Positions 1 through 64,000 of a DNA stretch of 64,000 nucleotides are shown one piece after another. The stretch covers positions 163,737-227,736 of the forward strand of contig KL197730.1 in assembly GCA_000697665.1 (NCBI GenBank), given 5' to 3'. Source of the stretch: Jaapia argillacea MUCL 33604. Lineage: Eukaryota > Basidiomycota > Agaricomycetes > Jaapiales > Jaapiaceae. Under the pieces are notes generated by a model, which searched no databases, was not told where the DNA came from, and saw only the letters and a list, made by a program, of their open reading frames with translations. The number at the start of each line of letters is the position of its first letter. The stretch's first letter is position 1. The translations under genes and the position numbers were made by a program.

Positions 1-477
1 AGATGCGGTGTTGATACCTATTCTCGCCATCAATCGGTCGAAAGAGATTTGGGGTGAAGATGCTCGTGAATTCAAGTACGGTTTCAGTTCTATCCATCTC
101 AAGCCATCTTCTTTTACTTATTTCGTCATCCTTCTTAGACCTGAACGATGGGAGAACCCACCATCGGCCATTTCGACTATCCCAGGTGTATGGGGTAACG
201 TCCTATCCTTCCTCGGTGGTCCTCACGCATGCATCGGCTATCGTTTCTCCGTCGTCGAGTACGTCTCCCACCCATCCCCTATATAAGTACGCTGATTTTT
301 CCGTGCAGAACGAAGGCGATCTTGTTCACTCTTCTCCGATCGTTCGAGTTCGAGCTCGCTGTGCCAAAGGAGGACATCATCAAGAAAACGTCTATTGTGC
401 AGAGACCGATTGTTACGAGTGAGAAGGAGAAGAAGAATCAGATGCCGTTGTTTGTTCGTCCTTATCGGGGAGAGTGA
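1..477 (+). CDS. Cytochrome P450, 3' end only (5' part outside window)
   Basis: This is the C-terminal part of a P450 monooxygenase, a haem-thiolate enzyme usually anchored in the ER membrane. Exons are <1-75, 139-258 and 309-477, and the phases close across both introns. Visible motifs are the PERW segment (KPERWENP), the haem-binding loop [13 protein letters not shown] with the Cys ligand, and a conserved C-terminal stretch [15 protein letters not shown]. Both introns sit at exactly the same codons as in the complete P450 at 41532-43982, and the residues are very similar, so the two are close paralogues. The substrate cannot be inferred. The stop codon is at 475-477. Confidence 0.93.
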
Positions 478-788
478 GTTGGTGGACTGGTGTTGTTATC
501 ATGGAATGGATGTACGAGGATACTTTATGGGTTGGGTAATTGATTTCGGCTTGAAAATGGATTGGGATTGGATGGAACCTGGATGGCGCGTGTCTCAGAC
601 TGGATGGAGTCGTCCATGGGGAAACGAGCACTCCGGCACTGGTGTCCTCGCAATCACCTGAATGGCCCGGGCATGCCATACAACCCGCAAGTTAGATGAG
701 TATCCACTGTACCTTCAAGGTTCAAAGCCTCATCGACGGCGCCAAGAGCAACCAATCTAAGACTGTGTGATGAACGATTGTCACGGTA
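478..788. other. Intergenic, no gene seen
   Basis: This is the 3' flank of the P450 up to the left end of the Tc1-type element. I see no convincing coding stretch. It may hold part of the promoter that the transposon now separates from the kinase-like gene. Confidence 0.5.
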
Positions 789-814
789 CACTGAGGGACA
801 AAAGTATTTTGGGT
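787..814 (+). repeat. Left terminal inverted repeat of the Tc1-type element (with TA duplication)
   Basis: A 28-bp sequence that is the exact reverse complement of 2321-2348. The first two bases are the TA target duplication. Confidence 0.95.
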
Positions 815-2346
815 CGGTGACCCCTGTCACGGTAACTTCACTGGTACGGGTAAAACGAGAAATTGTCTCGTATCTTGAGTGCCTGTATATACATATCCTT
901 GTCACCTATCCCTCTAACGAAGGAGCACATGAAATGGCTACAGATCTGGGAGAAAACTTCGATTGTACTACCACAAGCACCCACATGACTGACACGCCTA
1001 ACGTGCTGGCTGGACATCTTCGAACCTCTCTCTGAGTGTTTTCTCTGCCGACAACGTCCCACAAACAATTTCCTGCATTCTATGGGTTACACATCTCCTG
1101 CTACGTGTGGTCGCATTGTCAAACTCCGGAATGCCGGCCGTTCTGTTGAGTCAATTGCGAAAGCTTTCAATTGGACCGAACAAACCATCTGTAATATCAC
1201 CAATAAATTTTATCGTGGCGACGGCTGCTATCCAAAGCCAAAGACAGGTCGTCCACGGAAGCTCACCACCAAGGATGCCGAATTTGGTGTTCTACAGCTC
1301 GATTGAGGGCGCTCTCTCAACTGCACAGACCTCCAGCGGAACTACTTCCCAAATGTCCACCCCAAAACTGTACGGAGGGCCATTCGGGACCAGGGACTCA
1401 TTCCAGCAGTTCATCGGAAGGTGCCCTTTCTCATGAAGCAATACAAGTGCATGCGTTGAATTTGGGCTGGAGCAGTGGGGCTTTGGGATAGTCAGGCATG
1501 GGAGAAGGTGATTTTCTCGGATGAGTCCAAATTCAATTTGTTCCATTCGGATGGGCGTGCATGGTGTTGGAGGAGGGTAGGAGATGGTTCTCAAGAGAGG
1601 TATACTCAGAATACCAAGAAATTCAGTGGGGAAAGCCTCATGGTGTGGGGATGTGTCATGTCAAAGGGTGTTGGTTGCATTCTTCGGGTGTCTGGGATTA
1701 TGAATGCTGCAGATTATATTGTGATACTGGAGGAGGGTGCTACTGGCACTGCCTACAACTACCACATGGACCCCCATCAGTATTTCTTCCAGCAAGACGG
1801 AGATTCGAAGCATACTTCCAAGCTTGCCACCCAATGGTTGTCCGAGAGTGGGTTCCATTTACTTCCCTGGCCCCCTCAGAGTCCGGATATGAACATCATC
1901 AAGCATGTTTGGGATCAACTGGATCCACAGGTGAGGGGCCGAAATCCCCCACCTCAGTCTGTGGATGAGTTATGGGTGGCAATGGTGGAAGAGTGGTACA
2001 AGATCGACTTGGCATATATCCAGAGACTGTATCAAGGAATGCCTGATCGCATCGCAGCACTGAAGAGTGTGAAGGGTGGTCATACTCGATATTAAATCAG
2101 GTTAGTTCAATCATCTCTCATTTGGTTTGTTTAGAGGTTTCAATCACTTCCTCCGTTTCCAGTCACGCACCCTTCGAACTTTTTGGGCTATTTTCGGGAT
2201 CAATATGGACTCCAGTTTTCTGTCTTTTTTGTGCATGGATAATACACATATACCTTCTACTACGTGTCTGAGAAAGAACTTCCATTGCGCTGGTTAGTCC
2301 AAAATGGCTGAATTGGGCCAACCCAAAATACTTTTGTCCCTCAGTG
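789..2346 (+). mobile_element. Tc1/mariner-superfamily DNA transposon, complete ends
   Basis: The element is about 1.56 kb long. Perfect 28-bp inverted repeats, counted with the TA target duplication, lie at 787-814 and 2321-2348, reading inwards from TACACTGAGGGACAAAAGTA. The TA dinucleotides at 787-788 and 2347-2348 are the target duplication typical of the superfamily. One transposase frame lies inside. Intact ends imply that it could once be moved, but its own transposase is dead. Its right end lies only 54 bp before the start codon of the kinase-like gene at 2403. Confidence 0.95.
1082..2095 (+). pseudogene. Tc1-like transposase, inactivated
   Basis: One continuous frame of 338 codons, a normal Tc1 transposase length. 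The N-terminus carries helix-turn-helix DNA-binding segments (residues about 1-65, GRIVKLRNAGRSVESIAKAF) followed by a GRPRK motif. The catalytic region shows FSDESKF with the first Asp and QQDGDSKHTS with the second. In the third catalytic block, SPDMNIIKHVW, Lys stands where the family has Glu. In-frame TGA codons lie at 1304-1306 and 1457-1459. Both stops and the Glu-to-Lys change can be explained by C-to-T or G-to-A changes at CpG sites. It encodes no working transposase. Confidence 0.93.
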
Positions 2347-2348
2347 TA
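2321..2348 (-). repeat. Right terminal inverted repeat of the Tc1-type element (with TA duplication)
   Basis: A 28-bp sequence that is the exact reverse complement of 787-814. The last two bases are the TA target duplication. Confidence 0.95.
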
Positions 2349-2402
2349 TCATGATGGAACCGTTCCGTTCCACCATGCGACCCTCTCGCGTCCAACTCCA
2401 AG

Positions 2403-3660
2403 ATGGACGCATCGAACTCTCCCCATGCGTATCCACCTTTACCACAAGAACTTCAACCTTGGGAAGATATCGAAGTAGGCAAAGACAATACCTGCTACGA
2501 CAAGGCATGGTTCCACTATCGACCTTTGTTTGCTAGTTATGGCTATGTGCTCTTCGACGACCCTTCTTACTACGATTTTCCGCCCCCTCCGCGGGCCTTG
2601 CCAAAGGACCTGATGAATCCTTGTGATAACGAAAACTTTGTGCATCGTGACGATGATCAACTGGACGAAGACAGCCGCGCATGCACCTGTGTCCCACTTG
2701 TGAGTGGCGTTTGGATCGTGTTTGAATATCATTGAGTAACGTATTTCCTGTCGTCAGACCCCTCTTATGATCATCGGCGTCGATCGTTTTGGTCGTCAGG
2801 TTTTCATCAAGGCTACTAAAACTAGCTCGTCGGAGCACCGTATCTTCCGAACCCTCACAAGTGATCCGGTCAGAGGAGACCCAATGAATCATACCATTCC
2901 GTGCATCGAGTTTATCAATGTCGGAGATTTTGTGTTCATGATCCAACCGTATTGGGGGATGTTCTGGCACGATCCTCCCTTTGATAGCCTTGCATCGAGG
3001 TTTAAAATGGCCAAACAGTTGATCGAGGTAAGTTCGCCAACGGCATATTGCCAGAGTTCACAAGGAGATATACCTATAGGGTCTCGCATTCATGCATCAA
3101 CATAACATTGCTCATGGCATGAGTATGTCTAAAATTCTTATTGCTTGTTACACTCAATTCCCCAGGATATACACATGCACAATATTCTGATAAACCAGAA
3201 TACATGGCGCCCACGTGCCGGCCTTCCCTTTCATAGTACATTTGATTTCCGCCTGGTGTACATCGATTTCGGTGCCTCGACGGCTTTCGAACCTGGTCAA
3301 GATCATCTCATCCCTACCTACACGGCGCCTCCTTCGGAATTCACTGCTCCTGAACAGATGGTCCAAGATGCGCTCTATAATCCATTCATGAGTGATATAT
3401 TCAACTTAGGGAGGGTTCTCCAGAATGAATTGGAATGTGCTCGTAAGGTGCGTCCATTTCATATCTTTTGAGGCGGTTCACTCTGATTTACCTCGTCTCG
3501 GACTCATCAGGCTGGTGACCAAGTCGCCCTTGAAACCTGTCGGGCGGTTCCCGAGTATGTTAAACTTTTGGAAAACATGACTAGTGCGGAACCATCTGCA
3601 AGACCTACATCTTCTGAGGTTCTGAGGACCTTTATTCGACTTGTCGACAATCTTCCGTGA
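2403..3660 (+). CDS. Protein-kinase-like protein, degenerate catalytic loop
   Basis: My model is 2403-2699, 2758-3027, 3080-3122, 3166-3447 and 3511-3660. Kinase landmarks appear in order: VFIKATK (beta-3 Lys), the catalytic-loop segment HNIAHG followed by DIHMHNIL, YIDFGAS (DFG), APEQM (APE) and DIFNLGRVL in helix F. This resembles the divergent protein-kinase-like families common in Agaricomycetes. The HRD motif is altered (HG in place of HR). The splice between 3122 and 3166 leaves the reading frame one base out of phase exactly at the catalytic loop, so either I mis-chose a splice site, there is a sequencing error, or the gene is broken. The start at 2403 is only 54 bp from the right end of the Tc1-type element, so its original promoter may have been displaced. 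Substrate and activity are unknown. Confidence 0.7.
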
Positions 3661-4723
3661 CGAATGATCGCATTATGACGATCTGGTGGCTGCTCGAATT
3701 CCTGCGACGAGCTTGTTCGAATCGTTGCGGTCACTTGCGCAATGGCTCTCACATCATGTCATCGTTCATTTACTGGAAAGGGGTTCGAGCTGGCGCAGTG
3801 TCAATCCTTGTCCTTTGTTGTCTTTGTGTATGAATGTGTTAAAAATGTGCTCTTCGCCCGACCCTGCTCAGTTGACTACTTAGTTAGATGAGCGTGTTTT
3901 GCATGCCAATCAGCCGTACGCGTGATACGATGAGATACAGATGTCGGCGTGTCCCTTCGGCGTCCTTGTCGCGATGTCAGAACCGTCAAAGCCTTTTTTT
4001 TCGATTCTATATTCATTGCCTTCAGGGCAGTGCCTATGCCAATCATGCATGCTTCTCGTCCAGCTAAAGGGCTTCCTCTCCTCTGTAGAATCCTTCCCCA
4101 CATTGCGAATCTCCGAGTCCAACTGCCGACCCGCTGCGCGGCCGTCTCCACATTGTTGGAATCCGCCTCCACTAGAATCTTGGGATGCTGGTTTCCCCTG
4201 TATCCAATTGGGTGTCGCTTTCTTTCAATGGCAAGCGTCGAAGCCTGACAGTGCCTCATGCCCAGTTCTCAACAGCCTCTTACTGTCGTTCGGCTGCTCA
4301 AGCCCTCATTGTTGTTCCCAATATGGTTGGTTGGTTTCGGTTGATACACCGCACTTACTTAACTCAGTTTGGTGCCGGGGTCTGTTGCTGTTCTTCACCT
4401 CGACTCGGAGTCGTCGCCGAGCCTCCTTCCTTCACCTCAGATTCTCAATATTGAAGTCCTGGGTTCGATACCATGACGCTGACTCGCCAAGGAATTGGGA
4501 TGGCTCTGAGGACATCCTAACGATTGTCTTTGGTAAGGCGTCTTTGGGTTCGGGCGACCAACTGACGAGCATTTCAGCTGCCGCACAGCTCTGGACTCAA
4601 ACGATTACCTGAAGAGTTTTGACACCGCCTCGAGAACACAGCAAGCGGGAATAGGCGCTCGACTATTGTTCAAGTAACCTGCCATCACCCTGAGGCGACC
4701 GTCAAGCAGACAGCTCAGATACG
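3661..4723. other. Intergenic; possible upstream exon of the next gene
   Basis: There are no clear family matches. A 223-codon open frame at 3941-4612 (+) has no recognisable domain and looks like chance. A short stretch at 4578-4673, just after an acceptor-like TTTCAG, reads like protein (NDYLKSFDTASRTQQAG) and may be an earlier exon of the gene at 4724, but I could not join it in phase. Confidence 0.4.
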
Positions 4724-6480
4724 ATGTATAACGCGGCTGCAGGGAGTTCAAGGCATTTCTTCGACGAATCAGCCGATCTTCAGGGCTCCCTCCAGGCCCT
4801 CGTACAAGTTGAATTGTCAATCGTAAGATCGTGCGTCTTTTCTCCCTCCCTTTCGTACAGCATTTCATAACAATCTTTATCCAGGATCGAAAAGCTGAGG
4901 AATGAATTTGACCGATGCATAGCGGTGCTGGACACGTTGGTCTCTGGGGGAGACTTCTATCCAAGAGTGCGTCGACAGCCATCGTCCCATTCCCTTCTGA
5001 CCAGTTCTCCAGGATGACCTACGTGCATGTCGACAGCTTTTTACTCGCCTGACCCATTCTCTCGGAGCCTTCGGTGATCATATCGAGCCAATTCATCGTT
5101 GTGCTGAGTCCGCTGAAGGCCCGGGCGATGCCTTGAGGCTTTGGTTGACGGCTATGTTCTCAGCCCTTCATCAGCATTCTCAAAAAGGGGTGGTGAGTGC
5201 TTTGTCTACGACCATTCCCATCCCCTTCAAGTCTTTGACCGGTATCGTGGCGATAGATCATCGGAAACTTTGGGGAAATGATTGCTCGAAGAGTTACTCC
5301 GAAGCCGTCGCGATGGAAATCTCGCGGCCCACGTTCCTATCCGTACACAAGACCCATCATCCTCCTTAGAGAGGCCGATAGGCTTCTGACCCGTGTTTCC
5401 TCTTCATCATCTTCCACTCGAAGTCGCTCCCGGTTCATTTTCCCAGGTGGAGGTCGTAGGCATTTCGTCGCACCTGCGCCCGAAAGGGAGAGCGTTGGAA
5501 TCTTCGGGCGTCGAATTCGAAAGGACAAATCGCGTGCAGCCCCTGCTAAGGGTGAGGCCTCCTGTTCCCCTTACACGCTTTCGGCTCCATCCCGCAAACC
5601 GGATATCGCGATCTTCAACCCAGAGGAACCACCACCCATTCGTGGAGAATTAGAGGGTTCACCGACCGGGAGGAGCTCTCGGAGTCGTTCGAAAGGCAAA
5701 GCAAGAGCATACCCAATAGGAGGCAGCCCCTATCCTGCCCGCGTAGCATTCGCTTCCATCGCTGATCCTGTCGTGTCCGAAACAGCGTCACAAGTTGATG
5801 CTCCGGACGAACCCTCTGCGTTGCCGCCTCAGCCGGGATCGGAACTTTCGCTGGCCAACCAACCATCAGGTAGCGGTCTGAGGATGCAGTTCGTGCCTGC
5901 CCTGGTCAAAAATGTGCTTTCCAAGAGGCGGAAGCCCAAGGACTCCTCTTCATCTTCCAAGAATGATGACCCCTCGTCATCTTCATTGTGCGATCCTCAA
6001 TCACCATCACCGTCAACATCGTCTCCGCAGAGAGAAGACAACGCGGTAGCCCCAGCAGTGGTTGTGGAAGATGCTTCCATACACTCGTCCTCGAGCACAG
6101 CCCCAGACTCAGCCACCTCGGCTCCCCGATCTGCTCATGGATGTGAACCCAATACAATCTCATCCTCCACACTCGTCACCCAGTCCACGACATTCACGAA
6201 CACTTCTGGTTCCACCGATTCTCCAGTCTCACAAACCACGTCCCTATCATCACATCCACCATCGTACTCACCATCATCGTCCATTCGGACGAAGCCAGAG
6301 CCAACTACGCCTATCGACCATCCCGGTTATGTGCTCCCTTCTATTTCTCCGTTGTCCGAATTTGAAGTGCTCTGGTCAGACGGAAATTTGTCCCCGAATC
6401 CAGCGGAGAGAGCTGGCACGTTGTCCCCGATTGACGTTCTCAGCCCCGCGGTCACTATTTTACATCTGGAAATGTATTAG
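4724..6480 (+). CDS. Hypothetical Ser/Pro-rich protein with helical N-terminus
   Basis: Exons 4724-4830, 4885-4966, 5013-5192 and 5257-6480 close in phase and give 530 residues. The first 120 residues look helical and well folded (LQALVQVELSIVRSIEKLRN, then LRACRQLFTRLTHSLGAFGD). The rest is low-complexity and probably disordered, with runs of Ser, Pro, Thr and Arg (SSSSSTRSRSR, RKPKDSSSSSKNDD). I see no membrane segment or catalytic motif and do not recognise the family. Introns are 46-64 nt with normal ends. The start is the first ATG after an in-frame TGA at 4691, but an additional upstream exon is possible. It sits head-to-tail with the Ser-rich membrane protein gene at 6622, and the two could be parts of one locus. 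Confidence 0.65.
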
Positions 6481-6621
6481 ACCCTTATTCAATAGAGGTG
6501 ATGTCTGAGAGCGTTGGTCGACATTGTTCTTGAAATCCGAATTCCATAGGGTGTTGTCGTGGGGTGGTATTTGTGACACGGCAGTCACCGTGTGACACGC
6601 TTTTCTCTCCTCAGAACTTCG

Positions 6622-8007
6622 ATGTCCACATCATCAGCGATACCGACTGAACCCTCCACAGCCCACAGCATGCATGATATCCTTGCTGTGTTATACGCGT
6701 CAATAGGAATTGCTTCCTTTTTGATAATCACCAAGGCGCTCTATCTCAAATACCGACGTCTTCAGTCAATCCACTCCCTACCCCTCGTCTACTCCCCAGG
6801 TTCGGCGAGGTCTTTCAATGATCCCTACCTGCCTTGCTGTTCTACGGAGGCAGCTCCGTCTTCTGGGTTTAGGAATAACTATCTCGTTGGGTTTCTCGGT
6901 TCACCGTCGTGGGAGAGTGGGATCAAAGTCAAACTGGACAAGCTCGTTCGCTCGCAGGCCCCTCGAACGACTTTCCCTCCAGCAGCATCTACTTTCTCCA
7001 GCACAATGTCTTCGTCGACTGCACAGAGTCAATTTCCTTCTCCTTTGGCCTCCTTGTCGTCCACAGCAGCATTCACTGCATATAGCCTGAGTGCACCTGA
7101 CCTCCTGACCTTCCCATCGGAAGCGCATCATCGGCGAAGCAGGTCCTCGCAGTCAAATCCGAGTGCCGGAGGAGCTACAAGACCTTCTTTGTCATCCAGC
7201 CGGAGCCCGGTCGCCGATTCGATGCGTTCATCGGGGATAACACGTAGCAACAGTTCTCTTCGCCTCGTCGCGGAAGATATTTCTATTCACCGCCCACCCG
7301 CACCTCTTGCACTACCTAAAAAGACGAAGCAGGACGCTCACTCTGGTCCACGACTCCCTTCAACGGATACCCTTCCTTCAATGTCGACTAGTGTCACCAC
7401 CCGGAGGAAATCAACGCCGTCACTCCGCTCAGCAAATATTCCGCGACTTCGTTCCTCGATTTCCCAGCCGCATTTTCTTTCCCTGACTTCGGTGTTATCT
7501 GAGGTCTTTCCACCACTACCCGTCGCTCAATCCCATCTCGCTCATCCAAACGAACTGGGAGTCATGGGATCGACAACCCTCCCAGCTCCTGGTTCCTCTC
7601 TTGGCGGAACCGTCCCTCTAACAGATCTAGAACCAATGTCTCGAAGCCATGTGCCAAGCGACAACCGTCCTCCGAAATCCTGGCAGCCACTCAACGTACG
7701 CCTCGAACGCAAAATTGTCCAATCTTCTCAAGATCAATCTACTGCGAGACACCGCCTTCAAGCCGAAACAAATGAAAACGTGGACCCAAATGCTCGACCC
7801 AAACGCAGCAAATCTGCTCGAAAACCACGCAAGCAAACCCCTTTCTCGAACGTTGGCGACAATCGCGGTACAAGTCCATCTCTCGTCGGGCTTGGAATCG
7901 ATAGCGGCACCTCATGCAAAGATGGGTGTATCAAGATGACTGGTGGCTCTAGCATGGTTGTGGATGGCCAACCGATGCCAAGTTTCATGGATTTCAGTCT
8001 CGTGTAG
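6622..8007 (+). CDS. Hypothetical Ser-rich single-pass membrane protein
   Basis: A single open exon of 461 residues from the ATG at 6622. Residues about 18-41 (HDILAVLYASIGIASFLIIT) form one hydrophobic helix followed by KYRR, which suggests a short outside or lumenal N-terminus and a long cytoplasmic tail. The tail is rich in Ser, Pro and Arg, with basic clusters (RPKRSKSARKPRKQ) and many Arg-Ser pairs that could be phosphorylated. An alternative in-frame start at 6592 exists, but CTCCTCAG just before 6615 looks like a splice acceptor, so the true 5' end may include an upstream exon. The family was not recognised. Confidence 0.65.
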   Translation: MSTSSAIPTEPSTAHSMHDILAVLYASIGIASFLIITKALYLKYRRLQSIHSLPLVYSPGSARSFNDPYLPCCSTEAAPSSGFRNNYLVGFLGSPSWESGIKVKLDKLVRSQAPRTTFPPAASTFSSTMSSSTAQSQFPSPLASLSSTAAFTAYSLSAPDLLTFPSEAHHRRSRSSQSNPSAGGATRPSLSSSRSPVADSMRSSGITRSNSSLRLVAEDISIHRPPAPLALPKKTKQDAHSGPRLPSTDTLPSMSTSVTTRRKSTPSLRSANIPRLRSSISQPHFLSLTSVLSEVFPPLPVAQSHLAHPNELGVMGSTTLPAPGSSLGGTVPLTDLEPMSRSHVPSDNRPPKSWQPLNVRLERKIVQSSQDQSTARHRLQAETNENVDPNARPKRSKSARKPRKQTPFSNVGDNRGTSPSLVGLGIDSGTSCKDGCIKMTGGSSMVVDGQPMPSFMDFSLV

Positions 8008-8496
8008 ATGAGTAATTGTGAGTCCATCCCTTCTCGGCTATTACGCCACTCACCCAGTTCTGGTAGACGATCTCTTTCCTCTTCGGTTGCCATTCTGAGT
8101 TTTGAGCCTCCCCAATGGTACATATCCGTTCCCCGACGTTCGCCAGTTCTGTCGCCGACATATACGTGTCGGCGTAGCGCTATCCCCACTCTCTTCCTAC
8201 CTCACGCGATACCTGTCTAGTCGTCCCGCTCATCCTGGGATACTGTAATTACTGTGATTAGAACAATAAAATCTTTTATTCAAGGTGGAGCCGAGTGCCA
8301 GAAATTAGTTTTGTAAGTGAAGATCGGCTGACATCCAGCCCAAACTGTGAGGACGTCAATACGTATGAGGGTCGTCCAGGGACGAGGGAGAAAGGGGGTA
8401 CAAGGACTTCTAGGGGTCGACTTTATCTCTACATCGCAATCATATCCAGGTCGCTCACGTCCACACCCCGAGGTAGATTGACTTTACCAACACGAA
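8008..8496. other. Intergenic between convergent genes, with AATAAA-type signal
   Basis: An AATAAA-type poly(A) signal occurs near 8264 (ACAATAAAATC) and fits the 3' end of the gene ending at 8007. The minus-strand F-box-like gene ends at about 8497. Nothing else was recognised. Confidence 0.5.
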
Positions 8497-9628
8497 TCAT
8501 AGCATGTCTGAAAGCCAAGGAGACTTTGTCAGCAATGCAGAGGACTCCAAGATTGATGATCGTTATGAACCCACAAGGAAAGTCGTTAATGGCTTGTTCG
8601 GTGTTTGTGAAGATGCACCGTCGTTCCAGAGGAACGCCATGCCTTGCACACGCTTTAGCTACATCTGCCCAACCATCAGGTTCTTCGTGTCCTGTGTTGA
8701 TGATAAGTCGACCGGTTCTCTTTTCGCTTTGGCGCAAACCCCCTATCCCTCCTTGAAGCAAACCCGCCGCAAGGGCTGGGATGATACGCCAGTAGCGTAA
8801 AGTCCCCATCCCAGGGCGACCAAACAACGTGTACAGTGGATAACACTGGAGTGTCAGACGTTGCAATTTGGGAAACTGTGGCACGAATTCGATCAGCGAC
8901 ATGTCGCGGCTGAGTGTAATATCGGTGGCATTCGGGTACATGGCGATGGTTTCCCGTGCTTGAGCCGACTGCCAGGAAGTAAGAGGATCTGCGACAGGCC
9001 CCAAAAAATGGACAAGAAGGCGAGTGATGTTGGGCATGAGGGAAAAAGAATGAGGGAAGCTATCGTGAAGTAGGGTAGGGTTGTGCATAAGAAGGATGGA
9101 CGACAATGAAGCGTGTTGCGAGAGGTATCACAAGGCATCTTGGAAATGGTCCAATCGAGGAAACAAGAGCGCAACACTGCGCGAGTTCGGCATCGATTCA
9201 GTGAGGAACTCCTTTAAGAACTCTCCTTCTGCCGGATCGCGGGGATTGACGTTTAAGACATATCGAAAGTCAAAAATCATCCGCGCGCGATCGAGGTAAT
9301 GCCGGGGGTGATCATGAATACCTTTCGCAACGTCCCTCTCGATACGACTCCTCAGGAGCTGGGTGTACATTTCCAGGTCGAGGTTGCACGAAATTACGAG
9401 TTCGCGGAGAGGAAGGTCGATATTTGCCTGGCGCCAGTCTCGAGACAAGAGACATATAGCATCGTAAAACTCCCACCTCACCCTCGCTCTTTCCTCAACC
9501 TCCCATTCCTCCACATCCCATTCCTCACAGAGGGAGAGGAGGGGTTCATCCCCAATCCATGCCTGGGTCAGGATACCACGGATGAGCTCTGCGGGAAGAG
9601 ATGGCATGTCGGCAGGTAGCATCAGCAT
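8497..9628 (-). pseudogene. F-box-like protein, copy 1, with in-frame stop
   Basis: Read from 9628 downwards, the frame begins with an F-box-like motif (SLPAELIRGILTQAW) and continues through family blocks MPNSRSVAL, ITRLLVHFLGP, LIEFVPQFPKLQRLTLQCY, YTLFG and GHEEPDGWADVA. F-box proteins typically recruit substrates to SCF ubiquitin ligases. A TGA at 9128-9130 interrupts the frame between FPRLDHFQDAL and YLSQHASLSSI, where the paralogues read through. Otherwise it is intact: an intron at 8508-8574 leads to a tiny last exon (8497-8507) encoding Met-Leu-stop, exactly as in the copy at 23891. It is either a recent pseudogene or has a sequencing error at one base. Its nearest relative is the gene at 10339-11427 on the same strand, which suggests a tandem duplication. 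Confidence 0.8.
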
Positions 9629-10338
9629 GGCGTGAAGCGATTGTGTGACGGGAGTGGCACAACTGTTCGTGGAGTCGTGGCGAAAGTGGATTCTGGAGTA
9701 TAATTAGGGTTGAAAGTGCTTAACTAGTCTTCCAGTTTTAGACTCGAGTCAGTAACTGAAGCGACGAGGAACACGAAGAACTTACAGGCTGAATGGCTTA
9801 AGTTGGCGGAAAGTGAAGAGGTGCAGAGAAATGGGACCATCACGCGGCGACTTTATACTGAGTTGGAGACCAGATCGGGGCGAGAGTAGTGAAAGGGAAA
9901 ACATACAAAGGAAAGAACATATCGTAGCGTCGAGGTGATAACAGCAAGTATGGATCGTGAACAGGATAAGGGGATCTCGGATCGGGAATGAAGATAAGGT
10001 TTGTGGAACCACGTTGTGTGATAGTGTGAAGTTTGTGAAATAGTGTGAAATGCGCAACGATGTTGGCCATCGCAAGCCTCCTCCGCGCCAGTAATCAGTC
10101 GAGGACGATTTCGAGTATAATCGCAACCAGGCCGGGAGTTTGTTACTCGTGGACGCCCAATGCGAGTCTACATCGTCATCCCACTCATTACACCCCGGAG
10201 AGGTCAATCCCATCGAGGTGAAGCGATCAACCCTCATATACACTCCGTAAGATATCCAAGTCTAAGGACAAGCAAGCCCATACAAAGTTAGTCGGTCATA
10301 CAACATACTCCGATTTTCCTTTAACGATTGATGAGAAC
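9629..10338. other. Intergenic between two F-box-like genes
   Basis: It contains the presumed promoter of the copy at 8497-9628 and the 3' end of the copy at 10339-11427. An acceptor-like CTTAG at about 10265 on the minus strand could open a last exon for the latter. No separate gene was recognised. Confidence 0.45.
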
Positions 10339-11427
10339 TCACGAGGGAAGTCTTGAAGGGGTTGTGAAGACGCATCGTCGTTCGAGAACGACGCCATGTC
10401 TGACACATGCATTTGCAACATCCGTCCAACCATCGGGTTCTTCGTGTCCAGTGTTGATGACAAGACGACCAGCACTCTTTCCGCTTTTCCCTCTTTTGTC
10501 CGACAGACCCTCCCTTTTTCCTTGAAGCAAACCCGCTCTAAGGGCTGGGACGATACGCCAATGGCGCAGGGTCCCCCTTCCTGCCTGGCCGAACAGGGTG
10601 TAGAGTGGATAACAATGGAGCGTAAGACGCTTCAATTTGGGAAACTGTGGCACGAATTCGATCAGCGAAAAGTCGTGACTGAGCGTGATATCGGTGGCGT
10701 TGGGGAAGAGGGCGATGGTTTCCCGCCCTTTCCTGGACTCCCAGTGACTCAGAGGAATATGGACAGGCCCGAGAAAGTGGACAAGTAGGCGGGTGATACT
10801 GGTCGCGGGGGTCGAAACTTCAAGCGAATCGCTGCCTAGAAGCCCAGGGCCATGGATAGTAACGATGGACGAAAGCGATGGGAATTGAGAGATAGATTGC
10901 ATGACATGATAGAACTGAGATGGTGCGGGCAGCCAGAGAGCAACGCTGCGCGAGTTCGGCATAGATTGCCCGAAGAATCTCTTCGCGGACTCTCCCCGTT
11001 CATGGTGGAAGGATCTGGAGAATGCGAATGCAAATCGAAAATCAATCATCATCCTCGCGCGGTTGAGGTAATCCTGGGGACTGATATGGATGCCTTCCGC
11101 CATGTCAATCTCCATGCGTCTCTTCAGTAGCTGCGGATAGACTAAGACGTCGAAATCGCATGAAAGGATGACTTCGCGAAGCGGAATGTCGACGTTGGCA
11201 CGATGCCAGTCCCGAGACAGGCGACAGATGCTCTCGTAGAACTGCCACCTCCGTCTAGCCCGAGCCTCTTGGCTCTCTAGGTCTAATATCTCTCTGGTGG
11301 TTTCCTTTGTGAATCCAGGCAAGATTAGTGTTTCCTCATCTCCCCAAGCTTGGACCAGGATATCTTGTATGAGCTCTGCCGGAAGACGTCGAGCCATTTT
11401 CGTGGTCAAGGGGAAGTGGTGTGACAC
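10339..11427 (-). CDS. F-box-like protein, copy 2
   Basis: An uninterrupted frame of 362 residues. RRLPAELIQDILVQAW is the F-box-like motif. It is followed by a basic helix (RARRRWQFYESICRLSRDW) and the leucine-rich blocks shared by all four copies in this window, for example LIEFVPQFPKLKRLTLHCY and YPLYTLFGQAGRG. The second Met (11397) directly precedes the F-box and is an alternative start. Compared with the other copies, a few bases are missing around 10345-10365, so this frame ends at a TGA just where the others splice to a tiny last exon. Only the last dozen residues are affected. The probable role is as an SCF substrate adaptor, with target unknown. Confidence 0.85.
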   Translation of the reverse strand: MSHHFPLTTKMARRLPAELIQDILVQAWGDEETLILPGFTKETTREILDLESQEARARRRWQFYESICRLSRDWHRANVDIPLREVILSCDFDVLVYPQLLKRRMEIDMAEGIHISPQDYLNRARMMIDFRFAFAFSRSFHHERGESAKRFFGQSMPNSRSVALWLPAPSQFYHVMQSISQFPSLSSIVTIHGPGLLGSDSLEVSTPATSITRLLVHFLGPVHIPLSHWESRKGRETIALFPNATDITLSHDFSLIEFVPQFPKLKRLTLHCYPLYTLFGQAGRGTLRHWRIVPALRAGLLQGKREGLSDKRGKSGKSAGRLVINTGHEEPDGWTDVANACVRHGVVLERRCVFTTPSRLPS

Positions 11428-11597
11428 ATAACGGGTAACGGGTCCTCACTCAATGCCACCACGAACTCTGCTACAACCCTCCAAACGTTCTTTCAACCCT
11501 CCCAACGAACAGTCCACGTACAGAAACCTCCTTTTATTTGAAGAACGTCTCAAAACCAATGCCTCAACGTTAAATCGCAGAAAATCGAGATACCAAT

Positions 11598-12640
11598 GTG
11601 CGTCCGGCCGGGATTAATCCCACACCTCTCCTCCGATCTGATTCTCCGGGTTTTGCAGTATTTCTAATACAATTACTTATTATCATCGCATTTCTACTAT
11701 GCGAAGTCCTTCTGCAAACGGATTTTCTCTCGATTCCGTATCGGTATACCCTAAGCAGGGTGCTACCAGACATATATGGTGATGCAAGCAATGTGCGACT
11801 CCATCCTTACTTTGCTTCGGGCCTCCTCTTTGTCAGCGTCACCACCTTGATGCTATTCTTTGCTAGTGGTACATACACTGAGAAGATTGGGTATGCGAAT
11901 CGGTACGTCTCAGTTCTCTGATCCTGCGAGGTGATTTGAGTGAAGGTCCTCGTTTGATGGTATTGTACAGATATGTACCACACGCGAATAAAGCACTTCG
12001 ATCATTCAATATGTACTTCAACTTACGCCAGCCACCCTTACGCTCCAAACTCCCTTTCCCACTGTCGAACTTCTTCTCGCTCTTTCCACCCTCCTCGCCG
12101 CAGGCGTCCCCCATAAGTCCTCGTCAACCAACGCGTTCTCAAGCATCGCCTGCCCGCTCTCCTTCTCTACCCCCAACTATACCCAGTATACCACCAACCT
12201 CTAATCCCCGAGGCGAGCTCATATTCTCTTCCCGCGTTGACGGGCGATTTAGGGAAGGTTATGAGAGATACAGAGCGGCGTTCGAGAAGAAACGAGAGGA
12301 GAAACTGAGAGCAGAGTGGGAAGGTACTTGGAAAGGACGAATGTGGAAAAAGGTGGAAGTCGTTGTCCCGTTCCTGAGGAGAACACCATCCAGTTTAAGT
12401 GGAAGTGGAGTGGAAGGCGGTGGGACAGCGAGTGGGAGTGGTACACCGAGGTTAAGTGGGAGTGGTATGAAAGGCAGGGGGAGTCCTGGGTTGACTACGC
12501 CCTCGTTCTCGAGGAGAACGAGCCCGGATCCGGATCGAGGTTCTGATCATGGGGGGTCGTCGTCGAGAAGGACGAGTCCCACTGGGAGAAGCGGGAGAGG
12601 CTCCCGTCAGGGAACTCCACTTCGGGATAGTTCCCAGTGA
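11598..12640 (+). CDS. Hypothetical membrane protein, two predicted helices
   Basis: Coding sequence is clear for about 11598-11902 and 11971-12640, with intron 11903-11970. Two hydrophobic helices are visible, GFAVFLIQLLIIIAFLLCEV and ASGLLFVSVTTLMLFFASGT. They are followed by a Pro/Ser-rich linker, a charged helical segment (GYERYRAAFEKKREEKLRAE) and a Gly/Ser/Arg-rich tail. I do not recognise the family. The start is unresolved: the frame is open upstream only to a TAA at 11571, the first in-frame codon that could start is a GTG at 11598, and a short upstream exon is likely. It is divergent from the F-box-like gene at 10339-11427. Confidence 0.65.
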
Positions 12641-13120
12641 TCGTGTAGTGTTGGTTTCGTTGTACTTGTGTTAAGTTTATCTTTATACCCGGGGTTACAT
12701 TTACTGGTCACCGCTGGTTGTTGCAAACCAATTCCTCCCAATCCAAAGCCGGTTCAGTCCCTGCGACTCAATGTTTCCCCACGGTCAGTCAGGGTCAATC
12801 AGCCAACTGACCTTGCAGTGGCACTACTTCTCAGGCCTCAGGTGTCAACATTCTGTAATAATAATGTTCATCGATGAGGCTGTTGAGGTGTCTACAACAT
12901 GTACATGGATCCGGGCCGACCATAGCTTTTGTACTTTGCGACACCGCCTTCAACTTCAACTTGCATGTGCACCATGCGGCCGTGGCTGAGCTGATCTTGC
13001 CGCATGGAGAAGAATGAAAACCGCTGTCCTACTTAGTAGGATACACTGGCCTTTGTCCCCCTTGACCAAGTTCGGTGACCTGCTGCCATCGAGCACATAT
13101 CTCGTTCAATAACACTCACA
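12641..13120. other. Intergenic, promoter region of the exchanger gene
   Basis: No coding signal was seen. It separates the membrane-protein gene from the calcium/proton exchanger and presumably holds the promoter of the latter. Confidence 0.45.
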
Positions 13121-16100
13121 ATGTCAACCGAAGGCTCCGATGCGTCCTTTATCAGTGCGTTCTCTGGGCTCTCTGAGCTCAACTCCCCCATTTGACATTA
13201 TATCGATTCAAGCCGCTCCGTCGTCAAGCAATCTTTCACTCCCACTTCCTGGTGAAGACTCCCATCACCACCAAGTCCCAGAGGGTCTAGGTTTGACTGG
13301 TACCGATCCTACACCATCTCATCTGGTTTCGACGTTACCCTCGACCTTCGCATTGCGAGAGAGTAACCCTGATTCCAGGGCGGGTCAAGGTCCTCTTGCC
13401 CTCTGTGCGTACATCCCACGCGTCGATCCTCCTCGCCCGTCTCATCACTGATTACATATCAGTATCGGTTGGCACGACGCATGTCATGAAAGGTCTACAT
13501 CCACCAGGACAACAGGATGCCAATCACTCAGGAGCAGGTGTGGTATCTGGAAGCGGTCACCATCCCTCTCCTGCCACGTCATTACGTGCTCGGATCCAAA
13601 CTTCCATTACAAGGCATCCAAACCCCAGCGGAAGCCACAAGGCATCGAGTATCATATCTCGACTTTTGACTCCTGAGCGCCCGGTGGGCCCTGCTCCAAC
13701 TGTAGCTGCGAGTTTGCGGGCCGTCTTACTCTATTCGTGTGAGCAGACACTGTTGTCTATCTGTCTTAGACCTTCTAATGGATTGCTGGCACAGACTTCA
13801 ATATTCTACTGCTTTTTCTACCTATTGCGGTATGCGGGTTTATGAAGAGACGACGGGCGATTGACGCTTATACTTCCCACCCAGTGGACCCTTCACTTTC
13901 TGGGGTCCTCTGCTGCAACAGTCTTCACCCGTTTGTTCTCTCGTTACACCAACTCTGCTCTTGACCTAACGAATCTACGACTTTAGTTTCTTTCCTCTCT
14001 GTAATTTCCCTTGGGAAGGTGAGCATGTTGAACCTGCTTTTTACCCCAGCGATGGCTTACCGTCGGATCAGATCATATGTTTCTTGACTGATGAACTCAC
14101 TCTCCATCTCCATTCATCTGTCGGAGGTTTGTTGGGTGTCACCATGGTCGGTACTTGTATCGCCTTCTTGCTCCAGAACTCGCTCAAATATTGCAACAGG
14201 GAAACAGGTAGGATTAACTTCTCATTACTGGACAAGAGAGAACTAGTCTTGAATCCCAAAAATACAGCGTCGAGTTCATTTCAGCCGTAAGTCCCAGCAC
14301 CCCAAGTGTCGGCGCGGCTTCGCTGAAACAGTCGATCATATACAGATAATTGCGCTCAAGAGCTGTCAACTCCGGGTGGTGCAATCAGCTCGTACGTGCA
14401 TGAAGTCAGAGGTCTTCGTAGAGACTGACGCAATCCTTCACACATCCAGTTCTTGGAGCCATGTTGACCAATTTGTGTAAGTTTCATCCTTCGTCAACCT
14501 TGAGAACCAACTCAACGACGGTTCCTCAGCAATGGGTGTGGGTTTATGCTTCTTCTGGGGTGGTACTCGATTCTCTGAGCAGGGTTTCAGTGTCGGCAAG
14601 TCGATTCGTGGGTTGTCGCATTGTAGCCGATCTGATACTTTGGAACTTAGGCATTGCCAATGTCAACTCTTCGTTGCTTACAGTAGCGGTAATCGCCGTC
14701 CTGTTACCTGCTGCATACCACTTCTCCGTCAACCAGAACATCGATGGGAATGGGCAATCCCTGTCGGCTTCCAGGCAAAGTGTTGATATCTTAAAGATGA
14801 GTCGTGGTGTGAGTAGATGTTTCTGAGTTGTCTTCGGAACTATTTCCTTACTCCGTTTACAGGCTGCAGTCGTGCTAATGTCTCGTGCGTCAATTCGTAT
14901 TGTCGGGATCATGGATCCCGCAGACCAACCCTCTCACTCACTCCGCCCAGTCTACTGCTTCTTCGTCCTCTTTCAGATCTTCTCTCACAGAGACTTGTAT
15001 GACGACCAAGATGAAAGCAATATCGTACAGTCGACCCGGTATTCCTCAAGCTCCAAACTGTACAAGTTGAACGGCGGTGTCTTCCCTATCAAACTCAAAG
15101 ATGTCGAAGTGGCGAGTCTGGCGTCCTCTGTTCGTTCCAATGAGGTGAGGGGGGCAGAGATGGACGAAGATGAAATGGAGACCCCGATGGTCAACGTTAA
15201 AGTTGCCCTGGTAATCCTGTTGGTAGCAATCGGGGTAAGTGCCTGATTGCCGTATCGTTTGGGTACCCGGCCTGAAACCATCCGAATTTCTTACAGCTTG
15301 TTGTTGTAACGTTGGAGTGGCTCGTTAGTGCCATGACCACTCTCACCAGCTCAGGGACACTCAGCAAGGAGTGGGTAGGTCTCATCCTCATCCCACTCCT
15401 TAGCGGCAATACTTCGGGTCCGTTTCCAGTGGTCTCTTCCTCACTTCCCTTGGACTGATTTCGGTCGCGTATAGAGCGTTTAGTCGGAATCAGTGTATCG
15501 GTGAAAGATAAGCTGACCCTCGTCATGCGTCAAGCTGTGGGGTCCAGTATCGTGAGTGACCCTTTCAATTGCGTTGCCTCCATGTAATCCTGAACCCGAA
15601 CCTTCAGCAAATCGCACTCTTTGTCATTCCGTTCGTGATCCAGTCCATATGTTTGGTACCGTCGTCGCTAATGTTGTCTTTGGGAAGTCTGGTCATATGT
15701 GTGGCTTGGGTGATGGACAAGCCTTTGACGTTGCTATTCGACCCCTTCGAGTGTGTTGTAAGTCATTTGATACCCTGTTGCATTGACCCAAGAGAATAAC
15801 TTGTCTGTCTAGGCCTTGTTCATGCTCGGTACGACTTCCACCCTTACCCTGCATGCCTTCTTCCGATCTCATGATATGTGGTGTCATCTCAGTTCTAACC
15901 TTGAACTATATCGTCGCTGACGGCAAGACGAACTGGTTTGAAGGAATGATTTTACTGCGTGCGTAATCTAGTGCTCGAATACTCCGGACTTCGTCTAAAG
16001 CCTACCAGATCTCTACGTATTGGTGGCTGTGACCTTCTGGTTTTACCCTGGTGAGGCTCATCTTCTGCTCCTGATCCCCTATATCCATATATCTCATTTC

Positions 16101-16157
16101 ATGGGTTTCCGGTTCACAGGATACGACCCGACGAACGGGTTGCTTACGTGCTCTTGA
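13121..16157 (+). CDS. Calcium/proton exchanger, CAX (VCX1-like) family
   Basis: This encodes a cation/proton antiporter that in fungi usually loads Ca2+ into the vacuole. The 22 exons are 13121-13154, 13213-13404, 13463-13738, 13795-13829, 13885-13930, 13987-14018, 14072-14146, 14200-14207, 14268-14286, 14346-14391, 14450-14476, 14530-14595, 14651-14808, 14863-14884, 14951-15234, 15297-15417, 15475-15551, 15608-15757, 15813-15828, 15893-15958, 16009-16050 and 16120-16157. All phases close to 609 residues. Family landmarks in order: FNILLLFLPIA, TDELTLHLHSSVGGLLG, the first GNxxE (GNSVEFISA, built from an 8-nt and a 19-nt exon), IIALKSCQLRVVQ, LCFFWGGTRFSEQGF, LLTVAVIAVLLPAAYHF, FQIFSHRDLYDD, the second GNxxE (GNTSERLVG), VSVKDKL, DKPLTLLFDPFE, DGKTNWFEGM and VAVTFWFYPG. 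Residues 1-150 are long and disordered. One intron (14596-14650) starts with GC. Confidence 0.93.
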
Positions 16158-16777
16158 AGACACGGACGCTTGGCTTGCTCCACCGTCCTACATCCCGCCG
16201 CGGGCTTGTTCGCTATCTGGAAGGACCTGGCTCGCCAAGAGGTTTAAACCTAGTGCAGTTTGCATGTAAATGGACTGTGCACTTGGTTTGGCTAATCCGG
16301 AAGTTTGCTGTGTGGGTGTTAGGACACTGCGATCACCATAGAGACAGGATTGTTGTACTGTAATCCAGCACCGTTGTATAACTGCGCTGCTTGCATCGAC
16401 CCCGTAGTGAGATTCCATGAACTCGGAGGTTAATTGGAATGTTTGATCCGCCTGTCCGGAAGTCTGCGAGCTCAGCCGCTCCAGCTGCGCTGCAGTGAAG
16501 TTCCGTCACTGACGAGTCCTTGTTCTCGTTTTCCTCGTTTTCATTTGGGTTTCCACCACAAACACGCCGATACCACGACTTGCGTTCACGATCTCCAATC
16601 CATCTGATATCTGGTCCAAAGGTGTCTCTCACTAGCGCTGGAACGCCCCTCACGACCACATTTAGAACCTGACAGAGCATCCATCTCTGGTCGGAATTGC
16701 TCTTCGATACCACGAAATTTGGACTGCATTTTGAATCTTGAATCTTTCGGTGTTGCTTTGAAGTAAACAAGTTGGTC
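16158..16777. other. Intergenic, no gene seen
   Basis: This separates the exchanger from the DUF3684 gene. Open frames on the minus strand here have no recognisable content. Confidence 0.45.
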
Positions 16778-19700
16778 ATGGCTCTTGCTAGAGATGCTCT
16801 GGTAAGTCAGCGCTGCAATACTTCGGAGTGCGAGCGCCATTTCTGAATCGTGATTTTTGGTGTGGTTTTGGATTTTGGGTATGCGTGGATAGTGGGAGAA
16901 TGGACACGACGAGTCTGTAGAAGTCAACCAACGTGCTTTGATTGACAAGGTCTTGGCTCGATACTCTGGGGAATTCACTGGTTAGTCCGGGTTCGATATT
17001 GATGAAGCTATGAGCCCCGAGTTGTAATATCAATCTGATGCACTACATCCCAGTGTTTCGTGAACTCCTACAGAACTCCGATGATGCGGGCTCACAAGCT
17101 GTAGAGATCCGATTTGAGACCAAGGGTTATCTGGAGAGACAGAAGCTAGAAGAAGGCGGCCATACAGGAACTGTGATTAATGGGATAGATGGTGCTGCGG
17201 CAGTTGTAAGTTCGAATGGACGTCCGAAGCAGGTGTTGCCAGACTTGAAGACTACTTTGGTGAGTGAAACGGGACGGTTCATCGCCATGTTTATAATGTT
17301 TCAGATACCCACTGCAGGTGCATCAATGGTCGTTCAAGAATAATGGCATGGTATTCAGAGATGAGGATTGGAATCGCCTGAAGAAGATCGGTATGTCCCC
17401 TTCGAACTTCATCCCTCATCCTGTCTAACATTCTCTTCCATAGCGGAGGGAAACCCCGACGAAGAGAAGATTGGCGCTTTTGGCGTCGGTACGTTGAACA
17501 ACATTACCCACCACGAAACGTGTGCTCATCGATCTGCTTAGGATTCTATAGTTTATTCTCTGTGACTGAGAATCCTTTCGTCACGTCCGGAGGTCAGGAT
17601 TTAGTCCTTGATGGTCGACACAGAGGCTGAGCGTAATTTGTTTCCCGCAGGTCAATGGATGGGTTTCCATTGGAAAGGCGATCAAGTGCGTTTCATGCGC
17701 TCATTCCACCCATTATTCTGACATTGTGTCTTTTAGCTGGTAGCCCGAAGAGGCACCGTCCCATCAACCACACAGGATCCCTCCCCGTTCACAGAAGACC
17801 CGTGGACCACCTTTGCAATGACGCTACGCGAACCAACACCCATCCCCCCGGCCTTCGACTTTACGCGTTTCCTCTCTTCATCAATAACATTCATGGCCCA
17901 CCTCCGCACCATTTCGGTTTTCTTCGATGATAAACGACTGGCTCATCTTACTAAGGCGCCTGGGGTGCCGAAGGAGTTGGGTTTACCGAAGGGGTTAAGG
18001 AGTAGAAGTGATGGGGGTATCATGAATGTCAAGGGCGTTCGAGTGTCTCGTGAGTCCTTTTCATTCCTTGCGGGATAAAAGCCTAATTTTATTGTTGGCC
18101 TTAGCTCTGCATATTAGGGCAGAGGTGATGAGATGGGTGTACTCAGTGGGAACCACCAAACCACCGCCGCTCCCCCCGAAGCCAGTCAAAGCACCACTAA
18201 CTTCCACAGCAGCATCGGGAGGCTTCTTCTCCTCCCTATTCTCCTCACTCACCGCTAATCGTGCTGCCTCTACAACCTCAGCTCCACCTCCACCCCCGGT
18301 AGAGGTCGTTAAAGTACCCGAAATAAACTTGGAAGAGATCAGCGAATCGAACGTGGTATTGGCGATTTGGAGTGCTGAGGTGGATGTGAAGATCGATAAG
18401 AAGATGGCTGGGGAGTTGTATAGGAGCACGAAGAAGAATGTGCCGCCCAGGGTTAGGGTTGATTTGATTTATGTGAGTGTTTTGTTCGTCTGATGATTGA
18501 TAATGGGTATCGTGAGTGCTGATTACGGCCGGTTGTGTAGACTGGGAAGGCCGAGTATGATGAGAGCGTGAAAGAAGATGAGAAGTATCCGTACGCTACG
18601 GGGAGTGTCTTCCAAGGTCTTCGGGCCGATCTCGAAGGGTAGGTACCCACTTTGCATATTATTCCAGTCTTAACTCTTTCCTTCTGGCTCAGCACCGGTT
18701 CTGCTCATGTGTTCATTGTAAGTTTCGGCTGGATGGAGGCATGCTATGGCCATTGCTAATAACTTGGTCTTTCAGGGTCATGCGACTGCGCAAACGACTG
18801 GTATTGGAGGGCACATGGCTACTAGGTTCATACCAACTGTGGAGAGAGAATCGATCGATTTGGTGTGAGCTCCCTAATTTCTTTCTATTCGCGGGCAGTT
18901 TGGACTCACCGCCTCCTGTTAGTGATCGAACCGTTGCGAGTAAGTAATTTTGGTGGAGCCTGGGCTGAAGCACTGATAGGTTTGTTTACCTAGTATGGAA
19001 TAAGGAGCTCCTCTACGTTGGTGGATTCCTCGCTCGAGCGGCATATAACATCGAGTTGGAAAACGTTCGCGAAGCATGGAATGGCGCTATTGATAAAACC
19101 AAACCCGCCTCCCGTCCTGAACCCGAGGTTCAAACATGGTTGCGCAACCGAGCACTACACGCTCTCAGGTTCTTCACCTTCCACGCATCAACGCCATCCT
19201 CCACTGTATCCCAGCTTCTTCAAGAGGCTTTCTTCGCTTGTGGACAGAATCAGCCCTTCCCCATCATATCTTCAGCGGGTGTACGGAACGCCTCGGACGT
19301 CAGGCTGCCAGATCCGATGTTTGCCGCTTTTTTGAAAGACCTTCCCGTCCTTCCTGACGAGGTGACTACAGGAGCGAAGTTGATGGTGGATGTGCTCCAT
19401 GCCCGTAAGTTACTGAAGGATATCACTTTCGTTGATGTTCTTCAGGAACTGCGGTCGAGACCCCTCGCCGAGGACGAAGCCGTTGCTTGTCTAAAGTGGT
19501 GGATTGCGTTGCAAACGTCTGGCGAGCTGGCGAACCCGATACCCGTTCGGACAGAGTTCTTGAATGCAGCTGTGCTATCGACTGGAACCCCAGGTGGTGC
19601 CGACGAGAAGATCATCCCCCTATCTTCTATTCAGACCTTTATGAATCTACGACAGATGGGCTCAATAATCCCTGTGGATGGCCCACTTCCAAGTCATCTG

Positions 19701-22700
19701 CTACCGCTGAGCGTTAGTCGACACCTGGATCACGATTCCGTGTCATCCGTTTTCCCTTGGCGGGATCTCACTGTCATGGATTGGCTTCGACATATCACCA
19801 CCCCCACCCTGATGGCTTTAGATCCGGAACATGATCTAACGCGGTCGAGTCCGTGGGCCGAACGTGTTCTCACCGCACTCGGACGTGCATGGCCTTCTCT
19901 CGGGAAGCCCCATCAGACCGAAATCGTGGAGTTGCTCAAGAGCGTACCCTGTGTACCGACGACATTAGGGATGAAGTGTCCTGAACAAGCATACTTCTCC
20001 AATGTGGATATATTCCACGATCTTCCTATCATCCAACTTTCGGTTATTCAGGTGAAGGGTAATCTTGAGAAGGTGCTTCAGACGCTAGGAGTACGAAAGC
20101 ACGTGGAGTTACAACTCGTCTTCGACAGGTGAGCGCCAGCCTACAATGTTAGCTTTTGGGTTCTCAACTACTACTTTCGCTGGTTAGGATGATCAAGACT
20201 GGAGACTGGACGATAGCCGACCTCACGAAGTATCTCGTCACTGTGCAGAGCACCCTCTCCACTGTGGAGTTGAATCGGCTGAGTCAAACCGCCGCGTTTC
20301 CACGCGAGGATGACTCCCCAATGACAACCGAGCGAAAGAAACCTATTCGGTATCGAGCCAGTGAACTCTATGAACCCCTTGACGTATTTCGCCAAATGAA
20401 GCTTCCGATTCTTGATTGGGGCACTCAACCGAAGTGGCGAAACTCATCAGACGAAGGTATGGTACCACCTTCATTCTGCAAGATGGCGATCGAATGACTT
20501 TTGCAGCGAAGTTTTTGTATAAGCTTGGCCTACGTCGTTTTCCTCTGATTGAGACACTCGTCGATCTAGCTGCGGGAGAAGATGCGGTGGTTCGACCTTT
20601 AGCTTTGAAGTACATCCTCGACAACTATGCCTCAAGATATTCGGATTTCGACCCAGGCGCTTTCGGGAATAGGGCCTTCATTCCGACAAAGGATGGGGGT
20701 CTTGGGAGGATTAGTGAGGTATGTTCAGCCAGCGTCACCAACTACAGCTCTGACATCTTCAACCCAGGTCTATGCAAACGTAGAATGGGAAAAGCTGAAG
20801 TTCAAGGTTGTGGATCAAAATCTGCGAGGGGACGCTTTGACCAAACTTAAGATTGCGGAGCACCCTTCGACGACCTCGCTGATATCTTTCCTTGGCAAAA
20901 CTCCACCCAAAACCGAACAGGAGGCGCGAGAGTGGTTCGGAGTTCTTGCTGGTCGTATTTCAGGTACCTCTAGCTATGACCCAATTGATTGGCTGCTGAA
21001 GTAATGTACTCTATTACAGCCTTTTCGCCTCTGGAACTGCAGAAGATGTCGCAGCTTCCCATAGTGCCTGTGAAGGCTCCTGGTCCAGGATCCTCACCTG
21101 ATCGACTGCTGCCGCCGAGTCAGTGCTACTTTGCCGGAACTTCTGAGGCCCAATTCCATTCGAAGCTATTTGTATTCATCGACTTTGGAAGTCGCGCAAA
21201 TGGTTTCCTGAGCGCTTGTGGGACCAAACATGAGCCAACTGTGGACGAGATTGCTCAGATTATTCTTGCCAATCCCCGGAAATTTTATGACTTGGCAGAG
21301 GGTCGAGAAAAGTACGCCTAATGCTTCTCCCCATGTTCATGGAACTCAACCGATTGCTAGCTTTTTACTCGAGCTTCGAAATCTCGCTGTCAACCGTCGC
21401 AACCTCCCTTCATCCACGATCACTCGAATGAAAAGATCTCCCATGCTCCTGGCATCTCGAAGAGTGAAGAAGGCAAAGGTCGCCAAGAAGGCAGATGAAA
21501 ATGTTGCAGACTGGGACGAAGAAGATTGGGATTATGAATATGACTTGAGAAGATCGGACCAAATCGTCGTCGCCGATGACACAAACTCTTATCAACAGTT
21601 CGGTGATTCGATATTCAGTGCACCGCAGGAAGATCTCCTGGAAGGTTGGCGTTTATTCTCCCAAACTGTCAATCTCTGATAGTGACTAAATCAGGGTTCT
21701 ATGTCGAGTTGGGCTGTCCCCGCCTTAGTTCTCTTGCCCGAGAAGATTACAAGACTACCAGCGAGGTAGTCGGTTCTCGTATTGCTTCAGAAACGCGATC
21801 GCTCATCTTGCAACGACTACCGCTTTTCCTCCATGAGCACACGCACGAAAAACCGCAGGTTTCGTACGGTTGGCTCAATACTGGCAACAACTTCCGCGTG
21901 AAGACTTTTGGCAAGTTGACTGTGACGAAGTCCATCAAGTACGAGGGTAAACAACTGTCTCAAGTACGTGAGGCGTCGGCCGTGGCCAGGAAGGATGAAT
22001 ACGGGGGCCCCATACAACTGTGGCTTGCGGGTAACGCACAAGTCGATATGTATGAGTAAGTTGCAATCCTAGCATTGCCCTGCGTTCGGTTCTAACACAC
22101 CTCAGAGTTGCAACTTCGCTATGCAGGCTCCTCTTCAAGACCCCGCGAGTCAACGACGCCCTCCTCTTTATGACAATCTTATCAACAGACCTTAAAGCAT
22201 TGAAACGACGGGGTTACAATGGTGAGTTCCTCATAACGCTACCTATAGCTTCCCTCACTAACCTCTTACCCAGTGGACCGGATCCTCCGCCAGCAACAAG
22301 CAGAACGAGAAGCGGTCATCGCCAAAGAAAAGGCGTCCAGCACTACACTTGTCTCTGACAATATCCTTGCGCCGAGCGGTGCTGTACCTGGGACCTTTCC
22401 TGCGATACCCAACAATCCGTCGGAGAAGACCCTCTTGGAGGCGCCAGCACCTCCATCGGAAACCACTCAAGAGATCGTGAAGCGTGATCAGCTCCCCTCT
22501 GCTACCATCCAAGCGAATACCTGGCAAAATCTCAAAGAGAGGTTCGGGAGGCCCGAGTCGATACTCTCAGGATTCCGCGGCAGTACACCAAAGCCAAGCA
22601 CTGGACTTCCTCCGGGATCGTCTCCGACAATCACCCCATTGAGCAATATTTGTGAGTCCTACCTCCCGAGCTATCTGTTTAATCGTATTTATAAAGCATT

Positions 22701-23562
22701 GCAGCGTCCAATATTGAAACCGCCATCAAGGCATGCAAGGAGGAGAAGAGTGATCTGTTGAGAAATCGACAACAAATGCAGATGGTTAAAGAATCCTTGA
22801 ATGAAGGGTATTGTGATGTTTCTGGCCATGTTCGGAATCTTGAGAAAGCTGGTGCGGCGTCTTGAAAACCCAATACGAAGGTACTCTGCTGACGATCGAG
22901 CTAGGTTCAATGGCCAATATTCCCGTCTTCATTGCTCCCGGTATGTCTGAAACCATCGTCTCGTGCCTGTGACTGCTCACGTCCATCAGATGCTCTCCAA
23001 ACATTCGGCGCGGCTAGTAAGATGGCTTTCATGCACGATTGCTCAGGCTAGGCTAACGCAGAGTTACAGATACGCCAGATAGCCAGAAGAAGCAAGACTT
23101 CTTCGCCATCAAACGGGATGCCTTGGCACGCTTCATTCATGTTGTTCAACCTCTTTGCGAAATCTACAAGCTCCCCCCGAAGAGCATGCATGTCTTCTAC
23201 GATCTTGGAGGCGAGCTCATTGCCTTCAATCGAGATGGAAGTATATACCTCAACCTCAGGTTCTACGAAGCTTGGCGTGAGTGACAAGTCTAATACTATG
23301 ACAGGCGTTGATGATTGCGGTGTCTGCAGATGACGCGCAAGTCAAGGCTGGAGATTTGTCAACAGCGTACATCTCATGGTCCATTTCCTCGTTAATCACC
23401 CCTTTTATCGTTTCTGACCAAGTGCTTAGGTTCTTCACGCTGGCTCACGAAATTGCTCACAATTTGGTGCAACCTCACAACTCCGAGCACGAGTTCTACT
23501 TCTCTGCCATCTGCGAGCAGTATCTGATACCACTCAGTCGATTGTTAGCACCGTCATCATAG
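16778..23562 (+). CDS. Giant HSP90-like ATPase-domain protein (DUF3684 family)
   Basis: A 28-exon gene whose phases close to 1,757 residues. Exon starts: 16778, 16893, 17054, 17318, 17444, 17542, 17651, 17737, 18105, 18541, 18693, 18776, 18923, 18994, 20188, 20507, 20768, 21020, 21361, 21695, 22106, 22274, 22705, 22905, 22990, 23070, 23330, 23430. The N-terminus holds a GHKL-type nucleotide pocket: VFRELLQNSDDA (the Glu, Asn and Asp of the N-box) and IGAFGVGFYSLFSV (glycine-rich box), as in sacsin and NO VEIN proteins. Later blocks are GIGGHMATRFIPTVERESID, RRMKRSPMLLASRR-like basic segments, and a C-terminal LAHEIAHNLVQPHNSEHEF, which looks like a HExxH-type metal site. Fungal members are single-copy large proteins of unknown role; chaperone-like ATP binding is inferred. 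Two Ser/Pro-rich inserts lie near residues 380-410 and 1440-1560. No break was found. Confidence 0.92.
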
Positions 23563-23890
23563 CCTCTGTACTCCATGGACTTTTCGGACTCCTTCCTAAT
23601 GGACGATACAGCTTCCGCCGGTTTCTCCGTTCTACTGTTTTGAGAGCCTGCCAGCGTCGCTGGTACTCTGTCGTTATCTCTATATACTGTATTGCAACCC
23701 TTGGAGGGAATGGTACCTGAGCACACCCCCATTTTGGAGGTGAAACGGAGTGGGTCCGAGTCACTTCCAGTCGCAACGCTACTTTACGACAGCGTTGCAT
23801 TACAGGGATGTGAAAGCTAGGCAATCTGAGTCACTCCTACCATGGTGCATCAGAACTTGAATAAACAAATGGTGGCATGTCACATGTCAC
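23563..23890. other. Intergenic, no gene seen
   Basis: Short spacer between the DUF3684 gene and the third F-box-like gene. It includes the tandem direct repeat TGTCACATGTCACATGTCAC at about 23877-23898, just before or within the start region of the next gene. Confidence 0.45.
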
Positions 23891-25077
23891 ATGTCACACG
23901 ACCCGAATGCTCACACCACTGCCGCCGCATGGCTTGGCACCAACTCGACACTGCTCAACCATCCAGTGCACTGTCGGCTGCTTGGCGCGAACATGGGATA
24001 TCTTCCTGCGGAGCTTATCCACATTATCCTGATCCAAGCGTGGACAGTAGATCTACTCGCATTTCCCGTGATCCCGATCCACTCCTCTAGCGTCCTGGGG
24101 GAACGCGAGGTTGACAGAGATATCAGAGCTCGACGGAGGTGGCAGTTCTACAACACCTGTCGTCTTGTATCTCGAGACTGGTATCACATGATCGTCGACA
24201 TTCCCCTTCAAGAAGTACTCATTGTATGCGGGGTTGACATCGTTGTCTATCCACGGTTTCTCAAGAGTCGCATGGAGAAGGACATAGCGAACGGGGTTCA
24301 CATTAGCCCGCAGGACTATCTGAGTCGTGCGCGGGTAAAGGTTGTTTGTCTGAAACTCCCGACAGAATTTTTCACGCAATCCTTACCGAACTCACGCAGC
24401 GTCACCCTATGGATATTCGACGCCGATGGGTGGGATCGTTTCGTGGAATGTTTATCTCGTCACCCTTCACTCTCCTCCCTCCTCGTTGTTTATTCATCGG
24501 TTTCTTCGCTCGCCCACCTAAAGGGCCCTCCTCCTTTCGCTGGCAACATCACCCGCCTACTTGTCCACTTTCCAGGCCCTGTTTCTGTGCCCCTCACTGG
24601 AGCTCAGCTAGCGCGGAACATATTCACCCCCTTTTTTAACACCATCGACCTCACACTCAGCCACGACATACCCCTGATCGACTTCGTGACACGGCTTCCC
24701 AAATTGCAGTGTCTAACACTACAGTGTTATCCACTTTATACACTGTTTGGCCGTGCGGGGATGGGTACCCTGTGGCCCTGGCGTATAATTCCAGCCCTTC
24801 GCGCTGGTTTGCTTCAAGGAGAGGAGAGGCAACCGAATGAGGGAGGTCGGACGGGGAAGGGCATCGGCCGTCTTATTATCAACACAGGATACGAAGAACC
24901 TTACGGTTGGGCAGAGGTAGCCGATGCATGCGTGAGATATGGTGTTACTCTCGAACGTCGGCCCATCTTCACAAGCGCCGAACAGGCCCTCCAGAGTTTT
25001 GTTCGTGAGTCTATGATTGAACTAAAGTTACAGCCTGAGCGACTGACGATATCTGCCCTGGCTTAGATATGTTGTGA
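23891..25077 (+). CDS. F-box-like protein, copy 3
   Basis: Exons 23891-25004 and 25067-25077 give 374 residues, or 340 from the Met at 23993, which starts directly at the F-box (MGYLPAELIHIILIQAW) and is my preferred start. Conserved family blocks follow: RARRRWQFYNTCRLVSRDWY, YLSRARVKV, LPNSRSVTLW, ITRLLVHFPGP, RLPKLQCLTLQCYPLYTLFG, RIIPALRAGLLQG and GYEEPYGWAEVADACVRYG. The 62-nt intron 25005-25066 leads to an 11-nt last exon encoding His-Met-Leu-stop. This copy has no interruption and is the best reference for the family in the window. The role is probably as an SCF substrate adaptor. Confidence 0.85.
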
Positions 25078-25749
25078 TTCACGTCGAGATACACCAACGG
25101 ACGTAATTTGACTTGTGATGGATCAATGCTCCCCTTTCGCTCTCGGACCATCACATTTGGGTACTTGCGAATAGAACAATGTAACACCTCTAACAGAATT
25201 GGAATTATCTCGCGACTCCTTTCGGAGTCTCTATTCTATTTCCATCAAGATCCTGACAACTATCGCCAGAGCCTGTGGACCGGAACCTTGTCCCTTACTT
25301 GCTCCTTTCACAAGTCGAACTCCATCGTCAGCACACGCATTGCTGAAGTGTCAGACGCGTGATCAATATCTATGAAGGGACTTCATCGGCACTCGCCTGA
25401 AGCCGATAACTCACAAACTGTTGTTGGGGACTGGGGAAGGTAGGTTTTCCCCCTAACCGCGCACAAATGCTCCTCCACTCGTCTTCCTGCGTTTTTCATA
25501 GGAATGCACCACCTTTTTAGTGGATACCGACAAGAAACCTTGCCAGGAACTCGGGACTCTTGCCTCCACACTGAAGTTCACGCTTTTGTAACCCATGAGA
25601 ACTTCTAAGTATGTCGACTGCAAACCAGAATTCTCTACATGTGCGCTCCTAATGACTCTTTTCGCATTTTCTCTCCCAACTGAAAATTTCCTCTGAACTA
25701 GTGCTGTCCGTGCCGCCCAGTACAATGAACCGCCATCAACGAAAGTGCC
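25078..25749. other. Intergenic, no gene seen
   Basis: This lies between the third F-box-like gene and the short secreted peptide gene on the minus strand. No coding pattern was recognised. Confidence 0.45.
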
Positions 25750-26075
25750 TTACTTTGCAACGTCGGTAGCCCTCGCGGGGTGAACGGTTGCGATGCCCCC
25801 GTGGACTGTCGCGATACCGATGCCACCGTGAACGGTGACGGGAGTGATCTCCTCGACGAGGGTGATGGGGATTATTTCCTCGCGTTTCTGTGCAATATTT
25901 AGTTTCGGAAGTTCGAGAGAGACTGGAGCTATAGTACATCAATCACCCCTGCGTTGACGACTGCGGAGGTGCCTGATACAGATAAGTCTCTGTTAGTGGC
26001 CCCTCAAGTATATCGACATAACCTGGGCTCACCCAAAACAATTGCGAGGACGACAGAGGTGGATGAGAATCGCAT
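25750..26075 (-). CDS. Short secreted peptide precursor, relative of the Kex2-repeat proteins
   Basis: Exons on the minus strand are 26033-26075 (43 nt), 25938-25972 (35 nt) and 25750-25887 (138 nt), closing to 71 residues. Exon 1 encodes a signal peptide (MRFSSTSVVLAIVLG) and the 35-nt exon encodes TSAVVNAGVID. The last exon opens with Lys-Arg-Glu-Glu, a Kex2-type dibasic site at the place where the repeat proteins in the inverted repeat have ARE-E. The tail carries three short His repeats (TVHGGI, TVHGGI, TVHP) and no Arg-Arg sites. Intron positions, the 35-nt middle exon and the TATA box match the two repeat proteins at 44671-45643 and 53382-54919, so this is a diverged, repeat-poor paralogue. 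Likely product: one secreted peptide of about 44 residues after Kex2 cleavage. Function unknown. Confidence 0.8.
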
Positions 26076-26133
26076 GTTGTCGATGTTGTGTTATAGATCT
26101 AGAGACTGGTGAGCTATCCTTTCGTTATGGCCC

Positions 26134-26142
26134 CTTTATATA
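26134..26142 (-). promoter_or_regulatory. TATA box of the short secreted peptide gene
   Basis: On the minus strand it reads TATATAAAG, 59 nt before the ATG. The same nine bases lie at matching places before the two repeat-precursor genes. Confidence 0.65.
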
Positions 26143-26179
26143 TACGCAAACCTGATCCCTTCTGTCCTCCTGCCACGCC

Positions 26180-27560
26180 GACATGCTGCACAGATTACAT
26201 CTCACGATTTCCAACTTTGAAACCCTTTCTCTCTTCGCCATGGGAGTATGGGTTTCTATTCACTGCGTTCGAAACGACGCCTTAGCTCACCCATCTCCGC
26301 TGAGAACGATCGATTCCACGTCATCGAGTACCTGAAACTGCGAGCTTGGTTTGTTTGGCTTTCTTACGAATGGCTTCCCACATCGAGGAGGAGGTTCCAG
26401 TCTCTGAATCATCGCTCCCAGTATGTATCTTGCAAGTTGGCTTCCCGCATTCCCGCAGTTCTTGTTTAATCGATGCTCATTCCAGACCTCCAGATGTTCT
26501 CCCGTCCAGGGGCAGACGAAGCTGCTTGCGCATGGGCACTTCCCTCATTCAGGATGCAGTGTTTCATTCATCCTAAACCAGCATCCAAACCACACCCTTC
26601 TTCCTCCACGACTGGTTCTCCTTTATCCAACACCTCGGTGGCTGCCACGATTGTCACTGCAGTCCGCAGATGCACAGAGAAAAGTAATTAATTTCATTTC
26701 GATCCTTCTTCTCAATGCCCTCTCACCTCTTGTCTACCCTCCAGGAAGTCATAACTTTGGACCATGCCACTTAGCTCGCGATTTTCGCGCTACGTTCCAG
26801 GTCTAATTTAAGCGACACTCTCCTCCCTCCTCAAAAGGCGCATAATCCATTCTTCACCGCTGCGTGTCCACCCTTGTTAAGCCTGTCATGGCATCCCGTC
26901 CCTGAGGGGGCATTATGCGGAGGGTAAGTCCTTGGATAGCCGTCCCAATATCTTCTCGCTCTGGTTTTCCACCACCTTCGAGGCGCCGTTCTGGGTGATC
27001 CCTTTCGAAGGCTTCTAGTATGTCAATCCGGTATCACCATAGTCCGTTTTGCCTTTTCTAAGAGTCGTCTATTCTCCTTTCTTGAAGAACCCGAAGCCTC
27101 AGGCTGGACAGTAGATCCTACACACTGCGGGCATCCCCTCAGAAATACTGTAGCCCACAGTATGGTGCATCTTCTGCGAGTCAACGCAGTGATTGTTCGT
27201 GATTGTAGACAACATTTTGGCCTTCTCACGTCGAGGTTATTCGTATTTTAGGAGTACTCTCCTTAAGGAATTGTCGACCAAACTCCATAAAACCCACGCA
27301 CAGTTGAGCGAGGAAGACACAGCAACAGCATATAATTCAGACGGTATGGCTTCGTGGGTCTTTGGCTCGACCTGCCATGGTGTGCCAAAAGTGCCAATTA
27401 TATCTCATTGAATTGACCTACGGTTTCAATTCTGACGAACGATCGTTCAAGAAGTGCACTCGGTGTCGAGTCAACCTCGGGGTTCTGAGACAAACTAGCT
27501 ACGGTCATTGTGCACGGCGGAATTGGAACATTGTGATTTACATTCGGTCTGATTAGGTGT
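26180..27560 (+). other. Diverged copy of the upstream flank found in the inverted-repeat arms
   Basis: Short blocks resemble the left arm at about 46050-47100, for example GGTCGATGCTC-like and GGCAGACGAAGC-like stretches near 26465-26525 and GTCAACGCAGTGATTGTTCG at about 27180. I cannot assemble an open gene here. It looks like a decayed relative of the unknown sequence that lies divergently from the secreted repeat genes. Otherwise nothing was recognised between 26143 and 28314. Confidence 0.4.
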
Positions 27561-28314
27561 TGCCTGAAAGCCTCGTAAGCTGATCTCAGAAGACAATGCA
27601 ACAAAATACCGCAACCACCCTCGGATCGCGCAAGACGTAAGCCGACATAAGAACGAGTCAAAGATAACTCTGGATTTGCGGTGAGTAGAAGCTCATTTTG
27701 GATAATTCGGAAGCCGGGTTGGGTTAGTGGGTTCAGGCCAACGTAGCAGGCCGTTCGGCGAGATGCGATGGCGTGCCTTCGGATGCTACCTAAGCCCGGC
27801 GACTTCAGACTATGTTTTACACTTGGGAAGACGAAGGACGTGTTTCAGAGAAGGGAATAAGACATACCTTTTTCAAACAACTGATACCTATACGCAGGTA
27901 ACTGATGAGCCGTGGAGAGGGCTCAGGGTAGTTCGAGGGGCTTTGGAGAGGTGGATGTCGATGTAAGAAACTGGTTCGACCATTTAACCTGTGCATGGAT
28001 TGAGCGACGCATAGTTAGCACTGGATGGCGAACCCCGGAGTTCCGATCTGCATTCAACATTCGAGACGCAAGAAAAGCCGATGGCGTCGAACCCGTGCCT
28101 GACCTTAAACATCAACCAACCATCGTAGCTCAGTTTCGGTGCATCACGGCTGGAAGGATGAGACTCCTGCGGGGATACTGGGCCAATCAATAAGTCCTCG
28201 TGCCACCTGTCTAGAGAGATAAGCAGAGTCCAAAAATATGAGGGAACGCGCCCATAAAGCGGCCTGCTCGTATGTGAACGAGCAACATCTTGTCCCTCCA
28301 CCTCGCAAGCGACG

Positions 28315-28499
28315 ATGCTATTCCGCTTGAGCGACATTCTACTTCTCATTGGCCTCAGTCTTCTGGGTGAGTTTTGAATTCGACGTCAAGGCGCAGTCAC
28401 TAATAAAATAATACAGTCGTCGCACCAGGTGTTGAAGGGAACAACGTGATTCTATCGGCTCTTGAAATTAGAGTGTTTGACCTGACTTTCTTCATCTAG
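28315..28499 (+). CDS. Possible small secreted peptide
   Basis: ATG at 28315 starts a 52-nt exon encoding an almost ideal signal peptide (MLFRLSDILLLIGLSLL). After a GTGAGT-TACAG intron (28367-28416) an 83-nt exon continues in phase to a TAG at 28497-28499, giving 44 residues. A 52-nt first exon is also found in the two repeat-precursor genes, but the sequences are not clearly related. It is short, unsupported by a known family and lies at the edge of duplicated DNA, so it may be chance. Confidence 0.35.
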
Positions 28500-28699
28500 C
28501 GTCGTGAACCTCAAGTGGACCCGTGTCCAGAGGGGGTGGTTTGCTCCGAGCACTCGGCTTAGAGATGGGGTCTGTAGACCGTGGGACGAGTTAGAACCAG
28601 GATTCGAGGGAATGGGATTGGAAATTCAAGCTCTGACCTGGCTAGTGCCCCTTCAACGTACTGACGGGAGGAGGTCCGAGGGTCGAAAACTAGAAATCG

Positions 28700-29320
28700 C
28701 CATTTACAGAGCTCTCTATTCAGTTGAACCAGGGGTAAGAAGTAAGGATTACCAGAAAAAACATGCGGCATGTATTGAGATGTCAACTAAAGATACGAGG
28801 GCAGGACGTGATGATATGAGGATGCAGTCGATCACTGCACTAGAGGGTCAGGATCTCGAATAATGCTCGCATTGAGACAAGCATTCATCACACTCGACCA
28901 GGGAAGGTCCCACTTACTCATCATTTCTGCCATATCGCGGATAGGGAGACCGATTCTCCAGGAATGCTCTCACCGCGACGATATGTGTGAATCTCGGATA
29001 AGGAGCTGTCGCGACAGCCCTCGTAGACAAAAATAACGCCTTGAATCGTCAAGTTGTCCACCTTGGCTTGTCTGCCCCGACAATCGTGTGATGCCACAGC
29101 GTCGTGAGCATGGGGGGGTATGTCCGACGGGTGCATTGTGCATAAATGTCCTGAAGTCTGGTGGACATTCTGCACGGAGAGAGAATGCGGGGAGTCCAGG
29201 ACTCCAACCTGGTCAAAGTAGTTGGCGTAGAGCAAACCAAAGAGACCCAACAATCACGACGGAAATCCGGCCCTGTTCGGGGCCGAACCACCGACAGTCG
29301 GACTGCAAGCGATTCTGATT
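28700..29320 (+). repeat. Segmental duplication, block A, first copy
   Basis: Clearly similar, with scattered differences, to 31110-31353 plus 35507-35850, which together form one copy split by the hAT transposon. Shared landmarks include CAGTTGAACCAGGGGTAAGA, GAGGGTCAGGATCTCGAATA and ATTCTGCACGGAGAGA. Open frames inside have no recognisable protein. Confidence 0.85.
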
Positions 29321-29610
29321 GAGTGTTTCTTCGTACTAGTGCTTATCATTCGCCACACCCCCAGCCATTAGTATGACCTCCTGTTTTCCTCCCCTTTGTC
29401 GCTCGCTTCACGTTCCGATGTGGCTCAGTGGCTCGGTGGCTCAGTGAGTATTAATACCCAGGAAGCTGTGACGGAACCTTTCCCAGGTCTTTTGACAAAG
29501 ACCTGCTTCTGTTCAGTTGAAAGACACTTCTAGGTATGTCCTCTGTATGGTCAATCGTCATGCCAGATAACTTAATCTTCCTCCCCTAGCTCACCACACC
29601 CATCTCGCCG

Positions 29611-30700
29611 ATGTCAGCCGTGGGACGCCTCCCAATCGAGCTCGTAGAAGATGTTCTCACTTGGGCGTGGATCGGCGCACCTGAAAAGCTCGGGTACAAA
29701 ATGGGGAACACCTGCGCTGACCCTTTGGTGGCCTTCCTAGGGGCCCGCCAACGGTGGTCGTTGTTTCACGCAGTCAGTGCTGTATCGAGCGCTTGGAATG
29801 CTGTCGTCCTTTCAGTGCCGTTTCTCCACGTGTTCATCCAAGATAAGCTTGACGCGATGGGATATCGTTTCTTACTCGAACGTCGGCGTCAAAGAGATGC
29901 GCAGGATGGTGTGGATGACAGTTCCAAGGGATATTTTGATCGATCCCATTTGTGCATAGACTTCCGAGGCCAATTTGCCCTCGCTCGCATTCTTCCCACC
30001 GTTACCAACAGCTACTCTGCCGACCTACTCTATGGGACCCGAGATGACTTCGAGATGGCACTCGAAGCTCTGGCCAGTCACAATCTATCTTCACTGCGCA
30101 TCATCTGCGCCGGTTCTTATCCTTACGCTTGGTCACTTGGAGTGAACCGGCGGACTCCGAACGACTTCGCCAATCTTCTTGACGTCCACATTCGTTCCGA
30201 CAACCCATCGTGGTTGCGATCAACGCGAAGCAGCGAGGACGTGGCAGCCATTCTCGACATGCTTCCTAATATCACTCATCTCCGCCTCACCGAGCCCATC
30301 CTACTCAAAGATCTCGCGAGTCGCTATCCCAAACTCACCCACCTATCCCTCGACTGTCTTCCAGTTCATCAATTTGGTGAACGGACAAATGTGAGCTCCA
30401 TCCGGGAGTGGGGATTGGGCGTGGCGATTAGGAAAGGCTTGCTTCGCCATCCTGGCTCGAGCAAACCCCGCATTGATGTCTACTCTGGAGTGGAGGAACC
30501 AGAAGGATGGGCGTCGTACAGGTGTGCGATAAGTATGGTATCACCCTTCATCGCGAAGCCAAATTCTCGACTTGTGATGATTCAATCCGCAAGCTAGGAT
30601 GTAAGTAACCTATGTTTTGACGCTCGTTGATTATTGTCTGAACCCCTCTTTCATCGTAGACGGACTGTTACATCCCCAGGCAATCGAGATGTTGGGATAA
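29611..30700 (+). CDS. F-box-like protein, copy 4 (divergent; frame problem near 3' end)
   Basis: The open frame 29611-30597 begins with GRLPIELVEDVLTWAW, the F-box-like motif, and keeps the family plan: RQRWSLFHAVSAVSSAWNAV, LPNITHLRLTEP, LASRYPKLTHLSLDCLP and GVEEPEGWAS. Just after that, around 30515-30520, the family-like reading shifts by one base: the neighbouring frame reads VCDKYGITLHREAKFSTCDD and then splices (donor at about 30601, acceptor at 30659) into a last exon ending EMLG-stop at 30698-30700. The last exon again carries the Glu/Met-Leu ending of the other copies. So the 3' end either has a small intron I could not place or a frameshift. This copy lies in a segmental duplication; its partner at 36985-37140 keeps only the 3' end. 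Confidence 0.75.
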
Positions 30701-31060
30701 GTTTGCTTTGATTCTCGGTACGGACCCTGCCTGAGTGCTGTCGGGCTGTTCAGAATTATCCGGTATAATAATCGACAAGACCTCTATGCACAGTTTCCGA
30801 CCTATTCATGACTGGTGTTTTCTCAGAGCTCTGTGTTGTTGTGCAGATCATGTATCACATGGAGGACCTACTAGTAACCTCGTCTCGCTTTCTGAATGTC
30901 GAGGGCGTCTTATCTGTGTCACTCCCCTCGCGGCCTAGATTGTACCTTTCCCTCTCGGTTGTTGCCCTTACCGTACGCATTTCAAGTTCACCATGACAAG
31001 GACGCGCAAGGGCGTCAAGTCAGAGATGATTGAAACCTCTCCGTGCACGACTATTATTGG
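30415..31060 (+). repeat. Segmental duplication, block B, first copy
   Basis: The 3' part of the fourth F-box-like gene and its downstream flank. It matches 36985-37550, for example GGCGTGGCGATTAGGAAAGG, TGTCTGAATGTCG/TTGG and TGTGACAAGGACGCGCA-like blocks. Confidence 0.85.
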
Positions 31061-31109
31061 CTCATGTTAATCTTGTGAGATCTCTCGGATTAGACCGAGA
31101 TATCGTTAA

Positions 31110-31353
31110 GCAGAGCTCTCTACTCAGTTGAACCAGGGGTAAGAAGTTAGAATCGCCATTGAATACATGTCGCATGCATTGAGATGTCAACTGAAGATAT
31201 GAGGGCAAGACATGACGATTTGAGCATGCAATATATCACTGCGCTGGAGGGTCAGGATCTCGAATAATGCTCGCCATGAGACAAGCGTTCATCACAATTG
31301 ACCGGGGAAGCTCCCAATTACCGGGACCTTACTCATCGGTTCTGCCATTATTA
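31110..31353 (+). repeat. Segmental duplication, block A, second copy (left part)
   Basis: Similar to 28708-28930. It is cut at the CATTATTA target site by the hAT element and resumes at 35507. Confidence 0.85.
31346..31353. repeat. Left target-site duplication of the hAT element
   Basis: CATTATTA, repeated exactly at 35507-35514. Confidence 0.93.
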
Positions 31354-34300
31354 TAGTGTTGCTGCGCGTTGATGTGCGTTGATTCGAGTTGGCAAACTCG
31401 TTGCAACTCAATTTCGAGAGTTGCACCGATCCGAGTTGAAGCGTTGGCTCGATTTGCCACGCGTTCCCGGCTCGATTGTGCCAACCAATCAAATTAATGT
31501 ATTAAACAAATTGTAAATTAGTCGGCATCATCCGCCTCCATCCCACTCTGCAGAAGATCATCGAAGTTCAGTAAGTTTGCCTGCATCGAGAAGCTCGCGG
31601 ATGGCAGCCGAAGTTAGTTTACCCTCTGTAGCATAGTCATCTGGGTTTGCAATCCAATCTGAAGTGAAATCAAGCCGTTCCTGCTTGTACAGGAACTTGA
31701 GAATCTGAAGGACTTTGAGAAGGGCTGGATTGAGTTTGTTTTGCCGCACAGTTGTTGTCTCCCTCGCAGATGAGAATATTCGCTCGCAAGGGACAGCTGA
31801 TGCCTGAACAGGCAGGACATCAAGTGCCACTCGATACAGAAGTGGGTAGATGAATACTTTGCTCTGCGAGAAGCAATCAGTAATTCAAGATTGAAACATT
31901 CACGGACTTTGGCATACCTCCCAAAACTTCACAAGTGAAATGTCTCGCTCTGCTCCTTGTAATGTTCCATGTTCCAGGTAACGCCTGAGCTCCTCGTCCA
32001 CAACTCTCAAGTCACTCGCCAACTCCTCTGCTTCCTGTGCTGCTTTTTCTGCATCTGTCATTTCATGTGGTGTGGACATGGGAGAAGGGTCTGGAGCAGG
32101 AGTATTTGAATGACTGGATGAAGCAGTGGCGACAGAGGAGGAGCAGCGTTGAACATGGAGGAGGCCATCCAAATGGTCTGCTCCATGGGCTTGGGCACGC
32201 AAGGCACGATCAACAATGTTGAGAATTGGCATGGTATTTTTTCGGTGAAGGGCTGGAGCAGTAGACAACTTCCTCTTTTCATGCTGATAGGATAACATCT
32301 GTTTTGGCAGGGTCATTAACATAGTGTGGTTCTGGAGGGCCCAATGGGTGACTCACTGCTCCTCGTAACCATTCCTTGGCTTGAATTGCATCTTCTGAGG
32401 TCCAGTGTGTCGAAACCCATTCCATCTTGTAACTGGGGTTGATCACTGATGGATAAAAGTTAGCTAAAATGAGAGGAGAATCATTGAACATAGTACTCAC
32501 ACATTGCAAGGGCATAAATCTGAGAACGGCGACCTTTCACCACATATTCTTCAAGCTTCGCAATACCCACTCCAATATAATGTGCCAGCTCAGGAATCAA
32601 CTCTTGAAACCGCCTCCAGGTGACAATCAACCTTTCATATACCGGCAGTGCTCTTGATGCTGTTGGTGAGTGATCACCAGATAACAGTTCTTGAGTAGTG
32701 TGGGGAACTTCGAGAACTTGATGTATGTCTTGGAGGACGCCATGGGTAGTTTCAGAGATGCGATGTTCAACAAGTTCTTCACGCCGTGGGTGTGCACAAA
32801 AGAGATCGATTCCCTAGAGAAGTTCATCAGAGGTTAAATTCTGAATGGAAGGGGAGCAAGACTAACCAGCAAAAGATAAAGATATCTTCCCATCATCTGA
32901 AAAGTCGAAGACCACCGTGTGTCGACATCACGAAGGAGTTGTAAGGGCTGGATGAAGTCCACTTTGTCAGGCCATGTTTTCTCAGCAGACTTGTTACCCT
33001 CGATGATGACATCCCTCAGGTCACACCGACGTTGACCAGACTTGTGTAGTGCTCCAACTGCTGTGCGAATGCCTCCAATTGGGTCAAGTGATAGTGCATC
33101 AGCATATTCCCGAATCTCAGCATGGTGTATAGGATCGCTGGTTGTTTCCAAGAGACGAAGAACTGGCTCAATTGGGTTCATTTTAAGCTCTTCGAGAACA
33201 TGCTTGACAGCAATGTTCACTACATGAGGGAAACATCTGACCAGAGATATAATGAGTTGCAAACTAAAGAACAAAAGGAGGGTGTTGACTTGCCTGATAC
33301 GGTTGCCATCACGATCAAAAGGAATGTTTTCTGCCTGAAAAAGCTCTTCAAGCCTTGCCATCATTGTGTCACAATTTGAAGCATTATCCATTGTGATATG
33401 ACCAATCTAGATGTAAAAAACTTGTTATCCAAGGAAAACCAGTGCGGAATGTGATTCATACCTTATGCAGAATTCCATGTGTCCTGAGAATCTCAAAGAA
33501 GACCTCAGCCAAGTGCTTACCACTGTGCTCACCCCTGATTTCCCGAAAAGCAATAAGATTGGAAATAATTTGGAGGTTCCCATCCTTAATTGCAGCAAAA
33601 TGGTGTGTCGTACCACCGAAAGCATCGAGATTGCGGTCTGTCCACAAATCAAACGTATAGCAGTGGCGCCCAGGTGAATGCTTTGATTTCTCCATCATCG
33701 CATAATGGTCCTTCCGGTATTGCTCGAAAATCTTCATTGTGAGTTGAGTGCGGTGGGGAATCATGCCATCATCAAAGTCACTGAGATTCTGGCCCAAGTA
33801 CAGAAGTAAGTCGCAGAATTCAGGGCATTCAACGACATTGATTGACTTGTCAGAAGGGTTAATGTCATGAGGGGAAGACAGAAATTGTTTACACATACCT
33901 GATCATCAGCCACAACCCACCGAATCAAGCGTGTGAGAAAGCCTTCTTGTGTGAAGGGCTCGCGGTCCATGGCAGGCTTCATGGTTGTGTTTACCTTATC
34001 ACTTGGCCTAAGATTCTTGAGACGTGTAATGAGGTTATATGTGTTGAGGTGCGACTTTGTAAGATGGGTGTGTAGGGTAGAGGTCATTCCATCACAAACT
34101 TTCCAAACCTTCCACTCCCTAAGACCAATGAAGTACAGATTAGAAACCAAAGATCAAAATGAGAGAGTCCACATACTTGCACAACTTGCACCCAATGTAA
34201 GGTGACTTCGGTCGACTTTTTAATACAGGCTCCTCCTTTGGTGCAGCACCCTCCGGATCATCACGATGTGGTTCTACATCACTATCGAGAGCTCACATGA

Positions 34301-35506
34301 AATGCCATACGTCAGCGGCTGCATTTACTCGAGGACCATCATGAAGGGGTCAAAGAGACGGATAGGCAGCCAGTGGGGTACGAGTCAATGATTCAGCAGG
34401 AGTTGTCGATGATTGAGACAGAGTCGAGGAGTCATTGGGTGCAATGGAGGGCCCTACCCCACAAACAGTGGCCGTTTGGATGGGTGTCGGGATGTTTCCC
34501 GTGGCCACAGCAATCTGAGTCGTGCGAGGCTGTTTCGATGCACGGGGAGCTGCTGCACCAGGCCCAGTCTTTCGTTTTGAAGGTCTCTTGGTGGGCTCGA
34601 TGGAAACAGCATGAGGAGGCTGCTGGGTAGTAAACTGGTATGTCTGCGAAGGAGCAAGGGGGTAGGGCTGGTAAGCATATTGCTGAGGGCCGGGGATCTG
34701 CTGTGTATACGAGTAGGGAAAAATCGAATGCTGATGGGATGTCTGGGGATATATTTGCTACTGGGGAGGGATGCCGTGATTGTGGGGAAACGGGAGGTGT
34801 GAGTTGGAGGAGTGGATGAGATCTGTGAGCGGGAAAGTAGCCTCGTAGCCGGCAGAGGACAGAGGTGCCTCAGTGTGCTGGGATGTTGTCGGGAGGGTGC
34901 CAGAGTGTGGTGCATAAGTGGAATACGGGTTGGAATTCTCATCAAACATCGTCAGGGAGATTTTGGCTCGAATGTCGTTGTTGCAAGGTAGCTTCCCTCA
35001 CAGAATTGTTGTTAAATCTGAAAAGAAAATTACATTGTTCCAAACTACTCATACGGTACACGTAGATGTCATCCAAGCCGCCGTCCACCCTCGCGCAGCA
35101 ACTGACGAAAAGCACAAGCGATATATTGAGGCTGCAGTGGGTCAACCTACTGAAGCACCGCCATCCATCAGAAGGACATCAGGTGCGACGCGGCTTGGGG
35201 AGGCTGTTGTGAGGAGTGAGTAGCATTACAAATGTGTGGATTTCGGCCACCAGGAGCAGGCAGTAGCGAGAGGAGTTGACAAAGAGTGTTTCGGCTGTTG
35301 AATCTCAGAGCGTTCTCACTCGCACATAACATCTGCGATAGCACACAGCTCCCGTTTTGGGAACCGCCTGAGAAAATGGGTCCAACTCGTTTTGCACCTC
35401 GATTTCAACTCAGTTCAAATCACTTCTTCAAGTTGCGTCGATTTGGATAACTCAGGCAGACGATTCGAGTTGAAATCGATTTGAACTCGGATCGATAGCA
35501 ACACTA
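31354..35506 (-). mobile_element. hAT-superfamily DNA transposon, complete ends
   Basis: A 4,153-bp element. The ends are inverted repeats TAGTGTTGCT (10 bp). It is flanked by a perfect 8-bp target duplication CATTATTA at 31346-31353 and 35507-35514, the hAT signature. The subterminal 150 bp on both sides are crowded with CGAGTTG/CAACTCG-like motifs, as expected for hAT transposase-binding sites. It carries one multi-exon transposase gene on the minus strand and is inserted in block A of the segmental duplication, so it arrived after the duplication. Confidence 0.95.
31558..34949 (-). pseudogene. hAT transposase, seven exons, inactivated
   Basis: Exons on the minus strand are 34177-34949, 33899-34118, 33462-33845, 32867-33406, 32501-32813, about 31918-32463 and 31558-31863. 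Domains in order: a Gln/Pro/Tyr-rich N-terminus; a BED-type zinc finger (CKLCK, then HTHLTKSH); the catalytic region with FDLWTDRNLDAFGG, IGHITMDNASN and CFPHVVNIAVKHVL; an insertion domain; and the C-terminal hAT dimerisation domain (ASAVPCERIFSSARETTTV). In-frame stops lie at 34758-34760, 34350-34352 and 34293-34295, and the reading frame shifts by one base within the sixth exon (about 32279-32322). Two of the three stops are CGA-to-TGA changes at CpG. Probably not active, though its ends look mobilisable. Confidence 0.88.
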
Positions 35507-35514
35507 CATTATTA
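35507..35514. repeat. Right target-site duplication of the hAT element
   Basis: CATTATTA, repeated exactly at 31346-31353. Confidence 0.93.
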
Positions 35515-36984
35515 GGTAGACCATTTCTCCAGAAAAGCTCTTACCACGATGACATGTGCTGACAAAAATAATGTTTTGCATCGTCAAGTTGTCTACCTCG
35601 GGCTTGGCTTGGCTTGGCTGGCCCGACAATCACGATCAGCATCGTGAACGTGGGTGCGCATGTCGGACAAGTGTCTTGCGCATATCTTGGAGTCCAGTGG
35701 ATATTCTGCACGGAGAGACAACGCGGGGAGTCGAGGACTCCAAGTTTTAGGCAAAGTTGTTGGTATAGAGCAGACCTGAGCAGACCCAGCAATCACGACG
35801 GAAATCTGGCCCGCCGCATTGACGTCATCGATACACGTGACTGAATGACAGGATTTCTTAGTTGCACGAGACGGGTCTTAATGGATGAGGCAGAGTGGAC
35901 GTTACTGTATGAGATCTACTGCATTGCATACTGTACGATCCATCATCATCATGACATATTGCGATTGGTGACCCGCAGTGCAACCGCCCTCTATAAGAAC
36001 AGCAGCATCTATCTTCTTCCTCCATCAGTACCCCTTTCCAACCGTCACTACAACCGAAGCCTTATCGACTACGAGAGCGCCAGAGTCCCCGACTCTGATT
36101 GATACCTCATCCGTCCATCCGTTTTTCGAACCAAAACAAATATTAAGGACACTCTGATCGTATCAGTCTCTACATAATGTCCACAACCAAGACATCATTC
36201 TCCAAGTGCGAATCTATTCATCGTTCTTCGATTGTTCCTCAAGGCACCTTATCTTTTCCTCTTCTGCCAGCAAGGTATTTCAAGTTCACCTGTTCAGTAT
36301 CACTACACATCAGCACGATGCTCGAGCTCTCGAGACCAGAACGTTCTGTAAAGCATATGTCATTTTATCACACGAGGATGAAACTAACCGTGTGCCTGAC
36401 GTTTGTAGGTATCCAAACCCTCTCCTCCATCCCGTTCGGAGTCAGAGAATACGACTGACACAGTCATCCACAGCCTCTCCGAATTCCGATCAATCGTGCG
36501 TCACCAAAATCAGTATCATCGTCTCTGCAGGGTATTAATTAGTCGTTGCTATCATGGATAGATCGGCGAGCGTAAACCCGTCATCGTCCAGTTCTGGGTG
36601 GAGTTTGATTGGTCCCACAAGATGAGATTTGAAGATTTCTGCGAGCTCTGCCAGGGCAGAGTTTGCTGCTTTCAAGTTGATATCAGCACTCACCGCGATA
36701 TCGGGGATGAGGTTGACATCCCAGGTGTAAGTTTTCACTGATGTTGATGTGTTACGCCAGCTCATGAAAATCGATTTCAGACACCCGCTTTCATCTCTTT
36801 CAAGCATGGGATGAAGGTTGAAGAGATCGTCGGAATCAATTATAACGATCAAGATCTCGAGGTGCGGTTTTCCTTCTCGTCGGGTGCTTTGCTCTTACCT
36901 GATCACCTTCCAGCGATTGATCAGGCACCTGGTTGGGTCACGTCGCACCTCGCGGGTACGGTGATGTTCATTCCGCCAATCGGA
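35515..36984. other. Block A second copy (right part, to about 35850), then unassigned sequence
   Basis: 35507-35850 continues block A (match 28930-29320). From about 35860 to 36984 the duplicated F-box-like gene is missing. Instead a coding-looking stretch occurs at about 36760-36980 (+), reading FISFKHGMKVEEIVGI and LEVRFSFSSGALLLPDHLP, that runs straight into the F-box fragment. A 105-codon frame at 36535-36852 lies on the other strand. Neither was recognised. Confidence 0.45.
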
Positions 36985-37550
36985 TGGGCGTGGCGATTAG
37001 GAAAGGCTTGCTTCGGTGTGGAGGAACTAGAAGGAAGGGTGAGCGTCGTATAGGTGTGCGATGAGTATGATATAACGCTTTGTCGCCAAGTGAAAAGTTT
37101 CGACTGGTGATGATTTAATCTGAAAGCTGGGATGTGAGTGTCTCATGTCGTTGATTATTGTCAGAAGTTCCATTTCATTGTAGATGAATTGTTAAATCAG
37201 GCCTTGATTTAACCTTGTTTCGATCTTCGGTGCTGACCTCACCTGAGTGCAATTCGGCTGTTAAGAATGATCTGGTGGCATTTAGCAATAAAATCGACAA
37301 CGCCCCTATACACATTTTCCCACCTATTCTTGGCTGGCGCCTTCTCTGAGTGCCGTGATGCTGTGCATATCGTGTATGACATGGAGGGCCTACTGATAAT
37401 TTCCTCTCGCTGTCTGAATGTTGGTGGGGTCTTAGAATGTACCTTTTCCCCTCAGTTCTTGCCCTTACCACACATTTCAATCTTCACTGTGACAAGGACG
37501 CGCACGGCGTGAAGTCAGAGGACATTCGAGACCACTCCGTGCACCACTAC
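36985..37550 (+). pseudogene. 3' fragment of the fourth F-box-like gene with flank (block B, second copy)
   Basis: It begins with the same GGCGTGGCGATTAGGAAAGG as 30418-30437 and follows 30415-31060 with scattered substitutions and small indels through the gene end and its 3' flank. The F-box and leucine-rich body are absent. It is a truncated copy left by the segmental duplication. Confidence 0.8.
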
Positions 37551-38183
37551 AGGACTACTTACTGGCTCATGTTGGCAATTGCATTGTCCGGAGTCGATAC
37601 CTCAAATTCATCCTTCTTCATAGGCTCGAGAACTACGGGTGGTGCATTACCGAGCACCTCGTAGCTGCTACGGTTGTCGCGCCCGTCCCTGAACGAGTGG
37701 TGAGAGGTGAGCTCAAAGCCGACCGAACTTGAGGACATGACAATGTGGCGAGGAGACGTAACAGCTAAGTTGTCAACAAGGACAGTTGTGCCAGTGATCC
37801 AGCCGTGATGAATCAATATCAAGTCTGTTACAAGCTTCGCATTGCTACAACAGGATTGTCATCATGTAGATAGGACGAGGAGCAATAGGGTCGGAAAAAA
37901 ACTGCCGACAACCGACGAGTAAGCATAATGAGGGACGTGTAGCGGAAGTTCGACTGCTGAAGTCAAGTGAACCCGAACTGGTATACAAAATCCACTATGA
38001 GCCAGTTGCCCGAAAAGTCGCGAGTTCTAGGACGGAAGGCGAGGGTATAGATATCAACATCAAAGTGTGACCTTGTCTGGGGGAGAAGGGTAAGGGGAGT
38101 ACTAACTCGCAGAGAGTTAAGTACCTGAGATACAAAAAAATGTGCTCCGCACTCGCTTCGAGATACCTCGCATCCAGAAGAAT
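37551..38183. other. Intergenic, no gene seen
   Basis: An 87-codon minus-strand frame at 37559-37822 has no family. The rest is the 3' side of the DUF6593 gene. Confidence 0.4.
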
Positions 38184-38856
38184 CTACCTCCTGCTCTCTC
38201 TCCGCTTCCACTCGAGATAGACAAAGGTAGAAACAATGATGTCGATCATATGTTGCCCATTCGGAAAGATCTCGAGGTAGGATCTACGCTTAGGTGAGAA
38301 GAAACCAGGGGATCCTTCGTGGAACTTGACAACTACAGTGTCGGAGGTATCGTTGAGGACCAGCTGTCAATAGGTGAGTATGTAATACAATCGTCGGAAA
38401 GTGGGTGCAGAGTACGAAAGCGAACTGACCTTCATCGAATGACGACGCATAACCCATTTGTACTCGAGACCATCGGGTGCAGTGAACTTGCGATCGCTGC
38501 ATGAGTGCGTTCCGTCAAGTCCAAAGCCAAAAGCCAACCTAGTGAAAAACTTACCGCCCACAAAACCCTGTCCTCTCTAGCATATTACTCATTGTGAAGA
38601 TCTTGCCTTCGAGTACTAATCGGGAGTGTTGGATATAGCGCCAGTGGATCCTTGCCATCTCTTCCTCATCTCGCTCACTCTCAGCCTCTTGGGAGGAAGG
38701 CCTGCTATACCGAGTGATCGTAGTTGTCGAATGCAATAATTTTTTGGGGGTATGTATTTTGTAGATTGGGTGATCTTGTTCGTCCAGTAGGGTGGTCCTG
38801 AGGACTGAGGCATTGCTAAAGACGAACAATTTTGGCATGTCGCTCTGGCTGGTCAT
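38184..38856 (-). CDS. DUF6593-domain protein
   Basis: Minus-strand exons 38555-38856, 38430-38496 and 38184-38363 close to 182 residues. The sequence follows the DUF6593 pattern of Agaricomycetes: a short N-terminal beta segment (LRTTLLDEQDHPIYKIHTPK), an Arg/Glu-rich loop (SQEAESERDEEEMARIHWRY), then FTAPDGLEYKWVMRRHSMK, LVLNDTSDTVVVKFHEG, RRSYLEIFPNGQHMIDIIV and a final amphipathic STFVYLEWKRRE. The fold is thought to be related to tubby/LURP-type beta barrels; the biological role is unknown. No signal peptide or membrane helix was seen. Introns are normal GT-AG (38497-38554 and 38364-38429). Confidence 0.88.
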
Positions 38857-39644
38857 GACTCAAGGTCAAGCGTTCACTCGGGTCGTACCAACGTTATAGG
38901 CCAGGAATAAGGTTCTGGGGCTGCGGTTGTCAGATTCCCATGAGATAGGGTGGACATGAGTGGTTGCGCAGCATTACTTAGCGCGACGCGACGGGACAAA
39001 TTGGAGCCATACAGCAGCGGACCTGGCCGATACACGTGGACCTCATGTCTCATGCTTCTCGATAGCTACCTGGCCATGCAATGAGAGAGAGATAGTGGTA
39101 GTATCAAAGTGAGAACGGGGTAGAAACCCTGATCTGTGTCAACGATACACCAGACGGTGGTCCGTGCGCAATACTTCCCACGATACTTCCACTTTTGGGG
39201 TGAAACCATAACCATCTCCTCCTGACTTCACTCAATCGCTCGGCAGTCACGGTCAGCGCTAGCATTTCTGTACCATTTCTTTTTATGCTTGGCTATCCAA
39301 AGTCTCAAATACCGTTCAGAACCCTGTTTTAAGATATAATGACAGAGGACCAACCAGGCTATCCAACTGTATATCGGATATTGCTCAGTCAGTTGAGTAT
39401 TTCGTGTTCTCAGGCCACAAGGGCCCGGGGGAGCTCTATGTCGGAGACACTCTACCGGAACGACAATAACGATTCCCCAGGTTGTTGCGGCAATTTCGGC
39501 CAGGCTCTATGAATCAGAATTTTACGCCTTCCTCGATGTGCACTGACTTTGGGCTCGAGTTTCTTCGATACCGATTCTGACTTCCAGTTGCAATGGTGCT
39601 TGGTTGCCCTTTGCATGGTAAGAGTCGGCTTACAACTATCGTAG
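38857..39644. other. Intergenic, no gene seen
   Basis: Promoter side of the DUF6593 gene and 5' flank of the tRNA gene. No open frame of note. Confidence 0.45.
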
Positions 39645-39717
39645 AGCATCGTGGCGCAGTCGGAAGCGCGTGGGGCTCATAACCCCAAGGTCACTCGATC
39701 GAGACGAGTCGCTGCTA
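39645..39717 (+). tRNA. tRNA-iMet(CAT): Initiator tRNA-Met (CAT anticodon)
   Basis: A 73-nt cloverleaf. The acceptor stem AGCATCG pairs with CGCTGCT with one mismatch and A is the discriminator. The D stem is GCGC/GCGC. The anticodon stem TGGGG/CCCCA holds the loop CTCATAA with anticodon CAT. The T stem ACTCG/CGAGT encloses ATCGAGA. A1:U72 and the A-starting T loop in place of TTC mark it as the eukaryotic initiator, not the elongator. There is no intron. A run of T (CTTTTT) at about 39737-39742 is a probable RNA polymerase III terminator. Confidence 0.93.
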
Positions 39718-40105
39718 CTATCGCTTGAGCGATTTCTTTTTCATGTTCATCTTACATAGGATCCTGTCCAGTGTTTCTTCCATAACTCAATTTCTGGGAT
39801 GAAGTTCTAAACCCGGCTTACCATCCATCGTTGCATCTCATCTACAACAAGCGCTCCGACGGGAGAGCGAGAAGAGCAGCGCAAGCGGAAGGACTGGTTA
39901 TTTCACATAGACGAATAGCCGCTGTCAGCCATTGCTGCAATATGGTGTCTCCAGGTGATGGAGAACTATGAGCGGGACCATCATTCAGTAAAGGCCAATC
40001 GCGCCGACAGGACCACCCGAGAAATTGTCAATGGGTTTCCAGGAGATGCAAGACTCCGTGCAAATGAACGACACACGACATCTCTAACTTGCCAATTCCC
40101 AATGA
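39718..40105. other. Intergenic, no gene seen
   Basis: It begins with the Pol III terminator-like T run after the tRNA gene. Nothing else was recognised. Confidence 0.4.
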
Positions 40106-41381
40106 CTATCGGGGTCGAGGATAACCACCTGCTGTATATTTGCGCATCGCCACTTCACCTCCTCCGAAACCTTCCTTCTCCAAAGTCAAAAAACTGGCTG
40201 TTGCTGTGGCTCGAAATTCGTCCAAGGAGGGGTTAGAAGCGGCGAGAGTTGATCTATGTGATCCTGGTCGTATGAACCGATGGTGAGAAAAGCCAGGAGG
40301 AGAAAGAACTTCACAGACCAGATCCAGATGCCAAGACCGATCTTGATAGAAAGTTGGGCGTGTTGGTGGCAACATAATCCCCACCAGTTTGATACCAGCG
40401 AAATTTACCGATTTTAGCTTGAAAAACGCCGGCAAAACGTCCAACTCTCCCAGTCCAGACGGAAGGACCAGTTCCAACTTTCCAAACAGGTGAGGATGGT
40501 CAATGTCCTCGAAACTGGTGGCTGATTGTCAAGAGACTTGGCACCGCAATTCGGGAACGCAGACGTTTGCAATAATTTCCAGATACTTGGCTGGCAATTC
40601 CAGGGTGGTGGGTTTGGGGAAGTGAGTGGAAGGTACACAGAAAATCTCAGAGTGAAGTAGGGGTCAGAGATCGCAGTGTGGGTGAGGTGACACCTCAACG
40701 TGCTCGATATTGGGGCGTTTGGTTCGGGGATGAAACACTCGCAGGCAATGGCCAAACCATTGGCACGCAACGTAGCGACCGAAGGGGATTGCGAGATGAG
40801 GCTACTGGGGAGCTGGATTGTTCCTAGCCGTAGGATTCGAGCATCGTTCAATACGGCACTACGGAAGTAGACCCAGGCGAGATTAGCGAGCTTCGCTAGA
40901 GCCCTAGGATGACGGAATGTGAAGCGTTGATGCGGTGAGAAGTATGGGATGAACCGCTTCTGACCTTGTAAGGATCATCGTGGACATTATGGGACGAGTT
41001 GAAATCCTGGTTCATTTCAAAGGTATATACTTATCTTGACGAACTGGGCAATCTGAGGGATGCGTAGGGGCGGAGACGGGCTCTAGCTGACTCGGATAGT
41101 GGGTCGGAAGCAGGCCCTGTTGACGCCTCGTAAACCCAGGACTGTGCGAGACAAAGAAGATGTAGTCGGGTAAAATCAATGGTTGGAAAAGGGAGTGAAG
41201 GCAGCGGCATGTCAAGGGGACGTTTTGTAGGTGGTCGATGTATAACGCCTCGGGCGGCAGACTCCCTGTGGGGTGAAGAACATCGGAGAAGATTGAGCCC
41301 ATAAGAAGTGAATACAGTCAGACCTGGGGGGCTTGTGGCTATAGTGGTCTGACTGCACCACGGGCCGCGAGGTACTCTCAC
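40106..41381 (-). CDS. Possible F-box/leucine-rich-type gene, model incomplete
   Basis: Near the 5' end (about 41200-41265) the minus strand reads SLPPEALYIDHLQNVPLTCR followed by CLHSLFQPLILPDYIFF, which resembles an F-box. Further stretches, GTIQLPSSLISQSPSVATLR at about 40780 and LELVLPSGLGELDVLPAFFK at about 40440, resemble leucine-rich F-box bodies. The pieces lie in different frames, so introns or breaks must separate them; I could not close the phases. It is unlike the four F-box-like paralogues elsewhere in the window. Approximate limits only. Confidence 0.35.
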
Positions 41382-41531
41382 TGAAATCGTTCCACTTTAG
41401 TTCAACGCTTCGACTGGTTGATTCGTGGTTGATCTCCGTGGGCCGTGGATGTCAACCGTTCCCCATATGCATGTATTCACATCCACAGTAAGAAAATATA
41501 TTCTACTCGTTATATAGCCCGCATTACAACC

Positions 41532-43982
41532 ATGTCAACACTCAATCACTCCATGTCCCAACTTTACCTTACAATGTCAAGATTCGACTTTGACCTCCAG
41601 CCATTTCTTGTCTACTTGAAGCCACTTATTCTCTCCGCTGGCGCGTCGGTCCTCGCTTACAATCTCTATCGATTAGTTAAACTGGTCCTCCGACCTGTAT
41701 TCTCTCCTTTGCGCCGTCTACAAGGACCACGATCAGATAGTTGGTTCTACGGGAATTTTAAGCAGATTTTCACCACAGAGAACTCGACTTTGCATGAAGA
41801 ATGGGTGGCAGAGTATGGGCATACGTTGAAGTATAAGGGGATGTTCAATGTGCGTCTATTCTCCGCATCCATAACGATAGCCAACAGAAGATCTTTTGAA
41901 GCTTGATCGTATCGTCACCACGGATTTGCGAGCCATTCAGCATGTCTTGTCCCAGTCTATCTATGAGAGGCCGCCGGAAGCAAGGTTCACCCTTGCTCGC
42001 ATATTGGGAGAAGGTGCGTGCACCTCCCCCCTTTCATAGTTGCGACTGACTTCCCGTGGACCTAGGTCTTCTCTTTGTGGAAGGTAGAGCATTTGATTTT
42101 TGTCGTTGGTGTGGCTGATGACGTGGCAAAGGCGAGGAACACAAGAACCAGGTATGTCCTCAGACAGGCTTTTGCTGTATCGCCTCTGACGGACGATAAT
42201 GTAGCGCAGGATCATGGTACTTGCCTCTCTCCTCCTCAAGATAGACCTCTAAGAAGCATTCCAGAGCCCAGCTTTCGGTTCAACGCATCTCCGCGAAATG
42301 ACAGACATTTTCATGGCAAAGTCCATCGAGGTGCTTTTGGATTCATGTTGATGAGCGATTTGCTTTTCTGACACCGTTACTCGTCAGCTCCGGGACGTTT
42401 GGATGTCACAGATTGCCTCAGAGGCAACGGAAGGCAAGCCAATTCGTCTCGATGTGTTGAGCTGGTTAAGTCGTACGACTTTGGACATTATCGGTTTGGC
42501 TGGTACCCCTCATCGTCATCGTGTGCTAGCTTCCGCCAATTTGATATCATTCTCCGATAGGCTTCAACTACAAGTTCAACTCTCTGAGCACTCACCTGAA
42601 GCCCACGGAACTGAGCAAGGCATTCGGTACAATTTTGGAGAAGGGACAACAGCTGTCTCTAATGGCACTTTTGCAAGCGTTCATACCTCCCCTCCGTATA
42701 ATCGTACGTCCATCCTCTTCCCTCACCCACATATCCACACCCTACCTTAATCGTCCTGCCCAGCCCACTCAACGCGACAGGAGGAGGAACAAAGCCCGCA
42801 AGACAATGGATCGCATCGGAAGAGAACTCCTGGCAGAAAAGAAGGCTGCTATTACCACTTCCATCGCTGCCGAACGTGGTGAGACGAAGATATCGGAAGT
42901 GGGTAAGAAGTCGGTGCAAGGGAAGGATCTTCTGAGTTTGTTGGTTAGGGCTAATATGGCGACGGATTTGAAGGATAGTCAGAGGCTGTCTGATGAGGAC
43001 GTTTTGGCTCGTGGGTGTTTGCCTCCCTCGCTTGCTTCAATGTCCCTTACATTGGTTTTCTTGGTAGAGGTGCCAACATTTTTGACAGCTGGACACGAAA
43101 CCACTAGGTGGGTATGGCTTTGTCTCTAAATCGTCCCTCTGACGCAGTTGAATCAAGTACTGCAACCACTTGGTCTTTATTTGCCATGGCCCTGGCCCCA
43201 GAAGTACAATCAAAACTCCGCCAAGAACTCCTGTCCGTCCCAACTGACACACCGACGATGGACGAACTTCAAGCTCTTCCCTACCTTGATGCTGTCGTCC
43301 GCGAATCGCTCCGAGTTCATGCTCCGGTGCCGAGTACGACAAGGGTTGCGATGAGGGATGATGTCATACCCTTGAGTACACCGATTGTTGACAAGGATGG
43401 GAAAAGTTTGAGTGAGATAAGGTGCTTGGTTATGTATTATGTTGGCGATTCGAGTAGTTTGCTGACATTTCGATTGGGTGTACTCAGGATATGTAAAGGT
43501 GACACAGTCTTCATCCCCATCCTGGCAGTCAATCGCTCGAAACTCTTGTGGGGAGAGGATGGGTTCGAGTTCAAGTTGGTTTTCCTTTGGTATGAGAGTC
43601 CACTATTGCGTGTTGACGTAGTGTTGTTAGACCCGAACGTTGGGAAAATCCTCCGCAAGCTATTAGTAGCATCCCCGGTGTATGGGGTAGCATGCTTACA
43701 TTCCTCGGCGGTCACCACGCTTGTATTGGGTACCGGTTCTCAGTGGTCGAGTACGTGGACCTTTTCCCTCTTCGGCAGCTACGTTTTCGTCCTGAATTCG
43801 CTTGAACTTATAGGACCAAGGCAATTCTCTTCACTTTGTTACGCGCTTTCGAGTTCGAACTTGCCGTACCGAAAGAGGACGTCGTAAAGAGGGCTACGAT
43901 CGTCCAGAGGCCATTCATTAAGAGCGCCACAGATAAGCAGACTCAGTTGCCCATGTTCGTGAGCGCGTATAAGGGGAGTTGA
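41532..43982 (+). CDS. Cytochrome P450, complete, 14 exons
   Basis: Exons: 41532-41853, 41888-42013, 42066-42083, 42132-42151, 42205-42216, 42265-42330, 42388-42502, 42561-42703, 42764-43010, 43068-43107, 43158-43421, 43488-43574, 43631-43750 and 43814-43982. Phases close to 582 residues. An N-terminal hydrophobic segment ([20 protein letters not shown]) anchors it in the ER. Motifs: the I-helix oxygen-binding TAGHETTS, the K-helix ExxR as RESLR, the PERW box KPERWEN, and the haem loop [13 protein letters not shown] with its Cys ligand. The last two introns match those of the partial P450 at 1-477, so the two genes are close paralogues about 43 kb apart. Several very short exons (12, 18 and 20 nt) are supported only by phase and homology. 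Substrate unknown. Confidence 0.93.
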
Positions 43983-44340
43983 GGGTGTGGGGAACCGTCT
44001 GAGGATGATGTACCTCGTACCCTTGTTCTATTGGTTGGTTAGATTGCCACTTGGTATGCCTCTCCCTATGCAACTACTTAGATTTTGTTGTCCTACATAC
44101 CCCACACATATGTACCCGCCCGAACCCGCAACCGACCTGTAATCCGCAGTCTCGAAAATCCTCACGGAACCAGTCTTGGTGGTCTCGTTCTCCCACGCAG
44201 ACCTCATCAGAACGTGGGTTCGAGACTATGATCCGCTTGGTAGGTTGTGCTGCCCATGATGGGTCGTCGACCCCACCGCCCACTGATAGCTTGTCCAATG
44301 CCAAACTTTGCCATGTATCTTTTGATTGGGAACCTTTGTA
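43983..44340. other. Intergenic, no gene seen
   Basis: This is the 3' flank of the P450 up to the outer edge of the left arm of the inverted repeat. Confidence 0.4.
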
Positions 44341-44670
44341 GGCGCCGAGTGCGATGGAATCCCGACGACGGCCCACTAGCGATTTGATGGTAAATATGTG
44401 CATGGTGAGTATCCTGTTCGGGGGTGCTACATACTACTCCTTCCACCCCAAGTAGGCCGTGTTCTTGCCGGGAGTGCAGATCGACTCACGTTTGGAGCTT
44501 TTAGGCCCACTCACTCAGCGACGATTCTATATCATGAGCAAATAGCCATAATTCTCAACTAGTATATGTACGCTCCAAACTTCCCTTCCCTCATCACTTC
44601 TTAGAACTGAACCATCCCTCTGTACTCCCCCGTCCTCAGGCGTGCCCCGTGGACAATTTACCCTACTGCT

Positions 44671-45643
44671 CTACTGTGCAAGATTGGTGGGAAGGCCCGG
44701 GGGCGCTATCACAGTGCGAGCGGCCACCTCTTCACGACGGGTACCGGGATGCTCGATTATTGCACGAGTGCCGTGGATGATGGCTGCGGTGCCAGGGTGT
44801 TCGATCGCTGCGCGACGAGTTTCGTGGATGATTGCTGCGGTACCCGGGTGCTCGATCTCTTCACGACGAGTCTCGTGTATGATGGCAGCGGTGCCGGGGT
44901 GCTCGATCTCTTCGCGACGAGTCTCGTGTATGATGGCTGCGGTTTCGGCGGGGGGTTCGATCTCTGCGCGACGAGTGCCGTGGATGATGGCTGCGGTGCC
45001 CGGGTGCTCGATCTCTTCACGACGAGTCTCGTGGATGATGGCTGCAGTTTCGGCGGGGGGTTCAATCTCTGCACGACGAGTGCCGTGTATAATGCCTGCG
45101 GTACCAGGGTGTTCGATCGCTGCGCGACGAGTTTCGTGGATGATGGCTGCGGTGCCGGGGTGCTCGATCTCTTCGCGACGAGTCTCGTGTATGATGGCTG
45201 CGGTTTCGGCGGGAGGTTCGATCTCTGCACGACGAGTACCGTGTATGATGGCTGCGGTGCCAGGGTGCTCGATCTCTTCACGACGAGTCTCGTTGATGAT
45301 GGCTGCGGTTTCGGCGGGGGGTTCGATCTCTGCACGACGAGTGCCGTGGATGATGGCTGCGGTGCCAGGGTGTTCGATGATTGCACGACGAGTGCCATGT
45401 GCGATTCCCGCAGTGACATGGGTGCCCTCATGTTCGATCTCCTCACGCGCCTATGCAACTGTTAGCTCGTGCAAGTGCTAGAGAAGGAATGTACAGTACC
45501 TGAATCACGCCTGCGTCCACCACCATGCAGGTGCCTGGAATATGTCTATATTAGCCACCGCTGAAGGTAGGCAGGGAGGATTTCGGCCTACCCAAAAGAA
45601 TGGCGGTTGCTACGAAGGCGGCTGAAGGGAAGGAAAATCGCAT
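44671..45643 (-). CDS. Secreted Kex2-type repeat precursor, left-arm copy
   Basis: Minus-strand exons 45592-45643 (52 nt), 45500-45534 (35 nt) and 44671-45450 (780 nt) close to 288 residues. Exon 1 is a signal peptide (MRFSFPSAAFVATAILLG); exon 2 encodes TCMVVDAGVIQ. Exon 3 is an array of 17- and 18-residue units, usually alternating: type 1 AEIEPPAETAAIIHETRR and type 2 EEIEHPGTAAIIHGTRR, with small variants (AAIEHPG..., AIIEHPG...). Twelve units end in Thr-Arg-Arg and a thirteenth Arg-Arg precedes the tail EEVAARTVIAPPGLPTNLAQ. Secreted fungal proteins of this shape (Rep1 of Ustilago maydis, other KEPs) are cut by the Golgi protease Kex2 at Lys-Arg or Arg-Arg to release many peptides. No Cys lies in the array. 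The first donor is GTAGGC, weaker than the GTGAGC of the right-arm copy. Both strands are open across the array only because of the repeat period. Confidence 0.88.
44760..45430 (-). repeat. Tandem 51/54-bp coding repeats
   Basis: About thirteen units of 51 or 54 bp, all multiples of three, encoding the peptide array. Each unit carries CTCGTCG/CGACGAG at the Arg-Arg codons. Neighbouring units differ mostly at third codon positions. Confidence 0.9.
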
Positions 45644-45707
45644 ATTGTTGATGCCGGATGCAGATGAATACCCAGTGACTGGTGAGTTATGTTTGCGTTT
45701 TGCTCCA

Positions 45708-45716
45708 CTTTATATA
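45708..45716 (-). promoter_or_regulatory. TATA box of the left-arm repeat precursor
   Basis: On the minus strand TATATAAAG, 65 nt before the ATG at 45643. Identical in sequence and spacing to the right-arm copy. Confidence 0.7.
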
Positions 45717-46049
45717 CACAATCCTGACCCCCTCGATCGCCCTATCATGTCGCCATATGTACAGATTGTGTCTCACGAACTCGAGGTGGAGAGTCGTGAT
45801 CTCGTGGTTATGGGAGTACTGAGGATCTGAATCAGTCCCAAAATGAAGACCTCAAGCCCATCTTTCTCCCTCGAGAACCATGAGTTCTCCATTGAGGAGT
45901 GCGCACCTCGCGGCTGCCCCAAATATCGCTGCGTCCCTGAGCGCATGGTGATGATATGGTTCTCTCAGTGTCATCTCACATCCAGCAGATTAGCTCTGTG
46001 ATTTCCTTCCGATTTCTGTCGGATGCCTTCCGGTTTGTGTCTTGCGATT

Positions 46050-47470
46050 TCGTACTGCACATCTCCGCATTTCTTGTTTGGTCGACTCTTCCGATATTCA
46101 GATCCAGACGCAGACGAAGCAGCCTATAACACACAACAAGCACACCCATTCCCTTTTCGATACCATGATCGAACACCCCTTCTATAGCTTGAAGAATTAT
46201 TTATTTTTGTTGCCAAGTCTCCCCATCACTACGACGATTTTCAGCCTGTATTACTGAACGCACAGTGAAGGTGAGTCATTCGATGTTTTTTCCGGTTATC
46301 ATCTGGAATTCAGTACGGTACCCCCCTGGACTTCCCCTTCCACCTTGCTGACTACCCCTTCCAGCCCATGTCTCTCTATCTCCGCCCGCTCATTTCTCGA
46401 CTCTTGCCGTTTACACTTCTCAAGTATCAAATTATCTCCCTTCCAGGAGGGGACGTAACATAGACAATGTCTAAACTCGGAGTGTACCTTTCATTCAATA
46501 CAAAGTAACTATCTTAACCGCATCCTTCCGCCTCGATCCTAGATTCTCCATTATTAATATCATTCAGTACCTCTACCGCGACCATGGCTTTCGCCGTGTC
46601 CCTGGATGTATGGCGAACAGTTCTTTTTTCGATCTCCTTTTGTATGTCCTCTCACGTCTCGTGCACCTCAGCTCTGGAAATTGAAAATTCACTCCCAGGT
46701 TTGCACTATCCGTCATCTCAGGATGTCTACGCAGTGAAGGTCGGTCTCCCAATAGTTCCTCTCTGGCCTCGCCCTCCCGAGTTTCGCAGAGACGATTCTC
46801 TACAGCGTGTCACCCACCCCTATAATATGTCCCGGTTCCGAACAGAAGCTGCACGACTAGTTCTTTCCTCTAGAACTTTGCTCTTCCATTCGAAGTCACC
46901 AGCCGGTCGTGTCCGTGGTATATCTGTGGTCGCTTCTCATACTGAGATGCCGGCTATCCCTTCAATCTTCGAAGTCGTTTCTCGGCCTCATATCTCAACG
47001 AAGAAGGTCGCTTTGTTGTCAGCAGGCTGCTAGAATGCTCGCCATCACTGCGAGGGGTCCTCCGTCAGGTCAACGCTGTCATTGTTCGCTATGAACTTCT
47101 TACACACTGGCCTTTCCCATGGTCAGGTACGGTTGGATTTTCTAGGAATTCTTTCATTGGACTTTCCTGACCTAACCTTAAAAATCCCAAACCATTCGCA
47201 GAGCAATGAATCTCGCTCTTACGGGATTGTAACGGAATACGTGAAGGAGCGAACAGCACAAATAAGAGTTGCGCCCGACGTGGGTCAGCGGCGTGACAAA
47301 ATTAGGGCGAAATCTGTGCATGATCTGCATGCGAAGACGGGAGCTCGGAGAAACTACCAGAGTGTACTCTGAGTCATTGGTAGTTGGACTACACGAATAC
47401 GTACCCCAGAGTCGACGCAAACCCACCTTCCTATTGCACAATGCAACCTCAAGGCCCCGGCCAGCTATCG
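46050..47470 (+). pseudogene. Decayed gene-like sequence divergent from the left repeat precursor
   Basis: Stretches that read like protein appear on the plus strand, for example AKSPHHYDDFQPVLLNAQ at about 46215-46265 and GVLRQVNAVIVRYELLTHWP at about 47055-47115, but stops and frame changes separate them and I could not build a gene. Matching pieces exist in the right arm (minus strand, about 51850-53060), in the spacer at 47590-48015 and, weakly, at 26180-27560. The family was not recognised. Confidence 0.4.
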
Positions 47471-47589
47471 GTTCTCAGACCACAGCAATACTTTCGATTC
47501 ATCCCACAATGAACTCGCAACTTGAAGGGTGTCCCCTCTTTCTCAAGTTTTGTATGGTTGACTCATCACTATCGGGCACCTACAGACTC

Positions 47590-48015
47590 TAGACGGGTGA
47601 CTACTTTCCTCCGGGGTTCTGGTCACTCTTGTCTAACCTCAGCTCTGAGATTAAACTGTTTGCTGGTCGTTTCCGAGGGATCCTTTCTGACCCACTTCTT
47701 AGAAACGTGCCCCGGTCATCCCACATGCTTTCACATCTTGATCGGTCTCCTCTCGCAGCCGCTCAAGAACTTCGCTCCGATCTCAGATTCTCCACGAACA
47801 CTTCCTGCTGCGTTGTCGACCACATCAACCACGCACGCGGAAATATCTTCGCTCGTTACGCTCAAAAGGCCCTCCGTCGGGACAACACTGTCATTCTCCG
47901 TTTTGAACCAGGTCGGCCTTCTCTGTCAGGCACACTTTATTTTAGTACTCTCATTGAAGGTGTCCTAGACCTGGCCTACTCTGAGGAATTCTTTGCGTCT
48001 CATGTCGAGCAATAA
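47590..48015 (+). other. Open stretch in the spacer related to the arm sequence
   Basis: The plus-strand frame runs to a TAA at 48013-48015 and includes NIFARYAQKALRRDNTVILR, similar in plan to GVLRQVNAVIVRYE at about 47055. It may be the 3' end of a diverged tandem copy of the unknown gene in the arms. Start and upstream exons not found. Confidence 0.35.
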
Positions 48016-49384
48016 ATAGGCATTGGAATGGAAGACGGAATGGATTAATGAATCGTTGGCTCGACCGTCTTGGATCTAATATACTTGTGTGTTGAAGCTT
48101 GAAATCATAGACTGAGGTTGCGAAACAAAGGGTGAGGTCTGAAAACACAGATACTCAGAGCTCCGCTGCCATAATGCGGGCACTGCAGCAAAACGAAAAT
48201 AGATCCAGAGCTGCACGCGGAGAGTCAGACGGGAAATCGGAGAAAATCCTATTCACTGAGTTACTGGAAGTCGGAGGCTGCGCTACACCTACAAGGTACA
48301 TCCCCATCTGCATCAAGAACGTCTACTGATGATATCTGTGAGCCTCGTCGATTGTGGGGGTGCCCTCCAATCCTGCACAGCGTCATGGGTTCCGATACTC
48401 CTCTGTAGCCGAAGGTCATCAGATGGAGTTCACGAATGTAGCACAGGGATACTTTCGATATGGACCCAGCCTCCAAAGTCTCCGGGAATTGCAGCGCCTC
48501 CACTGCTCAGCGACCATCTCGCCCCCCCCTTCATATTATCAATGATCCGGGTATGAACGGTGCATCGTAAAATACCTTAGCAGCCTCCGATGTCACGCAA
48601 CGGACATGAACTATGGCTCACTCACTTATCATATTTGGCATGAGAAATCGTGAATGTGGTTTCCTGACACAGTGGCTTGTTCTACGCACTCACTTGAGGG
48701 ACGAGTATCCAGAATATCAGGTGGGTAAGCTCAAGATAGCGGCTTACGGGATCCTTGAACTGTATAGGTGACGTGAGACGAAACGGAGCAACAGTTGGAA
48801 GCACGTCAGTCCAAGCTCAGATGATGCATGTGCGTCGCGAGGATAATGCGTGATCAAGACGGGCCAGAGCTTTGAGGGCAGTTTCATCGCTATCTTGAGT
48901 ACCTTTGAGGAGATCGGCGGAGAAGGTGCTACAGCGCTACTATTATTAACGGTGGAAGAACGCAATCGGGGCAGCTGGGGAAACCTGACCAGAAATACGA
49001 CGAATGAGAGCCCAGCTACCCTCCGAACCATCCCGTGTCTTGTAGCACCGACATCCGAGCAAATGAAGATCTCCCATCAAGTCAAGATTAACTTGGAACG
49101 AGTCGCAGGCAAACGGCACCGCAAGCGCAACACGATTCTCGATACTTGATTTGACACAGGCTGGCAAAAACCGGAGGAGAAACGTACATTATTGGAGTCT
49201 TGAAAAGCAGAGGAAGTGAAATCTTATTCCCTCGTGACGGAAACCTTACTCATCAGTTGGTTTGTATGATCTGACAGTCAGTTCGAGAGTAAAGGGTATA
49301 CTGCAAGCAATGGGGGGATGCCGTTACGATTTTCAGGTGCTGTGACTAAGCTGTGACCTGCTGTGACTCTCCGTTACTGTCAAT
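48016..49384. other. Spacer of the inverted repeat, unassigned
   Basis: A minus-strand frame at 48261-48503 has a leucine-rich look (CYIRELHLMTFGY) and could be a remnant of an F-box-type gene, but nothing can be assembled. Confidence 0.3.
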
Positions 49385-49392
49385 GTCGGGGT

Positions 49393-49772
49393 TAGGGCTC
49401 CGAGCGTCCCGAAAACGGTGACGGGCGAAACTTCACGGTCACAAAACTGTTCTGAACCGTTGACGGCACGGGCGTCTGGGACACGACCCGAAAACACGGG
49501 CGTCTGACGGAGTTCGACGATTTTGCTCCTCAGACCCCACTCAGACGATCGGGAGTGCTAAATTTAGCAGTGACGCCACATACGGAGTTCTCCGACTGCC
49601 TCTCTATCCAATCAGAGGCTTCTGCCTTTGGAACCATGGCACGGGCGTCTGACGACCGCAGAAACGGTGCCGCCCCGTATATTTCGGCGGCAAATTCCAC
49701 CGTCTTCGCTTCGACCGTATCCGGTGACGCACGGTCCGTCACAGCGTGGTTACACCACGGTTAGGAGCCCTA
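49393..49772. mobile_element. hAT-type MITE (non-autonomous), 380 bp
   Basis: The ends are a 9-bp inverted repeat TAGGGCTCC. They are flanked by a perfect 8-bp direct repeat GTCGGGGT at 49385-49392 and 49773-49780. The size, the TA-starting termini and the 8-bp duplication are those of hAT MITEs. The interior is GC-rich with no transposase. Its ends differ from those of the hAT element at 31354, so that element is not its obvious master copy. Confidence 0.8.
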
Positions 49773-49780
49773 GTCGGGGT

Positions 49781-51394
49781 GTCACTGAAGTGATTCTCTC
49801 TCCTCCTCTCTCGAATTCTACAACCTCCCCCTGCTCCCTCATGCGTCGACCTATCCTATGCGTAGCATACCCGCTGAAAATGCCACTAGGACCACGTTTT
49901 CATGACAAGGTAAAGAAAGAGAAGCATCTGGCGATGGAACGCGCGACTCGGGCGAGGGCGTATCAGCGCAAAACACTCCAAGCAATAGTTTCAAGTCCTT
50001 ACTCTCTCATTTTCCTGACAATATGGAGTGCATCCAGTCTCACGTTGGTGGGAATGGAGATGGTACTGTCAATCATACCTGCGCCTGCCACCGAGATTCT
50101 CACATCTCACCTCCCCTTTCGCGGATCCCATGGACAACTATGTTAACGGCGATTTCCGCTACCTCCAACAGCTGTACTTGCCTTGCCTATGCATGTCGGC
50201 GCTTGAGTCTGCAATTCTGTCCCCTGATCTCGAGTCGAATTTTCTCTCGGTCCGTCCTCGTAGTCTCAAAACCCCCATGAATTTCGTTCCGGACAAATTA
50301 CGCCACCCCAAGAACGGGAGTACATCCGGTTTTTAGGACGCTAGGCTTATGCAAGTCAGCTTAACTACCATAATTTCAGAATCGATGCATTCGCGTTATC
50401 TCTCTAAAGTTTGGGTGGTAAATCGAACGGCGGGTGTTACTCGTTCACAGATGATCAGGTTCGATTTGAAATGTTATGAGATGTTCTTTCGTAATTATGA
50501 ATTCCTCTTCATCTCCCAAGACAGATTGCATAAGGACAGATCTCCTGATTGGATTGTCCTCGCGGAGTCTCACAATACACACCTGATGGGTCATATCTCG
50601 ATTCTCGAGATATGCTTCCTGAACGTTCATCAACCTCTTCCCTTGCTCGATCTTCAGGAAAAGATGGATCGTCGGCGCGTTGAACGTACCATAGTAGTTC
50701 GGTTCACTCACGAACTTGAAGCGAAGCAGAACACTACCCACGTCGATGCGGGTGCACCTTCCATGTTGACCTCCACTTTGCTTCGAAAATCCAGGTGCTG
50801 CGAAGTGAGGTGGGTGGCAGTGAACTTTCTCTGACCGACGGTGACTGACATTAGACTTTAGGTCGGAATAGCTCAACTTCTTGGTGAGAATATTTCGATT
50901 TGTACTGCGGCTCTCACAAACGTTGCCGATCATTATCACCCAGGATCGACACTTCCAAGATCCATCCCACCCGTGGTCTATCCAAACGGAAAAACTAGAA
51001 ACCCGGATCGACCTATTCTCCTCGCTCTAGAGTATTCGCCAGACATCCGTTCAAACAACCCTGCATCTTCTTCGGTCTCAACGACAACTCGGGCGGAGAT
51101 TGGTTCGTATGCATATATCAAGCACCTACACCGTCTTATGAGAACATGAATCCTACTGGCAACTATTTATCGGTCACTTGAGGATCATTTGGGATGCAGG
51201 CGAATGGTCTAACATTGGAGGTCATTCTGTTCGTATTGCGTCCCATGGCCTTCCGGGCATAACCTTCAGATGAGATTGATAGATCTCACCAATTAAGTGG
51301 AGATGCCGTCGAATCCCGCGTGATCTTCACGCAATCGCTCATAATTCAGCTGCTGTTTCACGTGAGACCTGCCGACTTATAGCCCCCCAGGTTC
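49781..51394. other. Spacer of the inverted repeat, unassigned
   Basis: Open frames at 50349-50834 (+) and 50445-50939 (-) overlap each other and show no known domain. I see no gene I can support. Confidence 0.35.
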
Positions 51395-53308
51395 TTGATA
51401 TTTTTGTTGGCCGCCTAGCGTTGCATTGTGCCATAGGAAGGTGGGTTTGCATCGAATCTGAGGTACGCATACGCGTAGTCCAACTACCAGTAACTCAGAG
51501 TACAATGTGGTAGTTTCTCCGAGCTCTCGTCTTCGTGTGCAGATCATGTACGACATTTCGCCCTAATGTGGTCTCACTCTTGACCCACGTCGGGCGCTTA
51601 TCTGTGCTGTGTCCTGCTTCGCGTTTGACACACTTTTCGTTGCACTAATCCCCAGCCACCCTTCGTCTGAACCGCTACTTCCCCAAGTATACATCAGGTT
51701 CAATACGAGAACAACATACACCAGGGATCGAGCCGGAGATCAACGAGACGATTCCGTTACAATCCCGTACTAGCCACTATTTATTGCTCAGCGAACAGTT
51801 TGGGATTCCTCAGGTCAGGTCAGGAAAATTCATTGAGAGAATTCCTGAAAAAAAATCTAACCTACCTGACAGGTATAGTTCATAACGAACAATGGAAGCC
51901 TTGACCCGACAGAGGGCCCCTCGCAGTGACTATGAGCACGCGGGCAGCCTGCTGACAAGAAAGTGCCCCTTTTCGTTGAGATATGATAGCGATTCTTGAT
52001 CGGTTTTGAGATGAGACGAGAGACAAAATTGAAGATTGAGGGGATAGCCCGCATTTCATTCTGAGAAGTCGCCAGGTGATACCACGGACACAACCGGGAG
52101 GTGAATCGAACGGAAGAGTAAAGTTTTGGAGGAAAGCACTAGGCGTGCGGCTTCTGTTCGGAACCGGGTCATACTATTGGGGTGGGATGCCGCATTGTAA
52201 AGGAGTCATCTTTGCGAAACTCGGAGTAAGGGCAATATTCCAAACTGACTGTCAGAATTATTGTGGCGGTCGGGGAGGAACCTTTGAGAGACCGAACTTC
52301 GCTGCGTGGACATTGTGAGATGATGGAGAGTGCAAAACCTGGGAGTCAATTGCCAAGTTCCAGAGTTGAGGGTGTACGAGACGTGAGAGGACTTACAGAA
52401 GAGGATTGAGAAAATAGGTGTTTACCATGCATTCAGGGGCACAAGAACAGCCGTGGTAGCGGTGGAAGTGCTGAATTATATTGATAATGGAGAATCTAGG
52501 GTCGAGGCGGAACGATGGGGCTAAGATACTCGCTTTGTACTGAATGAAAGGCACACTCAGAGTGTGGGCATGGTCTATTTTGTGAGCGGATTCACCCCCT
52601 CCTGTTAGGGAAATGATTTGGTATTCGAGAAGGGTAAACGGCAAGAATCGAGGAATGGGCGGACGGAGATAGTGAGACACAGGCTGGAAGGGGTAGTCGG
52701 CACGGTTGGAGGGGAAGTCCAGGGGGGTACTCAATTTCAGATTGCATCGAACAACTCACCTTCACCGTGCGTCCAGCAGCACACTGAAAATCGTCGTAGT
52801 AATCGGGATACTTGGCATCGAAAAAAAAATTCTTCAAGGTAAACAAGAGGTATTGAAGCATTGTATTAAACACGCTATTATGGATGTGCTTGTTGTGGGT
52901 ACTGTGGGCCGCTTCATCTTCGCTTGGGTCTGAATGACGGATGAGTCAACCAAACAAGAATTGCGGAGATGTACGTTGCGAAGTCGCCACCGAAAGGCAT
53001 CCTACAGAAATTGTAAGCAAATTGCGGGACTGAGTAGTTGCTCGATGTGAGATGACACTGAAAGAACCATCTCATCTCACCGTGTGTTCAGGGACGCAGC
53101 GATAATAGTAGCAGCCGCGAGGTGCTCGATAATGGAGAGCCCATGGTTCTCGAGGGAGAAGGATGGACTTGAGGTGCTCATTTTGGGATCTATTCACATC
53201 TCTCAGCAATCCCATAACCACGAAGGCACTACTCTCCAGTTCGAGATCGTGAGATGTAATATGCGTGTATGGGGGCATGATAGGGCAATGGAAGGGGTCA
53301 GGAATTTG

Positions 53309-53317
53309 TATATAAAG
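53309..53317 (+). promoter_or_regulatory. TATA box of the right-arm repeat precursor
   Basis: TATATAAAG, 65 nt before the ATG at 53382. Confidence 0.7.
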
Positions 53318-53381
53318 TGGAGCGAAACACAAAGATCACTCACCAGTCACTGGTTCTTCATCTGCAACAGACATCGACAAT

Positions 53382-54919
53382 ATGCGATTCTCTTTCACTT
53401 CAGTCGCCTTCGTGGCAACCGCCATTCTTTTGGGTGAGCCGAAATCATCCCGGCATACCTTCAGCGGTGGCTAATAGAGACATATTCCAGGGAACTCCAT
53501 GGTAGTCGACGCAGGCGTGATTCAGGTATTGTACCTTCCTTCTCTAGGACTTGCACGAGCTGACAGTTACATAGGCGCGTGAGGAGATTGAACATGAGGG
53601 AACCCATGTCACTGCGGGAATCGCACATGGTACTCGTCGTGCGATCATCGAACACCCTGGCACCGCAGCCATCATACACGGCACTCGTCGTGCAGAGATC
53701 GAACCCCCGGAGACCGCAGCTATCATACACGGCACTCGTCGTGCAGAGATAGAACCTCCCGCCGAAACCGCAGCCATCATACACGAGACTCGTCGCGAAG
53801 AGATCGAGCACCCNNNNNNNNNNNNNNNNNNNNNNNNNNNNNNNNNNNNNNNNNNNNNNNNNNNNNNNNNNNNNNNNNNNNNNNNNNNNNNNNNNNNNNN
53901 NNNNNNNNNNNNNNNNNNNNNNNNNNNNNNNNNNNNNNNNNNNNNNNNNNNNNNNNNNNNNNNNNNNNNNNNNNNNNNNNNNNNNNNNNNNNNNNNNNNN
54001 NNNNNNNNNNNNNNNNNNNNNNNNNNNNNNNNNNNNNNNNNNNNNNNNNNNNNNNNNNNNNNNNNNNNNNNNNNNNNNNNNNNNNNNNNNNNNNNNNNNN
54101 NNNNNNNNNNNNNNNNNNNNNNNNNNNNNNNNNNNNNNNNNNNNNNNNNNNNNNNNNNNNNNNNNNNNNNNNNNNNNNNNNNNNNNNNNNNNNNNNNNNN
54201 NNNNNNNNNNNNNNNNNNNNNNNNNNNNNNNNNNNNNNNNNNNNNNNNNNNNNNNNNNNNNNNNNNNNNNNNNNNNNNNNNNNNNNNNNNNNNNNNNNNN
54301 NNNNNNNNNNNNNNNNNNNNNNNNNNNNNNNNNNNNNNNNNNNNNNNNNNNNNNNNNNNNNNNNNNNNNNNNNNNNNNNNNNNNNNNNNNNNNNNNNNNN
54401 NNNNNNNNNNNNNNNNNNNNNNNNNNNNNNNNNNNNNNNNNNNNNNNNNNNNNNNNNNNNNNNNNNNNNNNNNNNNNNNNNNNNNNNNNNNNNNNNNNNN
54501 NNNNACACGGTACTCGTCGTGCAGAGATCGAACCTCCCGCCGAAACCGCAGCCATCATACACGAGACTCGTCGCGAAGAGATCGAGCATCCCGGCACCGC
54601 AGCCATCATCCACCCCACTCGTCGTGCAGAGATCGAACCCCCCGCCGAAACTGCAGCCATCATACACGAAACTCGTCGCGAAGAGATCGAGCACCCCGGC
54701 ACCGCTGCCATCATACACGAGACTCGTCGTGAAGAGATCGAGCACCCGGGTACCGCAGCTATCATCCACGAAACTCGTCGCGCAGCGATCGAGCACCCTG
54801 GCACCGCAGCCATCATCCACGGCACTCGCGCAATAATCGAGCATCCCGGTACCCGTCGTGAAGAGGTAGCCGCTCGCACTGTGAAAGCGCCCCCGGGCCT
54901 TCCCACCAATCTTGCATAG
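53382..54919 (+). CDS. Secreted Kex2-type repeat precursor, right-arm copy (array partly unsequenced)
   Basis: Exons 53382-53433 (52 nt), 53491-53525 (35 nt) and 53575-54919. The signal peptide is MRFSFTSVAFVATAILLG and the mini-exon reads NSMVVDAGVIQ. The array starts AREEIEHEGTHVTAGIAHGT and continues with the same two unit types as the left copy; eleven Arg-Arg sites are visible outside the gap. The tail EEVAARTVKAPPGLPTNLA ends at TAG 54917-54919, one residue shorter than the left copy. The gap (53814-54504) lies inside the array; its stated length is not a multiple of three and would shift the frame, so the length is probably an estimate. New variants include a unit with ETAAIIH lacking one residue (AEIEPPETAAIIHGTRR) and one with HPTRR. 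Same promoter, intron positions and end as the left copy. Confidence 0.87.
53814..54504. other. Assembly gap (691 N)
   Basis: A run of N inside the tandem peptide-repeat array. If the missing DNA continues the array, there is room for about 13 further units, but the true length is unknown. Confidence 0.98.
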
Positions 54920-55270
54920 TAGAACAGTCGGGTAAATTGTACATGTGGCACGCCTAAGAACGAGGGAGTGCAGAGGGATGGTTCAGTTCTGAGAAGCGAC
55001 GAAGGAAGGGAAATTTAGAGCGTACATGTACTAGTTGAGAATTACTATGGCTGTTCGCCTGTGATATAGAATCGTTGCTGAGTCAGTGGGCCTGAAAGTA
55101 CCGAATATGAGTCTATCTGCACTCCTGGCAAGAACTTGGGGTGAACGGAGTGGTATGTAGCACCCGTGAACAGAATACTCACCATGGCGTATACTTACCT
55201 TGAAATCGCTACTAGTGGACCGTCATAAGGATTCTGTTGCAGTCAGCATGGCATACAGAGCCTGGGGTCG

Positions 55271-55940
55271 CTCATGAGCGGGCGGTTAGGTCGAGATACC
55301 GCTCAGCGGCACATACATCGAGTCTGAGTGGGCGTATTTATGAAGTCACTTCTGGGACGCGTCGCATTTCGATTCAAGTGGAGTTGGGAAAATGAGAAGA
55401 CAACTGTGCAGGAGCAATTACGATTACGACTCATGCAAATCGTAGGATACAAAGTGGAATAGCGTCTCCAAATCCACAACGAACAGGGCACCGGGATGCC
55501 AGGATATGGATCTACTTCAATCCGGGAACGATGAAAGTCATTACGAGGCAGTAGTGATCAATCGATGAATCTGATGGATGGAGAAAAGTCTGTCATGATG
55601 AGGATTGTAAAAAACGATGAGAAATGTGGGTTGAGAGGGATTGGGGATGGATGGTAAGGGTGATGAAGAAGTCGTAGAAAACTTATGTATGTAGTGAATG
55701 AGGAATAAGTGAATGCATGCGTGACGATGAATGCTCCAGGAGTGAAAAATGAATATGAGGTTTGTAGAAGTTGAAACATAGACTTATGTCGCCTATGCCA
55801 GTAGAACAGTGATGAAACGAGAAAAGAGTCTGAAAAAAGAAAACCGAGACCAGGGACGGAGTCCATCCATCCATTACACCGACTCAACACACCCACCAAA
55901 CAACTTCCAAGCCAATTTCCTTGATCTGCTCATCTAACGA
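55271..55940. other. Intergenic, no gene seen
   Basis: Outside the right arm, at the 3' side of the minus-strand membrane-protein gene. A short open frame at 55558-55899 is probably chance. Confidence 0.4.
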
Positions 55941-57323
55941 CTACCTGGCCCCACCAACAAACACAGCCATCCAACCCCAAAGCGCCTGGACCAAAAGCTG
56001 AACCAACCAAGCAGGGTCGGCAGCGATTGGCAACACACGAGAATTGATCCTCCTCTCCCCACTTCCTGTGCTAGGTGGCATTTGCATAGCATAGCTAGGC
56101 GGCATGCCTCCTGGAACATTCAAGTCCAACGTAGACGCGGAAGCGGAAGCGAGGGTAGCCCAAGCAGGTGCTGGAGAAGCCGAAGCCGATGAGGGGATTT
56201 CACGCATTTGGAGGGGTCGGCGGGTTGGGGTCGAGTAAGGTGATGAGGAAGCGGAGGAAGGAAGGCGGTGCAGCTCGGGATCGGGGAAGTATTGGGATTG
56301 TCGAGGTGTAAGAGATGGAGTTGAATGCTCGTCGTCCTCTGCATCGGTGAACTTCTCGTTGAGATCTTCATCTCCGCTGTCGGACGAGTAATCTGGAGGT
56401 GGTGGATCGTCAAAGTTAATGAGATCAACACCGCCCTCCTCGTTCAAGGCTTCAACAGCAGGTTCTCCTGCTTCCGACACGACCACACCAGCAATCAACC
56501 CTTTCTCCTTCATCGAGACACCCCGTCTTGTTCGTGGGCCTCCAACGCTATTCCCTCCGTCACCCAACCCTTTCTCAACTGAGCCTAATACCTCCCAAGC
56601 CCTCGCATCTTTAGCAATCCATCCTCGTACCCAGCTACTCGCGTACAATCCGAGAGCGACGCAACCGAAAGTCAAGAAAGCGGCAATGACACTCAGATAA
56701 GCGAGAAGGAGTGGTGGTGGTTCCGAAAGAATTTTCGAGAAGGCGGATTGGAGGTCGGTCGTAGGTTCGGGTAAGGTACCTTCTTCGTCGGCCTTCTCCT
56801 GCGCCCCTAAACTCTCTTCGCCATCGCCAACAGTCAACTCCGCTTCTAATTCTTCTAAGGGCCTTTCGCCACCATCAAGGTCATCCAGTTTCCCTCCGAG
56901 AACTTCATACAACTTTCTCTCCTCTCCGTCCTGGATGGGGACGATCGCCTTTATGGCATCGATATCGAGGGCTTGAATTTGGGAAATAAAAGCTTGCTGT
57001 TCCGAGGGTGAAGTTAAATGAACTCTAATGTCTTCGTCGGGTGTCGGGAGGCCACTGGATGCACTGGTCAACACCTTTTCGAGGAGGAAAAAGTTGTGAG
57101 AAACACACCCTGTGCGGGATTGGAAATACGCATGTACGGCATCTTGAACCTCCGCATCTTGTTTCGATATACTATTAAGCATCAAGATCAATATTGACAA
57201 CGGATATAGACCAGATTCAACGCATTGTACGCACATGTCTGATTGAGAAGATTCTGGCAAGATTGGACGCGCTGTAACGACCAGCGCGAGGAACGAGAAG
57301 GAGGCCAAGACAGTCCAAGTCAT
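55941..57323 (-). CDS. Hypothetical secretory-pathway single-pass membrane protein
   Basis: Minus-strand exons 57235-57323 and 55941-57171 close to 439 residues. The start at 57323 gives a clear signal peptide (MTWTVLASFSFLALVVTARP); an in-frame Met 24 nt upstream is less suitable. Residues of about 30-190 form an acidic lumenal part (LEELEAELTVGDGEESLGAQ). One membrane helix follows (LLLAYLSVIAAFLTFGCVAL, then YASSWVRGW), then a disordered Pro/Ser/Asp-rich tail with PPPPDYSSDSGDEDLNEKF and Thr-Pro sites. The C-terminus ends in a hydrophobic stretch (LVQLLVQALWGWMAVFVGG). Family not recognised. Confidence 0.75.
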   Translation of the reverse strand: MTWTVLASFSFLALVVTARPILPESSQSDMCVQCVESGLYPLSILILMLNSISKQDAEVQDAVHAYFQSRTGCVSHNFFLLEKVLTSASSGLPTPDEDIRVHLTSPSEQQAFISQIQALDIDAIKAIVPIQDGEERKLYEVLGGKLDDLDGGERPLEELEAELTVGDGEESLGAQEKADEEGTLPEPTTDLQSAFSKILSEPPPLLLAYLSVIAAFLTFGCVALGLYASSWVRGWIAKDARAWEVLGSVEKGLGDGGNSVGGPRTRRGVSMKEKGLIAGVVVSEAGEPAVEALNEEGGVDLINFDDPPPPDYSSDSGDEDLNEKFTDAEDDEHSTPSLTPRQSQYFPDPELHRLPSSASSSPYSTPTRRPLQMREIPSSASASPAPAWATLASASASTLDLNVPGGMPPSYAMQMPPSTGSGERRINSRVLPIAADPAWLVQLLVQALWGWMAVFVGGAR

Positions 57324-58212
57324 ATTGTAGACCAGTATAATCAGCACGAGCCTTCAAACAATCGCTGGGACTGCGAGGCAAACGATTACGGGGGGAGCGA
57401 CACTTGGTCGTCTGAGGTGGGACGGGGCGGAGCAAATAGTGCCATGTCGCCACAGAAGCCTCGAGGTTACCACGAGCGCAACGCCGAAGTCACGCGTTCG
57501 AACCTCTCCCGAACTCTGACTTCCACACGCTTTTCCGGTATGCCAGCTGCCAGTAATGGTCAAAATACTTGGAGGACCTGCATATATGCTGGCTTCATTC
57601 CTCCATATGTGTACGGTTGTCTTATCTCTGAACTATGCTGCCCAGGCTGGTGGATTTGTCGGAGCGCCCCCATCACCCACCGATCCATCATTGCGTTGAA
57701 GGTTCACATGGCTGGCCTGATTCTACCGAGGTTGATTCGCCTCAACGTATCGACGAGGAGCGCCTGCTCACCTGTCGGGTCGCCCAAGCCAAAGTGGCGG
57801 CCTGTGACTACTCATCTATTTTGTCCCAAGCGTTGGCGTTCAGCAATCGCTGAGCCAGGAGTTGGACATTCAACTGCTTCAGTTACCACCTGATTTCGGT
57901 CGTCTCTGATTTCGATGATCGCCCCCCGAAATTCTTTTCTACCGGTCTAAGTGATACAACCTTCACCACGTGCAGATGCAGCGCCTTGGTATTGGTGTCT
58001 GTCCAATGAACGGCTATGGGGAGATAACGCGGCCGGAGGGTCGTTATCCCCGTTGTCTATTTACATCGGGGCTCCGTTACAGACGGTCCGATGGAGGAAA
58101 TCACTCTGCCCTACAGAATATCTTTCTTGATCCGGGTTTTCACCACCTCCTCTGAATGCTGGTATATGAATGGCGAACCCACCCTCATTCTTCCTTGTTG
58201 CCCTCCATCACT
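57324..58212. other. Intergenic between divergent genes
   Basis: The shared upstream region of the membrane-protein gene (minus) and the first tandem P450 (plus). An open frame at 57243-57893 overlaps the start of the membrane protein antisense and has no domain. Confidence 0.4.
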
Positions 58213-60381
58213 ATGGTGCTGACATTAGTTGACGCCTTGCTGGGATTAGCGGGAATATTTCTCCTGAGACAGCTCTTCGCTCGTAAACAACATACCCCTC
58301 TCCCTCCAGGTCCCAAAGGCCTGCCTCTTGTGGGAAATGTGTTGGATATGCCGAAAAAGCAGCCCTGGATTACTTTCAACAAGTGGGGGGAACAATTCGG
58401 CAAGTGGTCACATTCCCTTTTTTCTTTTGCCGCGCATGTGTCTTCGTTTTCTGAAGCTGATGCCAATGTTTCTTATCAGGAGATGTCTTCTACCTCAACC
58501 TTCTCGGTCAACCTATGATCATCCTGAATTCAGCTAAACAAGCAATCAACATTTTGGACAAGAAGAGTTTAATCTACTCTGACCGACCCTCGTTGGAAAT
58601 GTGTAACATGACAGGGTGGAACAAAGGTCTTGGGCTGCTTCCGTATGGAGACGATTTCCGTGAGACGAGGAGGATGTTTCATGGCGTCATGGGAAGTAAG
58701 GCGAGCATGGAGAAGTTGATGCCCATTGTTGAAGAGGAGACGAAGAAGCATTTGATCAGGGTTTTAGAAGACCCCGACGAGGTCGCCCAGTCAATCCGGA
58801 AGTCAGTAGTACTTCAAGTTCTGAGCATCGCCATTTCTCATCAAGTCCATATTTTTTTCTTTAGGACTGCTGGCGCCATCATTTTGCTTATGGCATACGG
58901 GTATAGAGTCAAAGAAGGCAACGACCCATTGGTGGATCTCGTCGATGCTGGTATGGAGGAGTTTGCGATAATGACCTCGCCGGGCGCCTTTCTCGTCGAC
59001 GTATTCCCAATCCGTAAGTATCGCCGGCCCTCTTCTCATTGATTGCATCCCTCTTACCCCGAAATCCAGTCCGCCATGTCCCATCCTGGTTTCCAGGTGC
59101 AGGATTCAAACGACTAGTCGTTGAGTGGAAGAAGACCTGCGCCGATTTGGTCGCACTCCCTTTTCAATATGTTGAAGAACAAATGGTAAGCTCCCATTTT
59201 CTTGAACGTATGTCTTGAAATATGAATTGTTCGGTATCAGGCTGCTGGCTCCGCTACGCCTTCATTCAGCTCAGCTCAACTTGAAAAGGGAAATTTCACT
59301 GAAGAAGAATACGTGGTCGTCAGATGGGCTGCTGCTTCCATGTACGCAGGTAAGGCTTGACCTTCTCTCTTCACGCAATTCCGGTAATCATAAATCGGTA
59401 TTTCAGGCGCTGCAGATACGGTGAGTGGCCAAAACCTCAATATCGTATTGCTCGACGGCTCACATCCCCCCGCAGACGGTGTCAGCATTATACTCGTTCA
59501 TTCTTGCATTGACTCTATTCCCCGAAGTTCGAAAGAGAGCCCAGGATGAGATCGATAAAGTGGTAGGAAATGATCGACTGCCTTCACTCGACGATAGAGA
59601 CGACCTGCCTTACCTCGAGGCTCTCGTCAAGGAGGTTTTCCGATGGAATCCTGTTGCACCTCTTGGTAAAACCGGATGATCCATCGCTTATGCTACTCGA
59701 CTGAACGATGAACAACAGGCTTGCCCCATCGAGTTACCCAAGACGACATTCACGAAAACCATTTCATCCCCAAAGGGTCGATCGTCATTGCTAACATTTG
59801 GTATGTTTGCTCACACATTTCCGCCCGTCGAGGCTGGGATCTTAATCCTTGTTACAGGGCTATCTTGCACGACCCACAGACATATGCCAATCCGATGGAG
59901 TTCAACCCGGAACGTTTCTTGCCTTCACCTGGCCGCGAGGCAGAAGTTGACCCTCGTACATTCTGCTTCGGATTCGGGAGACGGTAAGTTTCCAGCTCAA
60001 CCAATGATAATGTATTGAATCCCACTCTGCAACGAAGCATTTGTCCAGGTAATTTGTGTTTTGTTTGATTCATCAGCCGTTTGTTCAAAAACTTATAATG
60101 GAATGTGCAGGACTGAACCTCGCAGACGCCTCCGTCTTCCTGTCTTGCGCAATGACTCTGGCAGTTTTTAACGTGTCCAAAGCCCTTGACGCCCACGGCA
60201 ATCCAATCGATCCGATCGTCGAGTATACTGACAGCACTGTCAGGTATGTATTTCATACTTTTCTTGTCGACCCCCGAGTCACCATTAACCTCACCTCGCC
60301 TGAAGCCATCCGAAGCCCTTCAAGTGTAGCATTACGCCACGATCGACGAAAGCACAGAGTCTGATTCATTCTGTGGATTAA
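58213..60381 (+). CDS. Cytochrome P450, tandem copy 1, 12 exons
   Basis: Exons: 58213-58399, 58480-58801, 58865-59013, 59070-59185, 59241-59349, 59407-59420, 59476-59665, 59719-59800, 59858-59983, 60038-60048, 60111-60243 and 60306-60381. Phases close to 504 residues. The N-terminal anchor is LVDALLGLAGIFLLRQLFA, followed by the proline hinge [14 protein letters not shown]. Motifs: the I-helix GADTT (split over a 14-nt exon), ExxR as KEVFR, FNPERF, and the haem loop FGFGRRICPG, where the Cys lies in an 11-nt exon. The layout resembles the P450s often annotated as O-methylsterigmatocystin-oxidoreductase-like in Agaricomycetes; the substrate is not known. The first intron starts with GC (GGCAAGT), as in the neighbour copy. 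Confidence 0.93.
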
Positions 60382-61396
60382 GTAGTTGGATGTTCTGTTG
60401 GAGACATCCCGGGGTACACACACTCTCGCCTGATTATAATAAACATACCTTCCTATTCCTTGGACCGATTGTCTATTCTTCAACCTCAGTCAGTTGTCGG
60501 AATCGTAGTAGGGACTCTGAAGATCTGAAGGACGAGGGTAAGTGGCTAGGATTAACTTCGATCGTTGACCGTCACCACTGTGACAGCATCACGTGCCATC
60601 GTTCATCTTTTCGTCTCCTTTCCGACTGCTCCTTTCTCAACCACTGAATGTCACTCGTTTGATTCACTTCTGGGCACACAATCTGGCGAAGTCGGAATAT
60701 CTGATCGACAATAGAACCGACGGAACTTCGAGCTATTCGATAGTACCTAGCGCCAACTATGCGGGGTTCTGATTGGCGCTGAGACCAACAAAATCGCAAT
60801 AAGAATTCAGTCAAGGCATCACGTTGTCAGCGATAGCTCCTGGTTATCTGAGATAACACACGGCTATACGTATGTTTGCACTTCTCTGCCAAGCTTAGCT
60901 TTGGACTTTTCAGCGCCTATTGCGATGGGCGCTCTTTTGCGTATTCTTTCTATACACAGCACCTCCATCATGTGAACTGGTTGAACAGGAACGTCCAAAC
61001 AGATGCCACGGTTCCTGCTTCTGGATACTTCGGTATCTCATTATCTGCACGTTCCCTTTGAGGGCAGTGATACGGCACTGGTGAATCTGTTGCAACCTCT
61101 GGCCCTGGGACCCCCACATTTCATCATCAATGCCGAGTATCCCCACCGCTTTCATTAGCGCATATCAATTAGTGAAGTATGTCCTCACCTCTACTTTTGC
61201 CCGGGGGGGTTAAATGATATTCGTTTCGCCGTTATCATTGGCAGAAGAGGACCCCATATTGTGGATAAATTCCTTCTCTTCCGCCACTATATCACCACGT
61301 TCCGAATCTGTTTTTTATCTCGTCCGTCTTTGCTCCACCATATTTAAACCAGAGTCTTGCCATATTCTTCCTCCTCCCCTCTTCAAGTTTACCACA
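60382..61396. other. Intergenic between the tandem P450s
   Basis: No gene was seen. TATTTAAA at 61341-61348, about 50 nt before the next start codon, is a possible TATA element. Confidence 0.45.
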
Positions 61397-63539
61397 ATGC
61401 AGCCAACTACACTCGACATCCTCATGGGATTAGCTGGGATATTCCTTGTAAACCGACTAATCTCTAGCAAGGGGCGTCCGCCATTACCTCCTGGTCCCAA
61501 GGGTCTCCCTGTCATCGGGAATGTGTTTGATATGCCCAAACGGCAGTTCTGGTCGGCCTTCAAAAGCTGGGGGGAGAAATATGGCAAGTCCCCAATCCTC
61601 TATCTACGCCTCAGTTTCGAACGGATCTGAGATATTGATCTGACCGTAGGGGATATTGTCTACGTCAACCTGCTCGGTCAGCCCATGATTATCGTGAACT
61701 CTGCCAAGCAAGCGATAAGTATGCTTGACAAGAAAAGCTCGATTTATTCGGATAGACCATCGCTGGAGATGTGTAATATGACGGCCTGGAATGAGATCCT
61801 CGGAATGTTGCCTTACGGGGACCGATTACGCGAGACTAGGAGGATGCTCCATGGTGTAATGGGGAGTAAGGCGAGTGTGGAGGGTTTATATCCGATAATT
61901 GAAGAGGAGTCGAAGAAGTACTTGACCAAGGTGTTGGATGATCCCGACGAAGTAGCGTCCTCGATTCGACAGTCTGTGTCCTTTCCCTTTCCCTTTCCCC
62001 CAAGTTTCGCAGTTGGTTGATCGATCCTTCAACTTGACAGAACTGCGGGAGCCATCATTCTGCGGATTGCGTACGACTATCACGTCAAGGAGGTGAACGA
62101 CCCATTCGTCGAGCTCGTGGACAAAGCTATCCAGGAGTTTTCCATCATAACCACCCCAAATGCATATCTTGTTAACGTATTTCCTATTCGTAAGTATCAT
62201 AATGACCCTTTAAACTCCTTCGATTCTTACTAGTTTTGCTCCAGTACGATATATCCCTTCCTGGTTTCCGGGCGCGGGCTTCAAGCGGACGGCAACTGCA
62301 TACAAGCAGACTTGTACGGATATGGCAACACTCCCTCTGCGATACGTTGAGGACCAAATGGTATCTTCTTGACTTTTTTTTTCTTGCATCTGAATGTTCT
62401 CATTGTCATGAAGGCGGCTGGGAATGCTTCTCCTTCCTTCAGCTCCGCTCAGCTAGCTAGACAGCTAACGGATGAACAATATATAACAATGAAGTGGGCG
62501 GCAGCTTCGTTATATGGAGGTAAGTTGTATCTCTGTTCAACGAGATAATCGGACCTTATGCATCGGAATGTCCAGGTGGTGCTGATACCGTGAGCCTAGT
62601 CGAACTGTTGGCACGGGAGCATATCACTTACCCGTGCCTTTTAGACGGTTTCATCCCTCCACTCCTTCCTTCTCGCCATGACTTTATTCCCAGAAGTCCA
62701 ACAGAAAGCGCGCTCGGAGATCGACACAGTTGTAGGCAACGATCGGCTACCGTCCCTTGCTGATCGAGAGCACTTGCCGTATATCGATGCTCTTGTCAAG
62801 GAAGTCCTTCGCTGGCATCCGGTCGCTCCTCTTGGTGGGAATTCTCCCTTTCTGATCGCAAATGTTCTCTGATCTGGATATGGCAGGTTTGCCCCATAGG
62901 GTGGTGAAAGACGACGTTCACGAGGGCTACTTCATCCCGAAAGGCTCTATGGTCATTGCAAACATATGGTTTGTGTTCGTCTTGGTCTATGAGTTAGTTG
63001 AAAAGTAAAGGTGACTTCAGGGGTATCCTACACGATCATCAGGTTTACGCCAATCCGATGGACTTCAATCCCGATCGTTTCTTGTCTGCACCAGGACACG
63101 ATGCTGAGGTTGACCCCCGCTCCTTCTGCTTTGGATTCGGAAGGCGGTACGTCCGTGTGGAGATTAATCTCAGGTGCACGTACTGACGCGAACATTGTCT
63201 GGAGGATTTGTCCAGGTTGGCATAATTTGCATCCGTTGACTGTTCACAGACTCAAAAGGGGATTCTTAGGTCTGAAACTAGCTGACGCGTCTGTCTTCCT
63301 CTCTTGCGCGATGACTCTCGCCGTATACGACATCTCCAAGGCGATTGATGTCAATGGCTCTCCCATTTGCCCAATCGTAGATTTTACCGATGCTACCGTT
63401 AGGTGCAGATCTCGTGCCTCCCGCAATTGTATTGTTACTGATATAACCTCCGCGCGGTACCAGCCATCCAAAACCCTTCAAGTACACCATAAAACCGAGA
63501 TCCGCGAAGGCTGAAGCTTTGATACGATCCGACTCTTGA
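61397..63539 (+). CDS. Cytochrome P450, tandem copy 2, 12 exons
   Basis: Exons: 61397-61583, 61650-61971, 62041-62189, 62245-62360, 62414-62519, 62576-62589, 62645-62834, 62887-62968, 63021-63146, 63205-63215, 63270-63402 and 63464-63539. Phases close to 503 residues. Eleven exons have exactly the same length as in the copy at 58213; only exon 5 differs, by three bases. Motifs: anchor [16 protein letters not shown], hinge [15 protein letters not shown]-helix GADTT, KEVLR (ExxR), FNPDRF and FGFGRRICPG. The first intron again starts with GC. A tandem duplication with substantial divergence, so the two enzymes may act on different substrates or steps. Confidence 0.93.
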
Positions 63540-64000
63540 GGGACGCTCTTCTTCCTTATGCCGCTGGCTTCTTGTACTTATGGTTGTGATCGTGACTTCT
63601 CTGTCGTTTCTGTGCGCCAAATGTCAGTCCAACTAGGATGACGAGATAACGGAGCAAAGTTCAACTTGACTTCCGGAGATTAGCTGGTCGTAACAACCAG
63701 TCACCGGTCAAGCCAGCTGACAGCCTGCAGCATGAGATGAAGTCGCTCTTCGCTTGTAACCTTAACTTTCGGCGCCGCTTCTTCCGCCGTGCACATTCAA
63801 GCTCTTGGCAGACTAACACCTATTGGCTCTTCTATATCTTCGCCGTCATACCCTATCGTAGTTTCATCCCTGGAGTCAATGGATGAACACGATGCGACGA
63901 CTCAGATATCATACCTGACAATCCACCTGCTGTTTCAATCAATTCAACCATACTTCCTGCCCAGTGAAACTCCACAATTAATACTTATATGAAACCGAAG
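63540..64000. other. Intergenic at window end
   Basis: No supported gene. A short open frame at 63789-63992 reaches near the window edge without recognisable content. Confidence 0.4.

Follow-up and report, generated by a model that had tools for sequence, protein, structure and literature searches.

A palindromic pair of putative KEX2-processed repeat protein precursor genes in Jaapia argillacea

Fungi encode a large class of secreted precursors, the KEX2-processed repeat proteins (KEPs), in which a signal peptide precedes a compact array of at least three similar units set between dibasic sites (PMC6339444, PMC7329392, PMC9769878). One survey, which required repeats to fill at least 15% of the protein, described 1193 members in 226 species (PMC6339444), and another, which applied the Umemura criteria of repeats between dibasic sites, recorded 7878 KEPs across 1345 of 1461 strains; 2560 of the KEPs had no homologues, 767 KEP genes had another KEP gene nearby, and 103 of 1680 basidiomycete KEPs had a DUF3328 neighbour (PMC7329392). 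KEP peptides have been detected in four mushroom species and are described as widespread in fungi and mostly of unknown function (PMC9769878). Precursors with Kex2 sites also include those of the dikaritins (ustiloxin, phomopsin and asperipin) and two from the basidiomycete Ustilago maydis: Rep1, whose amphipathic peptides have 35-53 residues and form fibrils, and Rsp1, a 260-aa protein whose 11 imperfect tandem repeats are hydrophilic, measure 18 or 21 aa and have putative Kex2 motifs (PMC4617103).

Here we describe a locus of this architecture within a 64,000-nucleotide stretch (the window) of the Jaapia argillacea genome. An imperfect palindrome of about 10 kb carries one divergent gene in each arm (left arm 44344..47447, minus strand; right arm 51420..55247, plus strand), and comparison of the arms bore out the inverted arrangement proposed in an initial annotation. 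The left gene, on the minus strand, comprises a 52-nt exon 1 encoding the predicted signal peptide MRFSFPSAAFVATAILLG (45592..45643; splice donor GTAGGC), a 35-nt mini-exon encoding TCMVVDAGVIQ (45500..45534) and an exon 3 of 259 codons plus stop (44671..45450), which encodes units of 17-18 residues ending in TRR. The right gene, on the plus strand, has the same layout, with exon 1 at 53382..53433 (predicted signal peptide MRFSFTSVAFVATAILLG), the 35-nt mini-exon at 53491..53525 (NSMVVDAGVIQ) and exon 3 at 53575..54919, so that the three-exon model and its 35-nt second exon, as first proposed, are present in both arms. Judged by eye, the translated leader of 29 residues has a Met-Arg start, a hydrophobic core and, within the mini-exon, a likely signal-peptidase site at VDA/G. 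The introns of this pair and of a third gene discussed below all have GT-AG ends, five of the six with a CTAAY/CTGAC-like branch point and the sixth with CTAAA; each of the three members has a TATA box 69-73 nt upstream of its ATG, and this box is conserved, as are the splice sites. As a correction to the initial annotation, the right array is visible only in part, being interrupted by 691 N at 53814-54504. The stated gap length looks like an estimate, because the reading frames on either side do not match across 691 N.

Within the arrays, the 17-18-residue units ending in TRR are present as first described, and Arg-Arg is kept at nearly every junction (13 of 14 in the left gene and 11 of the 12 visible in the right, counting both the first unit and the incomplete one at the gap), the lone exception being a single Arg at the same place in both genes. 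The two unit types first named both occur, alongside seven further variants of the unit peptide, nine in all. Their proposed alternation is imperfect: in the left gene the full units, 12 in number, follow the order H A H A H H A H A H H H, so that neighbours differ in 8 of 11 cases. The proposed 35-residue higher-order repeat fits the right piece after the gap, where Tandem Repeats Finder gives a best period of 105 nt (score 473, versus 374 for 51 nt); in the left array the best period is 261 nt (score 997, ahead of 156 nt at 831 and 105 nt at 705).

These features make a secreted, Kex2-cut repeat precursor the best reading of the pair, as the initial annotation had held, and we put at roughly 70% the probability that both genes encode KEP precursors of linear secreted peptides, arose by inverted block duplication and are maintained by purifying selection. 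The left gene has 11 single units, all 17-18 residues long and closed by RR, where the Umemura definition asks for three or more tandem repeats, of no fewer than 8 and no more than 100 residues, between KR/KK/RK/RR sites (PMC7329392). These units make up 191 of the 288 residues of the precursor, compared with the 15% required in the first survey (PMC6339444). Against this reading, Kex2 usually favours KR over RR. The signal peptide would be removed at VDA/G in the ER; a Kex2-type protease in the Golgi would then cut behind each Arg-Arg, and a Kex1-type carboxypeptidase would trim the Arg pair, as the architecture and published KEPs suggest. From the left gene alone, this processing would free 11 peptides of one unit each, 15-16 residues long: three copies of AEIEPPAETAAIIHET, three of EEIEHPGTAAIIHET, two of EEIEHPGTAAIIHGT and three variants. 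A first piece, a double unit left fused and a tail would accompany them. Computed [M+H]+ values are 1691.85 for AEIEPPAETAAIIHET, 1646.80 for EEIEHPGTAAIIHET, 1574.78 for EEIEHPGTAAIIHGT, 1458.77 for AAIEHPGTAAIIHGT and 1500.82 for AIIEHPGTAAIIHGT. We tentatively suggest, at somewhat less than even odds, that the peptides serve as extracellular signals or act on other organisms.

A bias of changes toward silent positions had been set beforehand as a test of this reading, and it was found both between units and between arms. Between the arms, 26 of 33 coding changes are synonymous, where site counts predict 26% (binomial p = 2.8e-10, assuming independence and with transition bias uncorrected); this comparison left out the last left codon ahead of the stop, at which the right gene already terminates, and the mid-array portion, for which the gap leaves no counterpart. 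In an alignment of 21 units, variation reaches 14 of the 16 third positions but 9 of the 32 first and second positions, a difference for which the Fisher p of 1e-4 is only a guide because the units are related. Two first units of 22 residues each, the tails at the C-terminus, both partial units beside the gap and the second halves of the two units of 26 residues were kept out of this alignment, and to match lengths each of the seven 18-residue units lost the Ala codon of PPAET. For the 19 of these units used in the frame comparison, pN/pS is 0.28 in the coding frame, whereas the other two sense frames give 4.71 and 1.05. One antisense frame is almost as free of amino-acid change (0.36, with 18 of 23 changes silent versus 20 of 23 in the sense frame); between the two, the leader, introns and stop decide in favour of the sense frame. 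Inter-arm dS is 0.33 in exons 1 and 2, 0.19 at the start of exon 3 and 0.16 in the 138 codons after the gap, for a comparison value of 0.16-0.25 in the flanks, and gene conversion is therefore not needed as the sole cause of the similarity between the arms. The last 98 of those 138 codons (0.084) and the introns (0.11) are less diverged, for which reason local gene conversion is possible. Since coding changes are predominantly silent while synonymous divergence lies mostly within the flank range, the comparison indicates that selection has kept the protein. It does not single out Arg-Arg as the functional feature, because IE, TAAI and much of the unit are conserved as well.

Comparison with the described systems leaves Rsp1 of Ustilago as the nearest by architecture. 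Both have tandem imperfect repeats with putative Kex2 motifs, and the repeats differ in length (18 or 21 aa in Rsp1 versus 17-18 residues here; PMC4617103). The initial annotation had also pointed to Rep1-type repellents, and Rep1 shares with this pair a Kex2-cut repeat precursor in a basidiomycete; however, its peptides are much longer and amphipathic, whereas those here are acidic, with 15-16 residues and, for the three of nine variants computed, a pI of 4.1-6.0 and a GRAVY of -0.24 to 0.47, so that neither length nor hydropathy supports the analogy. The further analogy with mating pheromones would make the pair an alpha-pheromone-like KEP with STE13 trimming, and such KEPs do occur in basidiomycetes (PMC6339444, PMC9769878). 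Against this, the units open with AE, EE or AI after RR rather than XA or XP, only the AA of 3 of the 21 aligned units fitting, and the core is devoid of aromatic residues, and we regard an alpha-pheromone as very improbable.

A third analogy named at the outset, with RiPP precursors, would here mean a precursor of dikaritin type in which UstYa-type (DUF3328) enzymes cyclise the cores, and it appears slightly less probable still. The precursor layout is identical, P450s participate in some dikaritin-type pathways, and cytochrome P450 genes lie on both sides of the pair. However, six-frame Pfam scans of 18201-53000 and 54601-64000 gave no match to PF11807 (UstYa/DUF3328) at E <= 0.01, whereas they did recover intron-split P450, DUF3684 and DUF6593 genes; positions 1-18200 were covered by Pfam on two reading frames and by a scan for the H..HC motif. 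The H..HC motif, a mark of UstYa, occurs seven times in the six frames of the whole window and never twice in one open reading frame. Left exon 3 encodes no Tyr, Phe, Trp or Cys, so that the cores lack the Tyr of the dikaritins, and a DUF3328 neighbour is in any case rare among basidiomycete KEPs (PMC7329392). With no UstYa/DUF3328 domain in the scanned stretches and no Tyr, Phe, Trp or Cys available in the cores, linear peptides would be expected, unmodified or little modified.

A secreted repeat protein that stays whole is unlikely, though less so than either peptide alternative above; it might belong to the wall or surface, be disordered or fold as a beta-solenoid, and have its Arg pairs simply as part of the repeat. 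AlphaFold2 run without an alignment gave a strand-rich model (mean pLDDT 67.6, pTM 0.54; 55.3-67.6 over five models) and was less steady on an antisense control (29.3-62.2 over five models); moreover, Arg-Arg is conserved no more than much of the unit, and at one junction both arms carry a single Arg. Yet the best antisense model of the same array is also strand-rich, with pTM 0.54 and pLDDT 62.2, AlphaFold2 has been reported to invent beta-solenoids for repeats (PMC11795689), and the architecture is that of KEPs. Of 103 PDB matches at E <= 10, none reached 0.001; in a search of PDB sequences with the array protein, three lectins at E 0.18-0.33 were taken as chance. The inverted pair could also be an assembly artefact in which two alleles of one locus were placed head to head, as the gap inside the right array might suggest, and nucleotide diversity is very high in some mushroom fungi. 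We consider this improbable, given that the sequence is gapless from the left arm over the spacer of about 4 kb to 53813 in the right arm, that the halves of the spacer show no detected homology to each other and that the arm flanks diverge by 15-22%. In the favoured KEP reading, one gene would have been copied as a block in inverted orientation, and both copies have been retained under purifying selection, as the sequence outside the gap shows.

The initial annotation had presented the locus as an undescribed system, whereas its architecture is that of the named KEP class; the locus defines no new kind of system, and novelty may be limited to the peptide sequence. Four unit strings gave no match in a literature text search, which lay outside the supplementary KEP tables, and a further literature search returned no paper linking Kex2 repeat proteins to a palindromic or inverted arrangement. 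Pfam assigned no family to the left array at E <= 1, and the array protein found short patterns in 2 stretches of viral contigs and 29 of prokaryote genome contigs, none confirmed; no relative was found in these genome collections, which are non-fungal. A nearby second KEP gene has precedent (PMC7329392). In the sections of the KEP papers used here (PMC6339444, PMC7329392, PMC9769878), there is no mention of an inverted pair whose leader recurs in a gene lacking repeats. The locus adds to the class a well-preserved pair with a clear gene model and predicted masses for mass spectrometry.

The non-repeat gene, absent from the initial annotation, lies at 25750-26075 on the minus strand and has its promoter, leader and mini-exon in common with the pair. 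Its exon 1 (26033..26075, 43 nt) encodes MRFSSTSVVLAIVLG, its 35-nt exon 2 (25938..25972) encodes TSAVVNAGVID, and its exon 3 (25750..25887) encodes KR followed by one 43-residue core, with no dibasic array, before a TAA stop. This core is unrelated to the arrays: its alignment score of 30 compares with a shuffled mean of 30.9 and was equalled or beaten in 525 of 1000 shuffles. A paralogue that keeps the leader and not the core opens the origin and replacement of such cores to comparison. More speculatively, and with the odds against it, the locus may be a small family of secreted-peptide genes in which a constant leader (signal peptide, 35-nt mini-exon and promoter) is combined with third exons that have been exchanged: the inverted pair would have received a Kex2 array, and the third gene one unrelated core of 43 residues behind KR. 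Such a family would amount to an exon-based route for swapping secreted peptide cores in a fungus.

Between the genes of the pair, stretches at 46518-47030 and 50448-51026 drew weak viral-protein Pfam names (E 0.13 and 0.2, below the curated cut-off), which we took as chance. We rejected a conserved long gene in the inner arms because the four longest left-arm frames (171, 112, 89 and 87 residues) run into stops in the right arm; some inner-arm frames of up to about 60 residues are open in both arms.

The locus is well supported as a pair of genes for KEX2-processed repeat proteins (KEPs) accompanied by a third gene that shares their leader. Self-comparison of the window reveals an imperfect palindrome with arms at 44344-47447 and 51420-55247, between which three collinear blocks show 77-89% identity, and each arm carries one outward-transcribed gene in its outer part, bearing out the inverted arms described in the initial annotation. 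The left gene (minus strand) has exons at 45643-45592 (52 nt), 45534-45500 (35 nt) and 45450-44671, and the right gene (plus strand) at 53382-53433 (52 nt), 53491-53525 (35 nt) and 53575-54919; the 35-nt mini-exon claimed for both arms is exon 2 in each. Their introns, of 57 and 49 nt, have GT-AG ends and carry CTAAT, CTAAC or CTGAC 10-15 nt ahead of the 3' splice site. At 73 nt upstream of the ATG there is a TATATAA box; we assigned the signal peptide, with cleavage at VDA|G, by eye. The product of the left gene's exon 3 opens with a unit of 22 residues, continues with 11 units that are 17-18 residues long, and closes with a 26-residue double unit, in which one Arg is missing, and a 20-residue tail. 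The right gene agrees with it at both ends, its middle being a run of 691 N (53814-54504), and its stop comes one residue earlier.

The mostly silent changes between arms and among units, together with the divergence of flanks, introns and synonymous sites, indicate from sequence comparison that the arms stem from an old duplication of the whole block, and that selection has kept the protein in both copies. Coding changes between the arms comprise 26 synonymous and 7 non-synonymous, where site counts predict 26% synonymous (excess p = 2.8e-10); by part, exons 1 and 2 hold 6 synonymous and 4 non-synonymous changes, the start of exon 3 holds 5 and 0, and its stretch after the gap holds 15 and 3. 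The previously proposed bias toward silent positions thus holds between the arms (26/33 synonymous) and also among 21 units, where 14 of 16 third positions vary versus 9 of 32 others. The coding frame renders 20 of the 23 exon 3 changes silent and each other sense frame 1/23, while one antisense frame renders 18/23 silent and the other two 1/23 each. Divergence between the arms is 0.16-0.25 in flanks and 0.11 in introns, with dS of 0.08-0.33 depending on the part of the gene. Within the inner left arm, the four longest frames hit stops in the right arm, and some short frames are open in both. Self-comparison detected no homology between the two halves of the ~4-kb spacer, which contains a 380-bp element (49393-49772) with TAGGGCTCC terminal inverted repeats and the 8-bp target duplication GTCGGGGT flanking each end; from the duplication length, we take it to resemble a small non-autonomous hAT-type transposon.

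The third member, a predicted gene at 26075-25750 (minus), was first seen by blastn (68% over 314 columns, E = 2e-24). Its exon 1 is 43 nt, shorter by three codons, exon 2 is again 35 nt long, its introns are 60 and 50 nt (49-60 nt across the trio), and exon 3 is KREEIIPITLVEEITPVTVHGGIGIATVHGGIATVHPARATDVAK. Its leader and the right gene's leader are related: their alignment scores 67, whereas shuffled sequences average 20.7 and 0/1000 shuffles reach 67; identity is 79% in exon 1, 71% in exon 2, 70% and 57% in the introns, and 68% in the 5' flank. Its core shows no kinship with the array by the same kind of test, 525/1000 shuffles reaching the score. An nhmmer search whose query was built from the three genes' 5' regions recovered, as it must by construction, those three places (weakest E = 6e-86), and nothing else below E = 0.02. 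The feature that merits further attention is the trio itself, in which the leader stays constant and the core differs. A 107-nt segment at 37599-37705 (minus) is 75% identical to the right gene's 5' flank (53075-53175); the search for a leader next to it found none. Related reading frames that we named F-box-like by eye (8591-11259 and 24128-24988) form two direct copies plus a partial one in inverted orientation that lies near the third leader gene; 10342-11445 gave no Pfam match.

The initial annotation suggested an undescribed system, but the pair, with its signal peptide judged by eye, fits the published KEP definitions of Umemura (PMC7329392) and Le Marquer (PMC6339444). In a published count that class reaches 7878 members, spread over 1345 of 1461 strains, and 2560 members have no homologues (PMC7329392). 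By architecture, Rsp1 of Ustilago maydis is the nearest named protein (PMC4617103). Kex2 cleavage, secretion and function we infer for the pair. In four mushroom species, Vogt et al. detected KEP peptides that were linear and minimally modified, and knocking out six kep genes gave no apparent phenotype (PMC9769878). Cyclisation of the pair's peptides seems unlikely, because the Pfam-scanned stretches of the window hold no UstYa domain and left exon 3 encodes no aromatic residue or Cys. Searches for relatives in viral and prokaryote genome contigs and among PDB sequences yielded none, and the literature text searched contains none of four unit strings; because both contig collections are non-fungal and supplementary KEP tables fall outside that text, we make no claim that the sequence is new. 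AlphaFold2 predicts a strand-rich bare left array at moderate confidence (pLDDT 67.6, pTM 0.54), a model to which we give little weight: the same DNA read antisense also reaches pTM 0.54 (pLDDT 62.2, five models less steady), Foldseek returned no match at E <= 0.001, and AlphaFold2 reportedly predicts solenoids too readily when given repeat sequences (PMC11795689).

The window also contains a DUF3684 gene and a DUF6593 gene, the latter in two pieces (38196-38808, minus); DUF6593 is typical of mushroom fungi, and a literature search by name found no paper. These two genes, the P450 genes and the short introns of 49-60 nt point to a eukaryotic, probably basidiomycete, source for the window. A DDE_3 transposase reading frame (1460-2092), a hAT transposase dimerisation domain fragment (31696-31851, minus) and a tRNA gene (39645-39717) are present, as are three pairs of dispersed direct repeats, aligned over 211-608 columns at 70-85% identity (28707-28917/31111-31321, 29026-29273/35561-35812 and 30487-31068/37015-37573). 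Cytochrome P450 genes (plus strand) sit on both sides of the palindrome, at approximately 41.4-43.9, 58.2-60.6 and 61.2-64.0 kb, the last two forming a tandem pair with 65% identity over 1979 columns.
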